Origin: Candidatus Hinthialibacter antarcticus
GTDB taxonomy: Bacteria > Hinthialibacterota > Hinthialibacteria > Hinthialibacterales > Hinthialibacteraceae
Reading direction: 5' to 3'
DNA: 64,000 bases
Assembly: GCA_030765645.1 (NCBI GenBank)
Contig: JAVCCE010000072.1
Span: forward strand, 1-64,000
The position numbers and the translations under genes are program-made. Under the pieces are notes generated by a model. It was not told where the DNA came from. It was given only the letters and a program-made list of their open reading frames with translations, and ran no database searches. Within the stretch, counting starts at the first letter, position 1, and each line of letters starts with the position of its first letter. Of the stretch, positions 1 through 64,000 are shown one piece after another.

Positions 1-38
1 AAAGCCCGCACTGAAGCGAGCAGAGTTGTACCCATGCC
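1..38 (-). repeat. Family A palindromic repeat, copy 1 (cut by window edge)
   Basis: Read on the minus strand, this piece gives a GGCATGGGTACAACTCTG arm followed by GCTCGCTTCAGTGCGGGC. The same arm and core occur at 19859, 25808 and 41150. The other arm lies before the window. It is upstream of the metal ATPase gene, in intergenic DNA like the other copies. Confidence 0.8.
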
Positions 39-160
39 ATACACAGCGAAAGATTAAGTATTGATGAAGAGGCTTCTATAAATCTCAATTCTATTTGTGA
101 AAAAGTATCCAAATACCGGATGAACCACAAAAAACGTGATCGGAGCCATTTTTTCCAGAC

Positions 161-2068
161 ATGTCACAAAAAGACGGACACTCTCACTTTCATTTTATCG
201 TAGGCAACTCTGAAACGCTTCTCCTTACCTTGTCTACGATGCTCTTATTGCTCGCCGCAGGGATGTACTTTGCGGTTGGCGCAGGCATGGTATATCACTC
301 CGTTCTATTTTTATCCGTTGTTTTGTCGGGTTGGCGGCTGGTTCCAAAAGCATTCAAAAGCGTCAAGAAATTTCGTTTTGATATTTATGTATTGATTATC
401 GTTGCGGTGATCGGCGCTTTGTTCTTAGGCGAATGGTTTGAAGCGGCGTTGGCGTCGTTGCTATTTTCTGTTTCCGGCTGGCTTGAACACTATTCGCAAC
501 ACCGCGCGCAAGATTCAATCCACGCGCTGCTCTCACTCACGCCGGATACGGCAACGGTTCTTGCAGAGGATCGTGAAACAAACGTACGGATTGAAGATGT
601 CGCGCCTGGCTCAAAGGTATTAATTCGACCGGGAGAGCGGGTCCCGCTCGATGGGCGCGTTATTGAAGGCCAGTCTTACTTGGATGAAAGCCCGTTGACG
701 GGCGAATCAAACCCTCAGGCAAAAGAGAAGGGCGATTCTGTTCTTGCTGGGTCAATGAACCAGGACGGCCTGCTGGTGATTCAAACCGAAAAACCGTTTC
801 AAGATTCGATTATTTCAAACGTCGCCCGCTTGGTTGATTCAGCCAAACGACAACCGACCGAAATTGAAACAACGGTTGAGTCGTTTGCAAAATATTATAC
901 GCCTTTGATTTTGGTGATCGCGTTATCGGTTTTTTTAGCAGGAAGCCTTCTGACCTATGATTGGACGACCTGGTTCTACCGAGCGTTGGTTATCTTGGTG
1001 GTTGGCTGCCCCTGTGCATTTTTGATTTCGACTCCAGTGGCGATGTTAGCGGCGCTGTCGAATGCGGCGCGGCATGGCGTGATCATTAAAGGCGGACGCT
1101 ATCTCGAAGAAATTGGCCGGGCGCGCTCAATCTCGTTCGATAAGACGGGCGCTTTAACCGAAGGGCGTCCGCAGGTGAGTTCGGTTTCTCCGCTGAATGG
1201 GTACCAAGTCGATGACGTGTTGCTCGCGGCGGGCGCATTGAGCCAGGGATCGACTCATCCGTTATCACGTTCCATCTGGGAGTATTCCAGAGAGCGCATT
1301 CATACTTTCCCTGCAACGAGCGACTTCAATAATTTACCGGGCCGGGGGGCCGCCGCATCTATTAACGGGATGCCCCATTGGCTCGGCAGTTTGCGCCTTA
1401 TGCAAGAGCAGGGCGTTTGTACGGAAGAGCAAGCCAGTCAACTCCAGCAATCTGAAACAGGCGGTAAGACGCTGGTGGCGGTTGCGAAACAAGCGGGCGC
1501 CATTGGGGCGATTTCGCTTTGCGATCCGGTGCGCAGCGATGCGGTTTTGGCCTTAGAGCGCTTGCGGGAATTAGGCGTTGATCAAATCGCCATGTTGACG
1601 GGCGACCGTCGCGAAGCCGCGTTAGGCGTTGCGGAACAACTACGCATTGAAGAAGTCCACGCGCAGCTTCTTCCGCAAGATAAAGCAGAATTGATTCAAT
1701 CGCAAACGCTCAAAGCGCCCCCATCCATCATGGTCGGCGATGGGATCAATGATGCGCCTGCTTTGGCGTCGGCGAGCGTTGGCGTCGCGATTGGCGCAAG
1801 AGGATCAGATATTGCGATTGAGTCCGCGCCGATAACTCTGTTGGCGGACGATTTGACCCGCATCCCTTGGCTGATTGGATTGAGCCGCCGTACGCGCTCG
1901 GTGATCCATAGTAACATCGCAATTGCGCTTGGCATAAAGTTCGGCTTTGTATTGATGGCCGTAATGGGAGCGTCTGCATTATGGGTCGCTGTTTTGGCGG
2001 ATGTCGGCGCCGCTCTATTGGTAATTTTAAACAGTATGAGATTATTGCGCTGGAACAATGAAACGTAA
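161..2068 (+). CDS. Zn2+/Cd2+/Pb2+-type P1B ATPase (heavy-metal efflux pump)
   Basis: An inner-membrane ATPase that exports divalent heavy metals. The sequence shows the actuator-domain TGES loop near residue 180, the membrane metal site CPC near 283-285, the phosphorylated aspartate in DKTGALTEG near 327, an HP motif (STHPLS), and GDGINDAPAL near 526. The last helices carry a Lys (GIKFGF) and a DxG motif (ADVGAALLV); in this family those features with CPC mark Zn/Cd/Pb transport rather than copper. At 635 aa it lacks the usual N-terminal HMA domain and has only a short His-containing tail (HSHFHF). The ATG start has a poor ribosome site. It stands alone ahead of the thiamine genes. Substrate is inferred from motifs. 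Confidence 0.93.
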   Translation: MSQKDGHSHFHFIVGNSETLLLTLSTMLLLLAAGMYFAVGAGMVYHSVLFLSVVLSGWRLVPKAFKSVKKFRFDIYVLIIVAVIGALFLGEWFEAALASLLFSVSGWLEHYSQHRAQDSIHALLSLTPDTATVLAEDRETNVRIEDVAPGSKVLIRPGERVPLDGRVIEGQSYLDESPLTGESNPQAKEKGDSVLAGSMNQDGLLVIQTEKPFQDSIISNVARLVDSAKRQPTEIETTVESFAKYYTPLILVIALSVFLAGSLLTYDWTTWFYRALVILVVGCPCAFLISTPVAMLAALSNAARHGVIIKGGRYLEEIGRARSISFDKTGALTEGRPQVSSVSPLNGYQVDDVLLAAGALSQGSTHPLSRSIWEYSRERIHTFPATSDFNNLPGRGAAASINGMPHWLGSLRLMQEQGVCTEEQASQLQQSETGGKTLVAVAKQAGAIGAISLCDPVRSDAVLALERLRELGVDQIAMLTGDRREAALGVAEQLRIEEVHAQLLPQDKAELIQSQTLKAPPSIMVGDGINDAPALASASVGVAIGARGSDIAIESAPITLLADDLTRIPWLIGLSRRTRSVIHSNIAIALGIKFGFVLMAVMGASALWVAVLADVGAALLVILNSMRLLRWNNET

Positions 2069-2141
2069 GATTATAGATTGCCTTGACAAGCCTTCGCGTC
2101 GCCGATAGCTTCAATATATCATCCAATGAAACGCTGAAACC

Positions 2142-2348
2142 ATGATAACGATCCAACTCAACGGGAAACCAAAAGAGATTCAACAAGACTGTACGGTTAT
2201 GCAGTTGCTGGAACAGCTTGCATTGCATCACAAACGAGTTGCGGTTGAAATTAACCGTGAAATTCTCAAACGCGATGCGTATGAAGAACATCGCATTAAA
2301 GACGGCGATGAGATTGAAGTTCTCCAGTTTGTCGGCGGGGGATCATAA
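2142..2348 (+). CDS. thiS: Sulfur carrier protein ThiS with an extra C-terminal Ser
   Basis: A small beta-grasp sulfur carrier that delivers sulfur, as a C-terminal thiocarboxylate, to ThiG for making the thiazole of thiamine. At 68 aa it has the usual ThiS length and the typical pattern of a MITIQLNGKPKEI start and a DGDEIEVLQFVGGG end. It sits 21 bp before thiG, which supports the assignment. The odd feature is the last residue: the frame reads V-G-G-G-S-stop, so the Gly-Gly normally exposed for adenylation is capped by a serine. Either the Ser is removed first, as is known for some other sulfur carriers, or a different activation is used. No thiF or thiH is next to it. No TPP riboswitch consensus is visible in the short upstream gap. 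Confidence 0.92.
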   Translation: MITIQLNGKPKEIQQDCTVMQLLEQLALHHKRVAVEINREILKRDAYEEHRIKDGDEIEVLQFVGGGS

Positions 2349-2369
2349 CTTACCATTTGAGGAACCATC

Positions 2370-3158
2370 ATGACGCAAACGAATACAACCATACCACAAG
2401 ACGATCCTCTTAAAATTGGGGACATCACCTTACGCTCGCGCTTGATTGTCGGCACGGGGAAATACAAAACCTTCGAAGAAACCGAACAGGCGCTCGAAGA
2501 GTCGGGAACCGAAATGGTCACCGTGGCGCTGCGCCGGGTCGATCTTGGCGCCGACGACCATTTGCTTAACCATATTGATCCCAAAAAATATATCATTCTG
2601 CCGAATACCGCCGGTTGTTACAACGCCGAAGACGCCATTCGCGTTTCGCGGTTAGGCCGGGAAATTGGTAACTCCAATCTGGTCAAACTTGAAGTTTTGG
2701 GCGACCCCGATACGTTGTTGCCGAACCCGTTTGAAACGCTGAAAGCGTTAGAGGTTTTAGTCAAAGAAGGCTTCACTGTAATGACCTACACCAGTGATGA
2801 CCCGGTCGTCGCCAAGCAGCTGGAGGAAGCCGGGTCTGCGGTGGTGATGCCGGCGGGCGCTCCGATTGGCTCCGGGCAGGGAATTCTCAACCGCAATAAT
2901 ATCCGCATTATTTTAGAACGCGCCAAGGTGCCCATCATAGTGGACGCGGGAGTTGGTACGGCGTCTGATGTTTCGCAAGCGTTTGAACTTGGGTGCGAAG
3001 CAGTGTTGTTGAACACGGGCATTGCCGGTGCTAAAGACCCAATCCGTATGGCGCGCGCGATGAAACTTGCCGCATTGGCGGGGCGCGATGCGTATCTATC
3101 GGGGCGCATTCCGAAAAAGCTGTACGCAAACGCGAGCAGCCCTGATCTCGATTTTTAA
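2370..3158 (+). CDS. thiG: Thiazole synthase ThiG
   Basis: Cytoplasmic TIM-barrel enzyme that combines 1-deoxy-D-xylulose 5-phosphate, dehydroglycine and ThiS-bound sulfur into the thiazole phosphate of thiamine. Length (262 aa) is normal. The Schiff-base lysine is Lys106 in [10 protein letters not shown], and the family-typical stretches [26 protein letters not shown]-like ILPNTAG and [12 protein letters not shown] are all present. It has a good ribosome site (gagg) and follows thiS by 21 bp. Its TAA stop shares one base with the ATG of thiE, so translation is probably coupled. The dehydroglycine source (ThiH or ThiO) is not in the window. Confidence 0.97.
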
Positions 3159-4225
3159 TGAACACTCCTCACGATTCAGGATTATATCGTTTGATTGACG
3201 CCAATGCTGACCGCACAGCGGAGGCGTTGCGCGTCGTCGGCGATATTGCCCGTTTTATTTTAGACGATCAGGAGATCGCTGGTCGTTGTAAGGCGATCCG
3301 CAGCGAGTTTTGGGCTGTCTATGCGTCAGTCCCTGGGCTTCAACAAAAAGGGCTGGCGAGCCGGGACAGCGTTGGTGATGTCGGACGCGAATTTCCCTCC
3401 ATCGCCCATCAAGATGTTAGTCAGGTATTGAAATCAAACATTCACCGCGCACAAGAGTCGCTTCGGGTTTTGGAAGAAGCGTTTCGTTCGATTGACCAAG
3501 CAGCGTCGCAAAAAATTTCGACCTTTCGTTATCAATGCTATGACATTGAGCCACCGATGATGCAAGCAATGGACAGCTGGTCATTACAACAGAAATTAGA
3601 TTTCGGTTTGTATGTCGTATTAGGCAGCGAATTTTCGAATGGGCGTGATTTTCTCGAAGTCGCTGAAAAGGCGATGCGCGGCGGAGCGGGCGCGATCCAA
3701 CTGCGCGATAAGCAGATGGGCAAGCGTGAACTACTGCAATGGGCGAAGCGGCTGAGAGAACTTACCGCGCAATACGGCGCGACTTTTATCATAAACGATC
3801 ACATTGACATTGCGTTGACGGTTGAGGCGGACGGAATCCACTTAGGTCAGGGCGATTTCCCAATTGCTGAAGCGCGCCGCATCATGGGGCCGCGCTTTAT
3901 TATTGGCGCATCGACTCACTCGGTTGACCAGGCAAAACAGGCCATTGATGAGGGATGCAGCTATTTCAATGTTGGGCCGGTTTTTTCGACGCAAACCAAA
4001 AAATTAACCATCACTCCCGTCGGGCTTGAGCTTGTGCGCGAGATATCCTCACAGTTTGAGTTTCCTTTCACTGTGATGGGGGGAATTAAACTGGAGCACG
4101 TTGGGTCGTTGATCGAATGCGGCGCGAGAAGAATTGCCGTTGTGACTGCGGTCGTTGGCGTTGATGATATTGAAGCAGCTGCGCGCGCATTTTGTGATGA
4201 AATTGCGCAGCATGTCAAATCTTAG
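3158..4225 (+). CDS. thiE: Fused ThiD2-ThiE: HMP-phosphate kinase / thiamine-phosphate synthase
   Basis: Predicted two-domain thiamine enzyme. The C-terminal part (about 150-350) is thiamine-phosphate synthase, which joins HMP-PP and thiazole phosphate; it shows GAIQLRDKQM, FIINDHIDIAL, GIHLGQGDFP, GASTHSVDQA and FTVMGGI. The N-terminal part (about 1-140), with LYRLIDANADRTAEALRVV and ARFILDD, matches the ThiD2 family often fused to ThiE in cyanobacteria and other phyla. ThiD2 has been described as an HMP-phosphate kinase that does not act on free HMP. At 355 aa it is much longer than ThiE alone (about 210 aa), as a fusion should be. It overlaps thiG by one base, giving thiS-thiG-thiE as an operon. 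The ThiE call is firm; the kinase activity of the N-terminal domain is taken from family knowledge. Confidence 0.92.
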   Translation: MNTPHDSGLYRLIDANADRTAEALRVVGDIARFILDDQEIAGRCKAIRSEFWAVYASVPGLQQKGLASRDSVGDVGREFPSIAHQDVSQVLKSNIHRAQESLRVLEEAFRSIDQAASQKISTFRYQCYDIEPPMMQAMDSWSLQQKLDFGLYVVLGSEFSNGRDFLEVAEKAMRGGAGAIQLRDKQMGKRELLQWAKRLRELTAQYGATFIINDHIDIALTVEADGIHLGQGDFPIAEARRIMGPRFIIGASTHSVDQAKQAIDEGCSYFNVGPVFSTQTKKLTITPVGLELVREISSQFEFPFTVMGGIKLEHVGSLIECGARRIAVVTAVVGVDDIEAAARAFCDEIAQHVKS

Positions 4226-4248
4226 ATTGTATAACAGGCCAACCCATT

Positions 4249-7128
4249 GTGAATGATTTTGTCATTACGCTTCAAAACAAAGTCCTTCAAGTTTTGTCGG
4301 AACTCGGTGCTGCGCACGGCGAACAAGAAGATGATCTGCAACGCTTCCTGAGTGCGCTTGTTGAGTTTGCGCCGAAATCCGCGAACAGCGTGAACCTTCA
4401 CCCGGAGTTAATCGCTTCTCTGTTTACTTCCGGCCTCTCAAAAAGGCGGCGCCGCAAATCATACGTCTCGATACTATCGGCGTGGCGGGAGCGTATCGAC
4501 GACGCTGAGTTGTCTCTGCGCCGTTTTCATCGCTCGGAGCTGATCCGTATCGCTATCCGCGACCTATGCGGAATCGCTGGCATTCAAGTTATTACAAACG
4601 AACTCGCTTTGCTCGCAGACGTTGTCGTGTCGGATGTCTATGACCGTCTGTGGAATGAGCACGTATTGAAGCACGGTGAGCCGATTGGAGAATCTTCGGG
4701 CGAATCGTCGCGGATGTGCGTCATTGGCATGGGAAAGCAAGGCGGCTATGAGCTGAATTTTAGTTCTGATATTGATGTGATGTTTGCTTACGAAGAAGAT
4801 GGTGAGACGGCGGGTGGGCCTCAGGGCAAATTAGAGAACCGCATTTTTTTTACCAATTTTGCGCAAGAGTTTTGCGACATACTGACGCGACCGACGCCAG
4901 ACGGATTTTTATATCGCATTGATACTCGACTGCGTCCTGAAGGCGGTAGCGGCATGTTGGCTACGCCGCTAATGGCTGTCGAAATTTATTATCATACCTA
5001 CGGTCAAAATTGGGAGCGGCAAGCGTTAATAAAAGCGCGCCCCATTGCGGGCGATGATGAAGTGGGCCGTCGCTTCATGTCGCTAATTACGCCGTTTACC
5101 TATCGGCGCTTGGTTGATGATATTGAAATCGCCGATGTATTGCGCGATGTAGACCGCTTGCGGATTCGTTCCATGCAAGAAATCGGCGAAGAGAAGCAGC
5201 GAGTTAATTTTAAGAACGGCTACGGCGGCATTCGCGACGTTGAATTTTTTGTGCAAGCAGTGCAGATGCTGTATGGACGCCAATATCCAGAAGTGAAGCT
5301 TGCTGGCACCTTGGTATCGTTGCAACGCATGTTTGAAAGCCATTTGTTGCATTCAAGCGACTATGAGACGCTGACAAGCGCGTATCAGTTCTTGCGGCGC
5401 ATCGAGCACCGGATGCAAATGGTCAATGAGCAGCAAGTCTATGAACTGCCCGCTGACGAAGAAGAACGCGCCCGACTGGCGCGTAGTATGGACTATGAGA
5501 ATTACGCCGCTCTCGAAGCCGATTATCAAAAAATTACAGCGAACGTACGCAAAATATACGAAGGCGTTTTTCAACGTACCGAGTGGGAAGACCCTTCCTC
5601 TCTGATAATAGAAGCGGAGCGGGTTACGCCTGAAATCGAAGCCCTGCTGGGGGAATATGATTTTGAAAATCCCCGTCAGGCGTTTAGCTTTTTAAAGGCG
5701 TTGCAAAAAGCCAGTGAGCCTCATCTTCAACCCAAAACAACCCGCTTGTTCAAAGCAATCTTACCGCGATTGCTGCATATTCTAAAAGAAAGCCCTGATT
5801 CGGATATGGCGCTGTCGAACTTCGAAAAGCTGATTTCCAACTTTCGGGCGCGGACAGCGTTGTACGAAGAAATGAATAACCAGCGCTCGGTGTTTAACCT
5901 GCTGGTTTCGATTATTAGCTGTAGCCATTTTTTAACGCGCCTAATTTTACGCGACCCGTCTTTGATGGAGACGCTTGGTTCGGAAGAACTGCTTGAAACG
6001 CCGATTGTCGAAGAGACGTTGCAGCGCCATTTGACGCTAATTCAATCAGCGCACCAATCAGAAACATTGCGCGATCACTTATTGCGCGTACAAAACGCGG
6101 CGATGTTTCGCAGCGGCGTGCGCTTTATTCTCGGAATAACCGGCGTCGAGCAAACTGGGCGCGATCTCGCCCAAATCGCTGATTTTGTTTTGAACCATTC
6201 GTTCCAACCGGTTACAGAACAGCTAACAGAGCGTTTTCCAACTTTCACCCGGAACTGTTCGGATAATGTTGCGGTGATTGGATATGGCAAGTTGGGAGGC
6301 CGTGATTTTAATATCGCCTCTGATTGCGATATTGTGTTTGTGTATGAAGAAGGGAACTGTGACGGCGAAGTCGGGGCAGGTGAATTTTTTCATCGCTGGG
6401 CGGGAAAGTACGTTAATTATCTCGAATCAAAAAGCGCATTGGGGTTTTTGTATAAACCAGACGCGCGTTTGCGTCCACACGGGCACAACAGTCCAATGGC
6501 TTGCAACTGGGAGAGTTTTACTGATTATTACGAGAACCATGCGCAGTTATGGGAGAAGATGGCGCTGTCTCGCGCGCGCTGGATTGGCGGGGCGGATTCT
6601 CTGCGAGCGAAGCTATCGGATTTTCAGCAAAAGCTATTGTTTCAGCGGGCGTTACGACGAGACGAATTTGAAGCGATTTTAGACATGCGGCGAAAAATTG
6701 AACAAGAGAAACAATCCGAAGTTCTCAAAGCGGGCCCCGGAGGTTTGGTCGATGTCGAATTTATCGCCCAGACATTATTATTGCACTATGGCTGTACTCA
6801 CCCGGCAATACGCTCAACGGCTACCATCGAGGTCATTCGGCTTGCCGCTAAGGAAGGCCTATTGGATGAGCAAGCGGCGAGTCCACTGATCGAATCATAT
6901 TTGTTTCTGCGGGAAATTGAGAATAGGCTGCGAATTGTTAACAATGTTTCAATGGACGGCATCCCAAAGCAGCAGGATGAACTTGAAGAGCTAACGCGTC
7001 GTTATGCGCTGCGCCTCGATACGGAGAAGCCTACTCCGGAAATATTCTTGCAGTGGATCGCAGAGCACACGCACCAAGTGCGAAAAATTTTCAATCAGTT
7101 TTTTAATGAGCAAATGAACCAAGCCTAG
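4249..7128 (+). CDS. glnE: Glutamine synthetase adenylyltransferase / deadenylase GlnE
   Basis: Bifunctional regulator that adds AMP to, and removes it from, glutamine synthetase in response to nitrogen status. The 959-aa length matches the family. It contains two nucleotidyltransferase domains: the first signature is GMGKQGGYELNFSSDIDVMF near residues 160-180, the second GYGKLGGRDFNIASDCDIVF near 678-697. Each is followed by the helical PII-type domain. The start is GTG at 4249, and the protein begins MNDFVITLQNK. It lies 23 bp after thiE on the same strand, so it may be co-transcribed, though no functional link is evident. The gene ends 14 bp from a convergent orphan gene. glnA and glnB/glnD are not in the window. 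Confidence 0.96.
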   Translation: MNDFVITLQNKVLQVLSELGAAHGEQEDDLQRFLSALVEFAPKSANSVNLHPELIASLFTSGLSKRRRRKSYVSILSAWRERIDDAELSLRRFHRSELIRIAIRDLCGIAGIQVITNELALLADVVVSDVYDRLWNEHVLKHGEPIGESSGESSRMCVIGMGKQGGYELNFSSDIDVMFAYEEDGETAGGPQGKLENRIFFTNFAQEFCDILTRPTPDGFLYRIDTRLRPEGGSGMLATPLMAVEIYYHTYGQNWERQALIKARPIAGDDEVGRRFMSLITPFTYRRLVDDIEIADVLRDVDRLRIRSMQEIGEEKQRVNFKNGYGGIRDVEFFVQAVQMLYGRQYPEVKLAGTLVSLQRMFESHLLHSSDYETLTSAYQFLRRIEHRMQMVNEQQVYELPADEEERARLARSMDYENYAALEADYQKITANVRKIYEGVFQRTEWEDPSSLIIEAERVTPEIEALLGEYDFENPRQAFSFLKALQKASEPHLQPKTTRLFKAILPRLLHILKESPDSDMALSNFEKLISNFRARTALYEEMNNQRSVFNLLVSIISCSHFLTRLILRDPSLMETLGSEELLETPIVEETLQRHLTLIQSAHQSETLRDHLLRVQNAAMFRSGVRFILGITGVEQTGRDLAQIADFVLNHSFQPVTEQLTERFPTFTRNCSDNVAVIGYGKLGGRDFNIASDCDIVFVYEEGNCDGEVGAGEFFHRWAGKYVNYLESKSALGFLYKPDARLRPHGHNSPMACNWESFTDYYENHAQLWEKMALSRARWIGGADSLRAKLSDFQQKLLFQRALRRDEFEAILDMRRKIEQEKQSEVLKAGPGGLVDVEFIAQTLLLHYGCTHPAIRSTATIEVIRLAAKEGLLDEQAASPLIESYLFLREIENRLRIVNNVSMDGIPKQQDELEELTRRYALRLDTEKPTPEIFLQWIAEHTHQVRKIFNQFFNEQMNQA

Positions 7129-7142
7129 AGTGATTGTGCGCT

Positions 7143-8681
7143 TTAACGGCGTTTTGATCCCATAACCATCCGGCTAATTTTCTTTTTCTTCGTGGGGGTG
7201 ATATTGGTCGGCGTATTGGTGTCAATCGAGGTTCGGTTTTGCAGCTGTTCATCTACTTTTTGGTGGATTGCTTCTTGGTCTTTATAGCGCTGAATCGCTT
7301 GTCCAATCATGTTGTGTTGAACGTCAACCAGTGATTGTTGTGAACGTACGACATCCATTTTGCGACGCTGTTGTTCAATTTTTTGTTGCAAGCGTGCTTT
7401 TGCTTTAAGCATTTCTTGATATTCAGGAGAATTGGGGTCCATGGTTTCTGTTGCCGCCGCGATATCTTTTGCCATTTGCTCTAATTCGCCTTGAACCGCA
7501 CGAAATTCTTGCTCGAAAACCTCTCCCATATATTTCAACATGTCTCCATGTAGGTTAAGAATAATGCTTTGCTTTAAGCGAACGCTATGTTGAAATCCCG
7601 GTACGCGGTTGAAATCAAATGCCACGGCGCTTCTCGCTCGAGCGTAATCACCGAGGCGGGATTGAATTTTCTGAAGAATTTGCGGAATCGCTTTTCGGTC
7701 CATTAATCCAATTTTCACTTGGATTAAACAGCGTAGCAATTTAGGCAGTTCTAAGAGAACCGGACGGTCTCTCATGTGGCCTTGTACCAACGCTTCCACA
7801 TGTTTTAAGTCGTCAATTGATCTTTCCATCGAAAGTTTTGCGCGGTCTTTTCTTTCTTTAAATTCGAGCGCTTTCGGCGTGTCTCCAAAGCCTGCGCGCT
7901 CTAATTTAGTCAGAAAGTAATTGGTCATTTCTAACAACAAATAGCCGGTCGTTTCGCTGTATTGGACCACGTCGTATGCTTGGTCCAAAATCATGGTAAA
8001 AAACGGTTTTATTGGATCTTCATCATCCATGTCTGTGGAGCGGGAACGGATGGATTTGATTTCTTCGGGGCTAAAAATCAGGCTGATTTCTTGCCGTAGA
8101 GCAGGTTGTACATTCGATTTTGATTGAGTTGGGGCAAAAAAATGGAACAGCCGGGTGCGAATTGAAATAACGCCGTCGGTTTTTTGCAGGCAAAGCTGAT
8201 TATTGATATCAAGCATTGAGGTAAAGACAGCGGATACTTCTTTAATGCTTTTACCTTGGATTTGCTCATCTATATTGTCTAATAATTCGTATAATTCTTT
8301 CCGTTTTTCTTTGACCAGGCGAAGTCCATCTACTTTTTCGCCGGTTTCGGGGTCGAGATCTTCTGCATTGTCGAAACTTAAGTCTTTAAAAATTAAGTCT
8401 CTAACTGTTTCATGTACGTTTTGGGTTGCGGTTAATTCTTCTAAGTAGTGTTTAGATTTTTTCTCTTTTAGATCTTCGAGGGGCTCTTCGTCCTCGTCGT
8501 CATCAATGGCTCGTTCTTCGGTTGGTGCTGATTCTTCTATATTCGCATCAGTCGAAAGATCATTAATGAAGTCAAGGTCTAACTCTTCAACTTCAAGAGG
8601 GTTAGACGGTTCCCCCGCCTCTAAATCCAACGGGTTTTTTTCAGGGCTAGATTTTGCTTGTTGAAGTAGTCTCTTTTTCAT
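7143..8681 (-). CDS. Orphan acidic/coiled-coil cytoplasmic protein (512 aa)
   Basis: I do not recognise this family. The protein starts with a very acidic low-complexity stretch (residues about 15-85, rich in D and E), continues as a mostly helical body, has a strong coiled coil near 400-480 (ELEQMAKDIAAA, KARLQQKIEQQRRKMDVV), and ends in a basic tail (KKKKISRMVMGSKRR). No signal peptide or membrane segment is seen, so it is probably cytoplasmic. The charge split resembles proteins that scaffold or bind nucleic acid, but that is only a guess. Codon usage and continuous length support a real gene. It converges with glnE. Other charged coiled-coil orphans lie at 10692, 12452 and 21162; I saw no clear sequence identity among them. 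Confidence 0.8.
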   Translation of the reverse strand: MKKRLLQQAKSSPEKNPLDLEAGEPSNPLEVEELDLDFINDLSTDANIEESAPTEERAIDDDEDEEPLEDLKEKKSKHYLEELTATQNVHETVRDLIFKDLSFDNAEDLDPETGEKVDGLRLVKEKRKELYELLDNIDEQIQGKSIKEVSAVFTSMLDINNQLCLQKTDGVISIRTRLFHFFAPTQSKSNVQPALRQEISLIFSPEEIKSIRSRSTDMDDEDPIKPFFTMILDQAYDVVQYSETTGYLLLEMTNYFLTKLERAGFGDTPKALEFKERKDRAKLSMERSIDDLKHVEALVQGHMRDRPVLLELPKLLRCLIQVKIGLMDRKAIPQILQKIQSRLGDYARARSAVAFDFNRVPGFQHSVRLKQSIILNLHGDMLKYMGEVFEQEFRAVQGELEQMAKDIAAATETMDPNSPEYQEMLKAKARLQQKIEQQRRKMDVVRSQQSLVDVQHNMIGQAIQRYKDQEAIHQKVDEQLQNRTSIDTNTPTNITPTKKKKISRMVMGSKRR

Positions 8682-8859
8682 ATATCAAATCTTTAATTTA
8701 GGTTAAATTAATGGTGATCGACCCACAATTCACAAAGAACAAAGGGAAGAGTATTGCTTATTTTCAATGCTATATGTCACCTATAACAATTTTAGCACAA
8801 ACCTCACAGTCCAAAAGTATTTTCTGAACTTATTTGCAAAAAGTCTCTCTATTGGTTGG

Positions 8860-9198
8860 TTATTCTGGTGAAGATTTCTCAAGTAGCATATTCATAGCGC
8901 GTGAAAAAAAACTCCACTCTCGGGCGCTTTCTTCCAAAAACTTTTTTCCCTTGGTCGTTATAGAGTAAACCTTTACATTCGGTTTATTTTCCCGCTCCTC
9001 CCACTTTGATTCTATCAGGCCCTCTTTCTCGAATTTGTGCAGAGAAGGGTAGACAGTGCCCTCAGCGATGCTAAAGACTCCAAGGCTCTTATCCTCAAGT
9101 CGTTGGTTAAACGCATACGCATGGCACGGCCCATCGTTGAAAATGCTGAGGATAATTGGTTTTAAGTGGCCCTTTAAAAGTTCGCGATTGAATTTCAT
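8860..9198 (-). CDS. PadR-family transcriptional regulator
   Basis: A 112-aa winged-helix DNA-binding repressor of the PadR type. The fold signature is clear: LKPIILSIFNDGPCHAYAFNQ for the first helices, then EGTVYPSLHKFEKEGLIES for the recognition helix and turn, and VYSITTKGKKFLEE for the wing. PadR proteins usually control a neighbouring efflux or membrane gene and sense phenolics, drugs or stress. Here no permease is next to it: upstream lies a 1-kb gene-free stretch, downstream an orphan gene. The local DNA is more AT-rich than most of the window, so the gene may have been acquired. Its target cannot be inferred from context. Confidence 0.92.
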   Translation of the reverse strand: MKFNRELLKGHLKPIILSIFNDGPCHAYAFNQRLEDKSLGVFSIAEGTVYPSLHKFEKEGLIESKWEERENKPNVKVYSITTKGKKFLEESAREWSFFSRAMNMLLEKSSPE

Positions 9199-10199
9199 TT
9201 ATGTACCTTACAATAAAAGGGGTTGTAATGCAAGGTGTGTTTTTGCTGGGATTTTCTTGCATTTTAGCTTTGGGCTGAAAGAGTATGGGTTTGTGCGCTC
9301 ATGCCTTGCCTTGGTGGCTACGAGGTGGTATTGGCTGGGATTTATATGCTCTTGCTCAGGCGTAATTGTGTTGAAAGGTATGGTGGTTTGTTTGTTATGA
9401 GTAGAGGGCGGGGTGAAGTGCTGAGGCTCATATGAATTCTTTTATCTACTGGACTTAGTCGAGTTTAGTTTATCTTTGTGGGCGCTTGCTTCGCTGGTGT
9501 TGCTGTGGTATTTTGTTTTCGTAGTGGACTTAGTTAAGTTGAGTTTTGTCTTCGCCTCGGTGGGGATTGGTGAGTTATTTACGCGTTTCATGGTTAATAT
9601 TGTTTATATATCTGTTTTGTATGGAGTTATGATTACTGTGTGGTAATACTGCTTAAGTGTTGCTGGCTCGAGATGGTTTGTTTTTAAGGTTAAGTATGCT
9701 TATCTAGAATTTACTTTAATTTAAGTGGATTTTTATGATGGATACTGCTGTTTTAATTGGCAGGTTTTTGCCTGATTTATAAAATTATAATGAATAATTA
9801 TTCTCGAAAACATCGCTTACGGTCCACATAGATATGCTTGAAATTGACACGGCGAATCCTTCTGAATGATTTCATATCCTGGTTTGTTAAAATACTTGAT
9901 ATAATAAGTGCAGATTAATGAATTGATTATAAACATTATGAATTGCGGAATACCTGATTACCTAAGGTTATGTTGCTGGTTGTGGCCTCGTTTTTATATT
10001 ATGTAATTATAATAAACGAATAACATGATAGATTTTATTATTCATTCCTTTGAAGAAACAAAAATCGCGTAGATGAGGCAAGGGGATTGAGGGGGTATAG
10101 AAGTTAAAGTGAATTATTAAGAAAAGTTCATGTGTTTTATATGTTTTGGTTTGAAAAAGCGTAATATGTGTTAGGGGTGTAGTCTTAAGTGCATGTTAA
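9199..10199. other. 1-kb gene-free, G/T-skewed AT-rich region
   Basis: No convincing coding frame exists on either strand. The plus strand is unusually poor in C and A and rich in G and T from about 9230 to 9780, then becomes A/T-rich. An imperfect direct repeat with a 75-bp spacing is visible: GGACTTAGTCGAGTTTAG at 9451 and GGACTTAGTTAAGTTGAG at 9526. Small AT palindromes such as GAATAATTATTC occur near 9791. No tRNA, rRNA or riboswitch core was recognised. It could be a decayed gene, a long 5' leader or promoter region of the PadR gene, or an unrecognised structured RNA. Confidence 0.6.
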
Positions 10200-10646
10200 T
10201 TAGATGGTTTTGGAGTTCAGTTCAATCGTGACAGGGCCATCATTGACTAACTCAACGTCCATCATGGCGGCGAAGCGCCCTGTTTCAGTACGGACGCCTT
10301 TTGAGCGGCAATAGTCTACTGCCTGGTTGTAGAGTTGCTCTGCTTTTTGGGGTGGAGCGGCGGCGTCAAAATTTGGCCTTCTTCCTTTGCGGCAATCAGC
10401 GAACAGCGTGAATTGAGAGACGATGAGCAACTCTCCCTGAATATCAAGTAGCGACTTGTCGAATTTTCCGTCTTGATTTGCGAAAATGCGCAGATTACAA
10501 AATTTATCAACCAGCCATTTCATGTCATCAGCGCTGTCGTCTTTGGCAACGCCAAGTAGTACAAGCAGTCCTTGACCAATCTGACCAACCATCTCTCCAT
10601 CAATTGTGACAGACGCGCGCGATACGCGCTGTAAAATCGCTTTCAT
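10200..10646 (-). CDS. dtd: D-aminoacyl-tRNA deacylase
   Basis: Cytoplasmic proofreading enzyme that hydrolyses D-aminoacyl-tRNA (and glycyl-tRNA-Ala), protecting translation. At 148 aa it has the family length. The two active-site loops are intact: SQFTLFADCRKGRRPNF with the SQxTL motif near residues 78-82, and the cis-proline motif NDGPVTIEL near 136-144. The start MKAILQRVSRASV is typical, and a GGAG ribosome site lies upstream. It follows the 211-aa orphan gene by 45 bp on the same strand and is probably co-transcribed with it. Nothing unusual in the protein. Confidence 0.97.
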   Translation of the reverse strand: MKAILQRVSRASVTIDGEMVGQIGQGLLVLLGVAKDDSADDMKWLVDKFCNLRIFANQDGKFDKSLLDIQGELLIVSQFTLFADCRKGRRPNFDAAAPPQKAEQLYNQAVDYCRSKGVRTETGRFAAMMDVELVNDGPVTIELNSKTI

Positions 10647-10691
10647 TGCAATTCATCTCCAAAATAGGGAATTCAGCGGCAGGGAAGTCGG

Positions 10692-11327
10692 TCAGCGTGA
10701 TTTTTCGATTTCGAGTTTTTTTTCTTGCAGGTAGATAATTTTTCCCGGCAGTTCGCGCAGCAGCCGTTCGGCTTTGATTCGGTTTGCGGTGTTGGAATAT
10801 GTGCCTTGCTGGTTATGGATGGCTTGTTCATCCTGACGAACGCGATTGAGAATTTCCTTTGATTGGGCGATTTCTGAATCAAGCGCTTTGAGGTCGGACG
10901 ATTTTGTCTGAAATTCGGTCAGAAAATCATCTTTCTCTTTTGAAGGCAAGAAAGGCTTGCGTGAACCTTGCACCGAAGACGTAGATGGCACGACATTGAC
11001 GGTTTTGGGTCTGGGCGTATATCCGCTTTTCTTTAACGGTTTGCTTGCTTCTTGTTTTTTAACCAATTGGTCGAGCATAAAGATCAACTGAGGGATGCGT
11101 GATTCCGGCGGTCGTTGAATCGGACTGGGCTCTCCACTGGGGGGAAGCGCGGAGGGACCGGGCATTCCAAGAGCGGACAGCATTCCACCGTCATCCTCTT
11201 GATACATCTGCCGGAAGCCTTCGATCATCTTTTTGACTTCGGGGTCCTGGCAAGCGATATGCTCTCCACGTTTGATTGCGGATTGCAATTTATCTTCGAG
11301 GATTTTTCGGCGTACAAACTTGCTCAT
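10692..11327 (-). CDS. Orphan charged protein with Pro-rich linker and C-terminal coiled coil (211 aa)
   Basis: Not recognised. The N-terminal third is helical and basic (SKFVRRKILEDKLQSAIKRG). A proline/glycine/serine-rich linker spans about residues 48-75, a second basic linker follows (about 93-125), and the C-terminal 80 residues form a likely coiled coil (LKALDSEIAQSKEILNRV, GKIIYLQEKKLEIEKSR). No signal peptide or membrane helix. It precedes dtd by 45 bp on the same strand, so the two probably form a small operon, although a shared function is not obvious. The gene diverges from the TPR lipoprotein at 11485. Existence is supported by frame length and the orderly operon spacing. Confidence 0.75.
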   Translation of the reverse strand: MSKFVRRKILEDKLQSAIKRGEHIACQDPEVKKMIEGFRQMYQEDDGGMLSALGMPGPSALPPSGEPSPIQRPPESRIPQLIFMLDQLVKKQEASKPLKKSGYTPRPKTVNVVPSTSSVQGSRKPFLPSKEKDDFLTEFQTKSSDLKALDSEIAQSKEILNRVRQDEQAIHNQQGTYSNTANRIKAERLLRELPGKIIYLQEKKLEIEKSR

Positions 11328-11484
11328 GGTTCGTCCCTCATGTAATCTCGGCTAAGATGCCGCGAATCCTGGACAATGTATTGTCCGATTCCGTTGATTG
11401 TGGTTAAATGCATGTATATTCTCCACATCTTTATTAATCGGCCTCAATCGCTGAATATTAAATCTAGGGTAACTTGATAATCGT

Positions 11485-12462
11485 ATGAAATCCACTTATT
11501 TTTCTTCAGCTCTTTCTGGAATCATGGCTGCGACCTGCTGCGGCGTTTTGATGGTTGGCTGCCAAACCCAGGAAACGAACCTATTTAAGCAGAATATCCA
11601 TGACTCGCTTGAGCACTATTATGATGGCGAAAACCTCGAACGGCAGCGGGATTTTGACGGCGCCGCAGAGGCGTATAAAAAGTCCATTGAGATTTCTGCC
11701 AGACCGCGCGCGTATTATCGGCTCGCAATGGTTACGATGGCCGAAGGCGACTATCAGTCAGGAGAAGCCTATTTGCGCGAGGCCGTGCGGCTAAGCCCAT
11801 CTTTCACGGAGGCGCAGCAACGCATTGAAATGCTGCAGGAGAAAAAGGCGAGTGGAGACACAGACCCCGCCTCTCCTTGGGGGCCGCGCGCAGGCGACGC
11901 GGCTTCGGCGGATGCACCTCAAACTGAAGTGAATCCCACGCCTCAAACTCCAGTTGTGTCTGAGCCTTCAGTAGAAGAAAACACGGCTCCAGCCGCAGCA
12001 CAGATTGATGCAAATCAAGAGGCGAGCCAAGCGTTCCAAAACAAAAATTGGCAACAAGCGTTGACGCTTTACAGTCAGCTGGCGGAGAGCGACCCCAATA
12101 ATGCGCTGTTTCAATACAGGCTTGGATTTGTTCATCAGCAAATAGGGAAGCCCAGTGACGCGGCCGCTGCCATCGAAAAAGCGGTTGAACTGAATCCCGC
12201 TTTTGCTTCTGCGTGGAACGATCTCGGTATTGTTTATGAGTCGATGGGGCGTTCTAGTGAAGCGGTTGGCGCTTATCAGAACGCCATCGCAAAAGGGCCT
12301 GAGAACAGCGCTTATTACAATCTCGCCGTCTTGATGGAAAAACAGGGCGAGTTTAAAGAAGCCATTTCGTTGTATGAGAAATTCATAGCGTCTGAGAGAC
12401 CGGGCGAGTTTAAAGATCGCGCTGAAGCCCAAATGACGAAATTGAGGCGGTATGCCTACTGA
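11485..12462 (+). CDS. TPR-repeat lipoprotein
   Basis: Predicted exported lipoprotein with tetratricopeptide repeats, a protein-protein scaffold of the periplasm or outer membrane. The N-terminus has a Lys, a hydrophobic stretch and a lipobox-like LMVGC at residues 22-26, so Cys26 would be lipidated; the -3 residue is Met, which is not ideal. TPR units are visible near 45-110 (ERQRDFDGAAEAYKKSIEIS, EGDYQSGEAYLREAVRLSP) and 180-310 (QNKNWQQALTLYSQLAESDP, GRSSEAVGAYQNAIAKGP, QGEFKEAISLYEKFI), separated by an Ala/Pro-rich linker around 118-170. The last 11 bases overlap the next gene, implying translational coupling. The exact partner is unknown. Confidence 0.85.
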   Translation: MKSTYFSSALSGIMAATCCGVLMVGCQTQETNLFKQNIHDSLEHYYDGENLERQRDFDGAAEAYKKSIEISARPRAYYRLAMVTMAEGDYQSGEAYLREAVRLSPSFTEAQQRIEMLQEKKASGDTDPASPWGPRAGDAASADAPQTEVNPTPQTPVVSEPSVEENTAPAAAQIDANQEASQAFQNKNWQQALTLYSQLAESDPNNALFQYRLGFVHQQIGKPSDAAAAIEKAVELNPAFASAWNDLGIVYESMGRSSEAVGAYQNAIAKGPENSAYYNLAVLMEKQGEFKEAISLYEKFIASERPGEFKDRAEAQMTKLRRYAY

Positions 12463-12886
12463 TATGGCTGCAACCAGCAGTCTTGCTCAATCACGCTTAC
12501 TTGACGTTGTTTTGGAAGCGCAGCGGCTTCTCGAGCGACGAATGATGCGCATCAGCCAGGCCGTAGATGGGGTTGCGCTATCGATTGCGTCAGTGCGAAA
12601 GCATTTTGGCGAGGAGATCCATTTCATGTTGAAGAACAAGTTAGGCCTCACGAAAAACCAGGCGCAGAAACTATTTTACGATTACAAGAACAAAGGGAAA
12701 GATGAAGACCCGGAAAATGGCTCCAAAGATCAGCAACCGGGGCAGCCTGAGGAGCAAGGGAACGTCGAGCAGAAGATTTCGATGATTATGAATTACATGC
12801 ATGATACTTCCACCAAATTAGACCAGATTGAAAAAGACATCTCATACCTAAAAGAGCAAGTGGACCGGATTCTAGAGAAAATCTAG
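12452..12886 (+). CDS. Small coiled-coil protein coupled to the TPR lipoprotein gene
   Basis: Not recognised. A 144-aa, probably cytoplasmic protein with an amphipathic N-terminal half (LLDVVLEAQRLLERRMMRIS), a basic middle (KNKLGLTKNQAQKLFYDYKN), a short disordered acidic/Gln-rich linker (about 88-108), and a C-terminal coiled coil (TKLDQIEKDISYLKEQVDRI). The ATG at 12452 has GAGG four bases upstream and overlaps the previous stop by 11 bp; a second in-frame ATG at 12464 is possible but has poorer spacing. The overlap suggests co-expression with the lipoprotein. Function unknown. Confidence 0.75.
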   Translation: MPTDMAATSSLAQSRLLDVVLEAQRLLERRMMRISQAVDGVALSIASVRKHFGEEIHFMLKNKLGLTKNQAQKLFYDYKNKGKDEDPENGSKDQQPGQPEEQGNVEQKISMIMNYMHDTSTKLDQIEKDISYLKEQVDRILEKI

Positions 12887-13080
12887 AATCCACAGTTTCA
12901 TTGATTTATCCACCAGTTAAGTTTACATAATATATATTATGCGAATATGAGGTGCGGTTTTTTAATCCGCCTCTGCAATGAACTTTCTGTCTTTTTTCAT
13001 TCCTTTCTCCCTTTAAAATCGTAATACAGAACGAATACTATGGATTGCAAATCCAGATAGATACCGTTGAGGAGCGTATA

Positions 13081-14490
13081 ATGAGAGTTTGGGTTTTCCT
13101 GTTTGCAGTTGGGTTCTTGATTTCACCTGCTTTTTCAGAACCAACCACCGATTTAGCCCAGCATGACGCTGAGACGAAATTAATCGTCTTGCAAAATCCC
13201 TATCTGCAGGTGTTTCTTTCCTACGATAACCAGATTCACTTGCAGTCAATTACATATAGCAACCAGCCCTTCCTGCGGGTTCCTGATGGCGCTTCTTTTC
13301 CAACAGGCTCAAGGCTCAAATTGTATAAGAAGCATCCCAAGGAATCGCGCGAAGAGTATGCCCTGCCAAATAAATATACCGCGCAGGTTGTTTCGGATGG
13401 CGAAAAATCAAAGATTGATATCCAAGGCCAGGATGGACCGGTATTCCAAATTCAGAGTTCTTACCTCTTTAAGCAAAACGAATCAACGCTTTATATTGAA
13501 TCCAAAATCACCAATCAGTCTGACGAGACGATTGAATTTTATCCCAGCGAAGAAAATGTCTATAGCACCGAATTCGGCGTTAGTGGGATGTTAAATCCTT
13601 ATTTTCGCTTATATGCACCGGTTTCTGATGAGATTTCTTCTGTCACGGATATGAAATTTCTATCTGGAAGTCCTGGAGATAAGCAATTTAAACTCGATAA
13701 AGATAAAGGGATTTTTGAATTGAAGCATGAACGCCGTGGAGCGGAATTCATGTTTACGAGAGATGAAAACTGGCTTGCTGCGGCTACCGTTCGCGATATT
13801 GTTAAAAAAACAGGAATGGTGTGTAGCGTCGATTATAAATTCAATAAACCTCTTGAAAATGTTAAAGATAACGTGATAGTCCTCTTAAGCAATTTTAGCA
13901 AGGATAATAAAATATCTACAGACAAGCAGGGTGTGCTTCGAGGTATTAAACCGTTATCAACTCATGTCACCTATGTTCATGGAAAAGTGCGGTTAGCGGC
14001 GGGTGAATCTATCTCCTACAAACAAACTTGGGGGTTGGGATCAAGCATTTTACCGATAACGACTGTAGAAAATGGGATTGCTTATTTCAGGCGCCTGGAA
14101 GCGTATAAAGTTGAGAACGGCTTTGCGCTGTTTTCGATTTCAACCAACCCCGCTAAAGGTACAGCGGCGTTTCAATGCGTTGGCGATGATGGACTTCCCT
14201 TCCGAACGGATACAGTCGTTGTACTGAACCCATTAAATCCTGGCATGGGAACGACGGAAGTCGAAGCCAATCTCCCACTGGTGGTTTCCAGTAATTATAA
14301 TTTTGGCATCGTTCTGCCCGCAACTGCACCGCAAATAGCAGAATTAAGAGGATTTGCGACGCAAGAAACCCCGTCGATTACAAAATCATTGCGGTTTGTG
14401 ATTTTAGACCCGGAGACTGATGAGCCGATCCGCATCATTGATGAGGTCGAAGGCCCTTGGAAGGATTATGCCCCAGGAGTGATTAAATAG
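13081..14490 (+). CDS. Secreted orphan protein, probably beta-rich (469 aa)
   Basis: Not assigned to a family. The start chosen is ATG 13081, preceded by GAGGAG; it gives a clean signal peptide (MRVWVFLFAVGFLISPAFS-E), so the mature protein is periplasmic or surface exposed. The frame is open upstream to 13045, but those residues would sit before the signal peptide. The mature protein reads as alternating beta strands (LQVFLSYDNQIHLQSITYSN, STLYIESKITNQSDETIEFY), reminiscent of mutarotase-like or YidC periplasmic beta-sandwich folds, but no catalytic motif is evident. It ends 3 bp from the convergent lptG gene. There is no operon partner. Confidence 0.78.
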   Translation: MRVWVFLFAVGFLISPAFSEPTTDLAQHDAETKLIVLQNPYLQVFLSYDNQIHLQSITYSNQPFLRVPDGASFPTGSRLKLYKKHPKESREEYALPNKYTAQVVSDGEKSKIDIQGQDGPVFQIQSSYLFKQNESTLYIESKITNQSDETIEFYPSEENVYSTEFGVSGMLNPYFRLYAPVSDEISSVTDMKFLSGSPGDKQFKLDKDKGIFELKHERRGAEFMFTRDENWLAAATVRDIVKKTGMVCSVDYKFNKPLENVKDNVIVLLSNFSKDNKISTDKQGVLRGIKPLSTHVTYVHGKVRLAAGESISYKQTWGLGSSILPITTVENGIAYFRRLEAYKVENGFALFSISTNPAKGTAAFQCVGDDGLPFRTDTVVVLNPLNPGMGTTEVEANLPLVVSSNYNFGIVLPATAPQIAELRGFATQETPSITKSLRFVILDPETDEPIRIIDEVEGPWKDYAPGVIK

Positions 14491-14493
14491 AGG

Positions 14494-15615
14494 TCAGATC
14501 GTTTTTTTCAGCCGCCAGAACAGATAGACGGTTAAAAACATGCAGATAAAATTGGCTGCCCAAGAACCGACCCAGGGCTGTATAAACCCCGTTTTCGCAA
14601 TACTGCTCCCCAACATGAGTACCATAAAATACGAAATAGCGGCGAGCAGCCCCAGCCCGACGCCAGAGGCTTGGCTTTTAAGGTTGGTTGTCAGGATAAA
14701 CCCATAGGCCATTAGACCTAAAAAGAAAACTGAAAACGCAAACGCGTCTTTGATGCGTAAGTGAATTAGGTATTCTCGCGGGTTTTCTCCCATCGCTGTG
14801 ATTTCAGACACAGTGCGAGACAAATCTGAGCGGGACATTTTTTCAGGGTCGCTGCTGACCTGCGAAAATTCCACTAATTTGCTTGGAGTGCGGCCAATCA
14901 TGTAGGGGTGTTCTTCAAACTGCTCTCTGAGAATCGAGCCGTCTTCTTGCACATAATGGGCTTGTACGTTATACAGGTTCCAGGCGCCCGCCTCAGCGTT
15001 ATAGCGGGCTTGCTCGGCGTCTAATCGGGCCGAAACAGTTTCTTGCTCTCCACGGAACTCAAAGATGGTCAGGCCGTATACGACTTGGCTGTGGGGTCGG
15101 TATTCTTGGATGTGAAAAACCCGTCCCTCTTCCCCGTAGAGCCAGAATCCCTGCATGGTATCCAGGCTTCCGGTGTCACGGTTCATCTGGATCAACATTT
15201 CCGCTTTTGCAGAGAACCGGCTGCTGACAAATTCGTTCACGAAATAAAGTCCGGCCATAATGACCAACAAGAGGCCGATTAACGGCGCCGCCAGGCGATA
15301 AGGATGATAACCGCCGACGAATAGCATCAGCATTTCATTGCGGTGTACCATGCGGCCTATCGCAAGTACGACGGACAGAGTGACGATAATGGGAGACGCT
15401 TTGGCGATTTCATGAGGAATACAAAGCAGAACGTAGGTGAGTCCCGCAAAAAAAGAGAGATCGTTTTCAATGATTTCTCCCAATTCATCGAACAAAAGCA
15501 AGACGAAGGACAACGAAAAAAACAGCGCCGCCATAAATGCGAGCGACTGCAATAATTCAAACAAGATCAAGCGATCTACTGTTTTTATGCCCCATGTACG
15601 GCTTCGGATCATCAC
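14494..15615 (-). CDS. lptG: LptF/LptG-family LPS export permease (second of pair, LptG-like)
   Basis: Inner-membrane permease of the YjgP/YjgQ family. With LptF and the LptB ATPase it extracts lipopolysaccharide from the inner membrane for transport to the cell surface. It has three N-terminal membrane helices (about residues 15-120), a soluble beta-jellyroll domain (about 130-270) and three C-terminal helices (about 275-370), at 373 aa, the family size. The early motif DRLILFELLQSLAFMAALFF and the FALIAIPL-like pattern fit. Its ATG lies inside the end of the upstream lptF gene (4-bp overlap), so the two are translated together. Which of the two is strictly LptF or LptG cannot be settled by eye. 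Confidence 0.9.
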   Translation of the reverse strand: MMIRSRTWGIKTVDRLILFELLQSLAFMAALFFSLSFVLLLFDELGEIIENDLSFFAGLTYVLLCIPHEIAKASPIIVTLSVVLAIGRMVHRNEMLMLFVGGYHPYRLAAPLIGLLLVIMAGLYFVNEFVSSRFSAKAEMLIQMNRDTGSLDTMQGFWLYGEEGRVFHIQEYRPHSQVVYGLTIFEFRGEQETVSARLDAEQARYNAEAGAWNLYNVQAHYVQEDGSILREQFEEHPYMIGRTPSKLVEFSQVSSDPEKMSRSDLSRTVSEITAMGENPREYLIHLRIKDAFAFSVFFLGLMAYGFILTTNLKSQASGVGLGLLAAISYFMVLMLGSSIAKTGFIQPWVGSWAANFICMFLTVYLFWRLKKTI

Positions 15616-16742
15616 AACCGCCTAAATCGGTTTAGTAAATATAATGCAAAAATTGCCGCGATGAAATTCGGAGTCCACAGGCCGAGCCAGGGAGAAATCG
15701 CTCCATCTTCGACCATCGTTTTGCCGAAATTCAACAGGTTGTAATAGAGAAAAATCACTAAAATGGTGAGACCATAACAGGATGAGCGTTTTCCATAGCC
15801 GGACAGCATTCCCAGCAAGGAACCGATCACTGCCATAATCAAGGCCGCAGCGGGCAATGAGTAGCGCCGGGATTGCTCCATTTGCATTTGTTTGGCTTTT
15901 TTGAAGAACCAGCGTTTGGTTTTTTCGTTTGTTTCTTGGTCATATCCCTGCCAGAGTTCGGCTGTTTTGTGTTTGAGTTCCGCCCCGCTATAGCGTTGTT
16001 CTTCCGGCCCGGTTCGGGCGAACTTGTTGAGTAAGGCCGGGATGCCGATCGAAAAGGTCATGCGGTCGAAGTCGATCAAAACGTCGCGCTCTGGATGCGG
16101 CATTTGGTGCAGACGCCCGTCATCCAGCGTGAATGAGATACTGCTGTTTTCGGGAGAGTATCCGATGGATGCGCTTGGTGATGAAATCACTCCGGCGATG
16201 CGTCCGTCGCGCTCTTCAAATAGTTTGAGGTGGCTCATTTTGCCGCCATTGACGCCGCGCGCGGAGATAATCATGTCGCCGAGATGAGAAAATTGGCTGG
16301 GACGTATGCCGGCGGTGGCGGCGTTTTTGAGCACGTCCGCCGCTGTTTCGCGGACAATACGCAAGCCTTTGGGAGCGATGCGGTGGCCCCACCAAAGCAA
16401 CATCATGGTCAATATTAATCCTAAGATGATCGCCGGAACCAACAATTGAAAGGGAGAATACCCAACTGAGCGTAATGCAGTGAATTCATTTTCTTGAACC
16501 AGGCGCCCATAGACCATCATGGTTGCCAACAAGACCGCCATCGGCAGCGTCAACAGTATTATGGATGGCAGTAAAGAGGAAACCAGTTCGATTGTGGTCG
16601 TCATCGACGCCCGGCCCGCAACCAGAAGTTCGGTCAGGTTGAACAAGCGCCGGAGAAGAAAGACAAACGTGAATAGCACCACGCCTTCACCAACGGCGCC
16701 GAGTAATTCTATAAACGTGATGCGATGGATGAGTTTCAACAT
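15612..16742 (-). CDS. lptF: LptF/LptG-family LPS export permease (first of pair, LptF-like)
   Basis: First gene of the permease pair, 376 aa, with the same plan: helices near residues 10-125, a periplasmic jellyroll domain near 130-280, and helices near 290-370. Typical segments include LPMAVLLATMMVYGRLVQEN and EFTALRSVGYSPFQLLVPA, the coupling region that touches the LptB ATPase. It is transcribed divergently from the glycosyltransferase at 16890 and overlaps the next gene by 4 bp. lptB, lptC and lptA are not in the window. Its presence shows that the cell has an LPS-bearing outer membrane. Confidence 0.9.
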   Translation of the reverse strand: MLKLIHRITFIELLGAVGEGVVLFTFVFLLRRLFNLTELLVAGRASMTTTIELVSSLLPSIILLTLPMAVLLATMMVYGRLVQENEFTALRSVGYSPFQLLVPAIILGLILTMMLLWWGHRIAPKGLRIVRETAADVLKNAATAGIRPSQFSHLGDMIISARGVNGGKMSHLKLFEERDGRIAGVISSPSASIGYSPENSSISFTLDDGRLHQMPHPERDVLIDFDRMTFSIGIPALLNKFARTGPEEQRYSGAELKHKTAELWQGYDQETNEKTKRWFFKKAKQMQMEQSRRYSLPAAALIMAVIGSLLGMLSGYGKRSSCYGLTILVIFLYYNLLNFGKTMVEDGAISPWLGLWTPNFIAAIFALYLLNRFRRL

Positions 16743-16889
16743 AGTCGCTCTAGATCAAGAATCCCTGTAAGACTGTAACCGCCTGCCCGCTCAGTTGGAC
16801 GGCCCGGTAAATGCGTCCACTTGGTAGATGGGAATCTTCTTCATTCGGGTTCGCTTTCCGCAATAACTTCAATACGGTATCCTACTGTT

Positions 16890-18500
16890 GTGAGTAGACA
16901 AATCCCAGCGATTCAACCCAAATTGATTCTCTTAGCGGCAGTTCCCTGTCTGGCGTTTGCAGCATGGTTCTATTCATTTTCTTTTGGCCTGGTTGATGAT
17001 GCGTATATCCCGCTGGTTTATGCGCGCAATTTTCTGGCGGGACACGGCATTGTGTTTTACCCCGGCGGCGAGGAAGTGGAAGGGTTCACAAGCCCATTCT
17101 GGTTTTTGTTAATGGCGCTGATGGGTTTGTTTGGCGCCCCACTGCCAAGCGCGGCGAATGTGGTTAGTTTGATTTGTGGTTTTCTCTCGTTGCTTTCAGT
17201 TTTCTATATCTATCGCGATTTGTTTTGCGAAAATTCTCAATTCAATCTATGGCCCATGCTGGCTGCTGCGGCTTTGGCGTCAGATGTTGGTTTTGCTGCA
17301 TGGTCTTCGTCAGGGCTGGAGACTTCCCTGTTCGCGCTTGTTCTTCTTTGGTTATTTTGGTTGTATGAAACAAAGCGTCCTGCCTGGGCTATTTTTTTAT
17401 GCCTGCTGGCGGCTTCGTTGTCTCGCCCCGAAGCGGTACTTTTTATTGTTCCAATCAGCATTGGATTGTTGCTGCGCGGGAACTGCAAGAAGGCGCTGGT
17501 TTCAGGGCTGATCTTTTGGTTGCTCCCTCTCGTTATATTTGAAGTGGGGCGTTATCTCTATTTCGGCGTCTGGCTTCCCAATACATTTTATGCAAAACAC
17601 GACTTTGGCGGGTTGCAATTATTGCATCGTGGTTTCAGTTATTTATACACCTTTCTGGTTCCGCGCCCATTGTTATGGATCGCGACTTTGTGGCTGCTGT
17701 TTTCATGGGAAGACCGAAAGACGGCCTTGCGCTGGTGGGGGTGGATTGGAGTCTATGTGATTGGCGTCGTTGCTGAAGGCGGCGACCATTTTGCCCTGCA
17801 CCGATTTTTTGTTCCGATTTTACCGCTATGGACGATGGCTGCCGTTCGAGTGATTCAAATGGGCTATCAAAAATTATTGCAATACGTCGCTTCCAGCAAA
17901 CATCAAAAATTAAACGTCGTATGCGTTGTGTTGGCTGGGCTCAGTTTGTATGCGTATTCATGGCAATTATTCCATTATGAAGATCGCGACGCCTATCGGT
18001 TTTCGACCGGCGCCCGGCGATATTTAAGCGAAGTCGAATGGACAAAAAATTGGCTCTTAATAGGAGAATGGCTTAAGCGACGCTATCCCGAAAATACTGT
18101 AATTGCTGTGACGACTGCGGGAGCGATCCCGTATTCGAGTGAGTTGCTCTGCATTGACATTTTTGGACTCAACACACGAGAGATTGCTCATACGCCGGTC
18201 TCTGACCGGGAACGTCTCTACGCCGGGCATGAAAAAAGCAACCCGGACTATGTATTCGGGCGAAAGCCTGCGTTTATTCAGCTATTTCCCCTTCTGTTCT
18301 TTTCCTCGCGTGAATATCCTTTTGCAGGAGCCTATCACAGCGAAGATGCGCGGCGGGAATGGCTTGAATCAATGTTAACATTTCACGCGCAGATTGATTT
18401 GTGGAACCATTCAGCGTTTCAAGAACAATACGCGTTTAAAACTTTGGAAACCGAACACGGGTTCATCTCTATTTTCGAGCGGAAGGATTTTTATGACTGA
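16890..18500 (+). CDS. GT-C-type membrane glycosyltransferase
   Basis: Predicted polytopic inner-membrane glycosyltransferase that uses a polyprenyl-phosphate sugar to build a cell-surface glycan. The signature is the periplasmic loop after the first helix: GLVDDAYIPLVYARNF, with the catalytic-type Asp pair, followed by GHGIVFYPGGEEVEGFTSPF. That pattern is shared by mycobacterial AftB-like enzymes and many uncharacterised bacterial proteins. About ten hydrophobic helices follow, then a soluble C-terminal domain (about 390-536). I chose GTG 16890 (MSRQIPAIQPKLILL), just before the first helix; the frame is open further back to a TTG at 16821. No strong ribosome site is visible for either. The stop overlaps the next gene by 8 bp. 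Donor and acceptor are unknown. Confidence 0.82.
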   Translation: MSRQIPAIQPKLILLAAVPCLAFAAWFYSFSFGLVDDAYIPLVYARNFLAGHGIVFYPGGEEVEGFTSPFWFLLMALMGLFGAPLPSAANVVSLICGFLSLLSVFYIYRDLFCENSQFNLWPMLAAAALASDVGFAAWSSSGLETSLFALVLLWLFWLYETKRPAWAIFLCLLAASLSRPEAVLFIVPISIGLLLRGNCKKALVSGLIFWLLPLVIFEVGRYLYFGVWLPNTFYAKHDFGGLQLLHRGFSYLYTFLVPRPLLWIATLWLLFSWEDRKTALRWWGWIGVYVIGVVAEGGDHFALHRFFVPILPLWTMAAVRVIQMGYQKLLQYVASSKHQKLNVVCVVLAGLSLYAYSWQLFHYEDRDAYRFSTGARRYLSEVEWTKNWLLIGEWLKRRYPENTVIAVTTAGAIPYSSELLCIDIFGLNTREIAHTPVSDRERLYAGHEKSNPDYVFGRKPAFIQLFPLLFFSSREYPFAGAYHSEDARREWLESMLTFHAQIDLWNHSAFQEQYAFKTLETEHGFISIFERKDFYD

Positions 18501-19509
18501 GGCGCGCTACTTTCCATTCAGCGCCTACTTGAAAGAACGCTTCGGCGAACGCGTTCATAAAGTATCGATTGACGCTGGTTTCACATGCCCCAACATCGAC
18601 GGCCTCAAAGCGGAGGGCGGTTGCACCTATTGCAACAACGAGGGCTTTAGCTATAACTCCCGTCGCATGATCCGCCCCATCCCGGAGCAGATTGAAACGG
18701 GCGTCGCATTTATGCGTAAACGTTTTAAGGCGAAAAAATACATTGCGTATTTTCAGGCGCATACCAATACCTACGCGCCCGTGTCGCAACTCAAAGCGGT
18801 GTATGACCAGATTCTTCCGTATGAAGAACTGGTTGCATTATCGGTCGGGACGCGCCCGGATTGCATTTCAAACAAAGTTCTCGATTTGTTAGAATCCTAC
18901 AGCGATCAGCGCGAAGTGTGGGTGGAATACGGCCTGCAAACGACGCATAACGAAACATTGAAGCGGGTGAATCGAAAAGATACCTACGAGCGATTTCTGT
19001 GGGCGATTGAGCAAGCCGAAGGGCGCAATCTGAAAATCTGCGTCCATGTGATTCTTGGTTTGCCGGGCGAGTCGCATGAAGACATGATGCTGACCGCCGA
19101 GCGCTTGGCCTCGGTTCCTTACGATAGTCTGAAAATTCACCTGCTGCACGTGATGAAAAATACCCAGATGGAAGACGAGTACCGACGCGGGTTGGTGAAG
19201 ATGTTTACCCTTGAGGAGTACGTCCAAGTGTGTTGCGATTTCGTCGAGCGCATCCGGCCCGAAGTGAGCATTCAGCGCTTGACGGCAGACGCGCCGCCCA
19301 GCGTATTGGTCGCGCCGGAATGGTGCCTGGAACGTAAGCATGTCATCAACAGCGTTGAGGCGGAACTCGAGCGCCGCAGCAGCCGCCAAGGATCGGCGGT
19401 TGATCCCGCTTGGTTGAAAGACCAATCATGGCGTAAACTTGTCAGTAACGGTTCGGCAGAACCCGTCGCCGAACCCGACCATACCTTACCCATCTTGCAA
19501 ACGGCATAA
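18493..19509 (+). CDS. YhcC-type radical SAM protein (TIGR01212 family)
   Basis: A 338-aa radical SAM enzyme of the conserved but functionally unclear YhcC family. The Fe-S cluster cysteines lie in TCPNIDGLKAEGGCTYCNN, with the family's long gap between the first Cys and the CxxC pair. Other typical stretches are RYFPFSAYLKERFGERVHKV, AYFQAHTNTYAPV, SVGTRPDCI, VEYGLQTTHN and CVHVILGLPGE. The ATG at 18493 has GGAAGGA upstream and overlaps the glycosyltransferase stop by 8 bp; the frame is open further upstream, but inside that gene. The 3' neighbour, a DUF971 gene, is only 4 bp away, so the three likely share a transcript. Substrate unknown. Confidence 0.93.
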   Translation: MTEARYFPFSAYLKERFGERVHKVSIDAGFTCPNIDGLKAEGGCTYCNNEGFSYNSRRMIRPIPEQIETGVAFMRKRFKAKKYIAYFQAHTNTYAPVSQLKAVYDQILPYEELVALSVGTRPDCISNKVLDLLESYSDQREVWVEYGLQTTHNETLKRVNRKDTYERFLWAIEQAEGRNLKICVHVILGLPGESHEDMMLTAERLASVPYDSLKIHLLHVMKNTQMEDEYRRGLVKMFTLEEYVQVCCDFVERIRPEVSIQRLTADAPPSVLVAPEWCLERKHVINSVEAELERRSSRQGSAVDPAWLKDQSWRKLVSNGSAEPVAEPDHTLPILQTA

Positions 19510-19513
19510 AACT

Positions 19514-19828
19514 ATGGAAAAAATTCAACCTCTCTCAATCAAACGCCAGGGCGATGATGTGCTCATTATCGAATGGAGCGACGGCGAAACGCGATCATAT
19601 AGCGCGAAAGAATTACGCCGCAAATGTCCCTGCGCATTGTGTATGAAAGAAGAAGAGCCGCGAGACCCAATGTCGCTGCCGGTCTTATCAAAGAAAGAGA
19701 CCGAGCCGATTTGCGTTGAGCAGTTGGTTCCTCAAGGCCATTACGGTTATCTGATCTATTTCAGCGATGGTCATAACACCGGGACGTACTCCCTGCCCTA
19801 TCTCAAAGAACTTGGCCAAAAAGTTTGA
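19514..19828 (+). CDS. DUF971 protein (gamma-butyrobetaine hydroxylase N-domain-like)
   Basis: A 104-aa single-domain DUF971 protein. The fold signature is IEWSDGETRSYSAKELRRKC followed by PCALC, then YGYLIYFSDGHNTGTYSLPYL. The cysteines in CPCALC may bind a metal, as in the related N-terminal domain of gamma-butyrobetaine hydroxylase. Stand-alone forms are often found near Mrp/ApbC Fe-S carrier genes; here the neighbour is a radical SAM enzyme, which also needs an Fe-S cluster, so a link to cluster handling is tempting but unproven. The start is ATG 19514, 4 bp after the preceding stop; the frame is open further upstream but inside the radical SAM gene. Confidence 0.9.
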   Translation: MEKIQPLSIKRQGDDVLIIEWSDGETRSYSAKELRRKCPCALCMKEEEPRDPMSLPVLSKKETEPICVEQLVPQGHYGYLIYFSDGHNTGTYSLPYLKELGQKV

Positions 19829-19858
19829 CTTAAAGCCATCTCAAAATACCTATCAAAT

Positions 19859-19937
19859 GGCACGGGTACAACTCTGCTCGCTTCAGTGCGGGCTAATTGC
19901 CCTGCTTCACAGGCGCTCGCAGAGTCGCACCCATGCC
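19859..19937 (+). repeat. Family A palindromic repeat, copy 2
   Basis: A 79-bp element with imperfectly complementary 18-bp ends (GGCACGGGTACAACTCTG and CAGAGTCGCACCCATGCC) around the conserved core GCTCGCTTCAGTGCGGGC, an inner GGGC/GCCC hairpin, and CTTCACAGGCGCTCG. It lies between the DUF971 gene and the xylanase gene. Beyond this repeat, nothing else is recognised in the 240-bp gap. Confidence 0.88.
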
Positions 19938-20066
19938 TAAATAGGTGGTCAAAACCCAAGAAGGCGTTAGCTTATATCAAACTAAATATGCTTGAGATGC
20001 CTTCTTGGTTCTTGCTGAATTCTTCATTTTTTGAAACAATGGCTCATCTCATCGTTGGGGGACGCA

Positions 20067-21083
20067 ATGAAACGAAATGCCTTCTTTCTACTTCTCATCA
20101 CTTTCTCACTCATGAATTCAAATGGTGAGACGCTACGGGAACTTGCCGAAACGCGTGGAATCTATATTGGCTCTGCGTCGAACTTGCGGCTTCAGACTGA
20201 TAAGCAATACGCCGATGTCTTGGGGCGTGAGTTTAGCATGATGACGCCGGAGAACGATTTTAAATTTCATAAGACGCATCCTGAAAACGGGCGCTATACA
20301 TTTGAGAGCGGCGATGCGTATATCCAATTTGCAGAAAAACACAATATGCAAGTACGTGGTCACGCGCTCTTATGGCACCAGGCGACGCCCAAATGGGTGA
20401 CAGAAGCCGAATGGACGCGAGAGAGTTTGTTAGACCTTATGCGCGAACATATTCAAACAGTGGCAGGAAGATATAGCGGGAAATTATACGCGTGGGACGT
20501 CGTCAATGAATATTTCGAACAAGACGGCAGCGTACGTAAATCAGTCTGGTCAGAGACCATCGGCGCCGACTATATGGAAATCGCGCATCGAACCGCGCGT
20601 GAGTTCGATCCCACAGCAAGATTAATTGTCAATGATTTTGATATTGCAAAAATAAACAAAAAATCTGACGCCTTGTATGAATGGGTGAAAGACGCCAAGC
20701 AGCGCGGCGTTCCCGTCGATGGCGTCGGGTTTCAGATGCACGTCCCATTTAATTATGATTTTGATGAAGTTGAGTTTTTAGCAAACTTACAACGCTTCGC
20801 TGACTTGGGTTTGGAAATACACATCACTGAACTGGATGTTCGCATCAAAGAACCGGTAACGCCTGAAAAATTACAACAACAGGCAACATTATATGGGGAT
20901 ATTTTACGCGCGTGTTTGAAACAGCCTGCGTGTAAAGTATTCGTCATGTGGGGATTCACTGACCGCTCATCTTGGATTCCCCGGTTTTTCACTGGATTTA
21001 ATGATGCGTTGATTTTTGACCGGGAATATAAACCGAAACCAGCGTATCACACATTGAAAAGCGTATTCGCGAATAAAAATTGA
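20067..21083 (+). CDS. Secreted GH10 endo-1,4-beta-xylanase
   Basis: Exported retaining glycosidase that cuts the beta-1,4-xylan backbone. The GH10 barrel is complete: ENDFKFHKTHPENGRYTF, the GHALLWHQATPKWV strand, the acid/base Glu in WDVVNE (Glu148), and the nucleophile Glu in ITELDV (Glu255). The ATG at 20067 follows GGGGGA and gives a signal peptide (MKRNAFFLLLITFSLMNSNG). The frame is open further upstream, but those residues would only block the signal. At 338 aa it is a single catalytic domain without carbohydrate-binding modules. It stands alone between two repeat elements, with no sugar transporter nearby, so regulation is not apparent. Confidence 0.95.
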   Translation: MKRNAFFLLLITFSLMNSNGETLRELAETRGIYIGSASNLRLQTDKQYADVLGREFSMMTPENDFKFHKTHPENGRYTFESGDAYIQFAEKHNMQVRGHALLWHQATPKWVTEAEWTRESLLDLMREHIQTVAGRYSGKLYAWDVVNEYFEQDGSVRKSVWSETIGADYMEIAHRTAREFDPTARLIVNDFDIAKINKKSDALYEWVKDAKQRGVPVDGVGFQMHVPFNYDFDEVEFLANLQRFADLGLEIHITELDVRIKEPVTPEKLQQQATLYGDILRACLKQPACKVFVMWGFTDRSSWIPRFFTGFNDALIFDREYKPKPAYHTLKSVFANKN

Positions 21084-21084
21084 A

Positions 21085-21142
21085 GTGACATCTTTGGTTG
21101 CTGAGATTGCCGCGTCGGTCTGCGGTCTCCTCACGATGACAC
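21085..21142. repeat. Family C palindromic repeat (GTGTCATTGCGAG type), copy 1
   Basis: A short element starting GTGACAT and ending CGATGACAC, containing GAGATTGCCGCGTCGG. The same ends and the central GGCAATCTC/GAGATTGCC sequence recur at 57293-57376. It lies immediately after the xylanase stop codon. Repeats of this general form are common in many bacterial genomes. Confidence 0.75.
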
Positions 21143-21161
21143 ACTTGTTACGGGATGCTCT

Positions 21162-21965
21162 CTACTCTTTGCGTTTCGCTTGAGTCATACGGCGGGATGA
21201 GGACGACTCATTATCTTGAAGTTTTGGTTCTTCTGGTTCCGGTTGAAATTCTTGTTGGTTTTGTTTGACGAATTCCTGCAATTCTTTCACGGATTTTGCG
21301 ACATGGTCGAGTTCTCCCTGCCTCGATTCAAGCCGCGTCTGAAATTGACTGAGACCGTGATTCATCTGTTGGTAATTTAATTTCTTAATTTCATTAACAT
21401 TAATCTGGCCATCATTTAATACTTTCATGGTTTGTGCGACAAACATCATCTTTTCCGGGTCTTTTACTTGCAGTTGTTTCAATAATGTCCGCATAAATTC
21501 TTTGACGTTGGTTGACAATTCTGCGCTGATTTCTATTTCTCGTTGAAAAATTGTTTTCTGGAGAATCATAACCGTTAAACATTGTTTGATATAATCAATT
21601 ATCATGGCCCGATGGACGGAGGGATCGAATGAATCATCCGAAACGGTCTTGGTGAGATGTAATTGCGTTTTTAAAAATGCATCAATTTTTTCATGCAATA
21701 AAGATTGCTTTGCGTCTAAAAATGACCTCTGCAGGTTGCATTGTTCTTGAATTTGAGGGCCTTTTTTTTGTTGGACTAGCCAATCTAAATACATTTTTGC
21801 GCGAGTGATCGAGGATTGGCTAGACTCGCGGCGTTCTTCGCCGTCTATCATTAACTGATCTGCGATAAAATCAGCCTTATTTCTATATTTTTCGGGTAGG
21901 CGTTGTTCAATAAAGCGGATTAAAATTCTCCGCACATTATTATAAGTGACTAATCGTTCATTCAT
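21162..21965 (-). CDS. Orphan helical protein (267 aa)
   Basis: Not recognised. It is almost entirely helical with no signal peptide or membrane segment. The central part contains a run of hydrophobic heptads (DYIKQCLTVMILQKTIFQRE), and the C-terminal third has a coiled coil (QFQTRLESRQGELDHVAKSV, KELQEFVKQNQQEF) followed by a charged tail ending RRMTQAKRKE. The acidic/basic makeup resembles the orphan at 7143, but no clear alignment is visible. It lies downstream of the oxidoreductase gene on the same strand, separated by a strong terminator, so it probably has its own promoter. Confidence 0.75.
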   Translation of the reverse strand: MNERLVTYNNVRRILIRFIEQRLPEKYRNKADFIADQLMIDGEERRESSQSSITRAKMYLDWLVQQKKGPQIQEQCNLQRSFLDAKQSLLHEKIDAFLKTQLHLTKTVSDDSFDPSVHRAMIIDYIKQCLTVMILQKTIFQREIEISAELSTNVKEFMRTLLKQLQVKDPEKMMFVAQTMKVLNDGQINVNEIKKLNYQQMNHGLSQFQTRLESRQGELDHVAKSVKELQEFVKQNQQEFQPEPEEPKLQDNESSSSRRMTQAKRKE

Positions 21966-21989
21966 TCCAACCAGGCCTCGGCAATCAAG

Positions 21990-22018
21990 AAAATAAAAGG
22001 GCGGCTTGCGCCGCCCTT
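21990..22018 (-). terminator. Rho-independent terminator of the Gfo/Idh/MocA gene
   Basis: A perfect AAGGGCGGC / GCCGCCCTT stem with a 4-base loop. Read on the minus strand, the stem is followed by TTTTATTTTC, so it ends transcription of the oxidoreductase gene whose stop is at 22045. Confidence 0.88.
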
Positions 22019-22044
22019 ATTCTACAACATGAGTTATTTAAGTT

Positions 22045-23220
22045 CTATAGGTCGACCCAAACGCCGCCCTTTTGGCTGCTTTCAACGGCTTTGGTAATAA
22101 AGTAGATTCCATGTCGACCGTCATCAACCGTGGCGTATTTTGAACCATCGGCGCCCTTGTACGTTCCGGCTTGATAAGCGCGGACATCGCTCTCAAAGCA
22201 GCGGTGCAAGCGGGCAAACGCATCGTGGAACGCTTCCGGGTGTCCTGGAGGAATGGTGGGTTCCGCCATGAGGTCTTCGGGCAGGTCGCCCAAAAAGCCG
22301 TCATTCGCTGCAACGGCGCCGCGCCAATAAACGCGATCCGGTTGGTTCGGCAGACGGATTTCAACCTTTTCGGGTTCTTCCTGGCGCCAGATCAGTGAAC
22401 CTTTCGTTCCGCAGACTTCGAGGCCGAGATCATTGAGGTGGCCGATACTGATTTGCGATGCGCGGCATAAGGCTTTCGCGCCATTATTTAATTCGCAATA
22501 GACAGTGAAATGGTCGTCTAACTGGCGGCCTTTGACGAATGTTTCCAGGTGTCCCATCACTTTGACGGGTTCAAGCCCAGTGACGTAGCGCAGTTGCATC
22601 ATGGCGTGGGTGCCGATGTCGCCGCCGCAGCCGGACAAACCAGCGCGCTTGGGATCAACCCGCCATTCAGCCTGTTGGACGCCCTGGTCTTCCGTACGGT
22701 CCGCCAGCCAGCCTTGGGTGTAATAAGAGTCAACCCAGCGGACATCACCCAGTAAGCCGCTTTGGACAATATGGCGAGAGAGGCGGCTGGTCCAATGACC
22801 GAGGTAAGTATGCGCGACGCAAAACGGAATGTTTTTTTCTTTGACGATTTTGACCAGTTCGTCTGATTCCTCTAATTTTACGGTAAGGGGTTTTTCACAA
22901 AAAACAGGAATCCCTTTTTCAAGGGCTTTTTTTGCAGGATCAAAGTGAACGAAGTTTGGCGTGACGATCAGAATATAATCGAGTCCTTCGCCTTTTGGTT
23001 TCTTGCTCTCTTCATCGAGCATTTCATCGTAACTGGTGTATCCCTTGATCGGGTACGCCCAGTTTTCGGCTTCCTTCATTGCCACCTCTGGATCGGGATG
23101 CAATGCGCCCGCAGTGACGCGGCGGGTTCCGTCAAAAAAGATGGCTTTTTGATGAGGATTCACGATGAAAGCGCCTCCGCCTCCACCAACAAGCCCCACA
23201 TTTAATGGACGATTTGACAT
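22045..23220 (-). CDS. Gfo/Idh/MocA-family NAD(P)-dependent oxidoreductase
   Basis: Predicted sugar or inositol dehydrogenase, 391 aa. The N-terminal Rossmann domain begins LNVGLVGGGGGAFIVNPHQ; the catalytic Lys is in FCEKPLT (EKP motif, near residue 110). The C-terminal domain has the substrate-site pattern GCGGDIGTHAMMQLRYVTG (GGxxxDxGxH-like, near 200). A ribosome site (GGAGAA) precedes the ATG. The gene is single, with its own terminator. Large families of such enzymes are typical of polysaccharide-degrading environmental bacteria. The substrate cannot be told from sequence. The long Gly run in the nucleotide-binding loop is usual for one subgroup. Confidence 0.93.
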   Translation of the reverse strand: MSNRPLNVGLVGGGGGAFIVNPHQKAIFFDGTRRVTAGALHPDPEVAMKEAENWAYPIKGYTSYDEMLDEESKKPKGEGLDYILIVTPNFVHFDPAKKALEKGIPVFCEKPLTVKLEESDELVKIVKEKNIPFCVAHTYLGHWTSRLSRHIVQSGLLGDVRWVDSYYTQGWLADRTEDQGVQQAEWRVDPKRAGLSGCGGDIGTHAMMQLRYVTGLEPVKVMGHLETFVKGRQLDDHFTVYCELNNGAKALCRASQISIGHLNDLGLEVCGTKGSLIWRQEEPEKVEIRLPNQPDRVYWRGAVAANDGFLGDLPEDLMAEPTIPPGHPEAFHDAFARLHRCFESDVRAYQAGTYKGADGSKYATVDDGRHGIYFITKAVESSQKGGVWVDL

Positions 23221-23420
23221 GATGCTGTTCTCCTTTCAACCAAAATGATTTTGGAATGGTCTCCCCTTTGAAAAAGGCTTACTTATAGTACCAATACTGG
23301 AAATGAAATATAGCCTTTTATGCACGAACCAGCCCGCCTTGCAGTTAAATTCCCCGCTTTTAAGATGTCTTCTGTGTAGAGACGTGAAATTTGACGAAAT
23401 CCTGAATAGGTTCCGATTAT

Positions 23421-24554
23421 ATGTTTTGGAAACGTAAAGAAAAACAAGACCCAATAGAGCCGTTGGCTGAATCTCCTATCGAGGCTCCAGTCGAAGTGCA
23501 AGAGGCGAAGATCGAAGTTCCGGCTACGGAAACGATTGAAACTGCGGAAGCAATTGAAGAAGACCCCGCATCTTCAGCACCCCGAAAGGGGTTGTTCGCT
23601 AAACTTCGCGACCGCCTCCGTAAAACGCGTGAATCCATTGTCACCCAGGCGGTCAAGATTTTTCGGTTGCACGGCAAGATTGACGATGACCTGCTGGAAG
23701 AATTGGAAGAGGTCCTCATTCTGGCGGACGTGGGCGTTAATACCACAATGGAGTTGATGGGCGAATTGCGCAACCGGATTCGCGTTGAAAAGAAAAAAGA
23801 ATCCGACGATTTGAATTGGCTGACCCGTACCTTGCAAGAACTTTCGCGCGAAATGTTGGAGCAGGGCGATCGCACAATGAAGACGGCGGCCTCCGGCCCC
23901 AGCGTTTATCTGGTGATCGGCGTTAATGGCGTCGGAAAGACGACTGCGATTGGCAAACTCGCCAGTCGGTTCAAGGCAGAAGGCAAGTCGGTTTTGTTAG
24001 TGGCGGCGGACACCTTCCGCGCGGCGGCGATTGAGCAACTTGCCATCTGGTCGAAACGCGCTGACGTTCCTATTGTGATGGGTAAGGAAGGCGCTGACCC
24101 GTCGTCCGTCGTTTATCAAGCGATGGAACGGCTTAAGACGGAAACGGCGGATATCGTCATCATTGATACCGCCGGGCGCTTGCACACCAAATCAAACTTG
24201 ATGCAAGAACTCGCCAAAATGGCGCGGGTGATTTCGCGCGAAGTCCCAGAGGCGCCGCATGAGACTCTGTTGGTATTGGACGCTTCGACGGGACAAAACG
24301 CGCTTTCGCAAGCGAAGACGTTTACGGAAGCGTGCCAGATTAGCGGATTGGTCCTGACAAAATTAGACGGGACGGCGAAAGGCGGCGTGATTTTATCCGT
24401 CCACAAACAATTGAAACTTCCGGTGAAATGGATTGGCGTCGGCGAAGGCATTGATGATTTGGAGCCGTTCGATCCAGACGCATTCACTAAAGCCTTATTT
24501 AATATTGAAACGGAACCAGTCGAAGAAAGCGAAGCGGAAACTACTGAGGCTTGA
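23421..24554 (+). CDS. ftsY: Signal recognition particle receptor FtsY
   Basis: SRP-receptor GTPase that docks ribosome-nascent-chain complexes at the inner membrane. The acidic N-terminal region (about residues 1-60) is followed by the N domain and the GTPase G domain. The GTPase motifs are all present: GVNGVGKTTAIGKLA near 167, DTFRAAAIEQL, DTAGRLHTK and TKLDGTAKGG. At 377 aa it is within the usual range. It is convergent with sbcD, and the two coding ends overlap by 14 bp, so no terminator separates them. ffh is not in the window. Confidence 0.97.
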   Translation: MFWKRKEKQDPIEPLAESPIEAPVEVQEAKIEVPATETIETAEAIEEDPASSAPRKGLFAKLRDRLRKTRESIVTQAVKIFRLHGKIDDDLLEELEEVLILADVGVNTTMELMGELRNRIRVEKKKESDDLNWLTRTLQELSREMLEQGDRTMKTAASGPSVYLVIGVNGVGKTTAIGKLASRFKAEGKSVLLVAADTFRAAAIEQLAIWSKRADVPIVMGKEGADPSSVVYQAMERLKTETADIVIIDTAGRLHTKSNLMQELAKMARVISREVPEAPHETLLVLDASTGQNALSQAKTFTEACQISGLVLTKLDGTAKGGVILSVHKQLKLPVKWIGVGEGIDDLEPFDPDAFTKALFNIETEPVEESEAETTEA

Positions 24555-25794
24555 TGCTCTGTTCGATGTCTTTGGCTTTTTCAAGTAAGGCTTGGGCTTC
24601 GGGTTTGAATTCTTCGTGTTCGTTGAGGTAGGCCGCCAAAGCGTCAGCCAACGCTGCGTCTTCGGATAGTTGCGACCCCCGGCGGTCGGAACTTTTTTCT
24701 AACGGAATGCGGATCATGCCCGCTTTGTGGTGCGCGGGACGCAGCGCTTCATGGATGGCTTTCATATCCATTTGTTGGACTTCTTCTTCAGAAGCCTCGT
24801 AGCGAATTCGTACGACGGCGCCTTCGATTGGTTCGAGGTTGATCTCTTCCAGAATTCGCTGCGTAATGTCACTTCCCTCTTGATGCTTGATGCGGATGTC
24901 AACAAATTCGCGGACGTTCACCGGAATATATTCAAATTCACTTCTTCCCCGTCGAACATGGGCGACGACGAAGCCTTTGGCTTCTTCCGCTTCGCCAAAA
25001 TCCACGCGGTCAATGCTGCCGCAATAAACGACGGGAACTTCCTCGCGCGGGCTGAGATTCTGATGAAGATGAATGTGCCCAAGCGCGACGTAGTCATAGC
25101 CGGAATACGCCAGGTTTGACGGCATGATCTGGATGTCGTCCGAAAGCAGCGGCGCACCGTGGTAACCGCCGAGTTGCGCGCCATGCACGGTCAGGTGGGA
25201 AACAAGAATGCGCGGCATGTCATCTGGTAAGCCTTCTTGCATATCGCGAATCACGCTTGCGTAAAATTCTTCGAATGCGTGAGTCAGGTCGTCGCCTTTC
25301 AAATCCTGGTATTGTGGAATATTTAACAAAAAACTGGGACTGATATACGGCAAACAACATACCGCAATCGGACCGTTTTTTGTTTCAATGATCGGCGGCG
25401 GCGCGTCGCCTAAAGTTGGGCGGTTCACGAAGACGTGGATCATGTCAGGACGCAGCGAGCGGAATATGTCGATGGAAGAGGCTTTGCCGTGCATGACCGG
25501 GATATCGTGATTGCCTGAGATCATAACCACAGGAATGCCCGCGTCCGCCAGACGTTGGAAATGTTTGACCAGTTCGCGCTGTTCGGTCGGCGAGGGGGAG
25601 TTTCGTTTGTAAGCGTCACCCGCAAATACGGCGAGATCAACCGGGAGGTCAACGGCGTAGTCAATTGCCTGTTTCAGGCTGTTAGAGAAATCCTCCAGGC
25701 GGGTATGCAGCCCTGTACTGGGGTTCGTATGTCCGTAGTTCTCCATACCAAAGTGCAAGTCGGCGATATGAAGAATTGAAATAGAATTTTTCAT
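24541..25794 (-). CDS. sbcD: SbcD/Mre11-type DNA repair nuclease subunit
   Basis: Metallophosphoesterase nuclease that, with the SbcC ATPase, trims hairpins and broken DNA ends. All phosphoesterase metal motifs are there: HIADLHFG (DxH), VFAGDAYK (GD), SGNHDIP (GNHD), RILVSHLTVHG and YVALGHIHLHQ (GHxH). At 417 aa it has the family length, including the C-terminal capping domain. No sbcC gene adjoins it, which is unusual because the two are normally an operon; the partner may be elsewhere or the protein may act alone. Its stop overlaps ftsY by 14 bp. Upstream is a family A repeat. Confidence 0.92.
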   Translation of the reverse strand: MKNSISILHIADLHFGMENYGHTNPSTGLHTRLEDFSNSLKQAIDYAVDLPVDLAVFAGDAYKRNSPSPTEQRELVKHFQRLADAGIPVVMISGNHDIPVMHGKASSIDIFRSLRPDMIHVFVNRPTLGDAPPPIIETKNGPIAVCCLPYISPSFLLNIPQYQDLKGDDLTHAFEEFYASVIRDMQEGLPDDMPRILVSHLTVHGAQLGGYHGAPLLSDDIQIMPSNLAYSGYDYVALGHIHLHQNLSPREEVPVVYCGSIDRVDFGEAEEAKGFVVAHVRRGRSEFEYIPVNVREFVDIRIKHQEGSDITQRILEEINLEPIEGAVVRIRYEASEEEVQQMDMKAIHEALRPAHHKAGMIRIPLEKSSDRRGSQLSEDAALADALAAYLNEHEEFKPEAQALLEKAKDIEQSIKPQ

Positions 25795-25807
25795 TGTTGT
25801 TATAGAA

Positions 25808-25884
25808 GCGTGGGCGCCTCTTTGCTCGCTTCAGTGCGGGCTGATTGCCCTGCTTCACAGGCGTTCCCAGAGAGGCGCCCACGC
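25808..25884 (+). repeat. Family A palindromic repeat, copy 3 (covarying stem)
   Basis: A 77-bp element with perfectly complementary 14-bp ends (GCGTGGGCGCCTCT and AGAGGCGCCCACGC) around the same core as the other copies (GCTCGCTTCAGTGCGGGC, then an inner GGGC/GCCC hairpin). The arms differ at several places from the other copies, yet both sides changed together. It sits between the divergent sbcD and EamA transporter genes. Confidence 0.9.
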
Positions 25885-25978
25885 ACTGATCTATTATTTA
25901 TACGTATTGAATCACTTGATTTCATCATGTATGCCGACATTATGGCGCCGAACCTATTTGTACGAAGGACAAACCGAA

Positions 25979-26971
25979 GTGATCGCCAAAGTACGCATCC
26001 AAGCCTCATTGTCGTTGCTCGTCGCTGTGGTTTGTTGGTCGACGATTCCGCTATTTCTGCGTTCATTTCGTCATGAAATCGACGTTTGGACGGCGAACGG
26101 CGTTCGCTATCCGTTTTCGATGATGTTATGGCTTGGGCCGCTTTTATTTTTCTATTCACGCAAGCGCGTTCCAAAAGACGTCTGGCGTCGTGCGTTGGTT
26201 CCATCCTTTATCAATTTATTTGGGCAGACATTTTTCGCAATGACGCCCTATTATCTCGAACCCGCCATCATGATGTTTCTGGGGCGAATTTCGATATTGT
26301 TTGCCATCGGGCTTTCGTTATTTCTGTTTGCGGATGAAGCGCCGCTGATTCGCTCGAAGATATTCTGGATCGGCGCCGCCATTTGTTTGAGCGGCTTTAT
26401 CGGAATGAATGTCTTGTCGGAATCATTGTCTTCCAGCGTCACGACGAAAGGGCTGTTGGTACTGTTGTGCTTCGCTTTTTTTATGGCGATGTACGGCGTC
26501 TCGGTCCGCTATTGGATGCAAGGAATTGATCCGTGGATTTCGTTTCCGGTGATTTGTATTTACACGTCAATTGGTTTGTTTGCGCTGATGTGGATGTTCG
26601 GTGAGCCGTCCCGGCTATTGGAAATGACGCCTGGGCGCGTGAGCGTGTTGGCGATTTCTGCGGTGCTGGGCATAGCGTTGGGGCATACATTTTATTATTA
26701 CGCACTGGAGCACATCGGGGTTTCGATTTGCTCGGGGGTTTCGTTGGTGACGCCCTTCCTAACCGCAATAGGGTCGTATTTTATTTTTCAGGAAATTTTA
26801 TCAATGGGTCAATGGATTTCCGGCGTGTTCATATTTGCTGGTGCGGTGTGTCTACTGAGCGCACAGCGTCATCTTGGCAAACGGCATTCGCCGGCGCCGA
26901 TCAATAGCAATACGCCGGAGATCGAAGAAATCGCCTCCGCCGAATTCGGGCCGGATTCAAGCAAACACTAA
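25979..26971 (+). CDS. EamA/DMT-family membrane transporter
   Basis: Ten-helix inner-membrane permease of the drug/metabolite superfamily, built from two EamA repeats (about residues 10-140 and 155-290). Typical pieces are VAVVCWSTIPLFLRSF at the first helix and GIALGHTFYYYALEHIGVSI with SGVSLVTPFLTAIGSYFIF in the second repeat. The start is uncertain: GTG 25979 has AAGGA upstream and begins right before helix 1 (330 aa), while ATG 25931 and a TTG at 25907 would add basic residues. The last four bases overlap the convergent FAH-family gene. Substrate is unknown; family members export amino acids, metabolites or drugs. Confidence 0.85.
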   Translation: MIAKVRIQASLSLLVAVVCWSTIPLFLRSFRHEIDVWTANGVRYPFSMMLWLGPLLFFYSRKRVPKDVWRRALVPSFINLFGQTFFAMTPYYLEPAIMMFLGRISILFAIGLSLFLFADEAPLIRSKIFWIGAAICLSGFIGMNVLSESLSSSVTTKGLLVLLCFAFFMAMYGVSVRYWMQGIDPWISFPVICIYTSIGLFALMWMFGEPSRLLEMTPGRVSVLAISAVLGIALGHTFYYYALEHIGVSICSGVSLVTPFLTAIGSYFIFQEILSMGQWISGVFIFAGAVCLLSAQRHLGKRHSPAPINSNTPEIEEIASAEFGPDSSKH

Positions 26972-27822
26972 GACGACGCAACCACTTGCAGGCGCTGTTC
27001 GCTGAATCCTTCAATCGAAAGACGCAATGAGTCGCCCGGCTGGAGAAATCGCGGCGGCGTTCTTCCCGCCCCCACGCCCGACGGCGTACCGGTTCCAATC
27101 ACGTCGCCCGGCAGTAGCGTCATAAAGCGGCTTAAGTAGGCGACGAGATATCGGACGGAGAAAACCATGTCCCGCGTGTTTCCGCGTTGCATCACTTCTC
27201 CGTTCCGTTTCAGCAGCAAATCTAAATTTTGCGGATCCGCGACCTCATCTGTTGTGAGTAAATACGGCCCCAATGGAGCAAAGGTGTCGTGGCTCTTGCC
27301 TTTGCACCATTGGCCGCTGTGTTCTTTTTGAAAGGCGCGTTCACTGACGTCGTTCAAGATTGAATAGCCTGCGACGTAATCCAACGCATCTTCTTCATTA
27401 ATGTATTTGGCTTTTTTGCCAATGATGATGGCCAGTTCAATTTCCCAATCGGTTTTCTCTGAATCTCGCGGTATTTCTATTGAATCATACGGCCCGGTCA
27501 AAGCGGACGAGGCTTTGTTGAAAACCAGCGGCTCACTCGGCGCTTCGGATTTCATTTCAGCGGCGTGTTCGTGGTAATTGCGGCCTATGCAAAGGATTTT
27601 TGATGGGCGTGAAATTGGCGCGCCTAGGCGGACGCCCGGCTGGATGCGCGGCGCTGTGCTTTTATTTTCATCGAGCCATACACGCAACCGTTCAATACCG
27701 TCACTCGCAAAAAATGGCTCGTCATAATTATTCGTCACCGCTGACGTATCAACAATCTCGCCATCAGCAAGATAAACACCCGGACATTCTGCGCCTTTGT
27801 CTCCAACGCGAACTAATTTCAT
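26968..27822 (-). CDS. Fumarylacetoacetate hydrolase-family enzyme
   Basis: Predicted metal-dependent hydrolase or isomerase of the FAH superfamily, acting on beta-diketo acids or similar aromatic or sugar catabolites. Family motifs: ILCIGRNYHEHAAE, the metal-binding ExE within TDWEIELAIIIG, and VIGTGTPSGVGAG. The start at 27822 (MKLVRVGDKG) follows GAGGAG and gives 284 aa; a longer frame to 27891 adds basic, unlikely residues. It converges with the EamA gene (4-bp overlap) and diverges from the helicase gene. Exact substrate is not deducible; many such proteins are oxaloacetate decarboxylases or acylpyruvate hydrolases. Confidence 0.92.
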   Translation of the reverse strand: MKLVRVGDKGAECPGVYLADGEIVDTSAVTNNYDEPFFASDGIERLRVWLDENKSTAPRIQPGVRLGAPISRPSKILCIGRNYHEHAAEMKSEAPSEPLVFNKASSALTGPYDSIEIPRDSEKTDWEIELAIIIGKKAKYINEEDALDYVAGYSILNDVSERAFQKEHSGQWCKGKSHDTFAPLGPYLLTTDEVADPQNLDLLLKRNGEVMQRGNTRDMVFSVRYLVAYLSRFMTLLPGDVIGTGTPSGVGAGRTPPRFLQPGDSLRLSIEGFSEQRLQVVASS

Positions 27823-27920
27823 TCGGCTTCTCCTCGATTTGGCTACTATCATAGCGCTTCGGGATTGAATCCTACGAGTCTTGACGGACAATGAATTTAA
27901 TCAAATCTAGGCGAAACCGA

Positions 27921-29678
27921 ATGGCAAGCAAGAAAAAAATCATACAAGGATTAATTGACTTAGGCGCTAGCCCATCTCTTGCGTATCAGGCGTATGCGTA
28001 TTTTGGCGATCAGGCAATCATTCAAATTCAAAATGATCCGTATCAACTGCTGCGCGTCAATGAGCGATCGGCTTGGGAAACCGCTGAGAAGTTGGCGTAT
28101 AAAAACGGGATGGAAGAAGAGAACCCGTTCCGCGTTGCGGGCGCGATTCGCCGTTTATTTTCGATGGCTGCCAATGATGGGCATATTTTTTTACCCATGG
28201 AAGAATTACAGACGCGGTTGATGCGGCTCATAGGTTTTGGCGATGAAAGCGATTTTTTTTCTGTCTTAGATGAACTCAGCGATTTAGGAGAAATTGAGCG
28301 TCCCAGCGACATGAGCGAGATCGGCGACCCGGTTTACTCCAAGACGCTGCATCAGGCGGAAGCGCAAACGGCTGAACTCTTAGCGAAAACTCTCAAAGCG
28401 CCTTCGCGAGTGGGGCTGTCGGGGCCGGATGACGGCGAATTGGATATCGTCGAAAATGATTTAGAGATTGAATTGGCGCCCGCGCAACGTGAAGCCGTCG
28501 CGGCTTCGGTAGAAGACAAAATTGTGATTATCACCGGCGGCCCTGGTACCGGTAAGACCACAATCATCCGGGGCGCCTTACATCTATGGAGCCATCGCGG
28601 CGCTCGAATACTGCTCGCAGCGCCGACCGGACGCGCAGCCAAACGCCTGGCGGAAAGCACAGGACAATCGGCCTCCACCATTCACCGGATGTTGGAATAT
28701 ACCCATGATGCGCAGCGTTTTAATCGTAACCGGGCGCGGCCATTAAAGTGCGACTTGCTCGTCATTGATGAAGCCTCGATGATTGATATTGAATTAATGT
28801 CAAACTTGCTCGAAGCGCTCCCTCTGCATACGCATTTGATTTTCGTCGGTGATGTGGACCAATTGCCTGCGGTTGGGCCGGGGCTGGTTTTGCATGACCT
28901 GATTGAAAGCGAATGTTTTCGCACGATTTGCTTGAAGGAGATTTTTCGCCAGCAAGAAGGTAGCCTGATTTCGGTCAATGCTCAAAAAATTAACCGGGGA
29001 GAGATGCCTGAACTGGATGGGTTGGGCTTAGATTCTGGACAAGATTTTTTCTTTATTCCCCGGCCGCAGCCGCAGCGCGCCCAGGATACGGTCGTTGAAA
29101 TGGCGACGCAACGCATCCCAAACCAATTTGGATTGAATCCCAAAACAGATATCCAGATTCTTTGTCCAATGATTAAAAAAGCAGTCGGCGTTGAGATGAT
29201 GAACCAGATGTTGCAAGAACAGATTAACCCGTCGTCGTCTCGAATCGACCTGTCTTCGTTTGGGGTGGCTGTTGGCGAAAAGTTGATGCAAACCAAAAAT
29301 GATTACACGAAAGATGTGTTTAACGGAGACATCGGTTTCGTGACTGACATTAATACAACAAAAAAGATGGTCACGATTGATTACGAAGGGCGGGATGTGC
29401 TGTACCATTGGTCTGAGTTAATCAACACCACCTTGGCTTACGCGATGACGGTGCATAAATCGCAGGGCAGCGAGTTCCCTGCTGTGATTATCCCGATCTT
29501 GCGGGCGCATTACCCGATGCTGCAACGCAATTTGCTCTACACCGCCGTGAGTCGCGGGAAAGCATTGGTTGTGTTAGTCGGCGACCCAAGCGCCCTTGAG
29601 ATTGCCGTGCGGAATAATAAGATACGAAGGCGGTATACTGCGCTTAAACAAAGGCTGAACCGTTTGTTGATCTCCTGA
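27921..29678 (+). CDS. recD2: RecD2-like SF1B DNA helicase
   Basis: ATP-dependent 5'-3' DNA helicase of the RecD2 group, for DNA repair or replication restart. Motifs in order: a helix-hairpin-helix-like N-terminal segment (LIDLGASPSLAYQAYAYFG), Walker A GGPGTGKTT near residue 205, APTGRAAKRL (Ia), VIDEASM (II), GDVDQLPAVGPG (III), and near the C-terminus MTVHKSQGSEF (V) and YTAVSRGKALVVLVG (VI). At 585 aa it is shorter than typical RecD2 (about 700-750) because the N-terminal OB-fold segment is missing. ATG 27921 gives MASKKKIIQG; an upstream ATG at 27891 is also possible. The gene stands alone, with no recB or recC. Confidence 0.9.
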   Translation: MASKKKIIQGLIDLGASPSLAYQAYAYFGDQAIIQIQNDPYQLLRVNERSAWETAEKLAYKNGMEEENPFRVAGAIRRLFSMAANDGHIFLPMEELQTRLMRLIGFGDESDFFSVLDELSDLGEIERPSDMSEIGDPVYSKTLHQAEAQTAELLAKTLKAPSRVGLSGPDDGELDIVENDLEIELAPAQREAVAASVEDKIVIITGGPGTGKTTIIRGALHLWSHRGARILLAAPTGRAAKRLAESTGQSASTIHRMLEYTHDAQRFNRNRARPLKCDLLVIDEASMIDIELMSNLLEALPLHTHLIFVGDVDQLPAVGPGLVLHDLIESECFRTICLKEIFRQQEGSLISVNAQKINRGEMPELDGLGLDSGQDFFFIPRPQPQRAQDTVVEMATQRIPNQFGLNPKTDIQILCPMIKKAVGVEMMNQMLQEQINPSSSRIDLSSFGVAVGEKLMQTKNDYTKDVFNGDIGFVTDINTTKKMVTIDYEGRDVLYHWSELINTTLAYAMTVHKSQGSEFPAVIIPILRAHYPMLQRNLLYTAVSRGKALVVLVGDPSALEIAVRNNKIRRRYTALKQRLNRLLIS

Positions 29679-29713
29679 ATTTTTTATACCCGATTTCAAC
29701 GGGAAGATAAAAT

Positions 29714-31774
29714 ATGAAAAACCGCATAGTCTGGATGGCGTTTGTCGCATTCATTACGTCCTTCGTCGCCCCTTATGGATGGAGCGCTCTTGTTGTCGGG
29801 CCGTTTCTTCAAGAGATGGCGCCTGACGGCGTTACCGTTGTTTGGGAAACGCAGGAAGAAGTAATCGGAACCGTTCAAATTGGGCAGAATGAATTTGAGC
29901 GCTCAGCCAGCGACGCCAAGCCGACAAAAATTCACCGGATTCGGTTGAACGGGCTGAAAGCCAGTACGCTGTATTCGTACCGCTGTCGCTGGAATGACCA
30001 GATCACCGATACCTTTACCATTAAAACTGCGCCTCCGCGCGGTGGAGACGGCGTCAAATTAGCCGTAATCGGCGGGACGTCTGGAAATTTAGAAACGACT
30101 ACTCGTCTGGTCGCTCAATTGAGCAAGACGCAATCGGACCTGATCTTTCATGCTGGCGGCATGGTCTCGCAACCAACCAGCGCAATGGCATGGAAAAATG
30201 AATTTCTTAAACCATTCGGCAATCTGATTTCGATGACGCCGTTTGAATGTCTACTTACAAATTTCAATCAACGCCCGATTCCGTTCGCCTATTTAGGCGT
30301 CGACAAAACGTATAATTCATTTGAATATGGAAACATTTTAGTCGTTCGGTTGGATGATTCACTCACTGGCGAATCGGCGCAAACTCAGATTCAGTGGTTA
30401 GAAGAGACGCTTCGTACAACGCAACAAAAATGGGCCATTGTGTTTTTTCAAGACCCGTTATTCTCTGCAAAACCCACTCGAAGTATTTCATCAAACCGTT
30501 GGCAATGGCAGCCCATCTTACAAAAATATCGGGTGGACCTGGCAATCAGCAGCGCCGACCATTTTTATCATCGGAGCTATCCAATTGGATATGTTGAAGG
30601 CTATCCGCAATACGGCGTTTGTCACATTAACGCGGGCGGCGGAGCGGCCCTTGAGCCGTCGGTTTTGTACGATTACACCGCGTTTCGCGAGAGTCGATAT
30701 CACTTTTTAACCATCGAAACGCAAGGCGACCGGTTGTTGGTGCGCGCCATTGACGAAAACGGTCGGGGGTTTGATTCATTTGTCCGAGACAAAAACGGCG
30801 GTTCGAGCGCCAATGAATTCGTCTCATTTGAAATGATGGAATTGCAACGGGATTTGCAAAACTGGGCGGACAAAACATTTTATAACTGGAGTACAATTGA
30901 GTTTCACGGTGAAGCTAAAATGCCAACGGCGTTTCAGATTCCCTTGCGTGGTACGCTTACTTGGGAGGGCGGCGCTGATTGGACCATTCAACCACGAAGC
31001 CAACAAAATCTTCGCATTGCGCCGCAGTCTGACTTCACATTTAATTTCACGGCAGCCTACACGCGTCTCGAACAAATCTTTCCACTTCCACAACTGCATT
31101 TTCAATTGGAATATGATGCGTACCTTCAAGATTATCGCAATCCTTTGCGGGGATTTCGCAATCATAAGATTTCGCTTTCGCCGTTGCAGGTGGTGAAGCC
31201 AACTGCGTACGAAATTCCTAAAGCGTCGGGCCGAATTGATCGCGCCGGGTCTGTTGAACCCAGCTGGGCAAAGGCGTTATACGTCGATGAACTTTTTATT
31301 AATAAAACGGGCGCCGCGCCAAAACATACTACGCGAGTTGGTTTTTTGCATGACGGCGCATTTATTTATATTTATGCGAAAATGCTTCAAGACCCGTCCT
31401 TTGTTCCCCGCTCTTCCGCCTATAACGGCCTAGACTCTTCCGTATTATTTGGGAACGAACATCTCCGTTTTTCGCTGCGAAATGGTCAGGATGTTTTTAC
31501 CTTCTTGCTTTCATCCAACGGCGAAACGCTTGAAAGCAAGAACGGCGATACGTCATGGAATGTTGAGTGGGACGCCGCCGCCGTGCTTGCGACTGACGCA
31601 TGGGAAGCGGAAATAAAAATCCCCATCAGTGAAATCGCTGGCGGCGCCAACGGCTTAAGGATGAACATCGCCCGTTATGACGCTTTGGCCAACGAAACCA
31701 GCACATTGATCCCTTCATTTGCGCGGTCAGGTTCAGACGCCTTACACATGGCTACCGTGACGTTCGCTCCGTAA
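29714..31774 (+). CDS. Secreted purple-acid-phosphatase-fold protein lacking metal ligands, with C-terminal CBM9/DOMON-like domain
   Basis: A 686-aa exported protein (signal peptide about residues 1-25). Residues about 25-110 resemble the fibronectin-like N-domain of purple acid phosphatases (GPFLQEMAPDGVTVVWET). Residues about 112-350 follow the phosphatase fold, but the metal-binding positions are replaced: GGTSGN near 119 where GDxG is expected, FHAGGMV near 145 for the GD site, no GNH motif, FFQDPLF near 243 for HxP, and SSADHFYHRSYPI near 278 for GHxH. The C-terminal 150 residues resemble a CBM9/DOMON beta-sandwich (VGFLHDGAFIYIYAKM, WEAEIKIPISEI). So it is probably a non-catalytic or altered-function relative. 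The last 33 bp overlap the convergent glycosyltransferase gene. Confidence 0.8.
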   Translation: MKNRIVWMAFVAFITSFVAPYGWSALVVGPFLQEMAPDGVTVVWETQEEVIGTVQIGQNEFERSASDAKPTKIHRIRLNGLKASTLYSYRCRWNDQITDTFTIKTAPPRGGDGVKLAVIGGTSGNLETTTRLVAQLSKTQSDLIFHAGGMVSQPTSAMAWKNEFLKPFGNLISMTPFECLLTNFNQRPIPFAYLGVDKTYNSFEYGNILVVRLDDSLTGESAQTQIQWLEETLRTTQQKWAIVFFQDPLFSAKPTRSISSNRWQWQPILQKYRVDLAISSADHFYHRSYPIGYVEGYPQYGVCHINAGGGAALEPSVLYDYTAFRESRYHFLTIETQGDRLLVRAIDENGRGFDSFVRDKNGGSSANEFVSFEMMELQRDLQNWADKTFYNWSTIEFHGEAKMPTAFQIPLRGTLTWEGGADWTIQPRSQQNLRIAPQSDFTFNFTAAYTRLEQIFPLPQLHFQLEYDAYLQDYRNPLRGFRNHKISLSPLQVVKPTAYEIPKASGRIDRAGSVEPSWAKALYVDELFINKTGAAPKHTTRVGFLHDGAFIYIYAKMLQDPSFVPRSSAYNGLDSSVLFGNEHLRFSLRNGQDVFTFLLSSNGETLESKNGDTSWNVEWDAAAVLATDAWEAEIKIPISEIAGGANGLRMNIARYDALANETSTLIPSFARSGSDALHMATVTFAP

Positions 31775-32941
31775 GCATTGGTAGCGTTCTTCCAGTTTTT
31801 GGCCCAATGATGTGTAATTGTGATTTTGTATAACATAATTCCGGGCCGCTTGCCCAAGACTTTTTTGTAAAGCGGGCGACTCTTGCAGCCGTTGAATACA
31901 GTCGACAAATTCATTAGGCGTATCGGCGAACAATACATGTTTGTCGTGTTCTACATTAATTCCCTCTGCGCCAAGTTTGGTTGTTATTATGGGCATTCCC
32001 GCCGCCATTGCCTCTAACAGCTTATTGCGTACGCCCGCCGCCACCCGCAACGGGCATAGATAAATATCGTCGGCGAATAGTTGTTCTTCCATCTGCGGCG
32101 CGTTTGCGACCAAGAGGATTCCCTGTTGACCGTCAAGTTTGCAGATTTCATCTTGCGGGCGCGTCCCAACCAATATGGTTTCCATCCAAGGGAAGCGCCG
32201 CCTTACTTCGGGGAGAATGTCTTCCCAATAAAAGCGGACGGAATCAATGTTAGGAAAATAGAATAGCGTCCCGGTTATAATGCAGCGGGCATTGTGATCG
32301 CTTGCGTGGCGGCGTGGTTGAAACTGTTCGGAGTCTACGCCGTTGGCGATGACGTCGATGGAAATTCCCGGGGTGTTCTGTCGAAATACTTCGGCGTCGA
32401 TGGATGAGCAAACCAAAGCGGCGGAAGATTCGCGTACCAATTTTCGTTCATAGTTTGGGATCGAAAACAGTTCCCAGGCATCAATCAATCGTTCTTTGAT
32501 TGATCGTCTGAAACGAAAGGAGCGTTTGAGATATAGAGGCAATGAATCAGTAAAGTCTAACATCGCAGGGGCATGGGCTTCGTTCATGTATTGCCCCATC
32601 CGCAAGCGATCAAAATGAACGACATCGTATTGTTCTTCTTTTGCCGCTTGACGAATGACGCGACGAAAGTGATTCGAGCAACACCAGGATGCGCGCAACG
32701 GTCGGCGAAGAAACAGCCCAAGTGCGCATTGCAGAACTGAATTCAGCGGTTGAATGGGGTGAACGTATTTTACCGTGACTCCCATCGAGGCGAGGTGGTC
32801 GATGTCGGCTTGAGATTGGTTTTTCAACTTCATGCAGATGAGATGGGTTTCATGTCGCTGGCTGATGTATTTCAAAAAATTATAGGGCCGCCGACCATCG
32901 GTTTGAGTGGGGATCACCGGCGTGACATAGAGTATTTTCAT
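31742..32941 (-). CDS. GT1/GT4-type glycosyltransferase (exopolysaccharide type)
   Basis: A 399-aa GT-B glycosyltransferase. It starts MKILYVTPVIPTQTDGRRP, like the TIGR03087 sugar transferases of exopolysaccharide loci. The nucleotide-sugar half includes IDVIANGVDSEQFQPR, GTLFYFPNIDSVRFYW, and the late EX7E-type stretch (VAAGVRNKLLEAMAAGMPII). It is the most downstream gene of a minus-strand run of glycan/lipid-type genes. Its C-terminal codons overlap those of the convergent secreted protein by 33 bp, which leaves no room for a terminator. Donor and acceptor are unknown. Confidence 0.9.
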   Translation of the reverse strand: MKILYVTPVIPTQTDGRRPYNFLKYISQRHETHLICMKLKNQSQADIDHLASMGVTVKYVHPIQPLNSVLQCALGLFLRRPLRASWCCSNHFRRVIRQAAKEEQYDVVHFDRLRMGQYMNEAHAPAMLDFTDSLPLYLKRSFRFRRSIKERLIDAWELFSIPNYERKLVRESSAALVCSSIDAEVFRQNTPGISIDVIANGVDSEQFQPRRHASDHNARCIITGTLFYFPNIDSVRFYWEDILPEVRRRFPWMETILVGTRPQDEICKLDGQQGILLVANAPQMEEQLFADDIYLCPLRVAAGVRNKLLEAMAAGMPIITTKLGAEGINVEHDKHVLFADTPNEFVDCIQRLQESPALQKSLGQAARNYVIQNHNYTSLGQKLEERYQCLRSERHGSHV

Positions 32942-32989
32942 TAATTAGGCAGTCCTTGCATTATCAATGCGTCGAGATTGAGACGATGA

Positions 32990-34312
32990 TTAGCGTTGCC
33001 ATTGCTGACCGACAATTTCAGCGATTTGTTGAGCCAATCGTGTTTGGCCTAATTCATTAAAATGACAACAATCATCGACGTAAACGGTTTCAGTTTCTTC
33101 ATGAAATAACAAGGTGAGGTCAAAAAAGTCGACGCCGGATTCTTGTAATTCTTGCCCCAACTTGACCAGCATCGGGTAGCCCGCCGTCGCTGGGTCTTTG
33201 AAGACAAAATTGTTGATGAAGCGTTCTTTTTCATCATCAGACAATGGCTTCGAGTTTGGCAGGTATTGGTTCGGCTGTAAAAAATGATAATACGCAACGC
33301 CGCGCTGTTTGCATAAAGCGTCCATTTGAAGTGAGCACGTTTTCCAGAAACGCGCCATTTCATCCAAGCCGTCATCCATTGTTTCAAATCGTGGTTTCGG
33401 GCCTTTGGCTAAATAGGCAACGTCTTTTAATTCATAGGTCTCAATTTGGATGGTTAATTCTCCCCTATGCGCTGAAAAATTGCGGTCGCGAAGATGCCAA
33501 ATCCAATTCAAAGTTGGGCTTAATTTTAACACGGGCAGGTTAAACCAATTCAGCCAGTGCACCCGTTGTTTGCTGAGGAATTCTTTTTCGCCGATCATGG
33601 TTAGCAGCTCTTTATTTAACACGCCTGCCATTAGCATGTCCCAGCGGCGAGGGTAGTAAGGGCTGATGCTGCTCGGCCAATTTTCTGCAACGGGAAGCAC
33701 CAGATCGTTGAAGCCGTCCAGGTTCATGACGAGATCAAATTCCGCGCCCATCGCGAGAAGCATGTTAAGAATGAGAAGTTGCTGCGGTTGTTTGTAGCCG
33801 CCGCTGCATCCCCGCCAGATACGAATCTCTTTGTCAGCGAACGCGGGGAATTCTTTGAGCGTCTTGGTAAATTCTGGTTCGCCGAAATCGCCGAAATGTT
33901 CTGCAACCGAGCCGCCGGTCAGTAGGATGTTGAATGCGCCCTCTTCTTTTTTGGGGACGTAATTTTGCATTTCAAACAGGTCGAAGTAATTGACTTCGCC
34001 TTTTCTGGGCGCACGCAGCATTTTGGGCAGGCTGAGCGAGTCGCGCACCATGCCAAAGTAAGGATGCAGTACGTAGACGCGCGGGATCAGGTTCTCAGGT
34101 TCGGGATCGTAATATTGAACGTCAGTGCGAAAATCGGCGTCGGTTTCGACGCGCTGTTTGATTTTGCTGAAGTGTTGAAAGAGATTGAATTCGCCAAAAT
34201 GGATTGCGCCTGCGATGTAGGCGATGGATTCAATACCGAGATAAAGCAGGCAGAGTAAAATCGCCGTGAAGAGATACTTACGTGATTTGCTGCGCTTGGG
34301 TTCCTGGCTCAT
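32990..34312 (-). CDS. Membrane-anchored SGNH/GDSL-type hydrolase or acyl-esterase
   Basis: Predicted single-pass membrane protein (one helix near residues 12-32 after a Lys/Arg-rich start) with a periplasmic SGNH hydrolase domain. The nucleophile block is LLTGGSVAEHFGD near 130 (GGS in place of GDS), a further block is NLDGFNDLV near 198, and the His block is YVDDCCHFNELGQTRLAQQI near the C-terminus (DxxH). Such proteins in polysaccharide loci commonly add or remove acetyl groups. It lies 48 bp upstream of the glycosyltransferase gene on the same strand, which supports a role in modifying a surface glycan. The specific reaction is inferred. Confidence 0.78.
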   Translation of the reverse strand: MSQEPKRSKSRKYLFTAILLCLLYLGIESIAYIAGAIHFGEFNLFQHFSKIKQRVETDADFRTDVQYYDPEPENLIPRVYVLHPYFGMVRDSLSLPKMLRAPRKGEVNYFDLFEMQNYVPKKEEGAFNILLTGGSVAEHFGDFGEPEFTKTLKEFPAFADKEIRIWRGCSGGYKQPQQLLILNMLLAMGAEFDLVMNLDGFNDLVLPVAENWPSSISPYYPRRWDMLMAGVLNKELLTMIGEKEFLSKQRVHWLNWFNLPVLKLSPTLNWIWHLRDRNFSAHRGELTIQIETYELKDVAYLAKGPKPRFETMDDGLDEMARFWKTCSLQMDALCKQRGVAYYHFLQPNQYLPNSKPLSDDEKERFINNFVFKDPATAGYPMLVKLGQELQESGVDFFDLTLLFHEETETVYVDDCCHFNELGQTRLAQQIAEIVGQQWQR

Positions 34313-34640
34313 TGCTTGGTTCGTTTTCCGCTTCGTTTTCTGTTAACAGATCAGTATAAAAAGAGCGGCGCATTCTGTTAAGCGGAGGGAATCGCAATTG
34401 CGGAGGAATACTGGACGCTGGTGCAGTGTGTGTTATGAGTTATCCCCCCCTTATTAAGGGGAGACGGCGCTGAAAGCGCCAGGGGGGATTAGAAAAATAG
34501 ATACGTTGTATTTTACTTCAAGGGCTGTCGTCGCTGCGCGCCGCCTTGCCCTTGCTACCCTGCCAAGCCGAATTTTTGCTGAATCACTCGAGGCAGAAGT
34601 CGGGGGAGTTGTGTTTTCTGGTTGATATTTTTGTGAAAAT
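34313..34640. other. Intergenic region with a family B hairpin
   Basis: This 328-bp gap separates the SGNH gene from the first radical SAM gene. It holds the family B repeat at 34443-34490 and a short stretch of GC-rich palindromic DNA near 34527-34556 (GGGC...GCCC). I see no gene, tRNA or clear promoter. Confidence 0.6.
34443..34490. repeat. Family B palindromic repeat, copy 1
   Basis: The element reads TCCCCCCCTTATTAAGGGG, then GGCGCTGAAAGCGCC, then AGGGGGGATT. The same arrangement of CCCCCTTA, AAGGGG, GGCGC and AGGGGGGATT recurs at 59672-59729, and a related simpler palindrome is at 54628-54668. Confidence 0.75.
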
Positions 34641-36089
34641 TTACCCTTCGCCGTCCATGATTTCTTGCAGCGTAGGTTTATGGAGAGTGGATTTGAGCAA
34701 GGTGTAGCCGTTTTGCATGGCGCGCCAGGCTTCGCGCGGGGTGCGTACGTCAGCGGCTTTGCGCCACAGGTACGATGGGCGCAGGTGGAAGTCGCGAATC
34801 GCCTGGTTGCGTAATTCAATCACTCGCTCGCCGGCAATCGAACCAATCTGCATTTGCGGAAACGCGCTCGCGCTGGAGTTATCAACGCTATCTACGTTTT
34901 TATCCACCCAGCCTTTTTTGATTGCCTCCGCTCGCAAGTCGGTCCCCATGCGCGGCGCCGCGACGTTGATGGAAAGAAAATCGGGATCGAGTTGCTGTGT
35001 GAATTCGATGGTGCCCTTGGCGGTGTCTTCGGTTTCGCCGGGCAATCCCAAAATGAAATGCGCCAAAGTACGGATGCCCAACTTGCGGCATAAGGCAAAT
35101 GTCTGACGTACGCGTTCCGGCTCGATATCTTTTTCAATCGAATTCAATATGCCCTGGTCAGCGGATTCAACCCCAAATTGAATGGTATGGCAGCCCGCCC
35201 GCGCCATCAGCGTCAGCAGTTCTTCATCCATCACGTCAACGCGCGAAAGCGTGACCCAGTCGAATTTCAGATTTTCCGCCAACATGCGTTCCAGGAATTC
35301 GACGGTATGGGTGCGGGTGACGCCAAAGGTCAGGTCTTTAATCCACAGTTCATGGATGCCGAGCGTCTTGAGGTAATGAAGTTCCTGAATGGCGTTATCA
35401 ATGTCGCGCAGTTTGTGCGTCCACTTTCCATTGAAGCAGAAATTGCAACGATAGGGACAGCCGAAGTCGGTCAGAAAGGAGGCAAATACGCGCCGCCTGC
35501 CGTGGGGGATTCGATATTTCGAGTTTGGGATCAGGTCATATCGCGGCAAGGGGAACGTGTAATAACGGTTGCCGGGATCAACGCCGCGAATAAATTCGTC
35601 GCCTTTGCGGAACAGAATATTTGGAATCGGGTCGCTGGTTTCAATTTCGCCTTTGTCGGCGTTCCAGGCTTTGAAAAATGGATCGAGGCTGTGCGAAGTG
35701 AAATTGAGCAACACGCCTGCCAGCCAGCGGTGGCGGGTCATTAGTTCCCTGCCCTTACTGACCATCACGTCGCCGGTCCCAACCACCGCGACGGATTTCG
35801 GGATGCGTAGGCTCTCAAGAAAGGCGAGGTCTTCTTTGTAGCAAACGCCGCCCGTTAAAAAGACGATGCCGTCTGGTTTGATGCGCCAGATGCGTTCTGC
35901 GGCGGCCTCATTCGAGAGTTTCAATACGTTTGCATCGAGATACTCCACTTCAAAATGCCGCGCCAGTACGCCGCTCTGCACGACGAGGTCGTAGGGGTGC
36001 CAATAGTAGTACCCTTTTGCCGTATGGCTGCAATAATAATCGCGCAAATACGGCTTATCGGCGGGCGGGTTGAGAAGCAGAATCTTCAT
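34641..36089 (-). CDS. B12-binding-domain radical SAM enzyme (copy 1)
   Basis: A 482-aa class B radical SAM protein. The N-terminal half (about 1-150) is a cobalamin-binding-type Rossmann domain, starting MKILLLNPPADKPYLRDYY. The radical SAM cluster motif is GCPYRCNFCFNGKW (CxxxCxxC, near residue 215), followed by ELWIKDLTFG, CHTIQFGVES and THFILGLPGE-like AHFILGLPGE. Relatives perform methylations or ring and chain rearrangements in lipids, hopanoids, pigments and antibiotics. A paralogue lies 24 bp upstream; both end with an RxFxLRPxY-type segment. Together with nearby flavoprotein and GT genes this suggests a lipid- or glycan-modifying cluster. Substrate unknown. Confidence 0.92.
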   Translation of the reverse strand: MKILLLNPPADKPYLRDYYCSHTAKGYYYWHPYDLVVQSGVLARHFEVEYLDANVLKLSNEAAAERIWRIKPDGIVFLTGGVCYKEDLAFLESLRIPKSVAVVGTGDVMVSKGRELMTRHRWLAGVLLNFTSHSLDPFFKAWNADKGEIETSDPIPNILFRKGDEFIRGVDPGNRYYTFPLPRYDLIPNSKYRIPHGRRRVFASFLTDFGCPYRCNFCFNGKWTHKLRDIDNAIQELHYLKTLGIHELWIKDLTFGVTRTHTVEFLERMLAENLKFDWVTLSRVDVMDEELLTLMARAGCHTIQFGVESADQGILNSIEKDIEPERVRQTFALCRKLGIRTLAHFILGLPGETEDTAKGTIEFTQQLDPDFLSINVAAPRMGTDLRAEAIKKGWVDKNVDSVDNSSASAFPQMQIGSIAGERVIELRNQAIRDFHLRPSYLWRKAADVRTPREAWRAMQNGYTLLKSTLHKPTLQEIMDGEG

Positions 36090-36112
36090 ATATTATTGTA
36101 TCCTGAACCGGC

Positions 36113-37531
36113 TTACGCCACTAAATCTTTTAACTGGCGCAAGCCGTAGATCATGTAATTTTTGAACACGGTCGGCGATGGATTGCTAGTCAGGGTTCGG
36201 AAAATATAGCCGGGACGCAGATAGAAAGAACGCAACGCTTCTTTGCGTAGCGGCTTGAGTTCGTCCAGAGTCAGGTGCTTGGTTGCAATCGCCGGGCTGT
36301 TATAGGCGGCGTGAGGCAAGGTTCCTTCTTCCAGCAAACCTTCTTTGACCGCGATTTCGTAAAATTCGGTCCCGTAGAATGGATAAGTATAGAAAAATTC
36401 AACGAAATCAGGATCGAGTTGGCGGGCAAACGCTTTGGTTTTTTCGAAGGTTGAGCGGCTTTCCCAAGGCAAGCCAATTAAGAAATAAACGCTGGTTTTA
36501 ATGCCGACTTTTTTACAAAGTTGGATCGCCGGTTCGATTTTGTCGTAATCGAGTTGCTTACGCATCAATTCGAGCATTTCCGGGTCGCCGTGTTCGACGC
36601 CGAAGGCGATCAGCCAGCAGCCAGACTTACGCATCTCGACCAGCATGTCTTCTTCGAGGGTGTCGATGCGGCTATTGCATGACCATTTGATGTCAAGTTT
36701 TTCTGCTTGAATGGCCTGGCAGAGTTCTTTGACCCAGGTTTTTTTAGCGGTGAATAAATCGGAACGGAACAGAAAATTGCGAATGCCGTGTTTCTCGACG
36801 CATTCTTTGATTTCCGCTAGCACATTTTGGGGCGAGCGCGTTCGCACTTTGTTGCCGGATACCTTTGGCGCCAAGCAGTAGATACAGGAAAACGGGCAAC
36901 CGCGGCTGGTGACGATGGTAGTTTGAAGTTCTTCGGTATCGGGGCGGATATAGATCGAGTTGTCTATTAAGTGACGCGCTGGAAATGAAATATCATCAAT
37001 ATCTTGAATAAATGCCCGTTCGGCGTTTCGTACGGGGCCTTCCGTTGTTCTGTGAGTAATTCCAGCCACTTCATGCCAAGGTTTTCCGCTTGACAAATCG
37101 CCCAGAGTTTCTTCATATTCACCGCGCACAACGATGTCAATTTGCGGATACAACTTCATCGCTTCGTGATCGAGATGTTTGAAGTGGGCGCCTTTGCAAA
37201 TCGTGATGATGTTTGGGTTGATCTCTTTGGCAATGGCGGCGGCTTTCACGTCATCCGCCAGAGTGGGGGTCGTAATTGATAAGATTAGCGCATCGGGTTG
37301 AAATTCTTGTAGATTGCGTCGAAAAGAATCCCAGTTCAGGTCTTTAGCCGGGTAATCCTGAACGAGGCATTCCACCCCGGCTTTTTCGAGTGCACCAGCG
37401 ACGTATAGTAAGTCAATTGGAGGCCGCAACGCGACCGTGTGCAGCTCGTCCAGCGGCGTCTGACAGCGGTCTTCGCGAATATATTTTCCCGTCGGAGGGA
37501 CGGCTAAATAGGCTTTTTTCCAGGCGTTCAT
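36113..37531 (-). CDS. B12-binding-domain radical SAM enzyme (copy 2)
   Basis: A 472-aa paralogue of the next gene, with an N-terminal B12-type domain (PPIDLLYVAGALEKAGVE, VVRGEYEETL) and the cluster motif RGCPFSCIYCLAPKV near residue 217. Further radical SAM features are LIAFGVEHGDPEML and TSVYFLIGLPWESR. The C-terminal RSFYLRPGYIFRTL matches the paralogue's RDFHLRPSYLWRKA, a tail seen in BchE/HpnJ-like enzymes. It is first in the pair, 140 bp downstream of the flavoprotein gene. Two consecutive enzymes of this type imply two steps on one precursor, but the substrate is unknown. Confidence 0.92.
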   Translation of the reverse strand: MNAWKKAYLAVPPTGKYIREDRCQTPLDELHTVALRPPIDLLYVAGALEKAGVECLVQDYPAKDLNWDSFRRNLQEFQPDALILSITTPTLADDVKAAAIAKEINPNIITICKGAHFKHLDHEAMKLYPQIDIVVRGEYEETLGDLSSGKPWHEVAGITHRTTEGPVRNAERAFIQDIDDISFPARHLIDNSIYIRPDTEELQTTIVTSRGCPFSCIYCLAPKVSGNKVRTRSPQNVLAEIKECVEKHGIRNFLFRSDLFTAKKTWVKELCQAIQAEKLDIKWSCNSRIDTLEEDMLVEMRKSGCWLIAFGVEHGDPEMLELMRKQLDYDKIEPAIQLCKKVGIKTSVYFLIGLPWESRSTFEKTKAFARQLDPDFVEFFYTYPFYGTEFYEIAVKEGLLEEGTLPHAAYNSPAIATKHLTLDELKPLRKEALRSFYLRPGYIFRTLTSNPSPTVFKNYMIYGLRQLKDLVA

Positions 37532-37671
37532 TTGAGACGAAAGTCCTTCCAGGCCCTTATACCTGTTTCCAGGTATCTAGCATTTCTTAAGTTTGAATCT
37601 ATTTTGGGTTCAATCAAGACCGTTTCGGTAAACTTTTGTGAAATCTTGTCATTGCTTATATAAACGCTTAT

Positions 37672-39066
37672 TTAATCCACGATCCGATAATCCTTAAACT
37701 GGTCAGTTTTTTGATACCAACTATCGAGGTTGATTGATTCACCTACGAGTTGTTCCGCCGCCAACAACCCCATCTGAATAGACTGGTCAATATTGTTATG
37801 GCGGAACAATCCCTGTCTTCCCGTTGTCAAAATATTCTTCTGTTCTGCGACGGCGTTCAGGACAGTATGAAGATTATCTTCGTATTCTGTTTGATAAACA
37901 GGGTATCCCTCTTTAATGTGGACTGTCTTGATTTCCGTTGGCTCACGCGGAGTCAGACCGCTGGCGTATAACACCTCAGATGCGTGATTGGATAAGAGTT
38001 CTGGCGCGGCGTTCCAGGTTTCGTCATTGTATTCACAGGTAAATTCAACGCAGATACAAGTTTTGTTCTCATACGTTTTATGTGGATTAAAATTATCCGG
38101 GACGCTAGCTCGTGTAAACCGTACATGCTCTTCGGGGTAATAGAGCCAGGTATCTTCAATGGGTAATGTCTCGCCGTACATCAAGTATAGCAAAACAATC
38201 GCTCGGAATTTCAGCGCTTGGGCGGCGGTAATTACATTTTCATCTGCGTCAATCAAATCGACGAGGTTTGGCAGCGGGACCGTAGAAACGACCACATCAC
38301 AAGCGTGGCTTAATTCACCGTCCGGGCTGGATGTAATGACTTCGGATACGCCGTTTTCATTTTGATTTAGCCGTAAGACATCTTGATTTAAATAAAACTT
38401 TCCGCCGCGCTGGGTGATTTCTGCAGCGAACTTTTCAGCGATTTCGCCGATGCCGTTTTGCGGATAGAGAAACTGCGCGACATAAGTTTCCTGTTTGGAG
38501 AAGAACCCGTCCAGCAACGAATGCCAGATCGATTCGCCGCGCAGGCGGACGCGCGCGGTGTCTGCGGCAATTTGGCTGGGGTCGATTCCCCACACTTTAC
38601 GCGCAAACGGGGCGAAGATGGCTTCGTATAGCCGTGCGCCGTAATAACGTGAAACATACTCCTGATAGGATTTTGCCTCGGCGCCGCTATGAAAGAATAC
38701 GCTTAACGCTGAGAGGCCAAACAGGATGGAATTCAGCGGCCCTAACGCTTGGAAGGTCGGCAGCGCCTTGATGGGATAGGGGATGTAGCGCCCATTGATC
38801 CACATGCGGCTGGAACGCTTGACCTTTACCATTTTCTCTTCACAAAATGCGCGGACGAATTCTTTGATCTCAGGGATTTCGGTATGAAAGCGGTGGGGGC
38901 CGAGGTCGAGCCGGTAGCCGTTCCAGTCGATGCTTTTCGCCAGCCCGCCAATGACGTTTTCGCGTTCAATGATGACCACGTCTTCATCCGGGCGCAGTTG
39001 CAAGAGTTTCCAGGCGGTTGCGAGTCCGGCGATTCCCGCCCCTAAGATTACGGTGCGTCGGCTCAT
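37672..39066 (-). CDS. FAD-dependent NAD(P)-binding oxidoreductase (UDP-galactopyranose mutase / protoporphyrinogen oxidase-like)
   Basis: A 464-aa flavoprotein. The dinucleotide-binding loop is TVILGAGIAGLATAWKLLQL, followed by VIGGLAKSIDWNGYRLDLG and PHRFHTEIPEI, a stretch resembling UDP-galactopyranose mutases and related amine-oxidase-fold enzymes in glycan loci. Near the C-terminus TTGRQGLFRHNNIDQSIQMG is the usual second FAD contact (GRxGLFRYxNMDxS pattern). Its ATG overlaps the upstream GT2 stop by 4 bp (ATGA), so the two are translated together, arguing for a joint role, for example remodelling a lipid-linked sugar. The exact reaction is unresolved. Confidence 0.88.
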   Translation of the reverse strand: MSRRTVILGAGIAGLATAWKLLQLRPDEDVVIIERENVIGGLAKSIDWNGYRLDLGPHRFHTEIPEIKEFVRAFCEEKMVKVKRSSRMWINGRYIPYPIKALPTFQALGPLNSILFGLSALSVFFHSGAEAKSYQEYVSRYYGARLYEAIFAPFARKVWGIDPSQIAADTARVRLRGESIWHSLLDGFFSKQETYVAQFLYPQNGIGEIAEKFAAEITQRGGKFYLNQDVLRLNQNENGVSEVITSSPDGELSHACDVVVSTVPLPNLVDLIDADENVITAAQALKFRAIVLLYLMYGETLPIEDTWLYYPEEHVRFTRASVPDNFNPHKTYENKTCICVEFTCEYNDETWNAAPELLSNHASEVLYASGLTPREPTEIKTVHIKEGYPVYQTEYEDNLHTVLNAVAEQKNILTTGRQGLFRHNNIDQSIQMGLLAAEQLVGESINLDSWYQKTDQFKDYRIVD

Positions 39067-39830
39067 AGCGCCTGCCTTCGGTCAATGATAGGCGGATTGG
39101 CTTTTTTCACGCTCCAAAAGAGACGCACTTTCAGAATGGTCCAGACCGCGACCACAAAGTCGGGCCAGCCAATTTTTTTGCCTTCCGCCACGGTGCGCGC
39201 TTTGAAGGTGACGGGCACTTCGAGGATGGGAACGCCCAGTTTCATCATCTTGCTGGTCACTTCCGGGCAAAATTCAAAGCCCCGGCATTCAAGCGAAATG
39301 CGTTCGATGGCGTTTCGGTGAAACGCTTTGTACGCCGTCGCTTCGTCGGTGATGCGTTGACCAAAAAGTATCGAGACCATCCGGGCAAGCAGCCAGTTCG
39401 CCACCCGGTTCGCTACCCGCATCCCTTTGACTGTTCCCATAAAACGGGACCCAAAACAGACTTGGGTTTTACCATCGGCGATGGGTTGGACGACGTTGAT
39501 GATCTCGCCCGGTTCATACTCTAAATCCGCATCTTGAATGATGACGATGTCGCCGGTGAAGTAGCGAAGCCCGCTGCGAATGGCGGCGCCTTTGCCCATG
39601 TTGGTTTCGTGTTTTAAAACAATCGTGTTCGGCTGGTTTTTTTCCGGTTCCAGAATGGCTTCGGTGCGGTCTGTGGAGCAGTCGTTTACCAGGATGATTT
39701 CCTTATTAGACCAATCAATCGAACGCACCCGCTTCAATACTTCGGGAAGCGACTCTTCCTCATTATAAATGGGAATGATAATCGACAATTTGGGCGGCTT
39801 TGTCTCTTGCACGCAATCGGCCTCGTTCAT
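39063..39830 (-). CDS. GT2 glycosyltransferase, dolichol-phosphate-mannose-synthase-like
   Basis: A 255-aa GT-A enzyme that likely transfers a sugar from a nucleotide donor to a polyprenyl phosphate. Features: LSIIIPIYNEEESLPEVLKR at the N-terminus, EIILVNDCSTDRT, the metal site QDADLEYEPGE (DxD), and GFEFCPEVTSKMMKLG near the acceptor site. It lacks the C-terminal membrane helices of some relatives. It overlaps the flavoprotein gene by 4 bp. Polyprenyl-phosphate sugars of this kind are the donors used by GT-C enzymes such as the one at 16890, though that connection is only plausible. Confidence 0.92.
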   Translation of the reverse strand: MNEADCVQETKPPKLSIIIPIYNEEESLPEVLKRVRSIDWSNKEIILVNDCSTDRTEAILEPEKNQPNTIVLKHETNMGKGAAIRSGLRYFTGDIVIIQDADLEYEPGEIINVVQPIADGKTQVCFGSRFMGTVKGMRVANRVANWLLARMVSILFGQRITDEATAYKAFHRNAIERISLECRGFEFCPEVTSKMMKLGVPILEVPVTFKARTVAEGKKIGWPDFVVAVWTILKVRLFWSVKKANPPIIDRRQAL

Positions 39831-39908
39831 TAGTCTATTCTTATTATCTTACTTTCAACAAGAACAAACGACCGCCATCGTAGCGGGAGCACTTTTTATT
39901 ACAAGATT

Positions 39909-41084
39909 TTACAAAGGCTTGCGCAGAACAGCAAAGCCGATGCTGGAAGGCGATAGTGTATCGGTTTTTTGCGCCAGTCGGTAGAACATCAGGCTAAGCA
40001 GCGGTTGAAAGGGGCGCATTACCGCCCGGGAAATTGAGGGTTGCAGCCGATTGAAATAGTTGCGAAATGGAATGCAGCAATCATCATAAAAGCCGGAAGA
40101 AAGCGTTTCCCATTCCGCCGACTGAATGAGACGTTCGTTCAGAGTTTTCTCTGAATAATTGCGGCAGAACAGTTCTTCGATCTGCTGATGTTCATTGCCG
40201 ATCTGGAAGCCGATTTCATAGGGCAGTTCAATCCATTCTTCAAAATGCTCGCGGTTGCCTTCGACGGTAATCGCTGCAACGCCGCCGGGTTTGAGAATGC
40301 GGTAGATTTCACGCATTGCGGTTTTGTCTGCATCATAAGGAAGATGTTCGATCATACACAAGGCCGAAACTCCATTGAACGATGAATCGCAAAATGGCAA
40401 GCGTGTGACGTCCCCGCATATAAATTGCGCGCTGCCGCCGTCGCGATGTTGAATACCGCGCAACGAGGGAAATCCATACATCGAGCCATCCAGCGCAATG
40501 ACCTCAGCCCCGAATCGAGACCAGTAGACGGGCAGGCTGTTGTTTCCCGCGCCAAGGTCTAGGATGCGGGCGCCGCGTTGCTGAAACGGCATTGCATTGG
40601 AGGCAATCAATATTTCACGCGCTTTGTGATAGGCAAGGCAGGCTTGTTGGGTTTTTGCGGGCGCTGGTTTGAGCGTATTGATAAAGCGACTCAAAGAAAA
40701 ATATGATTGCTTCGTAAACAATTCACAGAGTTTTAAACTTAGAATTAAAAATGGAAATGCGAGAGCGTAATACGTGTTGTGCGCTGAAGTGTGTGTAGTG
40801 AAATTCACTCTTGGGCAAGATAAAATATGTTTTTGTATTTCATGGAGCAACTGTTGAGCATTCTCATCGGCGTCGCCTGTTTTGGTCATTGCTTTGAGCA
40901 AAACTTCTGCGCGGCGCCAGCGCTTTTGTTGATAGTAAAAATATCCTAGATGCCCCATCAGTTCCGCCGAAGCGGGATTGTGCGCGAGTCCGTCATTCAG
41001 CGTTTGTTCAACGAGTTGAAGGTTCCCCTCATCAGCATATTGCTGCGCTTGCTCAAGAATTGATTGGATATTCTGGTTTGTCAT
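39909..41084 (-). CDS. TPR plus SAM-dependent methyltransferase
   Basis: A 391-aa protein with two parts. Residues about 1-85 form one or two TPR-like repeats (LEQAQQYADEGNLQLVEQTL, LGYFYYQQKRWRRAEVLL). Residues about 165-300 are a class I methyltransferase: ARILDLGAGNNSLPVYW (motif I), AEVIALDGSM, QFICGDVTRLPFCDSSFNGV and MREIYRILKPGGVAAI. The start chosen is ATG 41084 (MTNQNIQSILEQ); a longer frame to 41162 would run into the family A repeat and is unlikely. It is upstream of the GT2 gene by 78 bp on the same strand. Likely substrate: a surface glycan or lipid, by context only. Confidence 0.85.
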   Translation of the reverse strand: MTNQNIQSILEQAQQYADEGNLQLVEQTLNDGLAHNPASAELMGHLGYFYYQQKRWRRAEVLLKAMTKTGDADENAQQLLHEIQKHILSCPRVNFTTHTSAHNTYYALAFPFLILSLKLCELFTKQSYFSLSRFINTLKPAPAKTQQACLAYHKAREILIASNAMPFQQRGARILDLGAGNNSLPVYWSRFGAEVIALDGSMYGFPSLRGIQHRDGGSAQFICGDVTRLPFCDSSFNGVSALCMIEHLPYDADKTAMREIYRILKPGGVAAITVEGNREHFEEWIELPYEIGFQIGNEHQQIEELFCRNYSEKTLNERLIQSAEWETLSSGFYDDCCIPFRNYFNRLQPSISRAVMRPFQPLLSLMFYRLAQKTDTLSPSSIGFAVLRKPL

Positions 41085-41436
41085 AAATTTTGGTTCTTCC
41101 GTAAATTGGATACTTTTTATATCAATTGAATTGAGGTTTCGCTGTATATGGCATGGGTGCAACTCTGCTTGCTTCAGTGCGGGCTTTCAGGCCCTTATGC
41201 ACAGGCGCTCCCAGAGTTGTACCCATGCCTGAATCGGTTTGTCATTTTTTGATAGGCCGAAATACGTTTTATAGTGTTTGCCAGAATTATGTGCGGTTTG
41301 AGTTTCCATAACTGTATTTATCGCTAAGTCCCACGGGCGCGCTTTCCGCGCATGTTTTTGACAAACGCTCTCGTAACCAAAATCATGGCCATCCATCAAT
41401 GTAATACTCACGTATCGGATGAACCTAAATTTAATT
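41085..41436. other. Intergenic region holding a family A repeat
   Basis: This 352-bp gap lies between the methyltransferase and M61 protease genes. It holds the family A element at 41150-41229. The remainder (41230-41436) shows no gene with coding character; an open frame on the minus strand here runs into the protease gene in another frame and is a shadow. Confidence 0.6.
41150..41229 (+). repeat. Family A palindromic repeat, copy 4
   Basis: An 80-bp element with nearly perfect 18-bp ends (GGCATGGGTGCAACTCTG and CAGAGTTGTACCCATGCC; the single difference is a G-T wobble in RNA). The core GCTTGCTTCAGTGCGGGC is followed by an inner GGGC...GCCC hairpin and CACAGGCGCTCC. Confidence 0.9.
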
Positions 41437-43263
41437 TCATTTGGCGCGTTGCAGCCAATCTTCACGCCAGCGTTTTTGTCTTGCAGTCGCTCTTTCATTA
41501 TCAATAACGGTGTATTGTTGTTGGTTCCAATTTTCGACAAGGCGCAAGTGTTTTTCTATCATGCGGTCCTCGCGAAGTATGGTTGCGGTGACTATCTGGT
41601 CGCGGCCCTGGCGACGAAGGACGGCGTCAAATTCGCTGCGGTATGCGCGTTCTTTGTCGAGTGCAATGATAATGTCGTGGCGCGACAAGCCTGCGATATA
41701 GGCGGGTGAATTCAGTTCGATCCAATCAATTTTTGGATAACCGCCTGGAGCCGTAACGAGGTTTAGTCCTGTATAGGGTGTCGGCGGTTTAATATCGCTA
41801 CGCTGCAAAAATATCCCCATTGTTCGCAGGGCGTCTTCGAGCGGTAGGTCGCCGGGCGTTTGGATCCATTGGCGGTATTGGTCGTCCCATTCGCTTTGGG
41901 TTGTGTCTTCAAGCGCCTGGATGACGTCGTCGGTTGTGTAACCTTCCCCTTTCAAATAATACGATTCCGCATCGGCGTCATGATAAAAGCGTTGATACAG
42001 CAGGCGGATAAAATCTTCAAATCGCTTTTCATTGTTGGTGCGTTTGCGAATTTCCATGTCGATGCACAGGCCGATCAATTCGCCTTTCAGATAGTAATCG
42101 ATCCAGACGTATTGCGGCGCCCATTCGATGATGTCCTTGGGCGAGTCGAGCCAGGCGTCCATGCTGGATTGTTCTGCGCTGCGTTCAAATGCACCGGGCA
42201 ATGAGCGGTAGAGGGTGATGCGTTCTTGCAGCCAGTCATAAAACTCTTCCTCGTTCCACACGCCGGAGCGCACCATGATAAGATCGGCGAGATAATTGGT
42301 GCATCCTTCCGCCAGCCACAGCAGCGGCGTGTAGACCTCTTGCGTGTAGTCAAACGGGCCGAGGCCTTTGGGGCGCAGGCGCTTGACGTTCCAGGCGTGA
42401 ACAAACTCGTGCGCGGTGATCCATGGCGTCAGGTCGGATTTCCAATTGTCTTCGTCGAGATCATGGCCGCGCGTCAGTTGAAAGCAATTCAGGTGTTCCA
42501 TCCCGGTTGTATTGCGAGTGTCGGGTAGAAAATGGAAGAAGAATGTAAAGCGGTCGGTATCGAGTTCACCAAACATATCAACTGCGGTTCGCGAAATGGG
42601 CATGACCTGGTCGAGAAATGAATTGACCGGCTCGCGGTCGCCGTTATTCAATATGCTTGTGGTAATTTGGGTTTCGCCAGCGTTAAATTCATAGACAAAA
42701 AAGCGCCCCAGTTGCACCAGTTCATCCACCATGCGGTCATAGTGTGAAAACTGAAACTCTGAATCGCCTAACTTCCCCGCGCTGGATAGAACCATCCATT
42801 GATCGGGCGGAATGATCTTGAGCGAGACGGGATTATCTTTCGCGCCGACAATGTACATGTACAATGCCGCGCCGTCGAGAAAAGCATGTCGATCATTCAA
42901 TTGTGAATATTCACCGGACAGATTGTCTGCGTAAATTCTATATTGCACTCGGATTTTCGCGGCGCCATTGGTTTCGATGCGCCAGGTTGCTTTATCAATT
43001 TTTTGAAATGGGAGCGGCGTATTATTTGATGACGCGGAAAATTGACTGACGTTACGGGCGAAATCCATAATTTGATATCGGCCTGGCGACCAGGACGGCA
43101 TTTGCATCGCAAGGCTGTCGTTTGTATTTGCATCAATATCAATTTGAATGAGGATGAAGTGGCTATTGGGATTGGGCATGGAGACCTGGTAGGCAATCTC
43201 CAGCGCCCATGTAAGAGGTCCGGTCAGAAGCAACAGGAAAAAGAAAGTTGGTAAGCGTTTCAT
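41437..43263 (-). CDS. Secreted M61-family metallopeptidase with PDZ domain
   Basis: A 608-aa exported zinc aminopeptidase of the glycyl-aminopeptidase (M61) type. A signal peptide (MKRLPTFFFLLLLTGPLTWA) leads a beta-sandwich N-domain, then the thermolysin-like catalytic domain with GMEHLN near 254, the zinc motif HEFVH at 285-289, and the third ligand Glu319 in WLAEG. The C-terminal PDZ domain (about 500-580) contains IDWIELNSPAYIAGLSRHDI. It is 13 bp downstream of a GT2 gene on the same strand, so the two are probably co-transcribed. A link to the glycan genes is not obvious; it could process envelope proteins. Confidence 0.93.
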   Translation of the reverse strand: MKRLPTFFFLLLLTGPLTWALEIAYQVSMPNPNSHFILIQIDIDANTNDSLAMQMPSWSPGRYQIMDFARNVSQFSASSNNTPLPFQKIDKATWRIETNGAAKIRVQYRIYADNLSGEYSQLNDRHAFLDGAALYMYIVGAKDNPVSLKIIPPDQWMVLSSAGKLGDSEFQFSHYDRMVDELVQLGRFFVYEFNAGETQITTSILNNGDREPVNSFLDQVMPISRTAVDMFGELDTDRFTFFFHFLPDTRNTTGMEHLNCFQLTRGHDLDEDNWKSDLTPWITAHEFVHAWNVKRLRPKGLGPFDYTQEVYTPLLWLAEGCTNYLADLIMVRSGVWNEEEFYDWLQERITLYRSLPGAFERSAEQSSMDAWLDSPKDIIEWAPQYVWIDYYLKGELIGLCIDMEIRKRTNNEKRFEDFIRLLYQRFYHDADAESYYLKGEGYTTDDVIQALEDTTQSEWDDQYRQWIQTPGDLPLEDALRTMGIFLQRSDIKPPTPYTGLNLVTAPGGYPKIDWIELNSPAYIAGLSRHDIIIALDKERAYRSEFDAVLRRQGRDQIVTATILREDRMIEKHLRLVENWNQQQYTVIDNERATARQKRWREDWLQRAK

Positions 43264-43276
43264 TTCGATGCCTCAG

Positions 43277-43987
43277 TCATTTCTGTTTAAATAGATGCCT
43301 ACATGTAACTTTTGCAATTCGATACGAATCCAAGAATGGTCTCCAGGCGGAGCGCGTCGTCGCCTCCGGCGTATAGATGCACTCAATGTCGCATTCGGCG
43401 AATTGACTTTGGTTGCGCGTCGCCCACAGCGCCATCTCGGTTTCAATGGCGTATTCGCTGCTCTGAATATGCGGCAGCATGGCTTCGAGAAGCGGGCGGT
43501 TGAATAACCGAAAGCCGCTTTGAATATCATGGAGCGGGCATCCCGTCAGCTGACGGATCAACGTTGAACTGGTTTTATTCGCTAAGCGGCGAACCATCGG
43601 GGTGCTTTCCGAATCAAACCGTCTTCTCCCGACAACGAAATCCGCCCCGCTGGCATCGCGGCATTGCATCATGCGGGGAATGTCCGCCGGGTCGTGCTGG
43701 CCGTCGCTATCGAGCGTTATCAGACAATCCCAGCCCGGGCGTTCAAGCCAATAGGCGAACCCCGCTTTCAAAGCGGCGCCCTTGCCCTGGTTGGCTTCCC
43801 AGCCGATTGAATCGACGCCGCTGGATTGAATATACTTGAGGGTTTCGTCTACGCTGCCGTCATTCACGACGAGTATATTTGATGTGAATTTGCGGCAGCT
43901 CTCAATCACGCCGACCACGGCTTCGCCGCAGTTATAGCATGGCGCCACGATGGTCAAATTTGGATATGGAACAACCTGATCATTCAT
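43277..43987 (-). CDS. GT2 glycosyltransferase (polyprenyl-phosphate sugar transferase-like)
   Basis: A 236-aa GT-A enzyme with LTIVAPCYNCGEAVVGVIES, ILVVNDGSVDETL, the metal motif ITLDSDGQHDPADIPRM (DSDGQH), and GCPLHDIQSGFRLF near the acceptor site, all typical of DPM1/undecaprenyl-phosphate glycosyltransferases. The start chosen is ATG 43987 (MNDQVVPYPN); an upstream in-frame start at 44038 adds non-conserved residues. It precedes the M61 gene by 13 bp. It is the second such GT2 in this 13-kb run, the other being at 39063; the two differ clearly, so they are not a recent duplication. Confidence 0.9.
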   Translation of the reverse strand: MNDQVVPYPNLTIVAPCYNCGEAVVGVIESCRKFTSNILVVNDGSVDETLKYIQSSGVDSIGWEANQGKGAALKAGFAYWLERPGWDCLITLDSDGQHDPADIPRMMQCRDASGADFVVGRRRFDSESTPMVRRLANKTSSTLIRQLTGCPLHDIQSGFRLFNRPLLEAMLPHIQSSEYAIETEMALWATRNQSQFAECDIECIYTPEATTRSAWRPFLDSYRIAKVTCRHLFKQK

Positions 43988-44102
43988 ACTGGATAGTATA
44001 CGCCCGGATTGGTGGTGTGAATCAACCCTTGGGCGCAATTGTCCGGCGGCGTATTCTTAATCCATTGAATTAGACGAACGAAAACCAGCGATTGGAACGC
44101 GA

Positions 44103-45830
44103 GTGGTTAGAGCACTTTTATCGTGGGTATTTCTGTTGCTGCCGTTGGCGGTTTATGCGCTGCCAAGTTTTCAGACAACATTTGAAGAAGACGTTATGGT
44201 TTCGGTTTGCGGCGTCTATTTGATGCTGCGCGCTGCAAACCCGTTTCGGCGCGTCTTGCCGCAATGGCTGGAAACCAGCCTAGCATCCATTTTTCTTATC
44301 ATTCTTTATGAAATCGGCTGGATGGGGCTTTGGCGCGGATATGGGGTTCTTGGATGGAGCGTTTTAGGGTATCCCGCTTGTTTAAGCGCTGCATATTTTT
44401 TACAAATTAAAGAACGGACGGCTGATAAAAAACTCCCTAATTCCATCATTCTGGCATGGCTGTGTCTGGCATGGCTGTTCATTTTATATAGCACGATTGT
44501 GTATTTTGTTCCGTCATTGTATATGCCCAAATCATACTTCCGCGCAGAATTTTATGGGGCTGCTTTGATCGGGATCGTAGTCGCAGGAATCGCATGCGCA
44601 TTGGCAATGCACAAGAATTGGATGCAAAAAAGATGTCAAATGATTCCATTCTTTGCGGCGTTTGCTTTTGTGTGCGCGATGTCATGGTCGGCGAACTATC
44701 AACTCTGGCGCACGTGGTATGACGCGAGCGAATCGGCGCGCGCTTGGGCGCCGTTGCAAAATGAACAAGAACACAATATCCGCCTAGACAAGCAAGCGTC
44801 CTATGCGGCGTTTGTGCAATATTTTCGAGTGATGGACGCCGTTGAAAAAAAAGGGCGCATTCCAAAACGAATGGGGTGGGATGAGCGCATACATTCCCAA
44901 CTGGAAACGCAAGTCCGAAGAACATGCGATTTGCGTTTGTTAAATATAATATTGAACGAGTCTGCGGATTCGGATTTAAAGCGTATTTCTCTCATTTCAC
45001 GAATTTCAGATGATGCGTTTTTTCAGCAGTATAAAAATCAGTCGCCAAACCATGGCGCATCACAAAGATTATTCCTGGATGCGGAATATAACGATTTAGA
45101 CAATCTGATTTATTTTCTCGACCGTTGGGGTGGAGTGTCTCAGTTGATGAATGGCGGCTTCAACAACCTCTGGCGTCCTGATGCTTTTTTTGATGACGCA
45201 GTTGATCTGGAAATTCACAATGGCGTTTTTGTGATTTTGCGCGCCAACCGGACAATTGTTTCTTCTGCGCCCGTCCCTTGGTTGCAGGGCGAGTTATCGC
45301 CGTTTCTGTTTGGCGGAGATGTGGTGGATATCGAATTATTCAAACAGATAGACGGCGCATTGATTGTCTCGTCAAAAGGTGAAATCGCTTCATTCGGTCA
45401 AACGCCCCCCGGTTTTCCCTCTTGGGGCGAACTCTACTTTCAAGAAGACGTTATTGTTGATTTAGAACTCGACGTAGATGAGCGCGGTTATTACCTGCTG
45501 GATGCTTATGGCGCCGTACATGGCAACCATGCGGACGGTCAAACGAATTTGGCGTATCGGTCGCCGCCGATCTCTGATGGACTCGTTCCCTATTGGGCGG
45601 GGCAGCGCATGGCGGTTGATCTCGAAGTGGACGCGCAGGCGCGCGGGCTAAATATCTATACGCGAGAAGGCGAGTTGTTCACCATTGCCCAAAAGCCATT
45701 TCGGGAGACGTACCGGCCTGCGTCTAAAAACGAACATCGCGGCGTTGCATTGCTTGACGGGCTTGAGGGGCGCTTATATTCACTTGAAAGCAATGGGCGG
45801 ATGATTCAATTGCCTGCGGATGTAGAATAG
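44103..45830 (+). CDS. Polytopic membrane protein with C-terminal propeller-like repeats
   Basis: I do not recognise the protein as a whole. About six hydrophobic helices occupy residues 1-200. A soluble linker (200-350) follows, and the C-terminal 220 residues hold four spaced repeats with the pattern hydrophobic-VDLE(h) then a strand and turn: AVDLEIHNGVFVILRANRTI, VVDIELFKQIDGALIVSSKG, IVDLELDVDERGYYLLDAYG and AVDLEVDAQARGLNIYTREG. They recur about every 40-60 residues and suggest a beta-propeller sensor. The start is GTG 44103, with GGAAC upstream. It is divergent from the GT2 gene and ends at a terminator shared with galU. Perhaps it senses or displays something at the surface. Confidence 0.78.
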   Translation: MVRALLSWVFLLLPLAVYALPSFQTTFEEDVMVSVCGVYLMLRAANPFRRVLPQWLETSLASIFLIILYEIGWMGLWRGYGVLGWSVLGYPACLSAAYFLQIKERTADKKLPNSIILAWLCLAWLFILYSTIVYFVPSLYMPKSYFRAEFYGAALIGIVVAGIACALAMHKNWMQKRCQMIPFFAAFAFVCAMSWSANYQLWRTWYDASESARAWAPLQNEQEHNIRLDKQASYAAFVQYFRVMDAVEKKGRIPKRMGWDERIHSQLETQVRRTCDLRLLNIILNESADSDLKRISLISRISDDAFFQQYKNQSPNHGASQRLFLDAEYNDLDNLIYFLDRWGGVSQLMNGGFNNLWRPDAFFDDAVDLEIHNGVFVILRANRTIVSSAPVPWLQGELSPFLFGGDVVDIELFKQIDGALIVSSKGEIASFGQTPPGFPSWGELYFQEDVIVDLELDVDERGYYLLDAYGAVHGNHADGQTNLAYRSPPISDGLVPYWAGQRMAVDLEVDAQARGLNIYTREGELFTIAQKPFRETYRPASKNEHRGVALLDGLEGRLYSLESNGRMIQLPADVE

Positions 45831-45844
45831 GCATCTTAAAACAA

Positions 45845-45877
45845 TAAAAACGAGAGCGAAATGCGCTCCCGTTTTTA
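45845..45877. terminator. Bidirectional terminator between the propeller protein and galU genes
   Basis: AAAAACGAGAGCG and GCGCTCCCGTTTTT form a stem with one mismatch around a short loop, with A-runs on the left and T-runs on the right. This gives a Rho-independent signal in both directions, between the convergent gene ends at 45830 and 45886. Confidence 0.88.
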
Positions 45878-45885
45878 TTTCGTCT

Positions 45886-46854
45886 CTAGTCTTCGGCCCG
45901 GTTGCCCTTGGGTTTTCGTAATTCAATGGGCGCTTCTTCAAAGGCGCCCGTTTCAACCATGCGGGGCAAGTCATTTTGAATGAACTTAATGAAATCCTCG
46001 CGTAGGTCTTCACGCTGCAAAGCGAATTCGATGGTTGTTTTTAAATAGTCCAAGCGGTTGCCGATGTCGTGGCGTTTGCCTTCGAACTGATAGGCGTACA
46101 TCTTTTGGTCTTTGCACATCAGCCTCAGTGCGTCCGTCAATTGAATTTCGCCCAATTTACCCGGCGGCGTTTTTTCGATGTAATCAAAAATATCCGCCGT
46201 CAGAATGTAGCGTCCACCAACGGCGTAATCAGACGGGGCCGATTCCACATCGGGTTTTTCAATTAAATCATCGACCATAATGGTGCGGTCTTCGATGGGC
46301 TTGCCCTTGATAATGCCGTAGTTGACCACTTTTTCGCGCGGGACTTTCTCCACGCCGATCACTGGACAGCGCCATGTGCGATAGAAGTCCATCAGTTGTT
46401 TGGTGCATGGCGTTTTAGAACCAACGATGGTATCGCCCAACAAGACGACGAAGGGTTCTCCCGCGACGTGCTGCTTGGCGTAATAGATGGCGTCGCCTAA
46501 GCCCTTGGCGTCTTTCTGGCGGATGTAGTGGATGTTCGCGAGATTCGACAACTCGGTAATGCTCTGATGGATGTCCCACTTGCCCGAACTTTCCAGGGAA
46601 TTTTCGAGTTCCCAGGAACGGTCGAAATGGTCTTCGATGGCGCGCTTGCCCTTACCCGTAATAATCAAAACATCTGTGATGCCCGATTCAACCACTTCTT
46701 CAATAACAAACTGGATCGTCGGTTTATCAATGATCGGCAGCATTTCTTTGGGTTGAACTTTAGTGGCAGGCAAAAAGCGCGTACCCAACCCTGCGGCGGG
46801 AATCACGGCCTTACGGACTTCGCCAATACCAACTGCGTTGGCTGGATTCTTCAT
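45886..46854 (-). CDS. galU: UTP-glucose-1-phosphate uridylyltransferase
   Basis: Makes UDP-glucose from UTP and glucose 1-phosphate, the precursor for surface polysaccharides, LPS core sugars and glycogen-like compounds. Motifs: AVIPAAGLGTRFLPATKVQP and KEMLPIIDKPTIQFVIEEVV at the N-terminus, VLLGDTIV, and VGGRYILTADIFDYIE with GEIQLTDALRLM later. The start at 46854 (MKNPAN) has GGAG 6 bases upstream; the in-frame ATG at 46866 carries that site inside itself and is less likely. 322 aa. It fits with the nearby glycosyltransferases as a donor supplier. A terminator lies just downstream. Confidence 0.95.
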   Translation of the reverse strand: MKNPANAVGIGEVRKAVIPAAGLGTRFLPATKVQPKEMLPIIDKPTIQFVIEEVVESGITDVLIITGKGKRAIEDHFDRSWELENSLESSGKWDIHQSITELSNLANIHYIRQKDAKGLGDAIYYAKQHVAGEPFVVLLGDTIVGSKTPCTKQLMDFYRTWRCPVIGVEKVPREKVVNYGIIKGKPIEDRTIMVDDLIEKPDVESAPSDYAVGGRYILTADIFDYIEKTPPGKLGEIQLTDALRLMCKDQKMYAYQFEGKRHDIGNRLDYLKTTIEFALQREDLREDFIKFIQNDLPRMVETGAFEEAPIELRKPKGNRAED

Positions 46855-46894
46855 ACTGGACTCCATTCAGCGTTGTGAAGCGTTCAAGCAATAA

Positions 46895-47659
46895 TCAGCC
46901 CGGGCGTTTGACGGCCGCTCGGCTGTTGCGAAAATCGGCGCCGCGCACTTCAATCACCCGGCACATGGAAATAATACGGGAGGATAAAGCGGGGTCAACG
47001 CGCATTTTGAGATTATCGTATTCTAAATTTGAGGTGATGATGAGCGTTTTGCAATCTTGGTAGCGGCGGTTGATGAGCGCATACAAACGGTCGGCGACCC
47101 ACGATGAGGTTTTTTGAACGCCAAAGTCGTCCAAGACCAAAATTTGCCGTTGCAAGCGTTCTTCGATTTGCCCTTTGGGCGCTGTGTTGTTTTGAGGGTC
47201 ATAGGTTGCGCGGATGGCGTCAAGCAAATCAACAATGTTATAAAAAACGCCGCTATGCCCTTTTTCAACTAACGCTTTCAAAATTCCAATGGCAATGTGA
47301 GTTTTGCCAACGCCGGTGGGGCCGTAGATATATAGCCCTTGAGCGTTTTCGCGTGAATAATTTTCGACATACTTTTTTGCGTCGCTCAGGCAGGCGCGTA
47401 GTTTGGTGTTGGAATGCGAAAAGGTTTCCAGTGATTCATTCAAAAAGCGTTTTGGGACGCGGGAGTCTTCGAGCGTATTGAGAATGACATCCTTTTTGAC
47501 GCACTCACACGGGCGCGCGCCTTTTTCATCAATAATGTGCCCGTAGCCGTCGCATAAGGGACAGCGTTGGTCCGGGTCCGCGTCAGGCAGATTGTCCATA
47601 GACGGGAGTTGCCCCAGTATTTTTTTGACGTTGCCGCCAATCATAGAAAATGATTTCAT
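46895..47659 (-). CDS. DnaC/DnaI-type helicase-loader ATPase
   Basis: A 254-aa AAA+ ATPase of the DnaC/IstB/DnaI kind, which loads the replicative helicase or otherwise handles DNA. The N-terminal part has a zinc-binding-type cluster (RCPLCDGYGH...CECVKK, near residues 30-55). The ATPase domain has Walker A YGPTGVGKTHIA near 111, Walker B ILVLDDFGVQK and sensor-I ITSNLEYD, followed by a C-terminal Arg-finger-like segment (DPALSSRIISMC). The ATG 47659 has AGGAG 9 bases upstream. Its upstream neighbour by 24 bp is the DnaD-like gene. There is no transposase, so it is not an IstB of an insertion sequence. Role in initiation is inferred from the family. Confidence 0.85.
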   Translation of the reverse strand: MKSFSMIGGNVKKILGQLPSMDNLPDADPDQRCPLCDGYGHIIDEKGARPCECVKKDVILNTLEDSRVPKRFLNESLETFSHSNTKLRACLSDAKKYVENYSRENAQGLYIYGPTGVGKTHIAIGILKALVEKGHSGVFYNIVDLLDAIRATYDPQNNTAPKGQIEERLQRQILVLDDFGVQKTSSWVADRLYALINRRYQDCKTLIITSNLEYDNLKMRVDPALSSRIISMCRVIEVRGADFRNSRAAVKRPG

Positions 47660-47683
47660 CGCTCTCAACTCCTGATCGGCTGG

Positions 47684-48286
47684 TTAGGCCTCAATCGAAG
47701 CGCTCAATTTTGATTTGATCCAGCTGAAGTGCTTGGCGTTGCGTCGGTGCGCTTCTGAAAATACATCATAGATTACTGCCATATCATAGCAATTGGAAAT
47801 TTCTTCAAGGTCTTCGACAATACGCGGCGTGAATCGGGGGCCAAAAACCATTTGGTATAAAAACACGACGCGTTGCGCTTTGTCGAGTTGGTCGATCGGT
47901 TCCGCATAGCGCAAGGCAAAGCGCCCGCCGTGCGGCCCGGCAGTCTGTGCGCGAAGCGCGTCCAGCCCATACGGCAACGGCAGCGGCGAGAGTATGCGCA
48001 CCTGTTGGACGGTAGCCTCCGCCTCATGGCGGGCGATATAGTCCGCCTTTTCAAGACGGATGAGCGCGTCTCGAATTTCGTCCTGTGTTAGTCCCGTTTG
48101 TTGAGAAAGCGAGGGGAGGTCGCATTCAAACCAATCCGGCGTCAGGTTCGCGTCGCATTCCATTGCGATTAATTTACGAAACAGCGTCCAGCACTCAAGC
48201 CCCAATTGATTGCGCATCACTTTTGGGAGACCGCTCGATTCGATCCAGCGCGGAATGCGCGTCCAGAGTGGATCATTCATCGGCAT
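47684..48286 (-). CDS. DnaD-like winged-helix protein (tentative primosome component)
   Basis: Not firmly recognised. The N-terminal 80-110 residues look like a winged helix (LPSLSQQTGLTQDEIRDALI, RLEKADYIARHE), similar in plan to DnaD/DnaB primosome proteins. The C-terminal part ends with YDVFSEAHRRNAKHFSWIKS, reminiscent of the last helices of a DnaD domain. It lies directly before the helicase-loader-type ATPase, the arrangement expected for an initiation pair. The start is uncertain: ATGs at 48286 and 48280 are both possible, overlapping the cysE stop by 14 or 8 bp. The identity is weak by sequence but supported by context. Confidence 0.6.
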   Translation of the reverse strand: MPMNDPLWTRIPRWIESSGLPKVMRNQLGLECWTLFRKLIAMECDANLTPDWFECDLPSLSQQTGLTQDEIRDALIRLEKADYIARHEAEATVQQVRILSPLPLPYGLDALRAQTAGPHGGRFALRYAEPIDQLDKAQRVVFLYQMVFGPRFTPRIVEDLEEISNCYDMAVIYDVFSEAHRRNAKHFSWIKSKLSASIEA

Positions 48287-48995
48287 TGTCAGAGGCGGAG
48301 TGAGTAGGAACAATTTCAGGCAACGTTTTGTGATGGTTTTCTATTTCGTGTTGTACCTTCTCGATTTCCTTGGTTAATTGTTCCAGGCGTTCCATGATTG
48401 GATCGGGGAGATGCGTATGGTCTAAATCCACGCCGCGTTTGCCGGTCGCTGAGACGACGCGTTGTCCATCGCGAATGACGATGCGCCCCGGGACGCCGAC
48501 CACTGTGCAGTTTGGCGGAACGTCTTTTAAGACCACCGCTTGCGCACCGATTTTTACGTTTTCACCGAGATGAATGTTGCCTAGAACTTTTGCGCCCGCG
48601 CTGACCATGACGTTCTGGTCAAGGGTCGGGTGGCGCTTGCCGGTTTCTTTGCCTGTCCCGCCCAAGGTGACGCCCTGGAACAAAACGCAGCCTTCGCCAA
48701 TTTCAGCCGTTTCGCCAATGACGACGCCCATGCCGTGATCGATGAAAACGCCGTGGGCGATTTTCGCGCCGGGGTGGATTTCAATACCAGTGAAAAAGCG
48801 GTTCACTTGAGAAATCACTCTTGGAAGAAACGGCAAGTGGATATTTGTATGAAGAACATGCGCAATGCGATGCAACAGCAGCGCATGAAAACCCGCGTAG
48901 GTAAATAAGACTTCCATTCCGCCCCAAAACCCTCTGGCGGCGGGATCATTGTCCATGCAAGCCTTAAAGTCTGAATGAATTGCCCGGAAGATCAT
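48273..48995 (-). CDS. cysE: Serine O-acetyltransferase CysE
   Basis: Acetylates serine with acetyl-CoA to give O-acetylserine for cysteine synthesis. The left-handed beta-helix (hexapeptide) motifs are clear: IEIHPGAKIAHGVFIDHGMG, VVIGETAEIGEGCVLFQGVT, LGGTGKETGKRHPTLDQNVM and AKVLGNIHLGENVKIGAQAVV, ending in a typical GVPGRIV. The ATG at 48995 follows GAGGAG; the frame is open further upstream to 49046 but unlikely. 240 aa, with a helical C-terminal extension (about 205-240) that may replace the usual CysK-binding tail. The next gene starts before cysE ends, so the downstream pair is co-translated. Confidence 0.95.
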   Translation of the reverse strand: MIFRAIHSDFKACMDNDPAARGFWGGMEVLFTYAGFHALLLHRIAHVLHTNIHLPFLPRVISQVNRFFTGIEIHPGAKIAHGVFIDHGMGVVIGETAEIGEGCVLFQGVTLGGTGKETGKRHPTLDQNVMVSAGAKVLGNIHLGENVKIGAQAVVLKDVPPNCTVVGVPGRIVIRDGQRVVSATGKRGVDLDHTHLPDPIMERLEQLTKEIEKVQHEIENHHKTLPEIVPTHSASDNADE

Positions 48996-49124
48996 GCAAA
49001 AGGCTCCTCGCAAATTAGAAAACCGATTATGCTGTTGTTGGCGCAAACAAAACGAGGCGCCATAATTTTCTCGATCAAATCATTTTAACATGAAGCGGGC
49101 GTACGTCCAACTCGGCTCTAATCA

Positions 49125-50252
49125 ATGAACCAAATCATTTCTCAAAATAAACCCAATTGTCCGTCTGTGTGGGATTTTACCCGCCGGGACTTACAAGAGT
49201 ACCTGGTTGCCAAAGGCCATAAGCGATTTCACGCCGACCAGATCATGCGTTGGTTGTATGAACGCGGCGCCGCGACTTTTGAGGATATGACCGATTTATC
49301 AAAAGAGATGCGCGTCAACTTGTCGCGGCAACTTGATATGCAGACGCCCCGCATCGTGGCGCAACAGAACGACTCGGCGGATGAAACCACCAAACTGCTG
49401 CTCGAATTTCCCGACGGCGAACGGGTGGAGACTGTCCGTATGCCGCGTTTTGCGGAACGGGCGAAGACCGATGAAACAACAGGGAAAGTTCGCGAGCAAG
49501 ACAAGCAAAAAATTGAAGGGTACACCGCCTGTTTGTCCACGCAGGCCGGGTGCCAATTCGCCTGTAAATTTTGTGCATCGGGGCAAAGCGGCCTCAAGCG
49601 CAACCTGACGCCGGGTGAAATCGTTTCACAAGTGATGGGGTTCGTCTGTGAGGGATATGACGTTTCGCGCATCGTTTTTATGGGATCAGGCGAGCCTCTG
49701 CATAATTTTGACAACCTCAGCAAGGCCATTGATATCCTCACCTGTGAACAAGGGCTGAACCTTTCTCCGCGCCGGATTACCGTTTCTACCGTCGGGCTTG
49801 TGCCTGAGATTTACCGGATGGCCCAAGAAGAATGGAAGGTTAAACTGGCGGTGTCATTACATGCGACCCGCGACGCCGACCGCGAGCAATTGATTCCATT
49901 GGCGAGGAGTTACTCGCTGAGTCAACTCAAGGATGCGTTAGTACATTATCAACGGGTGCAAAAAAGGCGATTGACGTTTGAATATTTGATGATTTCAGGG
50001 CTGAATGACGCCGCAGCAGACGCCGTTCGACTCAAGGGAATCTGTGAAGATTTGCTTTCACATGTCAATCTGATTCCGTTTAATGCGGTTCCCCGCTCTC
50101 CCTTTAAATCATCGAATGCGAAGACAGTCGAAAATTTCCGTCGGCAATTACGCAAGAGCGGCATTGACGCTACGGTGCGATACAGCCGGGGCCGCAACAT
50201 CGACGCCGCCTGCGGACAACTCAGGCAGCGCTATGAAAAGACAGAAAACTAA
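49125..50252 (+). CDS. rlmN: 23S rRNA (adenine2503-C2)-methyltransferase RlmN
   Basis: Radical SAM enzyme that methylates A2503 of 23S rRNA, and in many bacteria also A37 of some tRNAs. The [4Fe-4S] cysteines are in GCQFACKFCASG (Cys143, Cys147, Cys150), and the methyl-carrying Cys363 is in NIDAACGQL near the end. Other landmarks are FHADQIMRWLYERGA, VFMGSGEPLHNFDNL, LSPRRITVSTVGL, LAVSLHATRD and VNLIPFNAVP. 375 aa, standard size. Transcribed divergently from cysE and followed closely by the convergent pseudopilin gene. Ordinary in every respect. Confidence 0.97.
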   Translation: MNQIISQNKPNCPSVWDFTRRDLQEYLVAKGHKRFHADQIMRWLYERGAATFEDMTDLSKEMRVNLSRQLDMQTPRIVAQQNDSADETTKLLLEFPDGERVETVRMPRFAERAKTDETTGKVREQDKQKIEGYTACLSTQAGCQFACKFCASGQSGLKRNLTPGEIVSQVMGFVCEGYDVSRIVFMGSGEPLHNFDNLSKAIDILTCEQGLNLSPRRITVSTVGLVPEIYRMAQEEWKVKLAVSLHATRDADREQLIPLARSYSLSQLKDALVHYQRVQKRRLTFEYLMISGLNDAAADAVRLKGICEDLLSHVNLIPFNAVPRSPFKSSNAKTVENFRRQLRKSGIDATVRYSRGRNIDAACGQLRQRYEKTEN

Positions 50253-50261
50253 GCGGCCCGT

Positions 50262-50831
50262 TTATGTTCCAAATACATAATGATCGCCGCTGCTAATAAC
50301 GCCGTTGCTTTGATCGTATAGGTGTAACGGCATTCCCTCCGCTGCTTCATAATCTGTATCCGGCATTGCGCCATGTAAGACGAATCCGCCCTTTTTATTA
50401 TTCTGTGATGGAATCCAGCGAAATGTATTGCCATTCAATCGGGCTGCATTTGCATATTCGGGATCCCATAAGGGATACGCGCTGTCTTCCATTTGAAATA
50501 CGCCTTCGCCTGATGGGTCTATCCCGTCCCGAAATGGATCAAGTGGAACGGAACTCATATACGCGACGGGAGAGGTCAAGCGGGCGAGCCGCGCAAAGCG
50601 AAGGCTGCCGTCTGTATTGGGAGTCGGCGGATACATATTATTGTCGAGCCGATAGGTTTCTAACGCGAGCGAGAGGCTGCGCATATCGCTTTGGCTGCGC
50701 GCGGCTTTGGCGCGTACTTGCGCGTTGATGAAATTGGGGACGGCAATGGCTGCGAGAATTCCGATGATGGCGACAACGATCAATAATTCAATCAGCGTAA
50801 AACCTGTTTGAGTGGCTCTGCCTTTTATCAT
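50262..50831 (-). CDS. Type II secretion/type IV pilin-like pseudopilin
   Basis: Exported prepilin-like protein. The prepilin-peptidase site is TQTGFTLIELLIVVAIIGI, cut after the Gly, followed by the usual hydrophobic N-terminal helix, and then the conserved pattern ARSQSDMRSLSLALETYRLD with DNNMYPP, as in GspG-like pseudopilins. The rest of the mature protein (about 80-189) is a C-terminal globular part seen in environmental bacteria. The ATG 50831 has GAGAGG upstream; longer frames to 50846 and 50876 are open but weaker. It is a solitary gene with no pilus machinery nearby, which is common for these minor pseudopilins. Role unknown beyond assembling into a secretion or pilus fibre. Confidence 0.9.
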   Translation of the reverse strand: MIKGRATQTGFTLIELLIVVAIIGILAAIAVPNFINAQVRAKAARSQSDMRSLSLALETYRLDNNMYPPTPNTDGSLRFARLARLTSPVAYMSSVPLDPFRDGIDPSGEGVFQMEDSAYPLWDPEYANAARLNGNTFRWIPSQNNKKGGFVLHGAMPDTDYEAAEGMPLHLYDQSNGVISSGDHYVFGT

Positions 50832-50871
50832 TTGAAACCTCTCCATCCCAATGGTGAAAATTGATTCATAA

Positions 50872-50902
50872 AACAAAAAACGGCGCTTATAAAGCCGCCG
50901 TT
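50872..50902 (-). terminator. Rho-independent terminator of mltG
   Basis: AACGGC plus GCTT pairs with AAGC plus GCCGTT around a 3-base loop, with one bulged base. On the minus strand the stem is followed by TTTTTTG, placing the stop of mltG transcription before the pseudopilin gene. Confidence 0.85.
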
Positions 50903-50933
50903 ATCAGGTCAAAAGAAACGAGAAATGTTTCGT

Positions 50934-51992
50934 CTATTGCCCGTTTTTGTATTCGCGCTTCCATTTCAGAAATTCGTTGTAATCCGCAGTGAATTTGGTT
51001 TCGCCGCTATTCATCGCGATGAAGTATAAGGCGTCGATATCAGTAGGCTCCATTGCGGCTCGTAGCGATGCTTCGCCGGGATTACAGATTGCCGCTGGCG
51101 GCAGCCCTTTGCGCTGGTAGGTGTTATAGGGCGAATCAAATTCTAAGTCAGTCAGTGTTAATGCGCGAGACCAGTCCTGGATGGAGTAGTGAACTGTGCT
51201 GTCCGATTGTAGCGGCATCCCTTTTCTGAGACGGTTGACAAAAACGGCTGCGATCTTAGCGCGGTCTTCATCGTTCTTGGCTTCTTTTTCAATGATAGAG
51301 GCCAAAATTATGACAGAATGCGAAGAATCGTTTGCGACCAAACTTGCTTCTTTCCACCAATACGATTTTTCCTGGTCATTTTGCGCTGCTGTAAAGAGAG
51401 GGTTAAACACTTTTTCAAATTTTCTTACCATGCGCTCGACGACTTTAATTGGCGGCGTATTGCGAATCAGAAAATAGGTATCAGGAAAAAATACGCCTTC
51501 ATTGGCTGCGTTGGTTCCATCCGGCGCCGCAACAACAATCGCAAATGTTTGAGAGGTGTTGCTTTCTGCAATAAACGCTTCCGCCGTACAAATTTCCATC
51601 TCTTCGCAACGCTGAGCGATTTGGAGCTGAGTAAAGCCTTCGGGAATCACCAACGAGCGGCGATAGTTCCAACCGGTTGCGAGTAGATCAAGCGCTTGGT
51701 ATGGCGTCTGGTCGCCGGTGAATTCATACTCGCCTGCTTTGAGCGAGTCGCCGATGCCGCGTAAGTCGGCAATGACTAAAAACACGGTGACGTTATCAAT
51801 GATGCCTTTTTCTTCAAGCAGCGTTCCGATTTGGCGGGCGCTCCACCCTTCTGGAATATCAATCAGGTGGCGGTCGCTTGCTGTTCCCCAAGGCGTATTC
51901 CATACCGAATATTCTTGATAAATCATAATGCCCGCCGCAGCAACGGCGATCAGTACGACGATGAGTAGTCCCCAAATCACTTTTTTCTTCAT
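50934..51992 (-). CDS. mltG: Endolytic peptidoglycan transglycosylase MltG
   Basis: Membrane-anchored lytic transglycosylase that cuts new glycan strands and ends their elongation. A short cytoplasmic Lys-rich start (MKKKVIWGLL) leads one membrane helix, then a LysM-like region (about 40-95) and the YceG catalytic domain. Motifs: ASIIEKEAKND with the catalytic Glu, MPLQSDSTVHYSI, and DSPYNTYQRKGLPPAAICNP, then ALYFIAMNSGETKFTADY. The start is ATG 51992 (the upstream in-frame ATG at 52013 adds residues before the anchor). 352 aa. Separated from the pseudopilin gene by its own terminator. Confidence 0.96.
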   Translation of the reverse strand: MKKKVIWGLLIVVLIAVAAAGIMIYQEYSVWNTPWGTASDRHLIDIPEGWSARQIGTLLEEKGIIDNVTVFLVIADLRGIGDSLKAGEYEFTGDQTPYQALDLLATGWNYRRSLVIPEGFTQLQIAQRCEEMEICTAEAFIAESNTSQTFAIVVAAPDGTNAANEGVFFPDTYFLIRNTPPIKVVERMVRKFEKVFNPLFTAAQNDQEKSYWWKEASLVANDSSHSVIILASIIEKEAKNDEDRAKIAAVFVNRLRKGMPLQSDSTVHYSIQDWSRALTLTDLEFDSPYNTYQRKGLPPAAICNPGEASLRAAMEPTDIDALYFIAMNSGETKFTADYNEFLKWKREYKNGQ

Positions 51993-52151
51993 CGTACAAC
52001 AACTCCAGGCCATTTATTTTGTGCGATTTTCTTACCGAATGGCATTCTAGACGATTGAAAGCCAACGGCGAAGATAATCATGCGCAATTTCCGTGGATTC
52101 TCAACCAGTGTACCGATATGATGTACTCAATCCAAATGAGGAAAGATGTAG

Positions 52152-53168
52152 ATGACTGATTATATCATACGAAGGTTGTTGGGCGCTGTACCCATTTTGC
52201 TGGGCGTCTTGGTATTGACTTTTTTATTGCTTCAGATGATTCCCGGCGATCCCGCCGTTGTGCTGGCGGGCGAGAGGGCGACGCCGGAACAAGTGGAACG
52301 CATTCGCAATGAACTGGGGCTGAACGATCCCCTGCCCGTTCAATTTGGACGTTATGTCTGGAGCCTGGCCCAATTTGACTTGGGACGCTCACTGTTGACC
52401 GAGCGCCCCGTCCTGACGGAAGTGCGCGAGCGCTTTCCCGCGACGTTAGAACTTTCATTCTATTCGATGGTTATCGCTGGACTCATTGGCATTTCGTTAG
52501 GGACGTTCGCTGCGGCGTACAAACACCGCTGGGCGGATACGGGCGCGATTATTGTTTCGCTGATTGGCGTTTCGATTCCTATTTTCTGGTTGGGGTTGGA
52601 ATTCATTTATTATTTTGCCTACAAACTGTATTGGTTCCCGACCTCAGGGCGTGGGCCGTCGCCGATTGATTCTTCGATCACAGGGCTTTATACCATCGAC
52701 GCGCTGTTGGCGAAGAATATTCCTGGATTTTTCCAAGCGTTCCAACATTTGTTTTTACCCTCATTGACGCTCGGGTTGCTCGCGTCTGCATTAATTGCGC
52801 GAATGACGCGCACCACGCTGATCGAAATTCTCGAACAGGATTTTATTCGCACCGCCCGATCCAAAGGCGTCGGACGCATCAAAATATGGCGCCATGCGTT
52901 CCGTGCGGGCTTTGTGCCGATTTTGACGGTGTTTGGCTTGCAACTGGGCATGTTGCTTGGCGGCGCGGTTTTGACCGAGCATGTCTATTCTTGGCCGGGA
53001 TTGGGCTCTTTTCTGGTGCAAGCGGTATTTGCGCGGGATATCCCGTCAGTGCAAACGTTGGTCATGCTTTCCGCTGTGATATTCGTTGCGGCAAATCTGA
53101 TGGTTGATCTCATCGCAGCCTTTTTTGATCCCCGTATTCGTGAGCGTTATCAACAAGGCGCCTCGTGA
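52152..53168 (+). CDS. DppB/OppB-type ABC transporter permease (orphan)
   Basis: A 338-aa inner-membrane permease of the peptide/nickel ABC class. The N-terminal signature YIIRRLLGAVPILLGVLVLT and the LNDPLPVQFGRYV stretch are typical of the DppB subgroup, and the EAA-type loop is near 215-240 (FIRTARSKGVGRIKIWRHAF). It should need a second permease (DppC), two ATPases and a binding protein, but none is adjacent: the next gene, 18 bp downstream, is an M20 peptidase. The pair may import peptides and then trim them, with the rest of the transporter elsewhere. Otherwise complete. Confidence 0.93.
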   Translation: MTDYIIRRLLGAVPILLGVLVLTFLLLQMIPGDPAVVLAGERATPEQVERIRNELGLNDPLPVQFGRYVWSLAQFDLGRSLLTERPVLTEVRERFPATLELSFYSMVIAGLIGISLGTFAAAYKHRWADTGAIIVSLIGVSIPIFWLGLEFIYYFAYKLYWFPTSGRGPSPIDSSITGLYTIDALLAKNIPGFFQAFQHLFLPSLTLGLLASALIARMTRTTLIEILEQDFIRTARSKGVGRIKIWRHAFRAGFVPILTVFGLQLGMLLGGAVLTEHVYSWPGLGSFLVQAVFARDIPSVQTLVMLSAVIFVAANLMVDLIAAFFDPRIRERYQQGAS

Positions 53169-53186
53169 TTCATCAGGAGACATTTC

Positions 53187-54554
53187 ATGCAAGCCATACT
53201 TGATTATATTGAGCAGAACCGCCAGCGGTTTGTGGATGAGCTGGTTGAATGGGTGAAGATTCCCAGCGTAAGCGCGCAAAGCGCCCGCAAAGCCGATTGC
53301 GGACGCGCAGCGCAGTATGTTGAGTCTCAACTGAATTCGATTGGGTTCGAGACCAGACTCTGCCCGACGGCTGGCAACCCCGTCGTCTTAGGCAAGCATC
53401 ATAAAGCGCCTGGAAAACCCACGGTGTTAATTTATGGCCATTATGACGTGCAGCCAGAAGACCCGGTTGATTTATGGCAGACTCCGCCGTTTGATCCGCA
53501 GGTGCGCGACGGCAATCTGTATGCGCGCGGCGCGACCGATAATAAGGGGCAATGTTTTGCGCATATCAAAGCCGTCGAAGCGCTGATTCAATCAAACGGC
53601 GAATTGCCGGTCAACATTACCTTCCTCATTGAAGGCGAAGAAGAAATTCACAGCGCTAATTTGTATGACTTCATTCTTAAGAATAAAGATGAACTTAAAT
53701 GCGACGTCGGCGTCATCAGCGACAGCAGCCAATTCGGCCCTGGAATGCCCGCTGTGACGTATGGGCTGCGCGGCATTGTCGGCGAGGAAATTCGCGTCAC
53801 CGGGCCGAAGCAGGATTTGCATTCAGGCGTATATGGTGGTGCGGTGGCGAACCCCTGCAACGTGATTGCAGACATTATTTCTAAATTAAAAGATCAGGCA
53901 GGTCGAGTTGCGATCCCTGGATTTTACGACGACGTGCTCGAACTCGAACCTTGGGAGCGCGAGGCGTTCGCGAAATTGCCGTTTGACGCAAAAGCGTTTA
54001 ACGATTCAATCGGAGTTCCTGAGGCGTCCGGCGAGCAAGGCTACAATGTCTATGAGCAACGCTGGGCGCGCCCCACATTAGACGTGAACGGCATCTTCGG
54101 CGGTTATCAGGGCGAAGGCTCCAAAACGATTGTTCCCAGTTGGGCGGGCGCCAAGATCACCATGCGCATGGTTCCCAATCAAGACCCGGAGAAAATTCAC
54201 CAACAATTCGTAGATTATGTGAAATCAATCGCGCCGCCTTCGGTTCAAGTGACCTTCAAAGACGGCGGTGGGTGCGGCGCGGTCATGGTCCCGCGCGACG
54301 CCCGTTTTATGGATCAAGCGATAGAAGCAGTCAAGCGCGGTTTTGGCGCGGAGCCTGTATTTATCCGCGAGGGCGGTTCAATTCCGATTGTATTGACGCT
54401 TTCAGAAGAACTTGGCGTTCATGTGTTGTTGCTTGGGTTTGGATTGCCCGACGACAACATGCACGGCCCGAACGAAAAATTCAGCCTGGATGATTTTATC
54501 AAAGGCATAAAGACGTCGGCGTGGCTGCTGCATCTCTGCGGCGAAGCGAAGTAA
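53187..54554 (+). CDS. M20-family metallopeptidase (dipeptidase/ArgE-DapE type)
   Basis: A 455-aa zinc dipeptidase or amidohydrolase. Zinc and catalytic motifs: IYGHYDVQPEDPV (His/Asp near residue 90), ARGATDNKGQ (Asp near 123), LIEGEEEIHS (catalytic Glu pair near 155-160), VISDSSQFGP and the C-terminal LGFGLPDDNMHGPNEKF. The sequence WVKIPSVSAQSARKADC at the start is typical of the CPG2/Dug1-like branch. It lies 18 bp after an orphan peptide permease gene, so import of a peptide followed by its hydrolysis is a fair inference. Substrate unproven. A family B hairpin lies downstream. Confidence 0.94.
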   Translation: MQAILDYIEQNRQRFVDELVEWVKIPSVSAQSARKADCGRAAQYVESQLNSIGFETRLCPTAGNPVVLGKHHKAPGKPTVLIYGHYDVQPEDPVDLWQTPPFDPQVRDGNLYARGATDNKGQCFAHIKAVEALIQSNGELPVNITFLIEGEEEIHSANLYDFILKNKDELKCDVGVISDSSQFGPGMPAVTYGLRGIVGEEIRVTGPKQDLHSGVYGGAVANPCNVIADIISKLKDQAGRVAIPGFYDDVLELEPWEREAFAKLPFDAKAFNDSIGVPEASGEQGYNVYEQRWARPTLDVNGIFGGYQGEGSKTIVPSWAGAKITMRMVPNQDPEKIHQQFVDYVKSIAPPSVQVTFKDGGGCGAVMVPRDARFMDQAIEAVKRGFGAEPVFIREGGSIPIVLTLSEELGVHVLLLGFGLPDDNMHGPNEKFSLDDFIKGIKTSAWLLHLCGEAK

Positions 54555-54627
54555 GGCGCCATAAAATGTAGAGTGGATTCATAACCAATCAAATTGAATG
54601 TTGAAACATTATTTGGCGTGTTGCTGA

Positions 54628-54668
54628 ATCCCCCCTAGCCCCCCTTTTTAAGGGGGGCTAGGGGGGAT
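54628..54668. repeat. Family B-related perfect palindrome
   Basis: A 19-bp perfect inverted repeat (ATCCCCCCTAGCCCCCCTT, then a TTT loop, then the complement). It sits between the convergent M20 and glycosidase genes, so it could act as a bidirectional stop for transcription. The G/C-run ends resemble the repeats at 34443 and 59672. Confidence 0.85.
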
Positions 54669-54691
54669 CAAGAATGAGCAATGAGTTGTGC

Positions 54692-56902
54692 CTATTGAAT
54701 CACAAACCAAGTCATGCCGCGCGGCTCGATCTCGATTGGAATTTCGATTTCTTGTTTTTGATTCAGTGAATACGTTTTCCACTTCCCTTCTTTTTCACTG
54801 ACTTTGGCTTTGCTCTCAATGCCTGCGTAATACAACGGCAGGGTGTATGTGCGCTTGACAGTTTCAGTGGTCGGGTTAAACAACATCGCAAATCCCTTGT
54901 TCTTCAATTCAGGATTCACATGCAATATACCGTCGATGTTGCGTCCGTCGGGGCGATGTAAATGGATGATATCTGAATCAAGAATGTCGCGGTATTTCTT
55001 ATAAAACTGAACACTGCGAATAACCATCTCTTTGGTTTCCGGCGCGTCATAGATGCGCGGGCCGCGATAACAGGCCTGTACGCCAGCCCCGAAGTTTTGC
55101 ATCAAGAACGTTTCGTAAGTATCGAGGTGGTCTTTGAGCGGCTCAATAGTCGCCGCTGCGCCGCCGCCGTGATATTCCACCAGCGGGACGAACATCCAAC
55201 CCATGCTGGGCGGTTTGAGAAAGGTCCCGTCATAGATGTGCTGGCGGCTGTGGATGACCTGCTGTTCGCGCGGCAGGCTCCAGTTTGTTTCGCGGTAGCC
55301 CATCGCGATTTTGTTAGAACCGTTGAAGACGTACAAATCAGGCACGTTCAAATAGACGCCCTCCGCCCGGCACCATTCATAGAAGTCCACTATGCGCTTG
55401 TGTTGCGCCCATTGTGAATCGGCGAGACCCTTGTGGCCTGGATGCACTGTCGACGCGCAGGGGTCGCCGGGGTAGGAGCCGTCATGCTCTAACAGGTCGC
55501 AGCCTGTTTCTTTAATAAACGTCTTCAGGTTGTGAAAATAGCGGTCGCCCCATTCGCTCATCAGGCAAGGCGCGTTGCCGAAGTAGGCGCCGGGTTTGCC
55601 TGTCTTGGGGTCAATCACGTCATGTTCCGGCCCGGCGCTGCGCGACGAAAGCAGCGAATACGCGCCGATTTCGATACCCTTGCTATGCGCATAATCAAAG
55701 TCGGCTTTGAAGCGGGCGATGTATTCAGGGTCGATATTTTCCATACTGATGCCGCTGCCGAAACTTAGCACGATCATTTCGAACCCGGTTTCAGCGCATT
55801 GATCGACTGCGTTGCGGATCGATTCCGAGTCGGAATAGCGCAGGTGCAGCATGATGGGGTTCTCGGTCACCCAAGGCGTGAGGACGCGGTGCAACTTGCG
55901 GATGGCAAGTCCGCGCCGCTCTTTGTCGTCGCTGTCATGCAGCAATTCAATCACGCGAAATGAGGTGAACGATTCGCCGGGCGCGACGTGTGCGCCGGGG
56001 CCGTACGGATAACGGCTAGTAAATAAGTGAGGCCAAGTGCGGTCGTAATTAACTTGAGTTGCATAATCGGGATCGGGTTCCCAGTAATTGGTTTGGTCGG
56101 CGGAGAGGTAACTCATCCCGCAAAACATGTAATCGCTTTGCGCGTGGAAGCGGGAGTTTGTGATTAACGCCAGGTCGTTCGGGTCAATATGGTTCTGGAA
56201 TTGGCGCGGCTTGGTGGATCGCGCCAGGTTGACCTCGCTAATGCGTTCGACGACGGCGAGAATTTCGACCGTGAGCGAGTCGATGGTGATGTCGGCGTCG
56301 GTGTTGTTTTGAATCTCCACCCATTTGTTTAAAACGGGGATGCCTTCATATAGTTCATAATGGACGGATAGTTCGATGCCAGCCAGCGATAGCTGATTTT
56401 CTGGCGATTGAAAATTCAACGTCAAATGCTTGCCCTTGGCAGGCCAGTTGGTATCGCCTGCGTATCGCTTTTGTTTCCATTCGAGCGGCGGGACGCAATC
56501 GCCGGTGGAGTATCCCTTGAACTGAAACGCATCGGGCGAGGCGGTCAGATCGTCGATCCAATCTTGCTCAAGATAGGCGTAATTGGGTTGGCCTTTGAGC
56601 CCGCCGATTTCGTAGGTCGCGCCGTTGATGACCACTTGGGCTTCGGGCTTCACGCCGCGCACGAATTCGTCTTCGGTGACTTGATGGCGAAAACTGATGG
56701 TCGCGAGATTGGGATGCAAACGAAACGTGCGTTCGATCAGGCCATTCGAGATGCTGAGGGTTTTGCCTGAGTCGAGCACGTCAATGGTAACGGGTTCATT
56801 CAAGCCTTCGACCAGCCAATCACGCTCAGCGAAAGCGGACAGTTGAAAGGTGATGGTAAGTATAAAACATGCGATGGATATAAAGCGGCGGCAATTGTTC
56901 AT
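54692..56902 (-). CDS. Secreted putative glycoside hydrolase (alpha-galactosidase clan-like)
   Basis: A 736-aa exported protein with signal peptide (about residues 1-25). The N-terminal 300 residues are a beta-sandwich (LSISNGLIERTFRL, AGIELSVHYELYEGIPVLNK) of the kind that precedes GH36-type barrels. From about 345 an alpha/beta barrel follows (MIVLSFGSGISMENIDPEYI, KGIEIGAYSLLSSRS), with DLLEHDGSYPGDPC near 465, a candidate catalytic aspartate region, and a C-terminal beta domain (RGMTWFVIQ end). The family call is tentative; sequence relatives occur in polysaccharide-degrading environmental bacteria. A GGAG ribosome site precedes ATG 56902. No transporter or regulator is adjacent. Confidence 0.7.
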   Translation of the reverse strand: MNNCRRFISIACFILTITFQLSAFAERDWLVEGLNEPVTIDVLDSGKTLSISNGLIERTFRLHPNLATISFRHQVTEDEFVRGVKPEAQVVINGATYEIGGLKGQPNYAYLEQDWIDDLTASPDAFQFKGYSTGDCVPPLEWKQKRYAGDTNWPAKGKHLTLNFQSPENQLSLAGIELSVHYELYEGIPVLNKWVEIQNNTDADITIDSLTVEILAVVERISEVNLARSTKPRQFQNHIDPNDLALITNSRFHAQSDYMFCGMSYLSADQTNYWEPDPDYATQVNYDRTWPHLFTSRYPYGPGAHVAPGESFTSFRVIELLHDSDDKERRGLAIRKLHRVLTPWVTENPIMLHLRYSDSESIRNAVDQCAETGFEMIVLSFGSGISMENIDPEYIARFKADFDYAHSKGIEIGAYSLLSSRSAGPEHDVIDPKTGKPGAYFGNAPCLMSEWGDRYFHNLKTFIKETGCDLLEHDGSYPGDPCASTVHPGHKGLADSQWAQHKRIVDFYEWCRAEGVYLNVPDLYVFNGSNKIAMGYRETNWSLPREQQVIHSRQHIYDGTFLKPPSMGWMFVPLVEYHGGGAAATIEPLKDHLDTYETFLMQNFGAGVQACYRGPRIYDAPETKEMVIRSVQFYKKYRDILDSDIIHLHRPDGRNIDGILHVNPELKNKGFAMLFNPTTETVKRTYTLPLYYAGIESKAKVSEKEGKWKTYSLNQKQEIEIPIEIEPRGMTWFVIQ

Positions 56903-56979
56903 CCAAATTCTCCAACGTATAAGATGATTTATTTATAGCCCAAAAGAAATTCTGGATGAAGATGTGAGGGGGTATTATT

Positions 56980-57060
56980 GGGAGGGCGAACCTCCTGGTG
57001 AGCCAGATTTTTACAAACAGTTATCTCATTTGCGCGGCTCGGCGGGAGCCTCGCCCTCCC
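56980..57060. repeat. Family D palindromic repeat (GGGAGGGCGA ends)
   Basis: Two imperfectly complementary 25-bp arms, GGGAGGGCGAACCTCCTGG... on the left and ...GCCTCGCCCTCCC on the right, enclose about 30 bp of unrelated DNA. The form resembles mobile-like intergenic repeats widespread in Planctomycetes and Verrucomicrobia-type genomes, as I recall; that comparison is from memory. Confidence 0.75.
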
Positions 57061-57140
57061 ACTGCCCTCACCTGCCGTCCGCCCCATGCAGGAGGTGCGG
57101 TAGGCGATGCTCGTTCTTGCCTTTGCCACCCCAGCCTAAT

Positions 57141-57240
57141 GTAGGGTGGAATGAATAAAATGAATTCCACCGTTTACTTTTGATTATTAAATTTGAAAAA
57201 ATTTCATTGGTGGGTTTCGTTTCACTCAACGCCACCCTAC
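57141..57240. repeat. Family E palindromic repeat (GTAGGGTGG ends)
   Basis: Outer arms GTAGGGTGG and CCACCCTAC bracket 100 bp. A second inner hairpin, GTGGAAT...ATTCCAC, starts just inside the left end. Nothing in it looks coding. Confidence 0.7.
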
Positions 57241-57292
57241 TTGAAACGTTGTGAGAATTCCGAGGTAGCGACTGTCTTGAAATTCAAGGTCA

Positions 57293-57376
57293 GTGTCATT
57301 GCGAGGAGGCCGAAGGCCGACGCGGCAATCTCACAAATCGAAAAGCGAGATCGCTTCGCTGCGCTCGCGATGACAC
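57293..57376. repeat. Family C palindromic repeat, copy 2
   Basis: Begins GTGTCATTGCGAGGAGGCCG and ends GCGATGACAC, with GGCAATCTC near the middle. The copy at 21085-21142 shares these ends and the inner GAGATTGCC, in the opposite orientation. Confidence 0.8.
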
Positions 57377-57406
57377 GGACCATACGTAGTCACTGTGACC
57401 CAGTAG

Positions 57407-57440
57407 GGTGGGCTCGTTCGACGAAGGCGAACAGCCCACC
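57407..57440. repeat. Family F short palindrome (GGTGGGCT ends)
   Basis: GGTGGGCTCGTTCG pairs with CGAACAGCCCACC around a short loop, leaving one bulge. A partial GGTGGGTT follows at about 57467. Confidence 0.65.
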
Positions 57441-57501
57441 AAGCAATGTTTTCGAGATTGAGAATTGGTGGGTTAAGAAGATACACTGCAAAGAAAGCAG
57501 T

Positions 57502-58290
57502 TTAGTTCTTTAGTATTTTTCTCAATTCATCAATAGGAATCGGTGGATTTTTTGTATGAACCATTGCATGACAATTGGCGCAAACCAAGGCTATGTCATC
57601 CAAGGTTGTTAATTGTTCACCCATTGAAATTGGATTTAAATGGTGGGCAATAATATATTCATCCCCAATCGTTCCATACTTTTCTTCAAAGCTAAAACCA
57701 CACACTTCACAACGAAAATCAGAATTGGCTTTTTTAGCTAAAATTACACCACTATTTCTCCTACGAAATTCTATTTCAGCTTTGTATTTTTCTCCTTCAA
57801 GAACTTCTTGCTGTTTTTGTGCTTTTTTTTCCAGTTTTAATTCTGATTCAAAAGATAGAATTTCATTAGATTGAAGTTTCTCAACCGTAAGTTGTTGGCT
57901 TTTGCCTAGTATTTTATTCATTCTGATAAATTCAGATTCCCATTTTACTTTTACTTGATGAGGCCATGGAACTCCATTAGGATCAACAATTAGTGTTTGC
58001 TTATCAAAAAAGTATGAGCCGTCCACTATTCCTTTGCATACAATTTTAGTACCTTGTTTGACATAAATGATGTCACCTTTTTTCATTTCATAAGCCACTC
58101 TTTTAAGGCTTGCTTTTTGAGATGGTGCCAATTTTTGCCATGAATTTTTAGGTTCTCCTTCAGGATATCTTGAAAGATCAGTTTTTGCTAATGGATCATA
58201 AGTTATCGCTGCTACTCCCAATTCAAAACAAATAGGCCACAATTCTTCTCCGCCAGTTCCAACTCGAAATGCCATTCGCCAAGTTGTCAT
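57502..58290 (-). CDS. HNH endonuclease with EVE/PUA-like N-domain (predicted modification-dependent restriction enzyme)
   Basis: A 262-aa predicted nuclease in AT-rich DNA. The C-terminal domain is an HNH/McrA-type finger: CEVCGFSF, the HH pair in YIIAHHLNPISMG, and LVCANCHAMVH, giving two CxxC zinc pairs plus His/Asn/His. The N-terminal 120 residues (MAFRVGTGGEELWPICFELG, MKKGDIIYVKQGTKIVCKGI) resemble EVE/PUA-superfamily modules that read modified bases. EVE-HNH fusions are known or predicted to cut modified phage DNA. A coiled, Lys/Glu-rich linker joins the halves. No methyltransferase is next to it, as expected for such enzymes. It adjoins a palindromic repeat cluster, and its base composition differs from its neighbours, suggesting transfer. 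The N-domain call is tentative; the HNH is firm. Confidence 0.8.
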   Translation of the reverse strand: MTTWRMAFRVGTGGEELWPICFELGVAAITYDPLAKTDLSRYPEGEPKNSWQKLAPSQKASLKRVAYEMKKGDIIYVKQGTKIVCKGIVDGSYFFDKQTLIVDPNGVPWPHQVKVKWESEFIRMNKILGKSQQLTVEKLQSNEILSFESELKLEKKAQKQQEVLEGEKYKAEIEFRRRNSGVILAKKANSDFRCEVCGFSFEEKYGTIGDEYIIAHHLNPISMGEQLTTLDDIALVCANCHAMVHTKNPPIPIDELRKILKN

Positions 58291-58381
58291 TTATTTGCAC
58301 CTTTTTTTGAATAATTTTTTGAATAATATATGTTTCTGATTACAAAATACCAAAATTTAAACATTATCTCTACCTATAAAA

Positions 58382-58414
58382 ACAAAACCAGCCCGAAGCG
58401 GTGAGGCTTCGGGC
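58382..58414 (-). terminator. Terminator of the Hsp20 operon
   Basis: GCCCGAAGC and GCTTCGGGC form a perfect 9-bp stem with a 6-base loop. On the minus strand it is followed by TGGTTTTGTTTTT, so it ends the hsp20 transcript downstream of 58466. Confidence 0.88.
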
Positions 58415-58465
58415 CGAAGATGAACATTCAAGACGCGCGATTTCAACGCGTGCGATTCATTTACC

Positions 58466-58870
58466 TTATTCCGCATAAGCGACCGGAATTTGTTTCGGTT
58501 TGACTTTCTCCACTTTCGGCAAGTGGAGAGTCAATACGCCGTTCTTCAATTCCGCTGAAATCTTGTCTGCGTCAATCTGTTCCGAGAATTCAAACTGACG
58601 ATAAAAATTGGCCAGTTCATATTCCCGATAGGTTGCTTCATGTTCCGCGTCGACGGCGTGATTTGCTTCCAAAGTGAGGACATTGTTTTCGACATTCACT
58701 TTGACCGCGTCCTTGGCGACGCCGGGCACGTCGGCCTGCAAGACCAGTTTGTCTTTGTATTCGATGATGTCGACTGGCGGCGTAACGTAACGCGCATCTT
58801 CACGCGAACATTCTTGCGTATTGGGAACTCGCTGTTCCTGAGTCTGGGGTACGGTTTTTTCAATGCTCAT
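58466..58870 (-). CDS. Hsp20-family small heat-shock protein (second gene)
   Basis: A 134-aa alpha-crystallin-domain holdase that binds unfolding proteins under stress. The domain (about residues 32-120) shows PVDIIEYKDKLVLQADVPGV and KDAVKVNVENNVLTLEAN, and the conserved end LKNGVLTLHLPKVEKVKP (A/GxLxxxxPK type). The N-terminal arm is short and Gln/Arg-rich. A GAGGAG ribosome site lies upstream. It follows the other Hsp20 gene by 33 bp and precedes a strong terminator; the two form one unit behind a candidate sigma-54 promoter. Two unlike sHSPs often form mixed oligomers. Confidence 0.95.
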   Translation of the reverse strand: MSIEKTVPQTQEQRVPNTQECSREDARYVTPPVDIIEYKDKLVLQADVPGVAKDAVKVNVENNVLTLEANHAVDAEHEATYREYELANFYRQFEFSEQIDADKISAELKNGVLTLHLPKVEKVKPKQIPVAYAE

Positions 58871-58903
58871 TTTCGGGTCTCCTCTCGTGGCTCATCTTAA
58901 GAC

Positions 58904-59368
58904 TTAGTTCGCTACCTGAATTTCGATGGAACGGGGGCGTGCTTTTTCGGCTTTGGTCGCAGTGATGGTCAAGATGCCGTTCTTGTATTCGGCCTTGATC
59001 TTGTCCGAATCAACTTCCGCCGGAAGTTCAACCGTGCGGATGAACTTACCCGCAGCGCGTTCGTTGCGATGGAAGGCTTCCGGTTTCGCGTCGCCATTGC
59101 TGCGCACCTTTTCGCCGCTCAGCGTCAATTGGTTGCCGACGATGCTGACGTTGATGCTCTCTGTGTTTAAACCGGGCGCTAACGCTTCAACGACGAAGGC
59201 GTCTTTTTTTTCATACAAATTGATGAGTGGATAGCGGCGGGCGGAATTGCCTGGCAAAAAGGCCAGACGCTGGCGCGGGTCGCCCTGCTGCTTGTACGAC
59301 GGGCCGAATACGCGGTTCATTTCCTGCTGCATCCGGTCGAGTTCCTGGAAAGTGGTCCATAGATTCAT
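58904..59368 (-). CDS. Hsp20-family small heat-shock protein (first gene)
   Basis: A 154-aa sHSP of class A type. It starts MNLWTTFQELDRMQQEMNRV, the usual amphipathic arm. The alpha-crystallin domain (about 48-150) has PLINLYEKKDAFVVEALAPG, then GNQLTLSGEKV, RNERAAGKFIRTVELPAEVD and YKNGILTITATKAEKARPRS. An AGGAGG ribosome site precedes the ATG by a good distance. It is the first gene of the two-gene unit. It lies 57-84 bases after a candidate -12/-24 promoter, suggesting control by sigma-54 rather than sigma-32 or CIRCE/HrcA; no CIRCE element is visible. Confidence 0.96.
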   Translation of the reverse strand: MNLWTTFQELDRMQQEMNRVFGPSYKQQGDPRQRLAFLPGNSARRYPLINLYEKKDAFVVEALAPGLNTESINVSIVGNQLTLSGEKVRSNGDAKPEAFHRNERAAGKFIRTVELPAEVDSDKIKAEYKNGILTITATKAEKARPRSIEIQVAN

Positions 59369-59435
59369 GAGCCTTGACCTCCTGTGTCTTGATCCCGCTT
59401 TGGGATTTAATTTCTGACTTTCGGTTTTTTATATA

Positions 59436-59452
59436 TGCCAACAACGTGCCAA
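59436..59452 (-). promoter_or_regulatory. Candidate sigma-54 (-24/-12) promoter for the Hsp20 genes
   Basis: On the minus strand this reads TTGGCACGTTGTTGGCA. It matches the sigma-54 consensus YTGGCACG-N4-TTGCW at all positions but one, with the required GG and GC ten bases apart. Transcription would begin near 59425, leaving a leader of about 57 bases ahead of the first Hsp20 start at 59368. No enhancer-binding site was identified. Confidence 0.55.
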
Positions 59453-59542
59453 ACTATTAAGTGTAGAAAAATGTGCTAGATGCTTGAAAGATAGCAGATA
59501 GTCCCTTGTGTCATTTTGGCGCGATTTTGTGTGGAATTGAGC

Positions 59543-59573
59543 AAAAAAAACCGCAAACAATAATGTTTGCGGT
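59543..59573 (-). terminator. Terminator downstream of the 435-aa orphan gene
   Basis: ACCGCAAAC and GTTTGCGGT pair perfectly around a 6-base loop. On the minus strand the stem is followed by a run of T residues (the plus strand shows A residues 59543-59550). It would stop transcripts coming from the gene ending at 59738, before the Hsp20 promoter. Confidence 0.88.
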
Positions 59574-59671
59574 ATCTAGTGGTCAAGAGCGTTTCCGCTC
59601 TGGAAGGCATTTGGTGTGACATCTTGTTTACTTTTCTAAGTTCAAACTGTTTTTGTGAACTTAGCGCTGAG

Positions 59672-59729
59672 CCCCTGCCAAGCCCCCTTTATGTAAGGGG
59701 GGAAGGCGCAGCAGGCGCCAGGGGGGATT
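59672..59729. repeat. Family B palindromic repeat, copy 3
   Basis: The element reads CCCCTGCCAAGCCCCCTTTA, then AAGGGGGGAAGGCGC, a short loop, GGCGCCAGGGGGGATT. It shares the order of parts with the copy at 34443. It lies between the orphan gene stop and its terminator. The rest of the 369-bp gap (59369-59737) holds the terminator and the promoter listed separately. Confidence 0.75.
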
Positions 59730-59737
59730 CAGGTTTT

Positions 59738-61045
59738 CTACACCAGCACATCAAGTTCGACTGCTTGTGGCTCTGGCGTCAATAACGAATCATTGCGCGG
59801 AGAAGAAAGGTCAATTTCTTCGCTCTCTTCTAATTTCTCTTTCTGTTGTTCACGCAATTGTTCGAGGTTTTTATTCAATAATTCCGTTGTGATTGATTCA
59901 GGATCGGCGGAAGTATTGATGCCAAAGTTTTTGAATAATTGGTTGGTGGTATCAAAGAAGCGGTTCAAGTCGTTGTTAACGTCTTCACCAATATTTTCAA
60001 AGAAGTCAGAGGCAAAGCCGAGGCCGAGTGCGTCGAGTTCTTCGCCGAAGGTGTCTCCCAGGCCAGTGAAGAAGTCGTTCAGCTGGGCGCCGACATGGTT
60101 GCGGGCTGATTCAATCAATCCTTGGGTGGCGCCGACGAATGAACTCAAGTTGCCGGGGTCGCTGGTTAACACGCCGCGCGCCGCTTCCAGGAAGCCGCCC
60201 AGCGTTCCGGTGTCGTCGAATTGAGACAGCTCTTCGGCAATGGCGTTGAAGTTACTCAAATCCGTGCCGGAGATCGACACGTTCAGGGTAAATTCTTGCG
60301 CGACCTGCTTTGATACGCCAAGGTATTCACCCGCAATCGCATCGCCTTGCGCTTGTTGAGCGCTTAACGCGACGGCTTTGGATTCCTGGAAGAAAATTTC
60401 CGCCTGGAAATCGCGAGTGCTCACAATTTGTTCAAATGTAGTTTGACGAGCCGCGATTGCGTCAAAACTGCTTAAAGATAAATCGGTGGGATTCTCTTCG
60501 AGTGAATATTCATCTGTTTCCGCGTCTTCTGGAACGGGTTGTTCTTCGCCTTCAATCAGTTCAGTTTCATCAGCAACTTGCTGCTGAGTCCCTGTATACG
60601 ATTGGATGCCCGCAGCGGATGATTCCGCGAAACGAACCGCTAAATCGAGCGCAAACGAGCCGTCTGAATTGATCTTCAGATCGACTGAGGCTTCGAAGCG
60701 GCCGTCTTTACTGACGATGATCTGGTTGGTTGCGCCGAGTTCCGGCTTGGTACGCGCCTGTTGAATCGCCCCATCTGCGGCGTCTTTGGCGAAGGTGGAA
60801 AGATCAAGTTTGTCTTTCTTTTCGTCATCCGCAGGCGACTTGGTTTGATCTTGCAGGCCGCGTAGGATATTCGGCTGCCGTAATGGCGACAACCCATTTT
60901 GGCTTGATAACCCATTGTTTCCGGTCAGAAGGCTGAGCGGCGATGAGTTATTGTTGTTGCTGGTGCGATTGAACAAGCTGGTCAGGCCTGAATTCGCATT
61001 AAAAAAATTCTGTAAGGCTGATGGGGCTTGGATTCCCTGTGCCAT
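59738..61045 (-). CDS. Orphan acidic protein (435 aa)
   Basis: Not recognised. The N-terminus is low-complexity and Asn/Ser-rich (NRTSNNNNSSPLSLLTGNNG, near 25-45), with no signal peptide. The middle (about 100-135) contains IIVSKDGRFEASVDLKINSD, resembling the DUF5610-type pattern found in flagellin-like or surface proteins, but this is not a firm match. An acidic linker follows, then a helical segment with Ala-rich heptads (about 200-360), and a C-terminal coiled tail (NKNLEQLREQQKEKLEESEE). It is single, with a terminator on each side, and its start lacks a strong ribosome site. Function unknown. Confidence 0.75.
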   Translation of the reverse strand: MAQGIQAPSALQNFFNANSGLTSLFNRTSNNNNSSPLSLLTGNNGLSSQNGLSPLRQPNILRGLQDQTKSPADDEKKDKLDLSTFAKDAADGAIQQARTKPELGATNQIIVSKDGRFEASVDLKINSDGSFALDLAVRFAESSAAGIQSYTGTQQQVADETELIEGEEQPVPEDAETDEYSLEENPTDLSLSSFDAIAARQTTFEQIVSTRDFQAEIFFQESKAVALSAQQAQGDAIAGEYLGVSKQVAQEFTLNVSISGTDLSNFNAIAEELSQFDDTGTLGGFLEAARGVLTSDPGNLSSFVGATQGLIESARNHVGAQLNDFFTGLGDTFGEELDALGLGFASDFFENIGEDVNNDLNRFFDTTNQLFKNFGINTSADPESITTELLNKNLEQLREQQKEKLEESEEIDLSSPRNDSLLTPEPQAVELDVLV

Positions 61046-61145
61046 AATTTTGCACCACGTTTCCGAGAAATGGTCGCTATACGGTATCGGCTTATAGCAG
61101 GGTATCCTTTATTAAAAAGTCGATTTATTATGACCTTTGATAAGA

Positions 61146-61177
61146 AAAAGCCTTAAGGAGTAACCCCTAAGGCTTTT
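61146..61177. terminator. Rho-independent terminator after the small membrane protein gene
   Basis: AAAAGCCTTA and TAAGGCTTTT form a perfect 10-bp stem with AGGAGTAACCCC between, which can extend the stem by an inner AGG/CCC-type pairing. Being symmetric with A/T ends, it can work in both directions; it lies just downstream of the minus-strand gene at 61207. Confidence 0.85.
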
Positions 61178-61206
61178 GTTTTCAGTAGGAAAACAGATTC
61201 GATGAA

Positions 61207-61479
61207 TTAAGTCGTCCTTCGTGGACGCGGGAATATTTTTGATTTTCCCTTTTGGCTGCCGGAGTTGCCCTTTCCATCAAAATCGAATGTATCCTGACTG
61301 TGGCCTTTACCTTTAGAGGGACCTGTCAGGTAAGGCATGTAGGGTTTCCACTTCAGGCTTTCGATCGTCCAACGAAAATACTTTCGGGCAAACGAAAACC
61401 ATTCGGTCGGGCGCGTCGTGGCAACGAAACAAAGAAGGAGCACAATGAGCCACATCCAGATAATTTCATTGGTATTCAT
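61207..61479 (-). CDS. Small single-pass membrane protein (90 aa)
   Basis: Not recognised. It has one hydrophobic helix near residues 6-22 (IIWMWLIVLLLCFVA), then an amphipathic basic/aromatic segment (RPTEWFSFARKYFRWTIESL), and a Gly/Ser/Lys-rich tail (SKGKGHSQDTFDFDGKGNSG). The ribosome site AAGGAGGG is strong and correctly spaced, which argues that the gene is real. It is followed by a clear terminator. The pattern of one N-terminal helix and a basic tail is found in secretion, division and stress-related microproteins, but no specific role can be assigned. Confidence 0.7.
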   Translation of the reverse strand: MNTNEIIWMWLIVLLLCFVATTRPTEWFSFARKYFRWTIESLKWKPYMPYLTGPSKGKGHSQDTFDFDGKGNSGSQKGKSKIFPRPRRTT

Positions 61480-61579
61480 GTTTTTCCCTCCTTGCTATTC
61501 TGTGATTCCGTTCTATTGCTTATATTATAACGAAAAACAGGGCGATAAGTAAAATGATTCTTTCAAGGAGATCAAAACT

Positions 61580-61783
61580 ATGGCAAATATGGCATCAATT
61601 CATTGCCGAACTTGCGGCAAAGCATTGCCGGAAGGCACGCGAACGCCTACATTTCCTTTTTGCAGCATGAAATGCAAGATGGTCGATCTAGGACATTGGT
61701 TTAATGGAGACTACCACATTAGTGAACCCCTCCCGCGTGAAGAGGACGATCACGACGCTGACGCCGAATTTGGGCTACGCTGA
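61580..61783 (+). CDS. yacG: Zinc-finger protein YacG (DNA gyrase inhibitor family)
   Basis: A 67-aa zinc protein. In other bacteria YacG binds GyrB and inhibits gyrase. Its four cysteines are in HCRTCGKAL and FPFCSMKCKMVDLGHWFNGD, and the DLGxW motif after the second pair is characteristic. The C-terminal tail is acidic (EEDDHDADAEF). AAGGAG precedes the ATG. The gene overlaps the start of lnt by up to 80 bp, so the two are likely co-transcribed. The acidic tail may simply be the price of that overlap. The fold call is firm; activity on gyrase is by family only. Confidence 0.93.
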   Translation: MANMASIHCRTCGKALPEGTRTPTFPFCSMKCKMVDLGHWFNGDYHISEPLPREEDDHDADAEFGLR

Positions 61784-63281
61784 TTGGTTGTGTGCAGCGG
61801 CTTCGGCGGTTTTACTTGCGCTTTGTTTCCCTCCCTTTGAACAATCCTATCTGATTTTTATCGCTCTTGTTCCTGCACTGTGGCGGGCGCGGGTGAACAA
61901 CACAAAACATAATCTCTTTCTGGGTCTTGCGACCGGATTCATCTATAACCTGATCCTGCTTCATTGGCTGATTTATGTTACCGGCCCCGGCATGTTTTTG
62001 CTGGCGTTTGTTGCTGGCGCTCCTCTGATGTTTCCCTTCTGGGTATGGGGCGCACTGATTGGTCGCTGGTATCGCATCCCGGCGTTTGCTCTTAGTTGGT
62101 GCTTGGTTGAGTATCTGCGATCAATCGGCCCGTTCGCGTTTTCATGGGGATTCGTGGGACATGCGACTTATGACTTTGGTGTCTTTTTTTTGAATTCTAT
62201 AGAGTGGCTTGGTATTTTGGGCGCCTCTTTTCTTTTTGTATCCTTTAACGCCTCGCTATTTAGTCTGCTCCACAGGTTTTATTGTTGGGTAAGAGACAGA
62301 ACACTCCCTAAAAGAATTAGAAATGAATTCAAACCAGCACTCATTTATTTTGTAATAATCTCATTTTTAATTTTTTGGAATGCAACTCTAAGTGTTGGTA
62401 CGTCTGCGATGCATTCAAAATTCCATAGACAAGATATAGTGAACTTACGCGTTGCTTTAATTCAAGGTTCTTTTCCGCAAGACGCGAAAGAGTCGGCCTC
62501 GGTCGATGAAATGTTAAGCCGTTATCTCGACTTGTCCCGTCAGGCGATGGCGGAAAACCCCGACCTCATCATCTGGCCGGAGAGCACGGTCCCCTACCCT
62601 CTTAATCTTTGGGAGGATGGGCTTCATCAGATCGTTTCGTTTGTGAAAGAGAATGATGTTGAATTGCTATTGGGTTCTGTCCACGCTGAGTTATTGAGTG
62701 ATGACAAAGTGGCCTATTACAACCGCGCGTTGCATTTCAGGCCGGATAAAATTCGCGCCGACGACCCGACTGAGATGATTTTGCGCAATGTGAATTCGTA
62801 CGACAAGATGCACCTGGTCCCGTACGGCGAGTGGATTCCCGGCGGGCAATACTGGCCATTTTATTATATTGAAACGCTGATCGAAGAAGCGGGCGCCGGC
62901 ATCTTTCAACCCGGGCGCGAGCAGACCATCTTTGAAACGCGTAAGGGCTATCGCTTTGCGGTGATGATCTGCTTTGAATCGACGCTCTCCTGGCAAGCGC
63001 ACAGCGCAAAAGAAAAGGGCGTTGACTTTCTGGTTAACATTACCAATGACGCATGGTTCAAACGCTCGGCGGGTTTAAGACAACATTTCATTCAGTCGCA
63101 ATTCCGCGCGGTCGAAGCCCGCGTCCCTTTGCTACGCGCCGCAAATACCGGAATCACGGGGCGAATATCGCCAACAGGAGGTTTTGAAGCGATTGCTGAT
63201 AACACGCCCGGATACTATATTGCGAAACTAGGATTGGGCGCCTTAGATACCGATTCAAAAGGCTCAAATTCTATCGAATGA
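61704..63281 (+). CDS. lnt: Apolipoprotein N-acyltransferase
   Basis: Inner-membrane enzyme that adds the third fatty acid to lipoproteins of Gram-negative bacteria. The N-terminal half has about six helices (CAAASAVLLALCFPPFEQSY and later hydrophobic runs to about 235). The nitrilase-type domain carries the triad: Glu293 in WPESTVPYP, Lys368 in YDKMHLVPYGE and Cys423 in VMICFES, then VNITNDAWF and RAANTGITGRI. ATG 61704 has AGGAC 9 bases upstream, but an 80-bp overlap with yacG is unusually long; GTG 61737 or TTG 61770 are alternative starts. The length (525 aa) fits either. It is downstream of yacG and upstream of rpoD. Confidence 0.96.
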   Translation: METTTLVNPSRVKRTITTLTPNLGYADWLCAAASAVLLALCFPPFEQSYLIFIALVPALWRARVNNTKHNLFLGLATGFIYNLILLHWLIYVTGPGMFLLAFVAGAPLMFPFWVWGALIGRWYRIPAFALSWCLVEYLRSIGPFAFSWGFVGHATYDFGVFFLNSIEWLGILGASFLFVSFNASLFSLLHRFYCWVRDRTLPKRIRNEFKPALIYFVIISFLIFWNATLSVGTSAMHSKFHRQDIVNLRVALIQGSFPQDAKESASVDEMLSRYLDLSRQAMAENPDLIIWPESTVPYPLNLWEDGLHQIVSFVKENDVELLLGSVHAELLSDDKVAYYNRALHFRPDKIRADDPTEMILRNVNSYDKMHLVPYGEWIPGGQYWPFYYIETLIEEAGAGIFQPGREQTIFETRKGYRFAVMICFESTLSWQAHSAKEKGVDFLVNITNDAWFKRSAGLRQHFIQSQFRAVEARVPLLRAANTGITGRISPTGGFEAIADNTPGYYIAKLGLGALDTDSKGSNSIE

Positions 63282-63651
63282 AATGTGGGGAATCATTTGT
63301 ATAGAAGTCTCTTGTCCGAATTATAAACGCGTCTATACTCACAATTGCGTTTGATCTTCTTTCCTGAACGTATGGGGTAAGCAATTGGGAAGAACGGCTG
63401 ACATCCAAGCAAAACCATCCGGTCAAATGACACGGAGTTGGCGCATCAACACCGCCCGGCAATCAGGCGATTTTGGCGTGTTGCAAACTCTTGAATTACT
63501 CCTAACCCTACCGACTTATATACCTTTTCAAAAATCTTTCCATGCAATTCCAAATTAGTGATGCAGGTGAAAACTCTGCTTATTTTTAATTTTTTTTGGG
63601 TAATGAGGGAACTAGTAGTCATTTCGGATGGTCTTATAGGGAGAATGGTTC
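63282..63651. other. 370-bp intergenic region upstream of rpoD
   Basis: No gene is seen. A possible vegetative promoter is TTGAAT at 63491 and TTATAT at 63516 with a 19-bp spacer, which is longer than ideal. A T-run (TTTTTAATTTTTTTT) lies near 63585 and could mark the end of lnt transcription, but I see no strong stem before it. Confidence 0.4.
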
Positions 63652-64000
63652 ATGTCTAAGCAGAAACAAATCATAGAAGCGCCCAAGTCATCGAAATTTC
63701 AGAAGTTGATTGAATTAGGCGAACGCAATGGCCGTCTGACGTATGATGATGTCAACCGAATGATCAATGACGAGGCTATGAGCGTCGAAGATCTCGATGA
63801 CATTTTTATTGTCCTGAATGATCATGATATTCCAGTCGTTGACGACTATGTAATGACCAACGCTGACGCCAAGCATCTTCGCCAGGAAGCCGCTGAAGCC
63901 GAAGCCGCGCATGAAGAGACCCACGACGAGAAAATCGGCGTTGATGACCCTGTACGGTTGTATTTGCGTGAAATGGGCCGTGTTCCTCTTTTGACGCGTG
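63652..64000 (+). CDS. rpoD: RNA polymerase primary sigma factor RpoD (5' part, cut by window end)
   Basis: The frame starts ATG 63652 after GGGAGA and stays open to the window end (116 codons). The beginning, SKFQKLIELGERNGRLTYDD with VNRMINDEAMSVEDLDDIF, is sigma region 1.1, and VDDPVRLYLREMGRVPLLTR is the hallmark of region 1.2 of primary sigma factors. An acidic, Ala/Glu-rich linker sits between. It is the housekeeping sigma70-type factor, not an alternative one, because region 1.1 is present. No stop is reached, so its length and downstream regions are unknown. Confidence 0.95.
   Translation, partial: MSKQKQIIEAPKSSKFQKLIELGERNGRLTYDDVNRMINDEAMSVEDLDDIFIVLNDHDIPVVDDYVMTNADAKHLRQEAAEAEAAHEETHDEKIGVDDPVRLYLREMGRVPLLTR

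What the first reader, a model, noticed from the sequence alone, without database searches (positions are those of the whole stretch)
34641..39830. Possible glycan/lipid pathway: two B12-type radical SAM enzymes beside a UGM-like flavoprotein and a GT2
Two adjacent B12-binding radical SAM enzymes share an RxFxLRPxY-type tail, next to a flavoprotein that overlaps a polyprenyl-phosphate GT2 by 4 bp. A glycosyltransferase, an SGNH hydrolase, a methyltransferase and a second GT2 are close by on the same strand. The set would suit building and then chemically modifying a lipid-linked sugar or a surface lipid. I know no named pathway with this exact gene order. This is the best candidate here for an undescribed multi-gene system.
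Basis: inference. Interest (0 to 1): 0.55.

Follow-up and report, generated by a model that had tools for sequence, protein, structure and literature searches.

The report
Conserved flavoenzyme and radical-SAM sugar pathway
Four neighbouring genes in this uncultured bacterium (a lipid-phosphate sugar transferase, a sugar-mutase-like flavoenzyme and two radical enzymes) are kept together, with a distant third radical enzyme, across a whole class of bacteria and some more distant lineages, so they probably form one undescribed route to an unusual envelope sugar.

Summary
The four-gene core GT2–flavoprotein–rSAM B–rSAM A is real: its orthologues occur in most of the 14 genomes of the class, usually adjacent. 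GT2, flavoprotein and B recur in five genomes of three other lineages; two of these also keep B next to A. The core extends beyond the window: a third radical SAM enzyme (C, sister to B) and a TPR lipoprotein lie on another contig here, but sit beside A or B–A in other families. The GT4, SGNH, methyltransferase and second GT2 genes are not kept in most relatives. The flavoprotein has the eukaryote-type UDP-galactopyranose mutase fold and keeps 4 of its 5 diphosphate-binding residues. GT2 is dolichol-phosphate-mannose-synthase-like. A and B are closest to HpnJ and AprD4, enzymes that act on sugars, but fail those families' cut-offs; only B clearly carries a B12 domain. Outside the class, A-type enzymes sit beside GT2s and PMT-type glycosyltransferases. 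Best reading: GT2 loads a sugar on a polyprenyl phosphate, and the flavoenzyme and radical enzymes rebuild it. The conserved unit is well supported; the chemistry is inferred. Hopanoid modification is unlikely: relatives without squalene-hopene cyclase keep the set.

The parts
39063..39830 (-). GT2, 255 aa: polyprenyl-phosphate sugar synthase-like family 2 glycosyltransferase, first gene of the core
   Evidence: PF00535 E 1.4e-33; best solved relative dolichol-phosphate-mannose synthase 5mlz, E 6e-20; orthologue in 14 of 14 class genomes; no hydrophobic stretch
37672..39066 (-). FLAVO, 464 aa: UDP-galactopyranose-mutase-like flavoprotein; overlaps GT2 by 4 bp
   Evidence: Nearest NCBIfam model NF005548 PRK07208; model pLDDT 84.5; Z 36.3 to T. 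cruzi UGM; diphosphate clamp 4 of 5 kept; orthologue in 13 of 14 class genomes
36113..37531 (-). rSAM B, 472 aa: B12-binding radical SAM enzyme, HpnJ/AprD4-like
   Evidence: PF02310 and PF04055 over cut-off; AprD4 best solved relative; clade of its own; 13 of 14 class genomes
34641..36089 (-). rSAM A, 482 aa: AprD4/HpnJ-like radical SAM enzyme with a Rossmann-like N-terminal domain that falls short of the B12 profile
   Evidence: PF04055; PF02310 only 16.8 bits; Z 33.0 to AprD4 6fd2; 12 of 14 class genomes
39909..41162 (-). TPR-methyltransferase: neighbour, probably accessory
   Evidence: Pfam methyltransferase domains and TPR_19; near GT2 in G000, G001, G004 and G005 only
32990..34312 (-). 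SGNH-like protein: neighbour, probably not part of the core
   Evidence: Only AlgX-like at E 0.016; kept near A only in G004
31742..32941 (-). GT4-type glycosyltransferase: neighbour, probably not part of the core
   Evidence: PF13692 E 3.7e-16; kept near A only in G004 and G001
43277..44038 (-). second GT2: neighbour, not part of the core
   Evidence: PF00535; kept near the core only in G004

Best explanation
The four window genes, with radical SAM enzyme C and usually a TPR lipoprotein encoded elsewhere in the same genome, form one conserved pathway that builds an unusual sugar on a polyprenyl phosphate for the cell envelope. Shown: co-inheritance, gene order in relatives, enzyme families, the UGM fold (as a model) with its diphosphate clamp, the B12 domain of B by profile. 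Inferred: GT2 moves a sugar from a nucleotide onto polyprenyl phosphate; FLAVO attacks the anomeric carbon of a sugar (di)phosphate with reduced flavin N5, as UGM does, and changes the ring form; B and C (B12-type) and A (AprD4-like) then make radical changes to the sugar (dehydration, ring rearrangement or C-methylation); a membrane GT-C enzyme of PMT type may transfer the product outside. The order of steps, the sugar and the acceptor are unknown.
For: Core orthologues in 12 to 14 of 14 class genomes, mostly adjacent. In 372 genomes outside the class, B (at least 50% identity) is in 5, and all 5 also have GT2 and a full-length FLAVO match. B-A adjacent in G142 and G279, GT2-FLAVO adjacent in G279. 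Trees of A, B and FLAVO all pair G142 with G279. FLAVO keeps R182, Y317, R327 and Y419 of Aspergillus UGM. GT2 is nearest DPM synthase. A-type genes outside the class sit by GT2s (10 of 54 neighbours), other rSAMs (8) and PMT_2 proteins (5). In f2, GT2 lies near a GHMP kinase and a cytidylyltransferase.
Against: No chemistry was tested. GT2 is unlinked from FLAVO in G006, G010, G012, G013 and in four of the five outside genomes. A is missing at the cut-off used from G025, G173 and G312. In f17 the B gene lies with GTP cyclohydrolase I and SAM synthetase, a cofactor-like setting. The UGM clamp is shared by most of the wider PRK07208 family I aligned, so it does not name a substrate. G274 and G192 have a full-length FLAVO match, and G123 and G129 the GT2, without B.
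Confidence: 0.5

Rival explanations
1. The set modifies a lipid chain or terpenoid (polyprenyl chain, hopanoid or membrane-spanning lipid) rather than a sugar: the rSAMs methylate, cyclise or couple the chain and the flavoprotein acts as a desaturase or oxidase.
For: FLAVO also matches protoporphyrinogen oxidase, phytoene desaturase and HpnE models weakly and PPO folds at Z about 31. Radical SAM enzymes act on hopanoids, and are proposed for ladderanes and tetraethers (PMC13142503, passages).
Against: Nearest fold and full-length sequence match are UGM, and the diphosphate clamp is kept. Squalene-hopene cyclase matches are strong only in f1 genomes, yet the core is kept in relatives without one. 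GT2 has no obvious place in chain chemistry.
Confidence: 0.2
2. The rSAMs, above all B, help make a cofactor (for example a pterin-type one), and the link to GT2 and FLAVO is by inheritance only.
For: B lies beside GTP cyclohydrolase I, a 6-pyruvoyl-tetrahydropterin synthase family protein and SAM synthetase in G312; SAM synthetase follows B in G025 and GTP cyclohydrolase I is nearby in G173. Neighbours in G142 and G279 are housekeeping genes such as the AIR synthase family and dnaA.
Against: Seen in one family (f17) only. In the class and in G142 and G279, B lies with FLAVO and/or A instead. SAM synthetase may simply supply the cofactor.
Confidence: 0.1
3. Each enzyme serves a separate pathway and the neighbourhood is coincidence.
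For: The set is split on different contigs in several genomes, and promoter-like sites are no more frequent than in shuffles (14 against 11.0, sd 3.2).
Against: Recurrent adjacency in different pairs (GT2-FLAVO, FLAVO-B, B-A, A-lipoprotein-C) in several families and lineages, and shared presence in the same distant genomes.
Confidence: 0.06

Closest known systems
HpnI-HpnK-HpnJ (bacteriohopanetetrol cyclitol ether)
   Same: A sugar is put on a lipid by a glycosyltransferase and then changed by a radical SAM enzyme (PMC12583986, passages); HpnJ is the best NCBIfam model for both A and B; HpnJ has the same kind of tail.
   Different: Scores far below the HpnJ cut-off; B and C form clades apart from HpnJ; kept in genomes without a strong squalene-hopene cyclase match; a UGM-like flavoenzyme and further rSAMs are added.
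UDP-galactopyranose mutase, eukaryote type
   Same: Fold over the full length (Z 36.3), flavin-stacking histidine and 4 of 5 diphosphate residues.
   Different: About 20% identity; fails the UGM models; Q107 and F106 not kept, N207 and N163 are Val and Ala; own C-terminal tail.
AprD4 radical SAM 1,2-diol dehydratase
   Same: Best solved relative of A and B and best fold for A (Z 33.0).
   Different: 21% identity and well below the NF033070 cut-off; substrate unknown.
Dolichol/polyprenyl-phosphate-mannose synthase with PMT-type transferases
   Same: GT2 family and nearest solved relative; PMT or PMT_2 proteins beside A-type or GT2 genes in relatives.
   Different: I know of no DPM/PMT pathway that includes radical SAM enzymes and a UGM-like protein (recalled, not tested).

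Membership tests
HpnJ (TIGR03471) | Score over the curated cut-off of 577.6 bits | tested here: not met
   A 137, B 240.3 bits
HpnJ (TIGR03471) | Occurs with hopanoid synthesis | tested here: not met
   Strong SHC matches only in G000-G005; the core is kept in G006, G007, G010, G011 and G013, which have none at E 0.001, and in G012, whose only match is weak (E 3.3e-6)
UDP-galactopyranose mutase | Curated models TIGR00031 and PF03275 over cut-off | tested here: not met
   51 against 303.75 bits; 23.2 against 26.3 bits
UDP-galactopyranose mutase | Diphosphate clamp and flavin-stacking histidine | tested here: met
   R174, Y309, R319, Y388 and H58 invariant in 12 orthologues; the fifth clamp residue is His or Tyr
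UDP-galactopyranose mutase | Converts UDP-Galp to UDP-Galf | not testable with these tools
   needs enzymology
PRK07208 (NF005548) | Score over the curated cut-off of 389 bits | tested here: not met
   316.2 bits, the nearest model
Cobalamin-dependent radical SAM enzymes | B12-binding domain PF02310 over cut-off, in B | tested here: met
   58.8 bits, cut-off 32.1
Cobalamin-dependent radical SAM enzymes | B12-binding domain PF02310 over cut-off, in A | tested here: not met
   16.8 bits; the modelled fold is of this type, binding not testable here
AprD4 (NF033070) | Score over the curated cut-off of 500 bits | tested here: not met
   A 106, B 148.9 bits
Polyprenyl-phosphate GT2 / DPM synthase | GT2 domain with DPM synthase as nearest solved relative | tested here: met
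   named NCBIfam models (AglJ and others) all below cut-off; lipid acceptor not tested

The most novel reading that the evidence does not exclude
A vertically inherited, lineage-defining envelope sugar, carbocyclic, ring-contracted or C-branched, built on polyprenyl phosphate by a UGM-like flavoenzyme and two or three radical SAM enzymes. It would be shared by a whole class of uncultured bacteria and at least three further lineages: another route, beside the hopanoid cyclitol and calditol, to lipid-linked rebuilt sugars.
Probability: 0.2. Interest if true: 0.75.

Novelty: new variant of a known kind. Interest (0 to 1): 0.5.

Why it matters
Few cobalamin-type radical SAM enzymes that do not methylate are known; [quoted passage not shown] Here two or three such enzymes and a UGM-like flavoenzyme are tied to a polyprenyl-phosphate sugar transferase by inheritance across lineages. 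That gives a defined gene set to express, a guess at the substrate class, and a possible new envelope sugar or lipid marker for bacteria known, as far as I found, only from metagenomes.

Tried and rejected
Hopanoid cyclitol pathway: rejected as the general role. Whole neighbourhood as one operon: rejected; the outer genes are not kept. 'Tail motif is a special link between A and B': rejected as a family trait. B-type proteins on plasmids: 164 records, all under 60% identity; I looked at one besides the HpnJ yardstick (Solidesulfovibrio plasmid pDCAR1), where a B-like rSAM lies in a run with an epimerase, an acyltransferase, a glycosyltransferase and a sialate O-acetylesterase. Promoter and terminator scan: not above shuffles by more than about one sd. 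Literature: nine searches showed no paper naming this gene set; one search returned none and only an unrelated Lactococcus study (search listings). All papers cited were read as passages only.

Weak points. One search holds one row (C of G173) that I translated out of frame; it fell at the root on a very long branch and is not counted. The FLAVO orthologue clade has modest support (85/59), so it rests partly on the C-terminal tail, which one class row lacks because its end is off. The 54 neighbours are my hand choice from 148 ORFs, nearest genes first, without a matched control. The lipoprotein match in G279 and G142 is weak (25% and 21% identity, 55 and 64 bits) and TPR similarity can be generic. 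A rSAM flanks FLAVO within about 1.5 kb in 12 of 12 class loci but in only 4 of 18 loci outside the class, and those 4 matched best to non-orthologous rSAMs. The identity and E-value cut-offs for the co-occurrence counts were set after seeing the lists.
Full report
What is there. The minus strand carries GT2 (39063-39830), a flavoprotein (FLAVO, 37672-39066), radical SAM enzyme B (36113-37531) and radical SAM enzyme A (34641-36089). GT2 and FLAVO overlap by 4 bp; the gaps are 140 bp (FLAVO-B), 23 bp (B-A) and 328 bp (A to the next gene). The window is a stretch of contig C72 of a 5.15-Mb assembly in 78 contigs. The only named relatives found are two metagenome contigs, WGLV01000010.1 ('bacterium isolate RI_285', 87% identical in A) and JAFGTC010000130.1 (filed as Omnitrophota, 73%); I could not place the class by name.

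Families. B has a Pfam B12-binding domain and a radical SAM domain. A has the radical SAM domain and only a sub-threshold, partial B12 match. The best NCBIfam model for both is HpnJ, far below its cut-off, and the best solved relative of both is AprD4. The predicted structure of A (pLDDT 81.8) is closest to AprD4 (Z 33.0, 416 residues, rmsd 2.9), then MgmA (27.7) and TsrM (25.4). FLAVO's nearest NCBIfam model is PRK07208, a 'hypothetical protein' model. Its predicted structure (pLDDT 84.5) is closest to Trypanosoma cruzi UDP-galactopyranose mutase (Z 36.3, 437 residues, rmsd 2.8, 20% identity), ahead of protoporphyrinogen oxidases at about 31. GT2's best solved relative is dolichol-phosphate-mannose synthase.

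FLAVO residues. I mapped the profile alignment on the ligand table of a UGM review (PMC3624792, passages). The diphosphate residues R182, Y317, R327 and Y419 of the Aspergillus enzyme correspond to R174, Y309, R319 and Y388 here, invariant in the 12 aligned orthologues. The fifth, Y453, is His in the window protein and Tyr in families f4 and f5. The flavin-stacking H63 is kept as H58, and the uracil stackers Y104 and F158 as Y97 and F151. Q107 and F106 are not kept, and N207 and N163 are Val and Ala. In a fungal test R327 was critical, and R182 and H63 contributed (PMC3893270, passages). The same clamp is seen in most of the wider family members I aligned, so it says 'binds a sugar (di)phosphate' and no more. 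The C-terminal tail (WY, then Y/F-R-I/V-V/I-D) is kept in the orthologues of genomes that have B, except one class row whose end is off; the other aligned relatives lack it in this form.

Conservation in the class (14 genomes, own included). A: 12, all but G007 and G008. B: 13, all but G008, with a cut-off copy in G009 and one broken by a TGA in G011. FLAVO: 13, all but G008, in two pieces in G009. GT2: 14. C: 14. G007, G008 and G009 are very fragmented assemblies (810 to 1270 contigs). Order: GT2-FLAVO adjacent in G000-G005, G009 and G011; FLAVO-B in G000-G007 and G010-G013; B-A in G000, G002-G004, G006, G010, G012 and G013, with one ORF between them in G001 and about 24 kb between them in G005.

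The missing members. C is the sister clade of B (100/100) and shares its N-terminal R-x-D-R-C-Q motif. In this genome it is at G000:C7:69941-71341. In G010, G012, G013 and G011 the order is A, a TPR lipoprotein or lipoprotein-like gene, then C. In all six f1 genomes a TPR lipoprotein lies just upstream of C. In G142 and G279, outside the class, the order is B-A-TPR lipoprotein.

Beyond the class. In a panel of 386 genomes (372 outside the class), B-type proteins of at least 50% identity occur in 5 outside genomes: three of one family (G025, G173, G312), G142 and G279. All 5 have GT2 (also in G123 and G129, without B) and a FLAVO match to its last residue (also in G274 and G192, without B). The hypergeometric P is 3.6e-10 each, or about 4e-6 with relatives pooled (the pooled figure uses a rough family count). 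A is present in G142 and G279 and missing, at the cut-off used, from the other three. In the larger tree A (14 rows) and B (15 rows) are clades at 100/99, and C (16 rows, with G117's copy inside) at 99/98, apart from the misframed row. G142 and G279 pair up in A, B and FLAVO, as expected of genes inherited together.

Company. Around 22 A-type genes outside the class I took 54 near neighbours of 148 ORFs: 10 have a GT2 domain, 8 radical SAM, 7 B12-binding, 5 PMT_2. PMT or PMT_2 proteins lie beside A-type genes in L192, L203, L207 and L208 (the last below the curated cut-off) and near GT2 in G002. In f2, GT2 lies by a GHMP kinase and a cytidylyltransferase (Pfam in L059, with homologues in L217 and L219). 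Against this, in family f17 the B gene lies with GTP cyclohydrolase I or SAM synthetase.

Reading. I read the set as a polyprenyl-phosphate sugar pathway in which a UGM-like flavoenzyme and radical SAM enzymes rebuild the sugar, which PMT-like enzymes may then use. That these genes belong together I hold at about 0.85. That the substrate is a lipid- or nucleotide-bound sugar I hold at about 0.6. The combined statement, including the ring or carbon chemistry, I hold at 0.5. Lipid-chain modification and a cofactor are the main rivals.

Novelty. Each enzyme belongs to a known superfamily, and HpnI-K-J offers a known parallel for 'sugar put on a lipid, then rebuilt by a radical enzyme' (PMC12583986, passages). 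The combination was not found in nine literature searches (listed under Tried and rejected). I therefore call it a new variant of a known kind.

Noticed in passing
G000:C24:11838-12674(-) and G000:C7:69192-69497(-) (gene L048:8148-8849(-)); outside the window: IspG (GcpE, PF04551) is split in two genes in this genome and in the f1, f2 and f3 relatives (G000-G009): a barrel part (about model positions 1-251) and a separate C-terminal iron-sulphur part (about 241-342). G010, G011, G012 and the five outside genomes have it in one piece, G013 has no match. In all six f1 genomes the C-terminal gene lies next to rSAM C.
   Followed up: partly
L185:7153-13472 (G274): A PRK07208-like flavoprotein (8676-10097) lies in a run with two rSAM-like genes (7153-8631 and 11985-13472) and a GT2-like gene (11034-11975). 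A second, non-orthologous case of flavoprotein plus rSAMs plus GT2.
   Followed up: no
L195:7040-8628 and L196:871-2458 (G192, G326): A UbiA-family prenyltransferase gene sits directly before a GT2 and an A-type rSAM. UbiA proteins can load sugars on polyprenyl phosphate in other bacteria (recalled).
   Followed up: no
G000:C41:4952-5902(-); outside the window: A strong squalene-hopene cyclase match (E 3.6e-145) in this genome and in the other f1 genomes. The f1 genomes may make hopanoids, apart from this gene set.
   Followed up: no
window 16821-18500(+): Membrane protein that looks like a GT-C enzyme by eye; no Pfam match at E 0.01, six hydrophobic stretches. A possible user of a polyprenyl-phosphate sugar.
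   Followed up: partly
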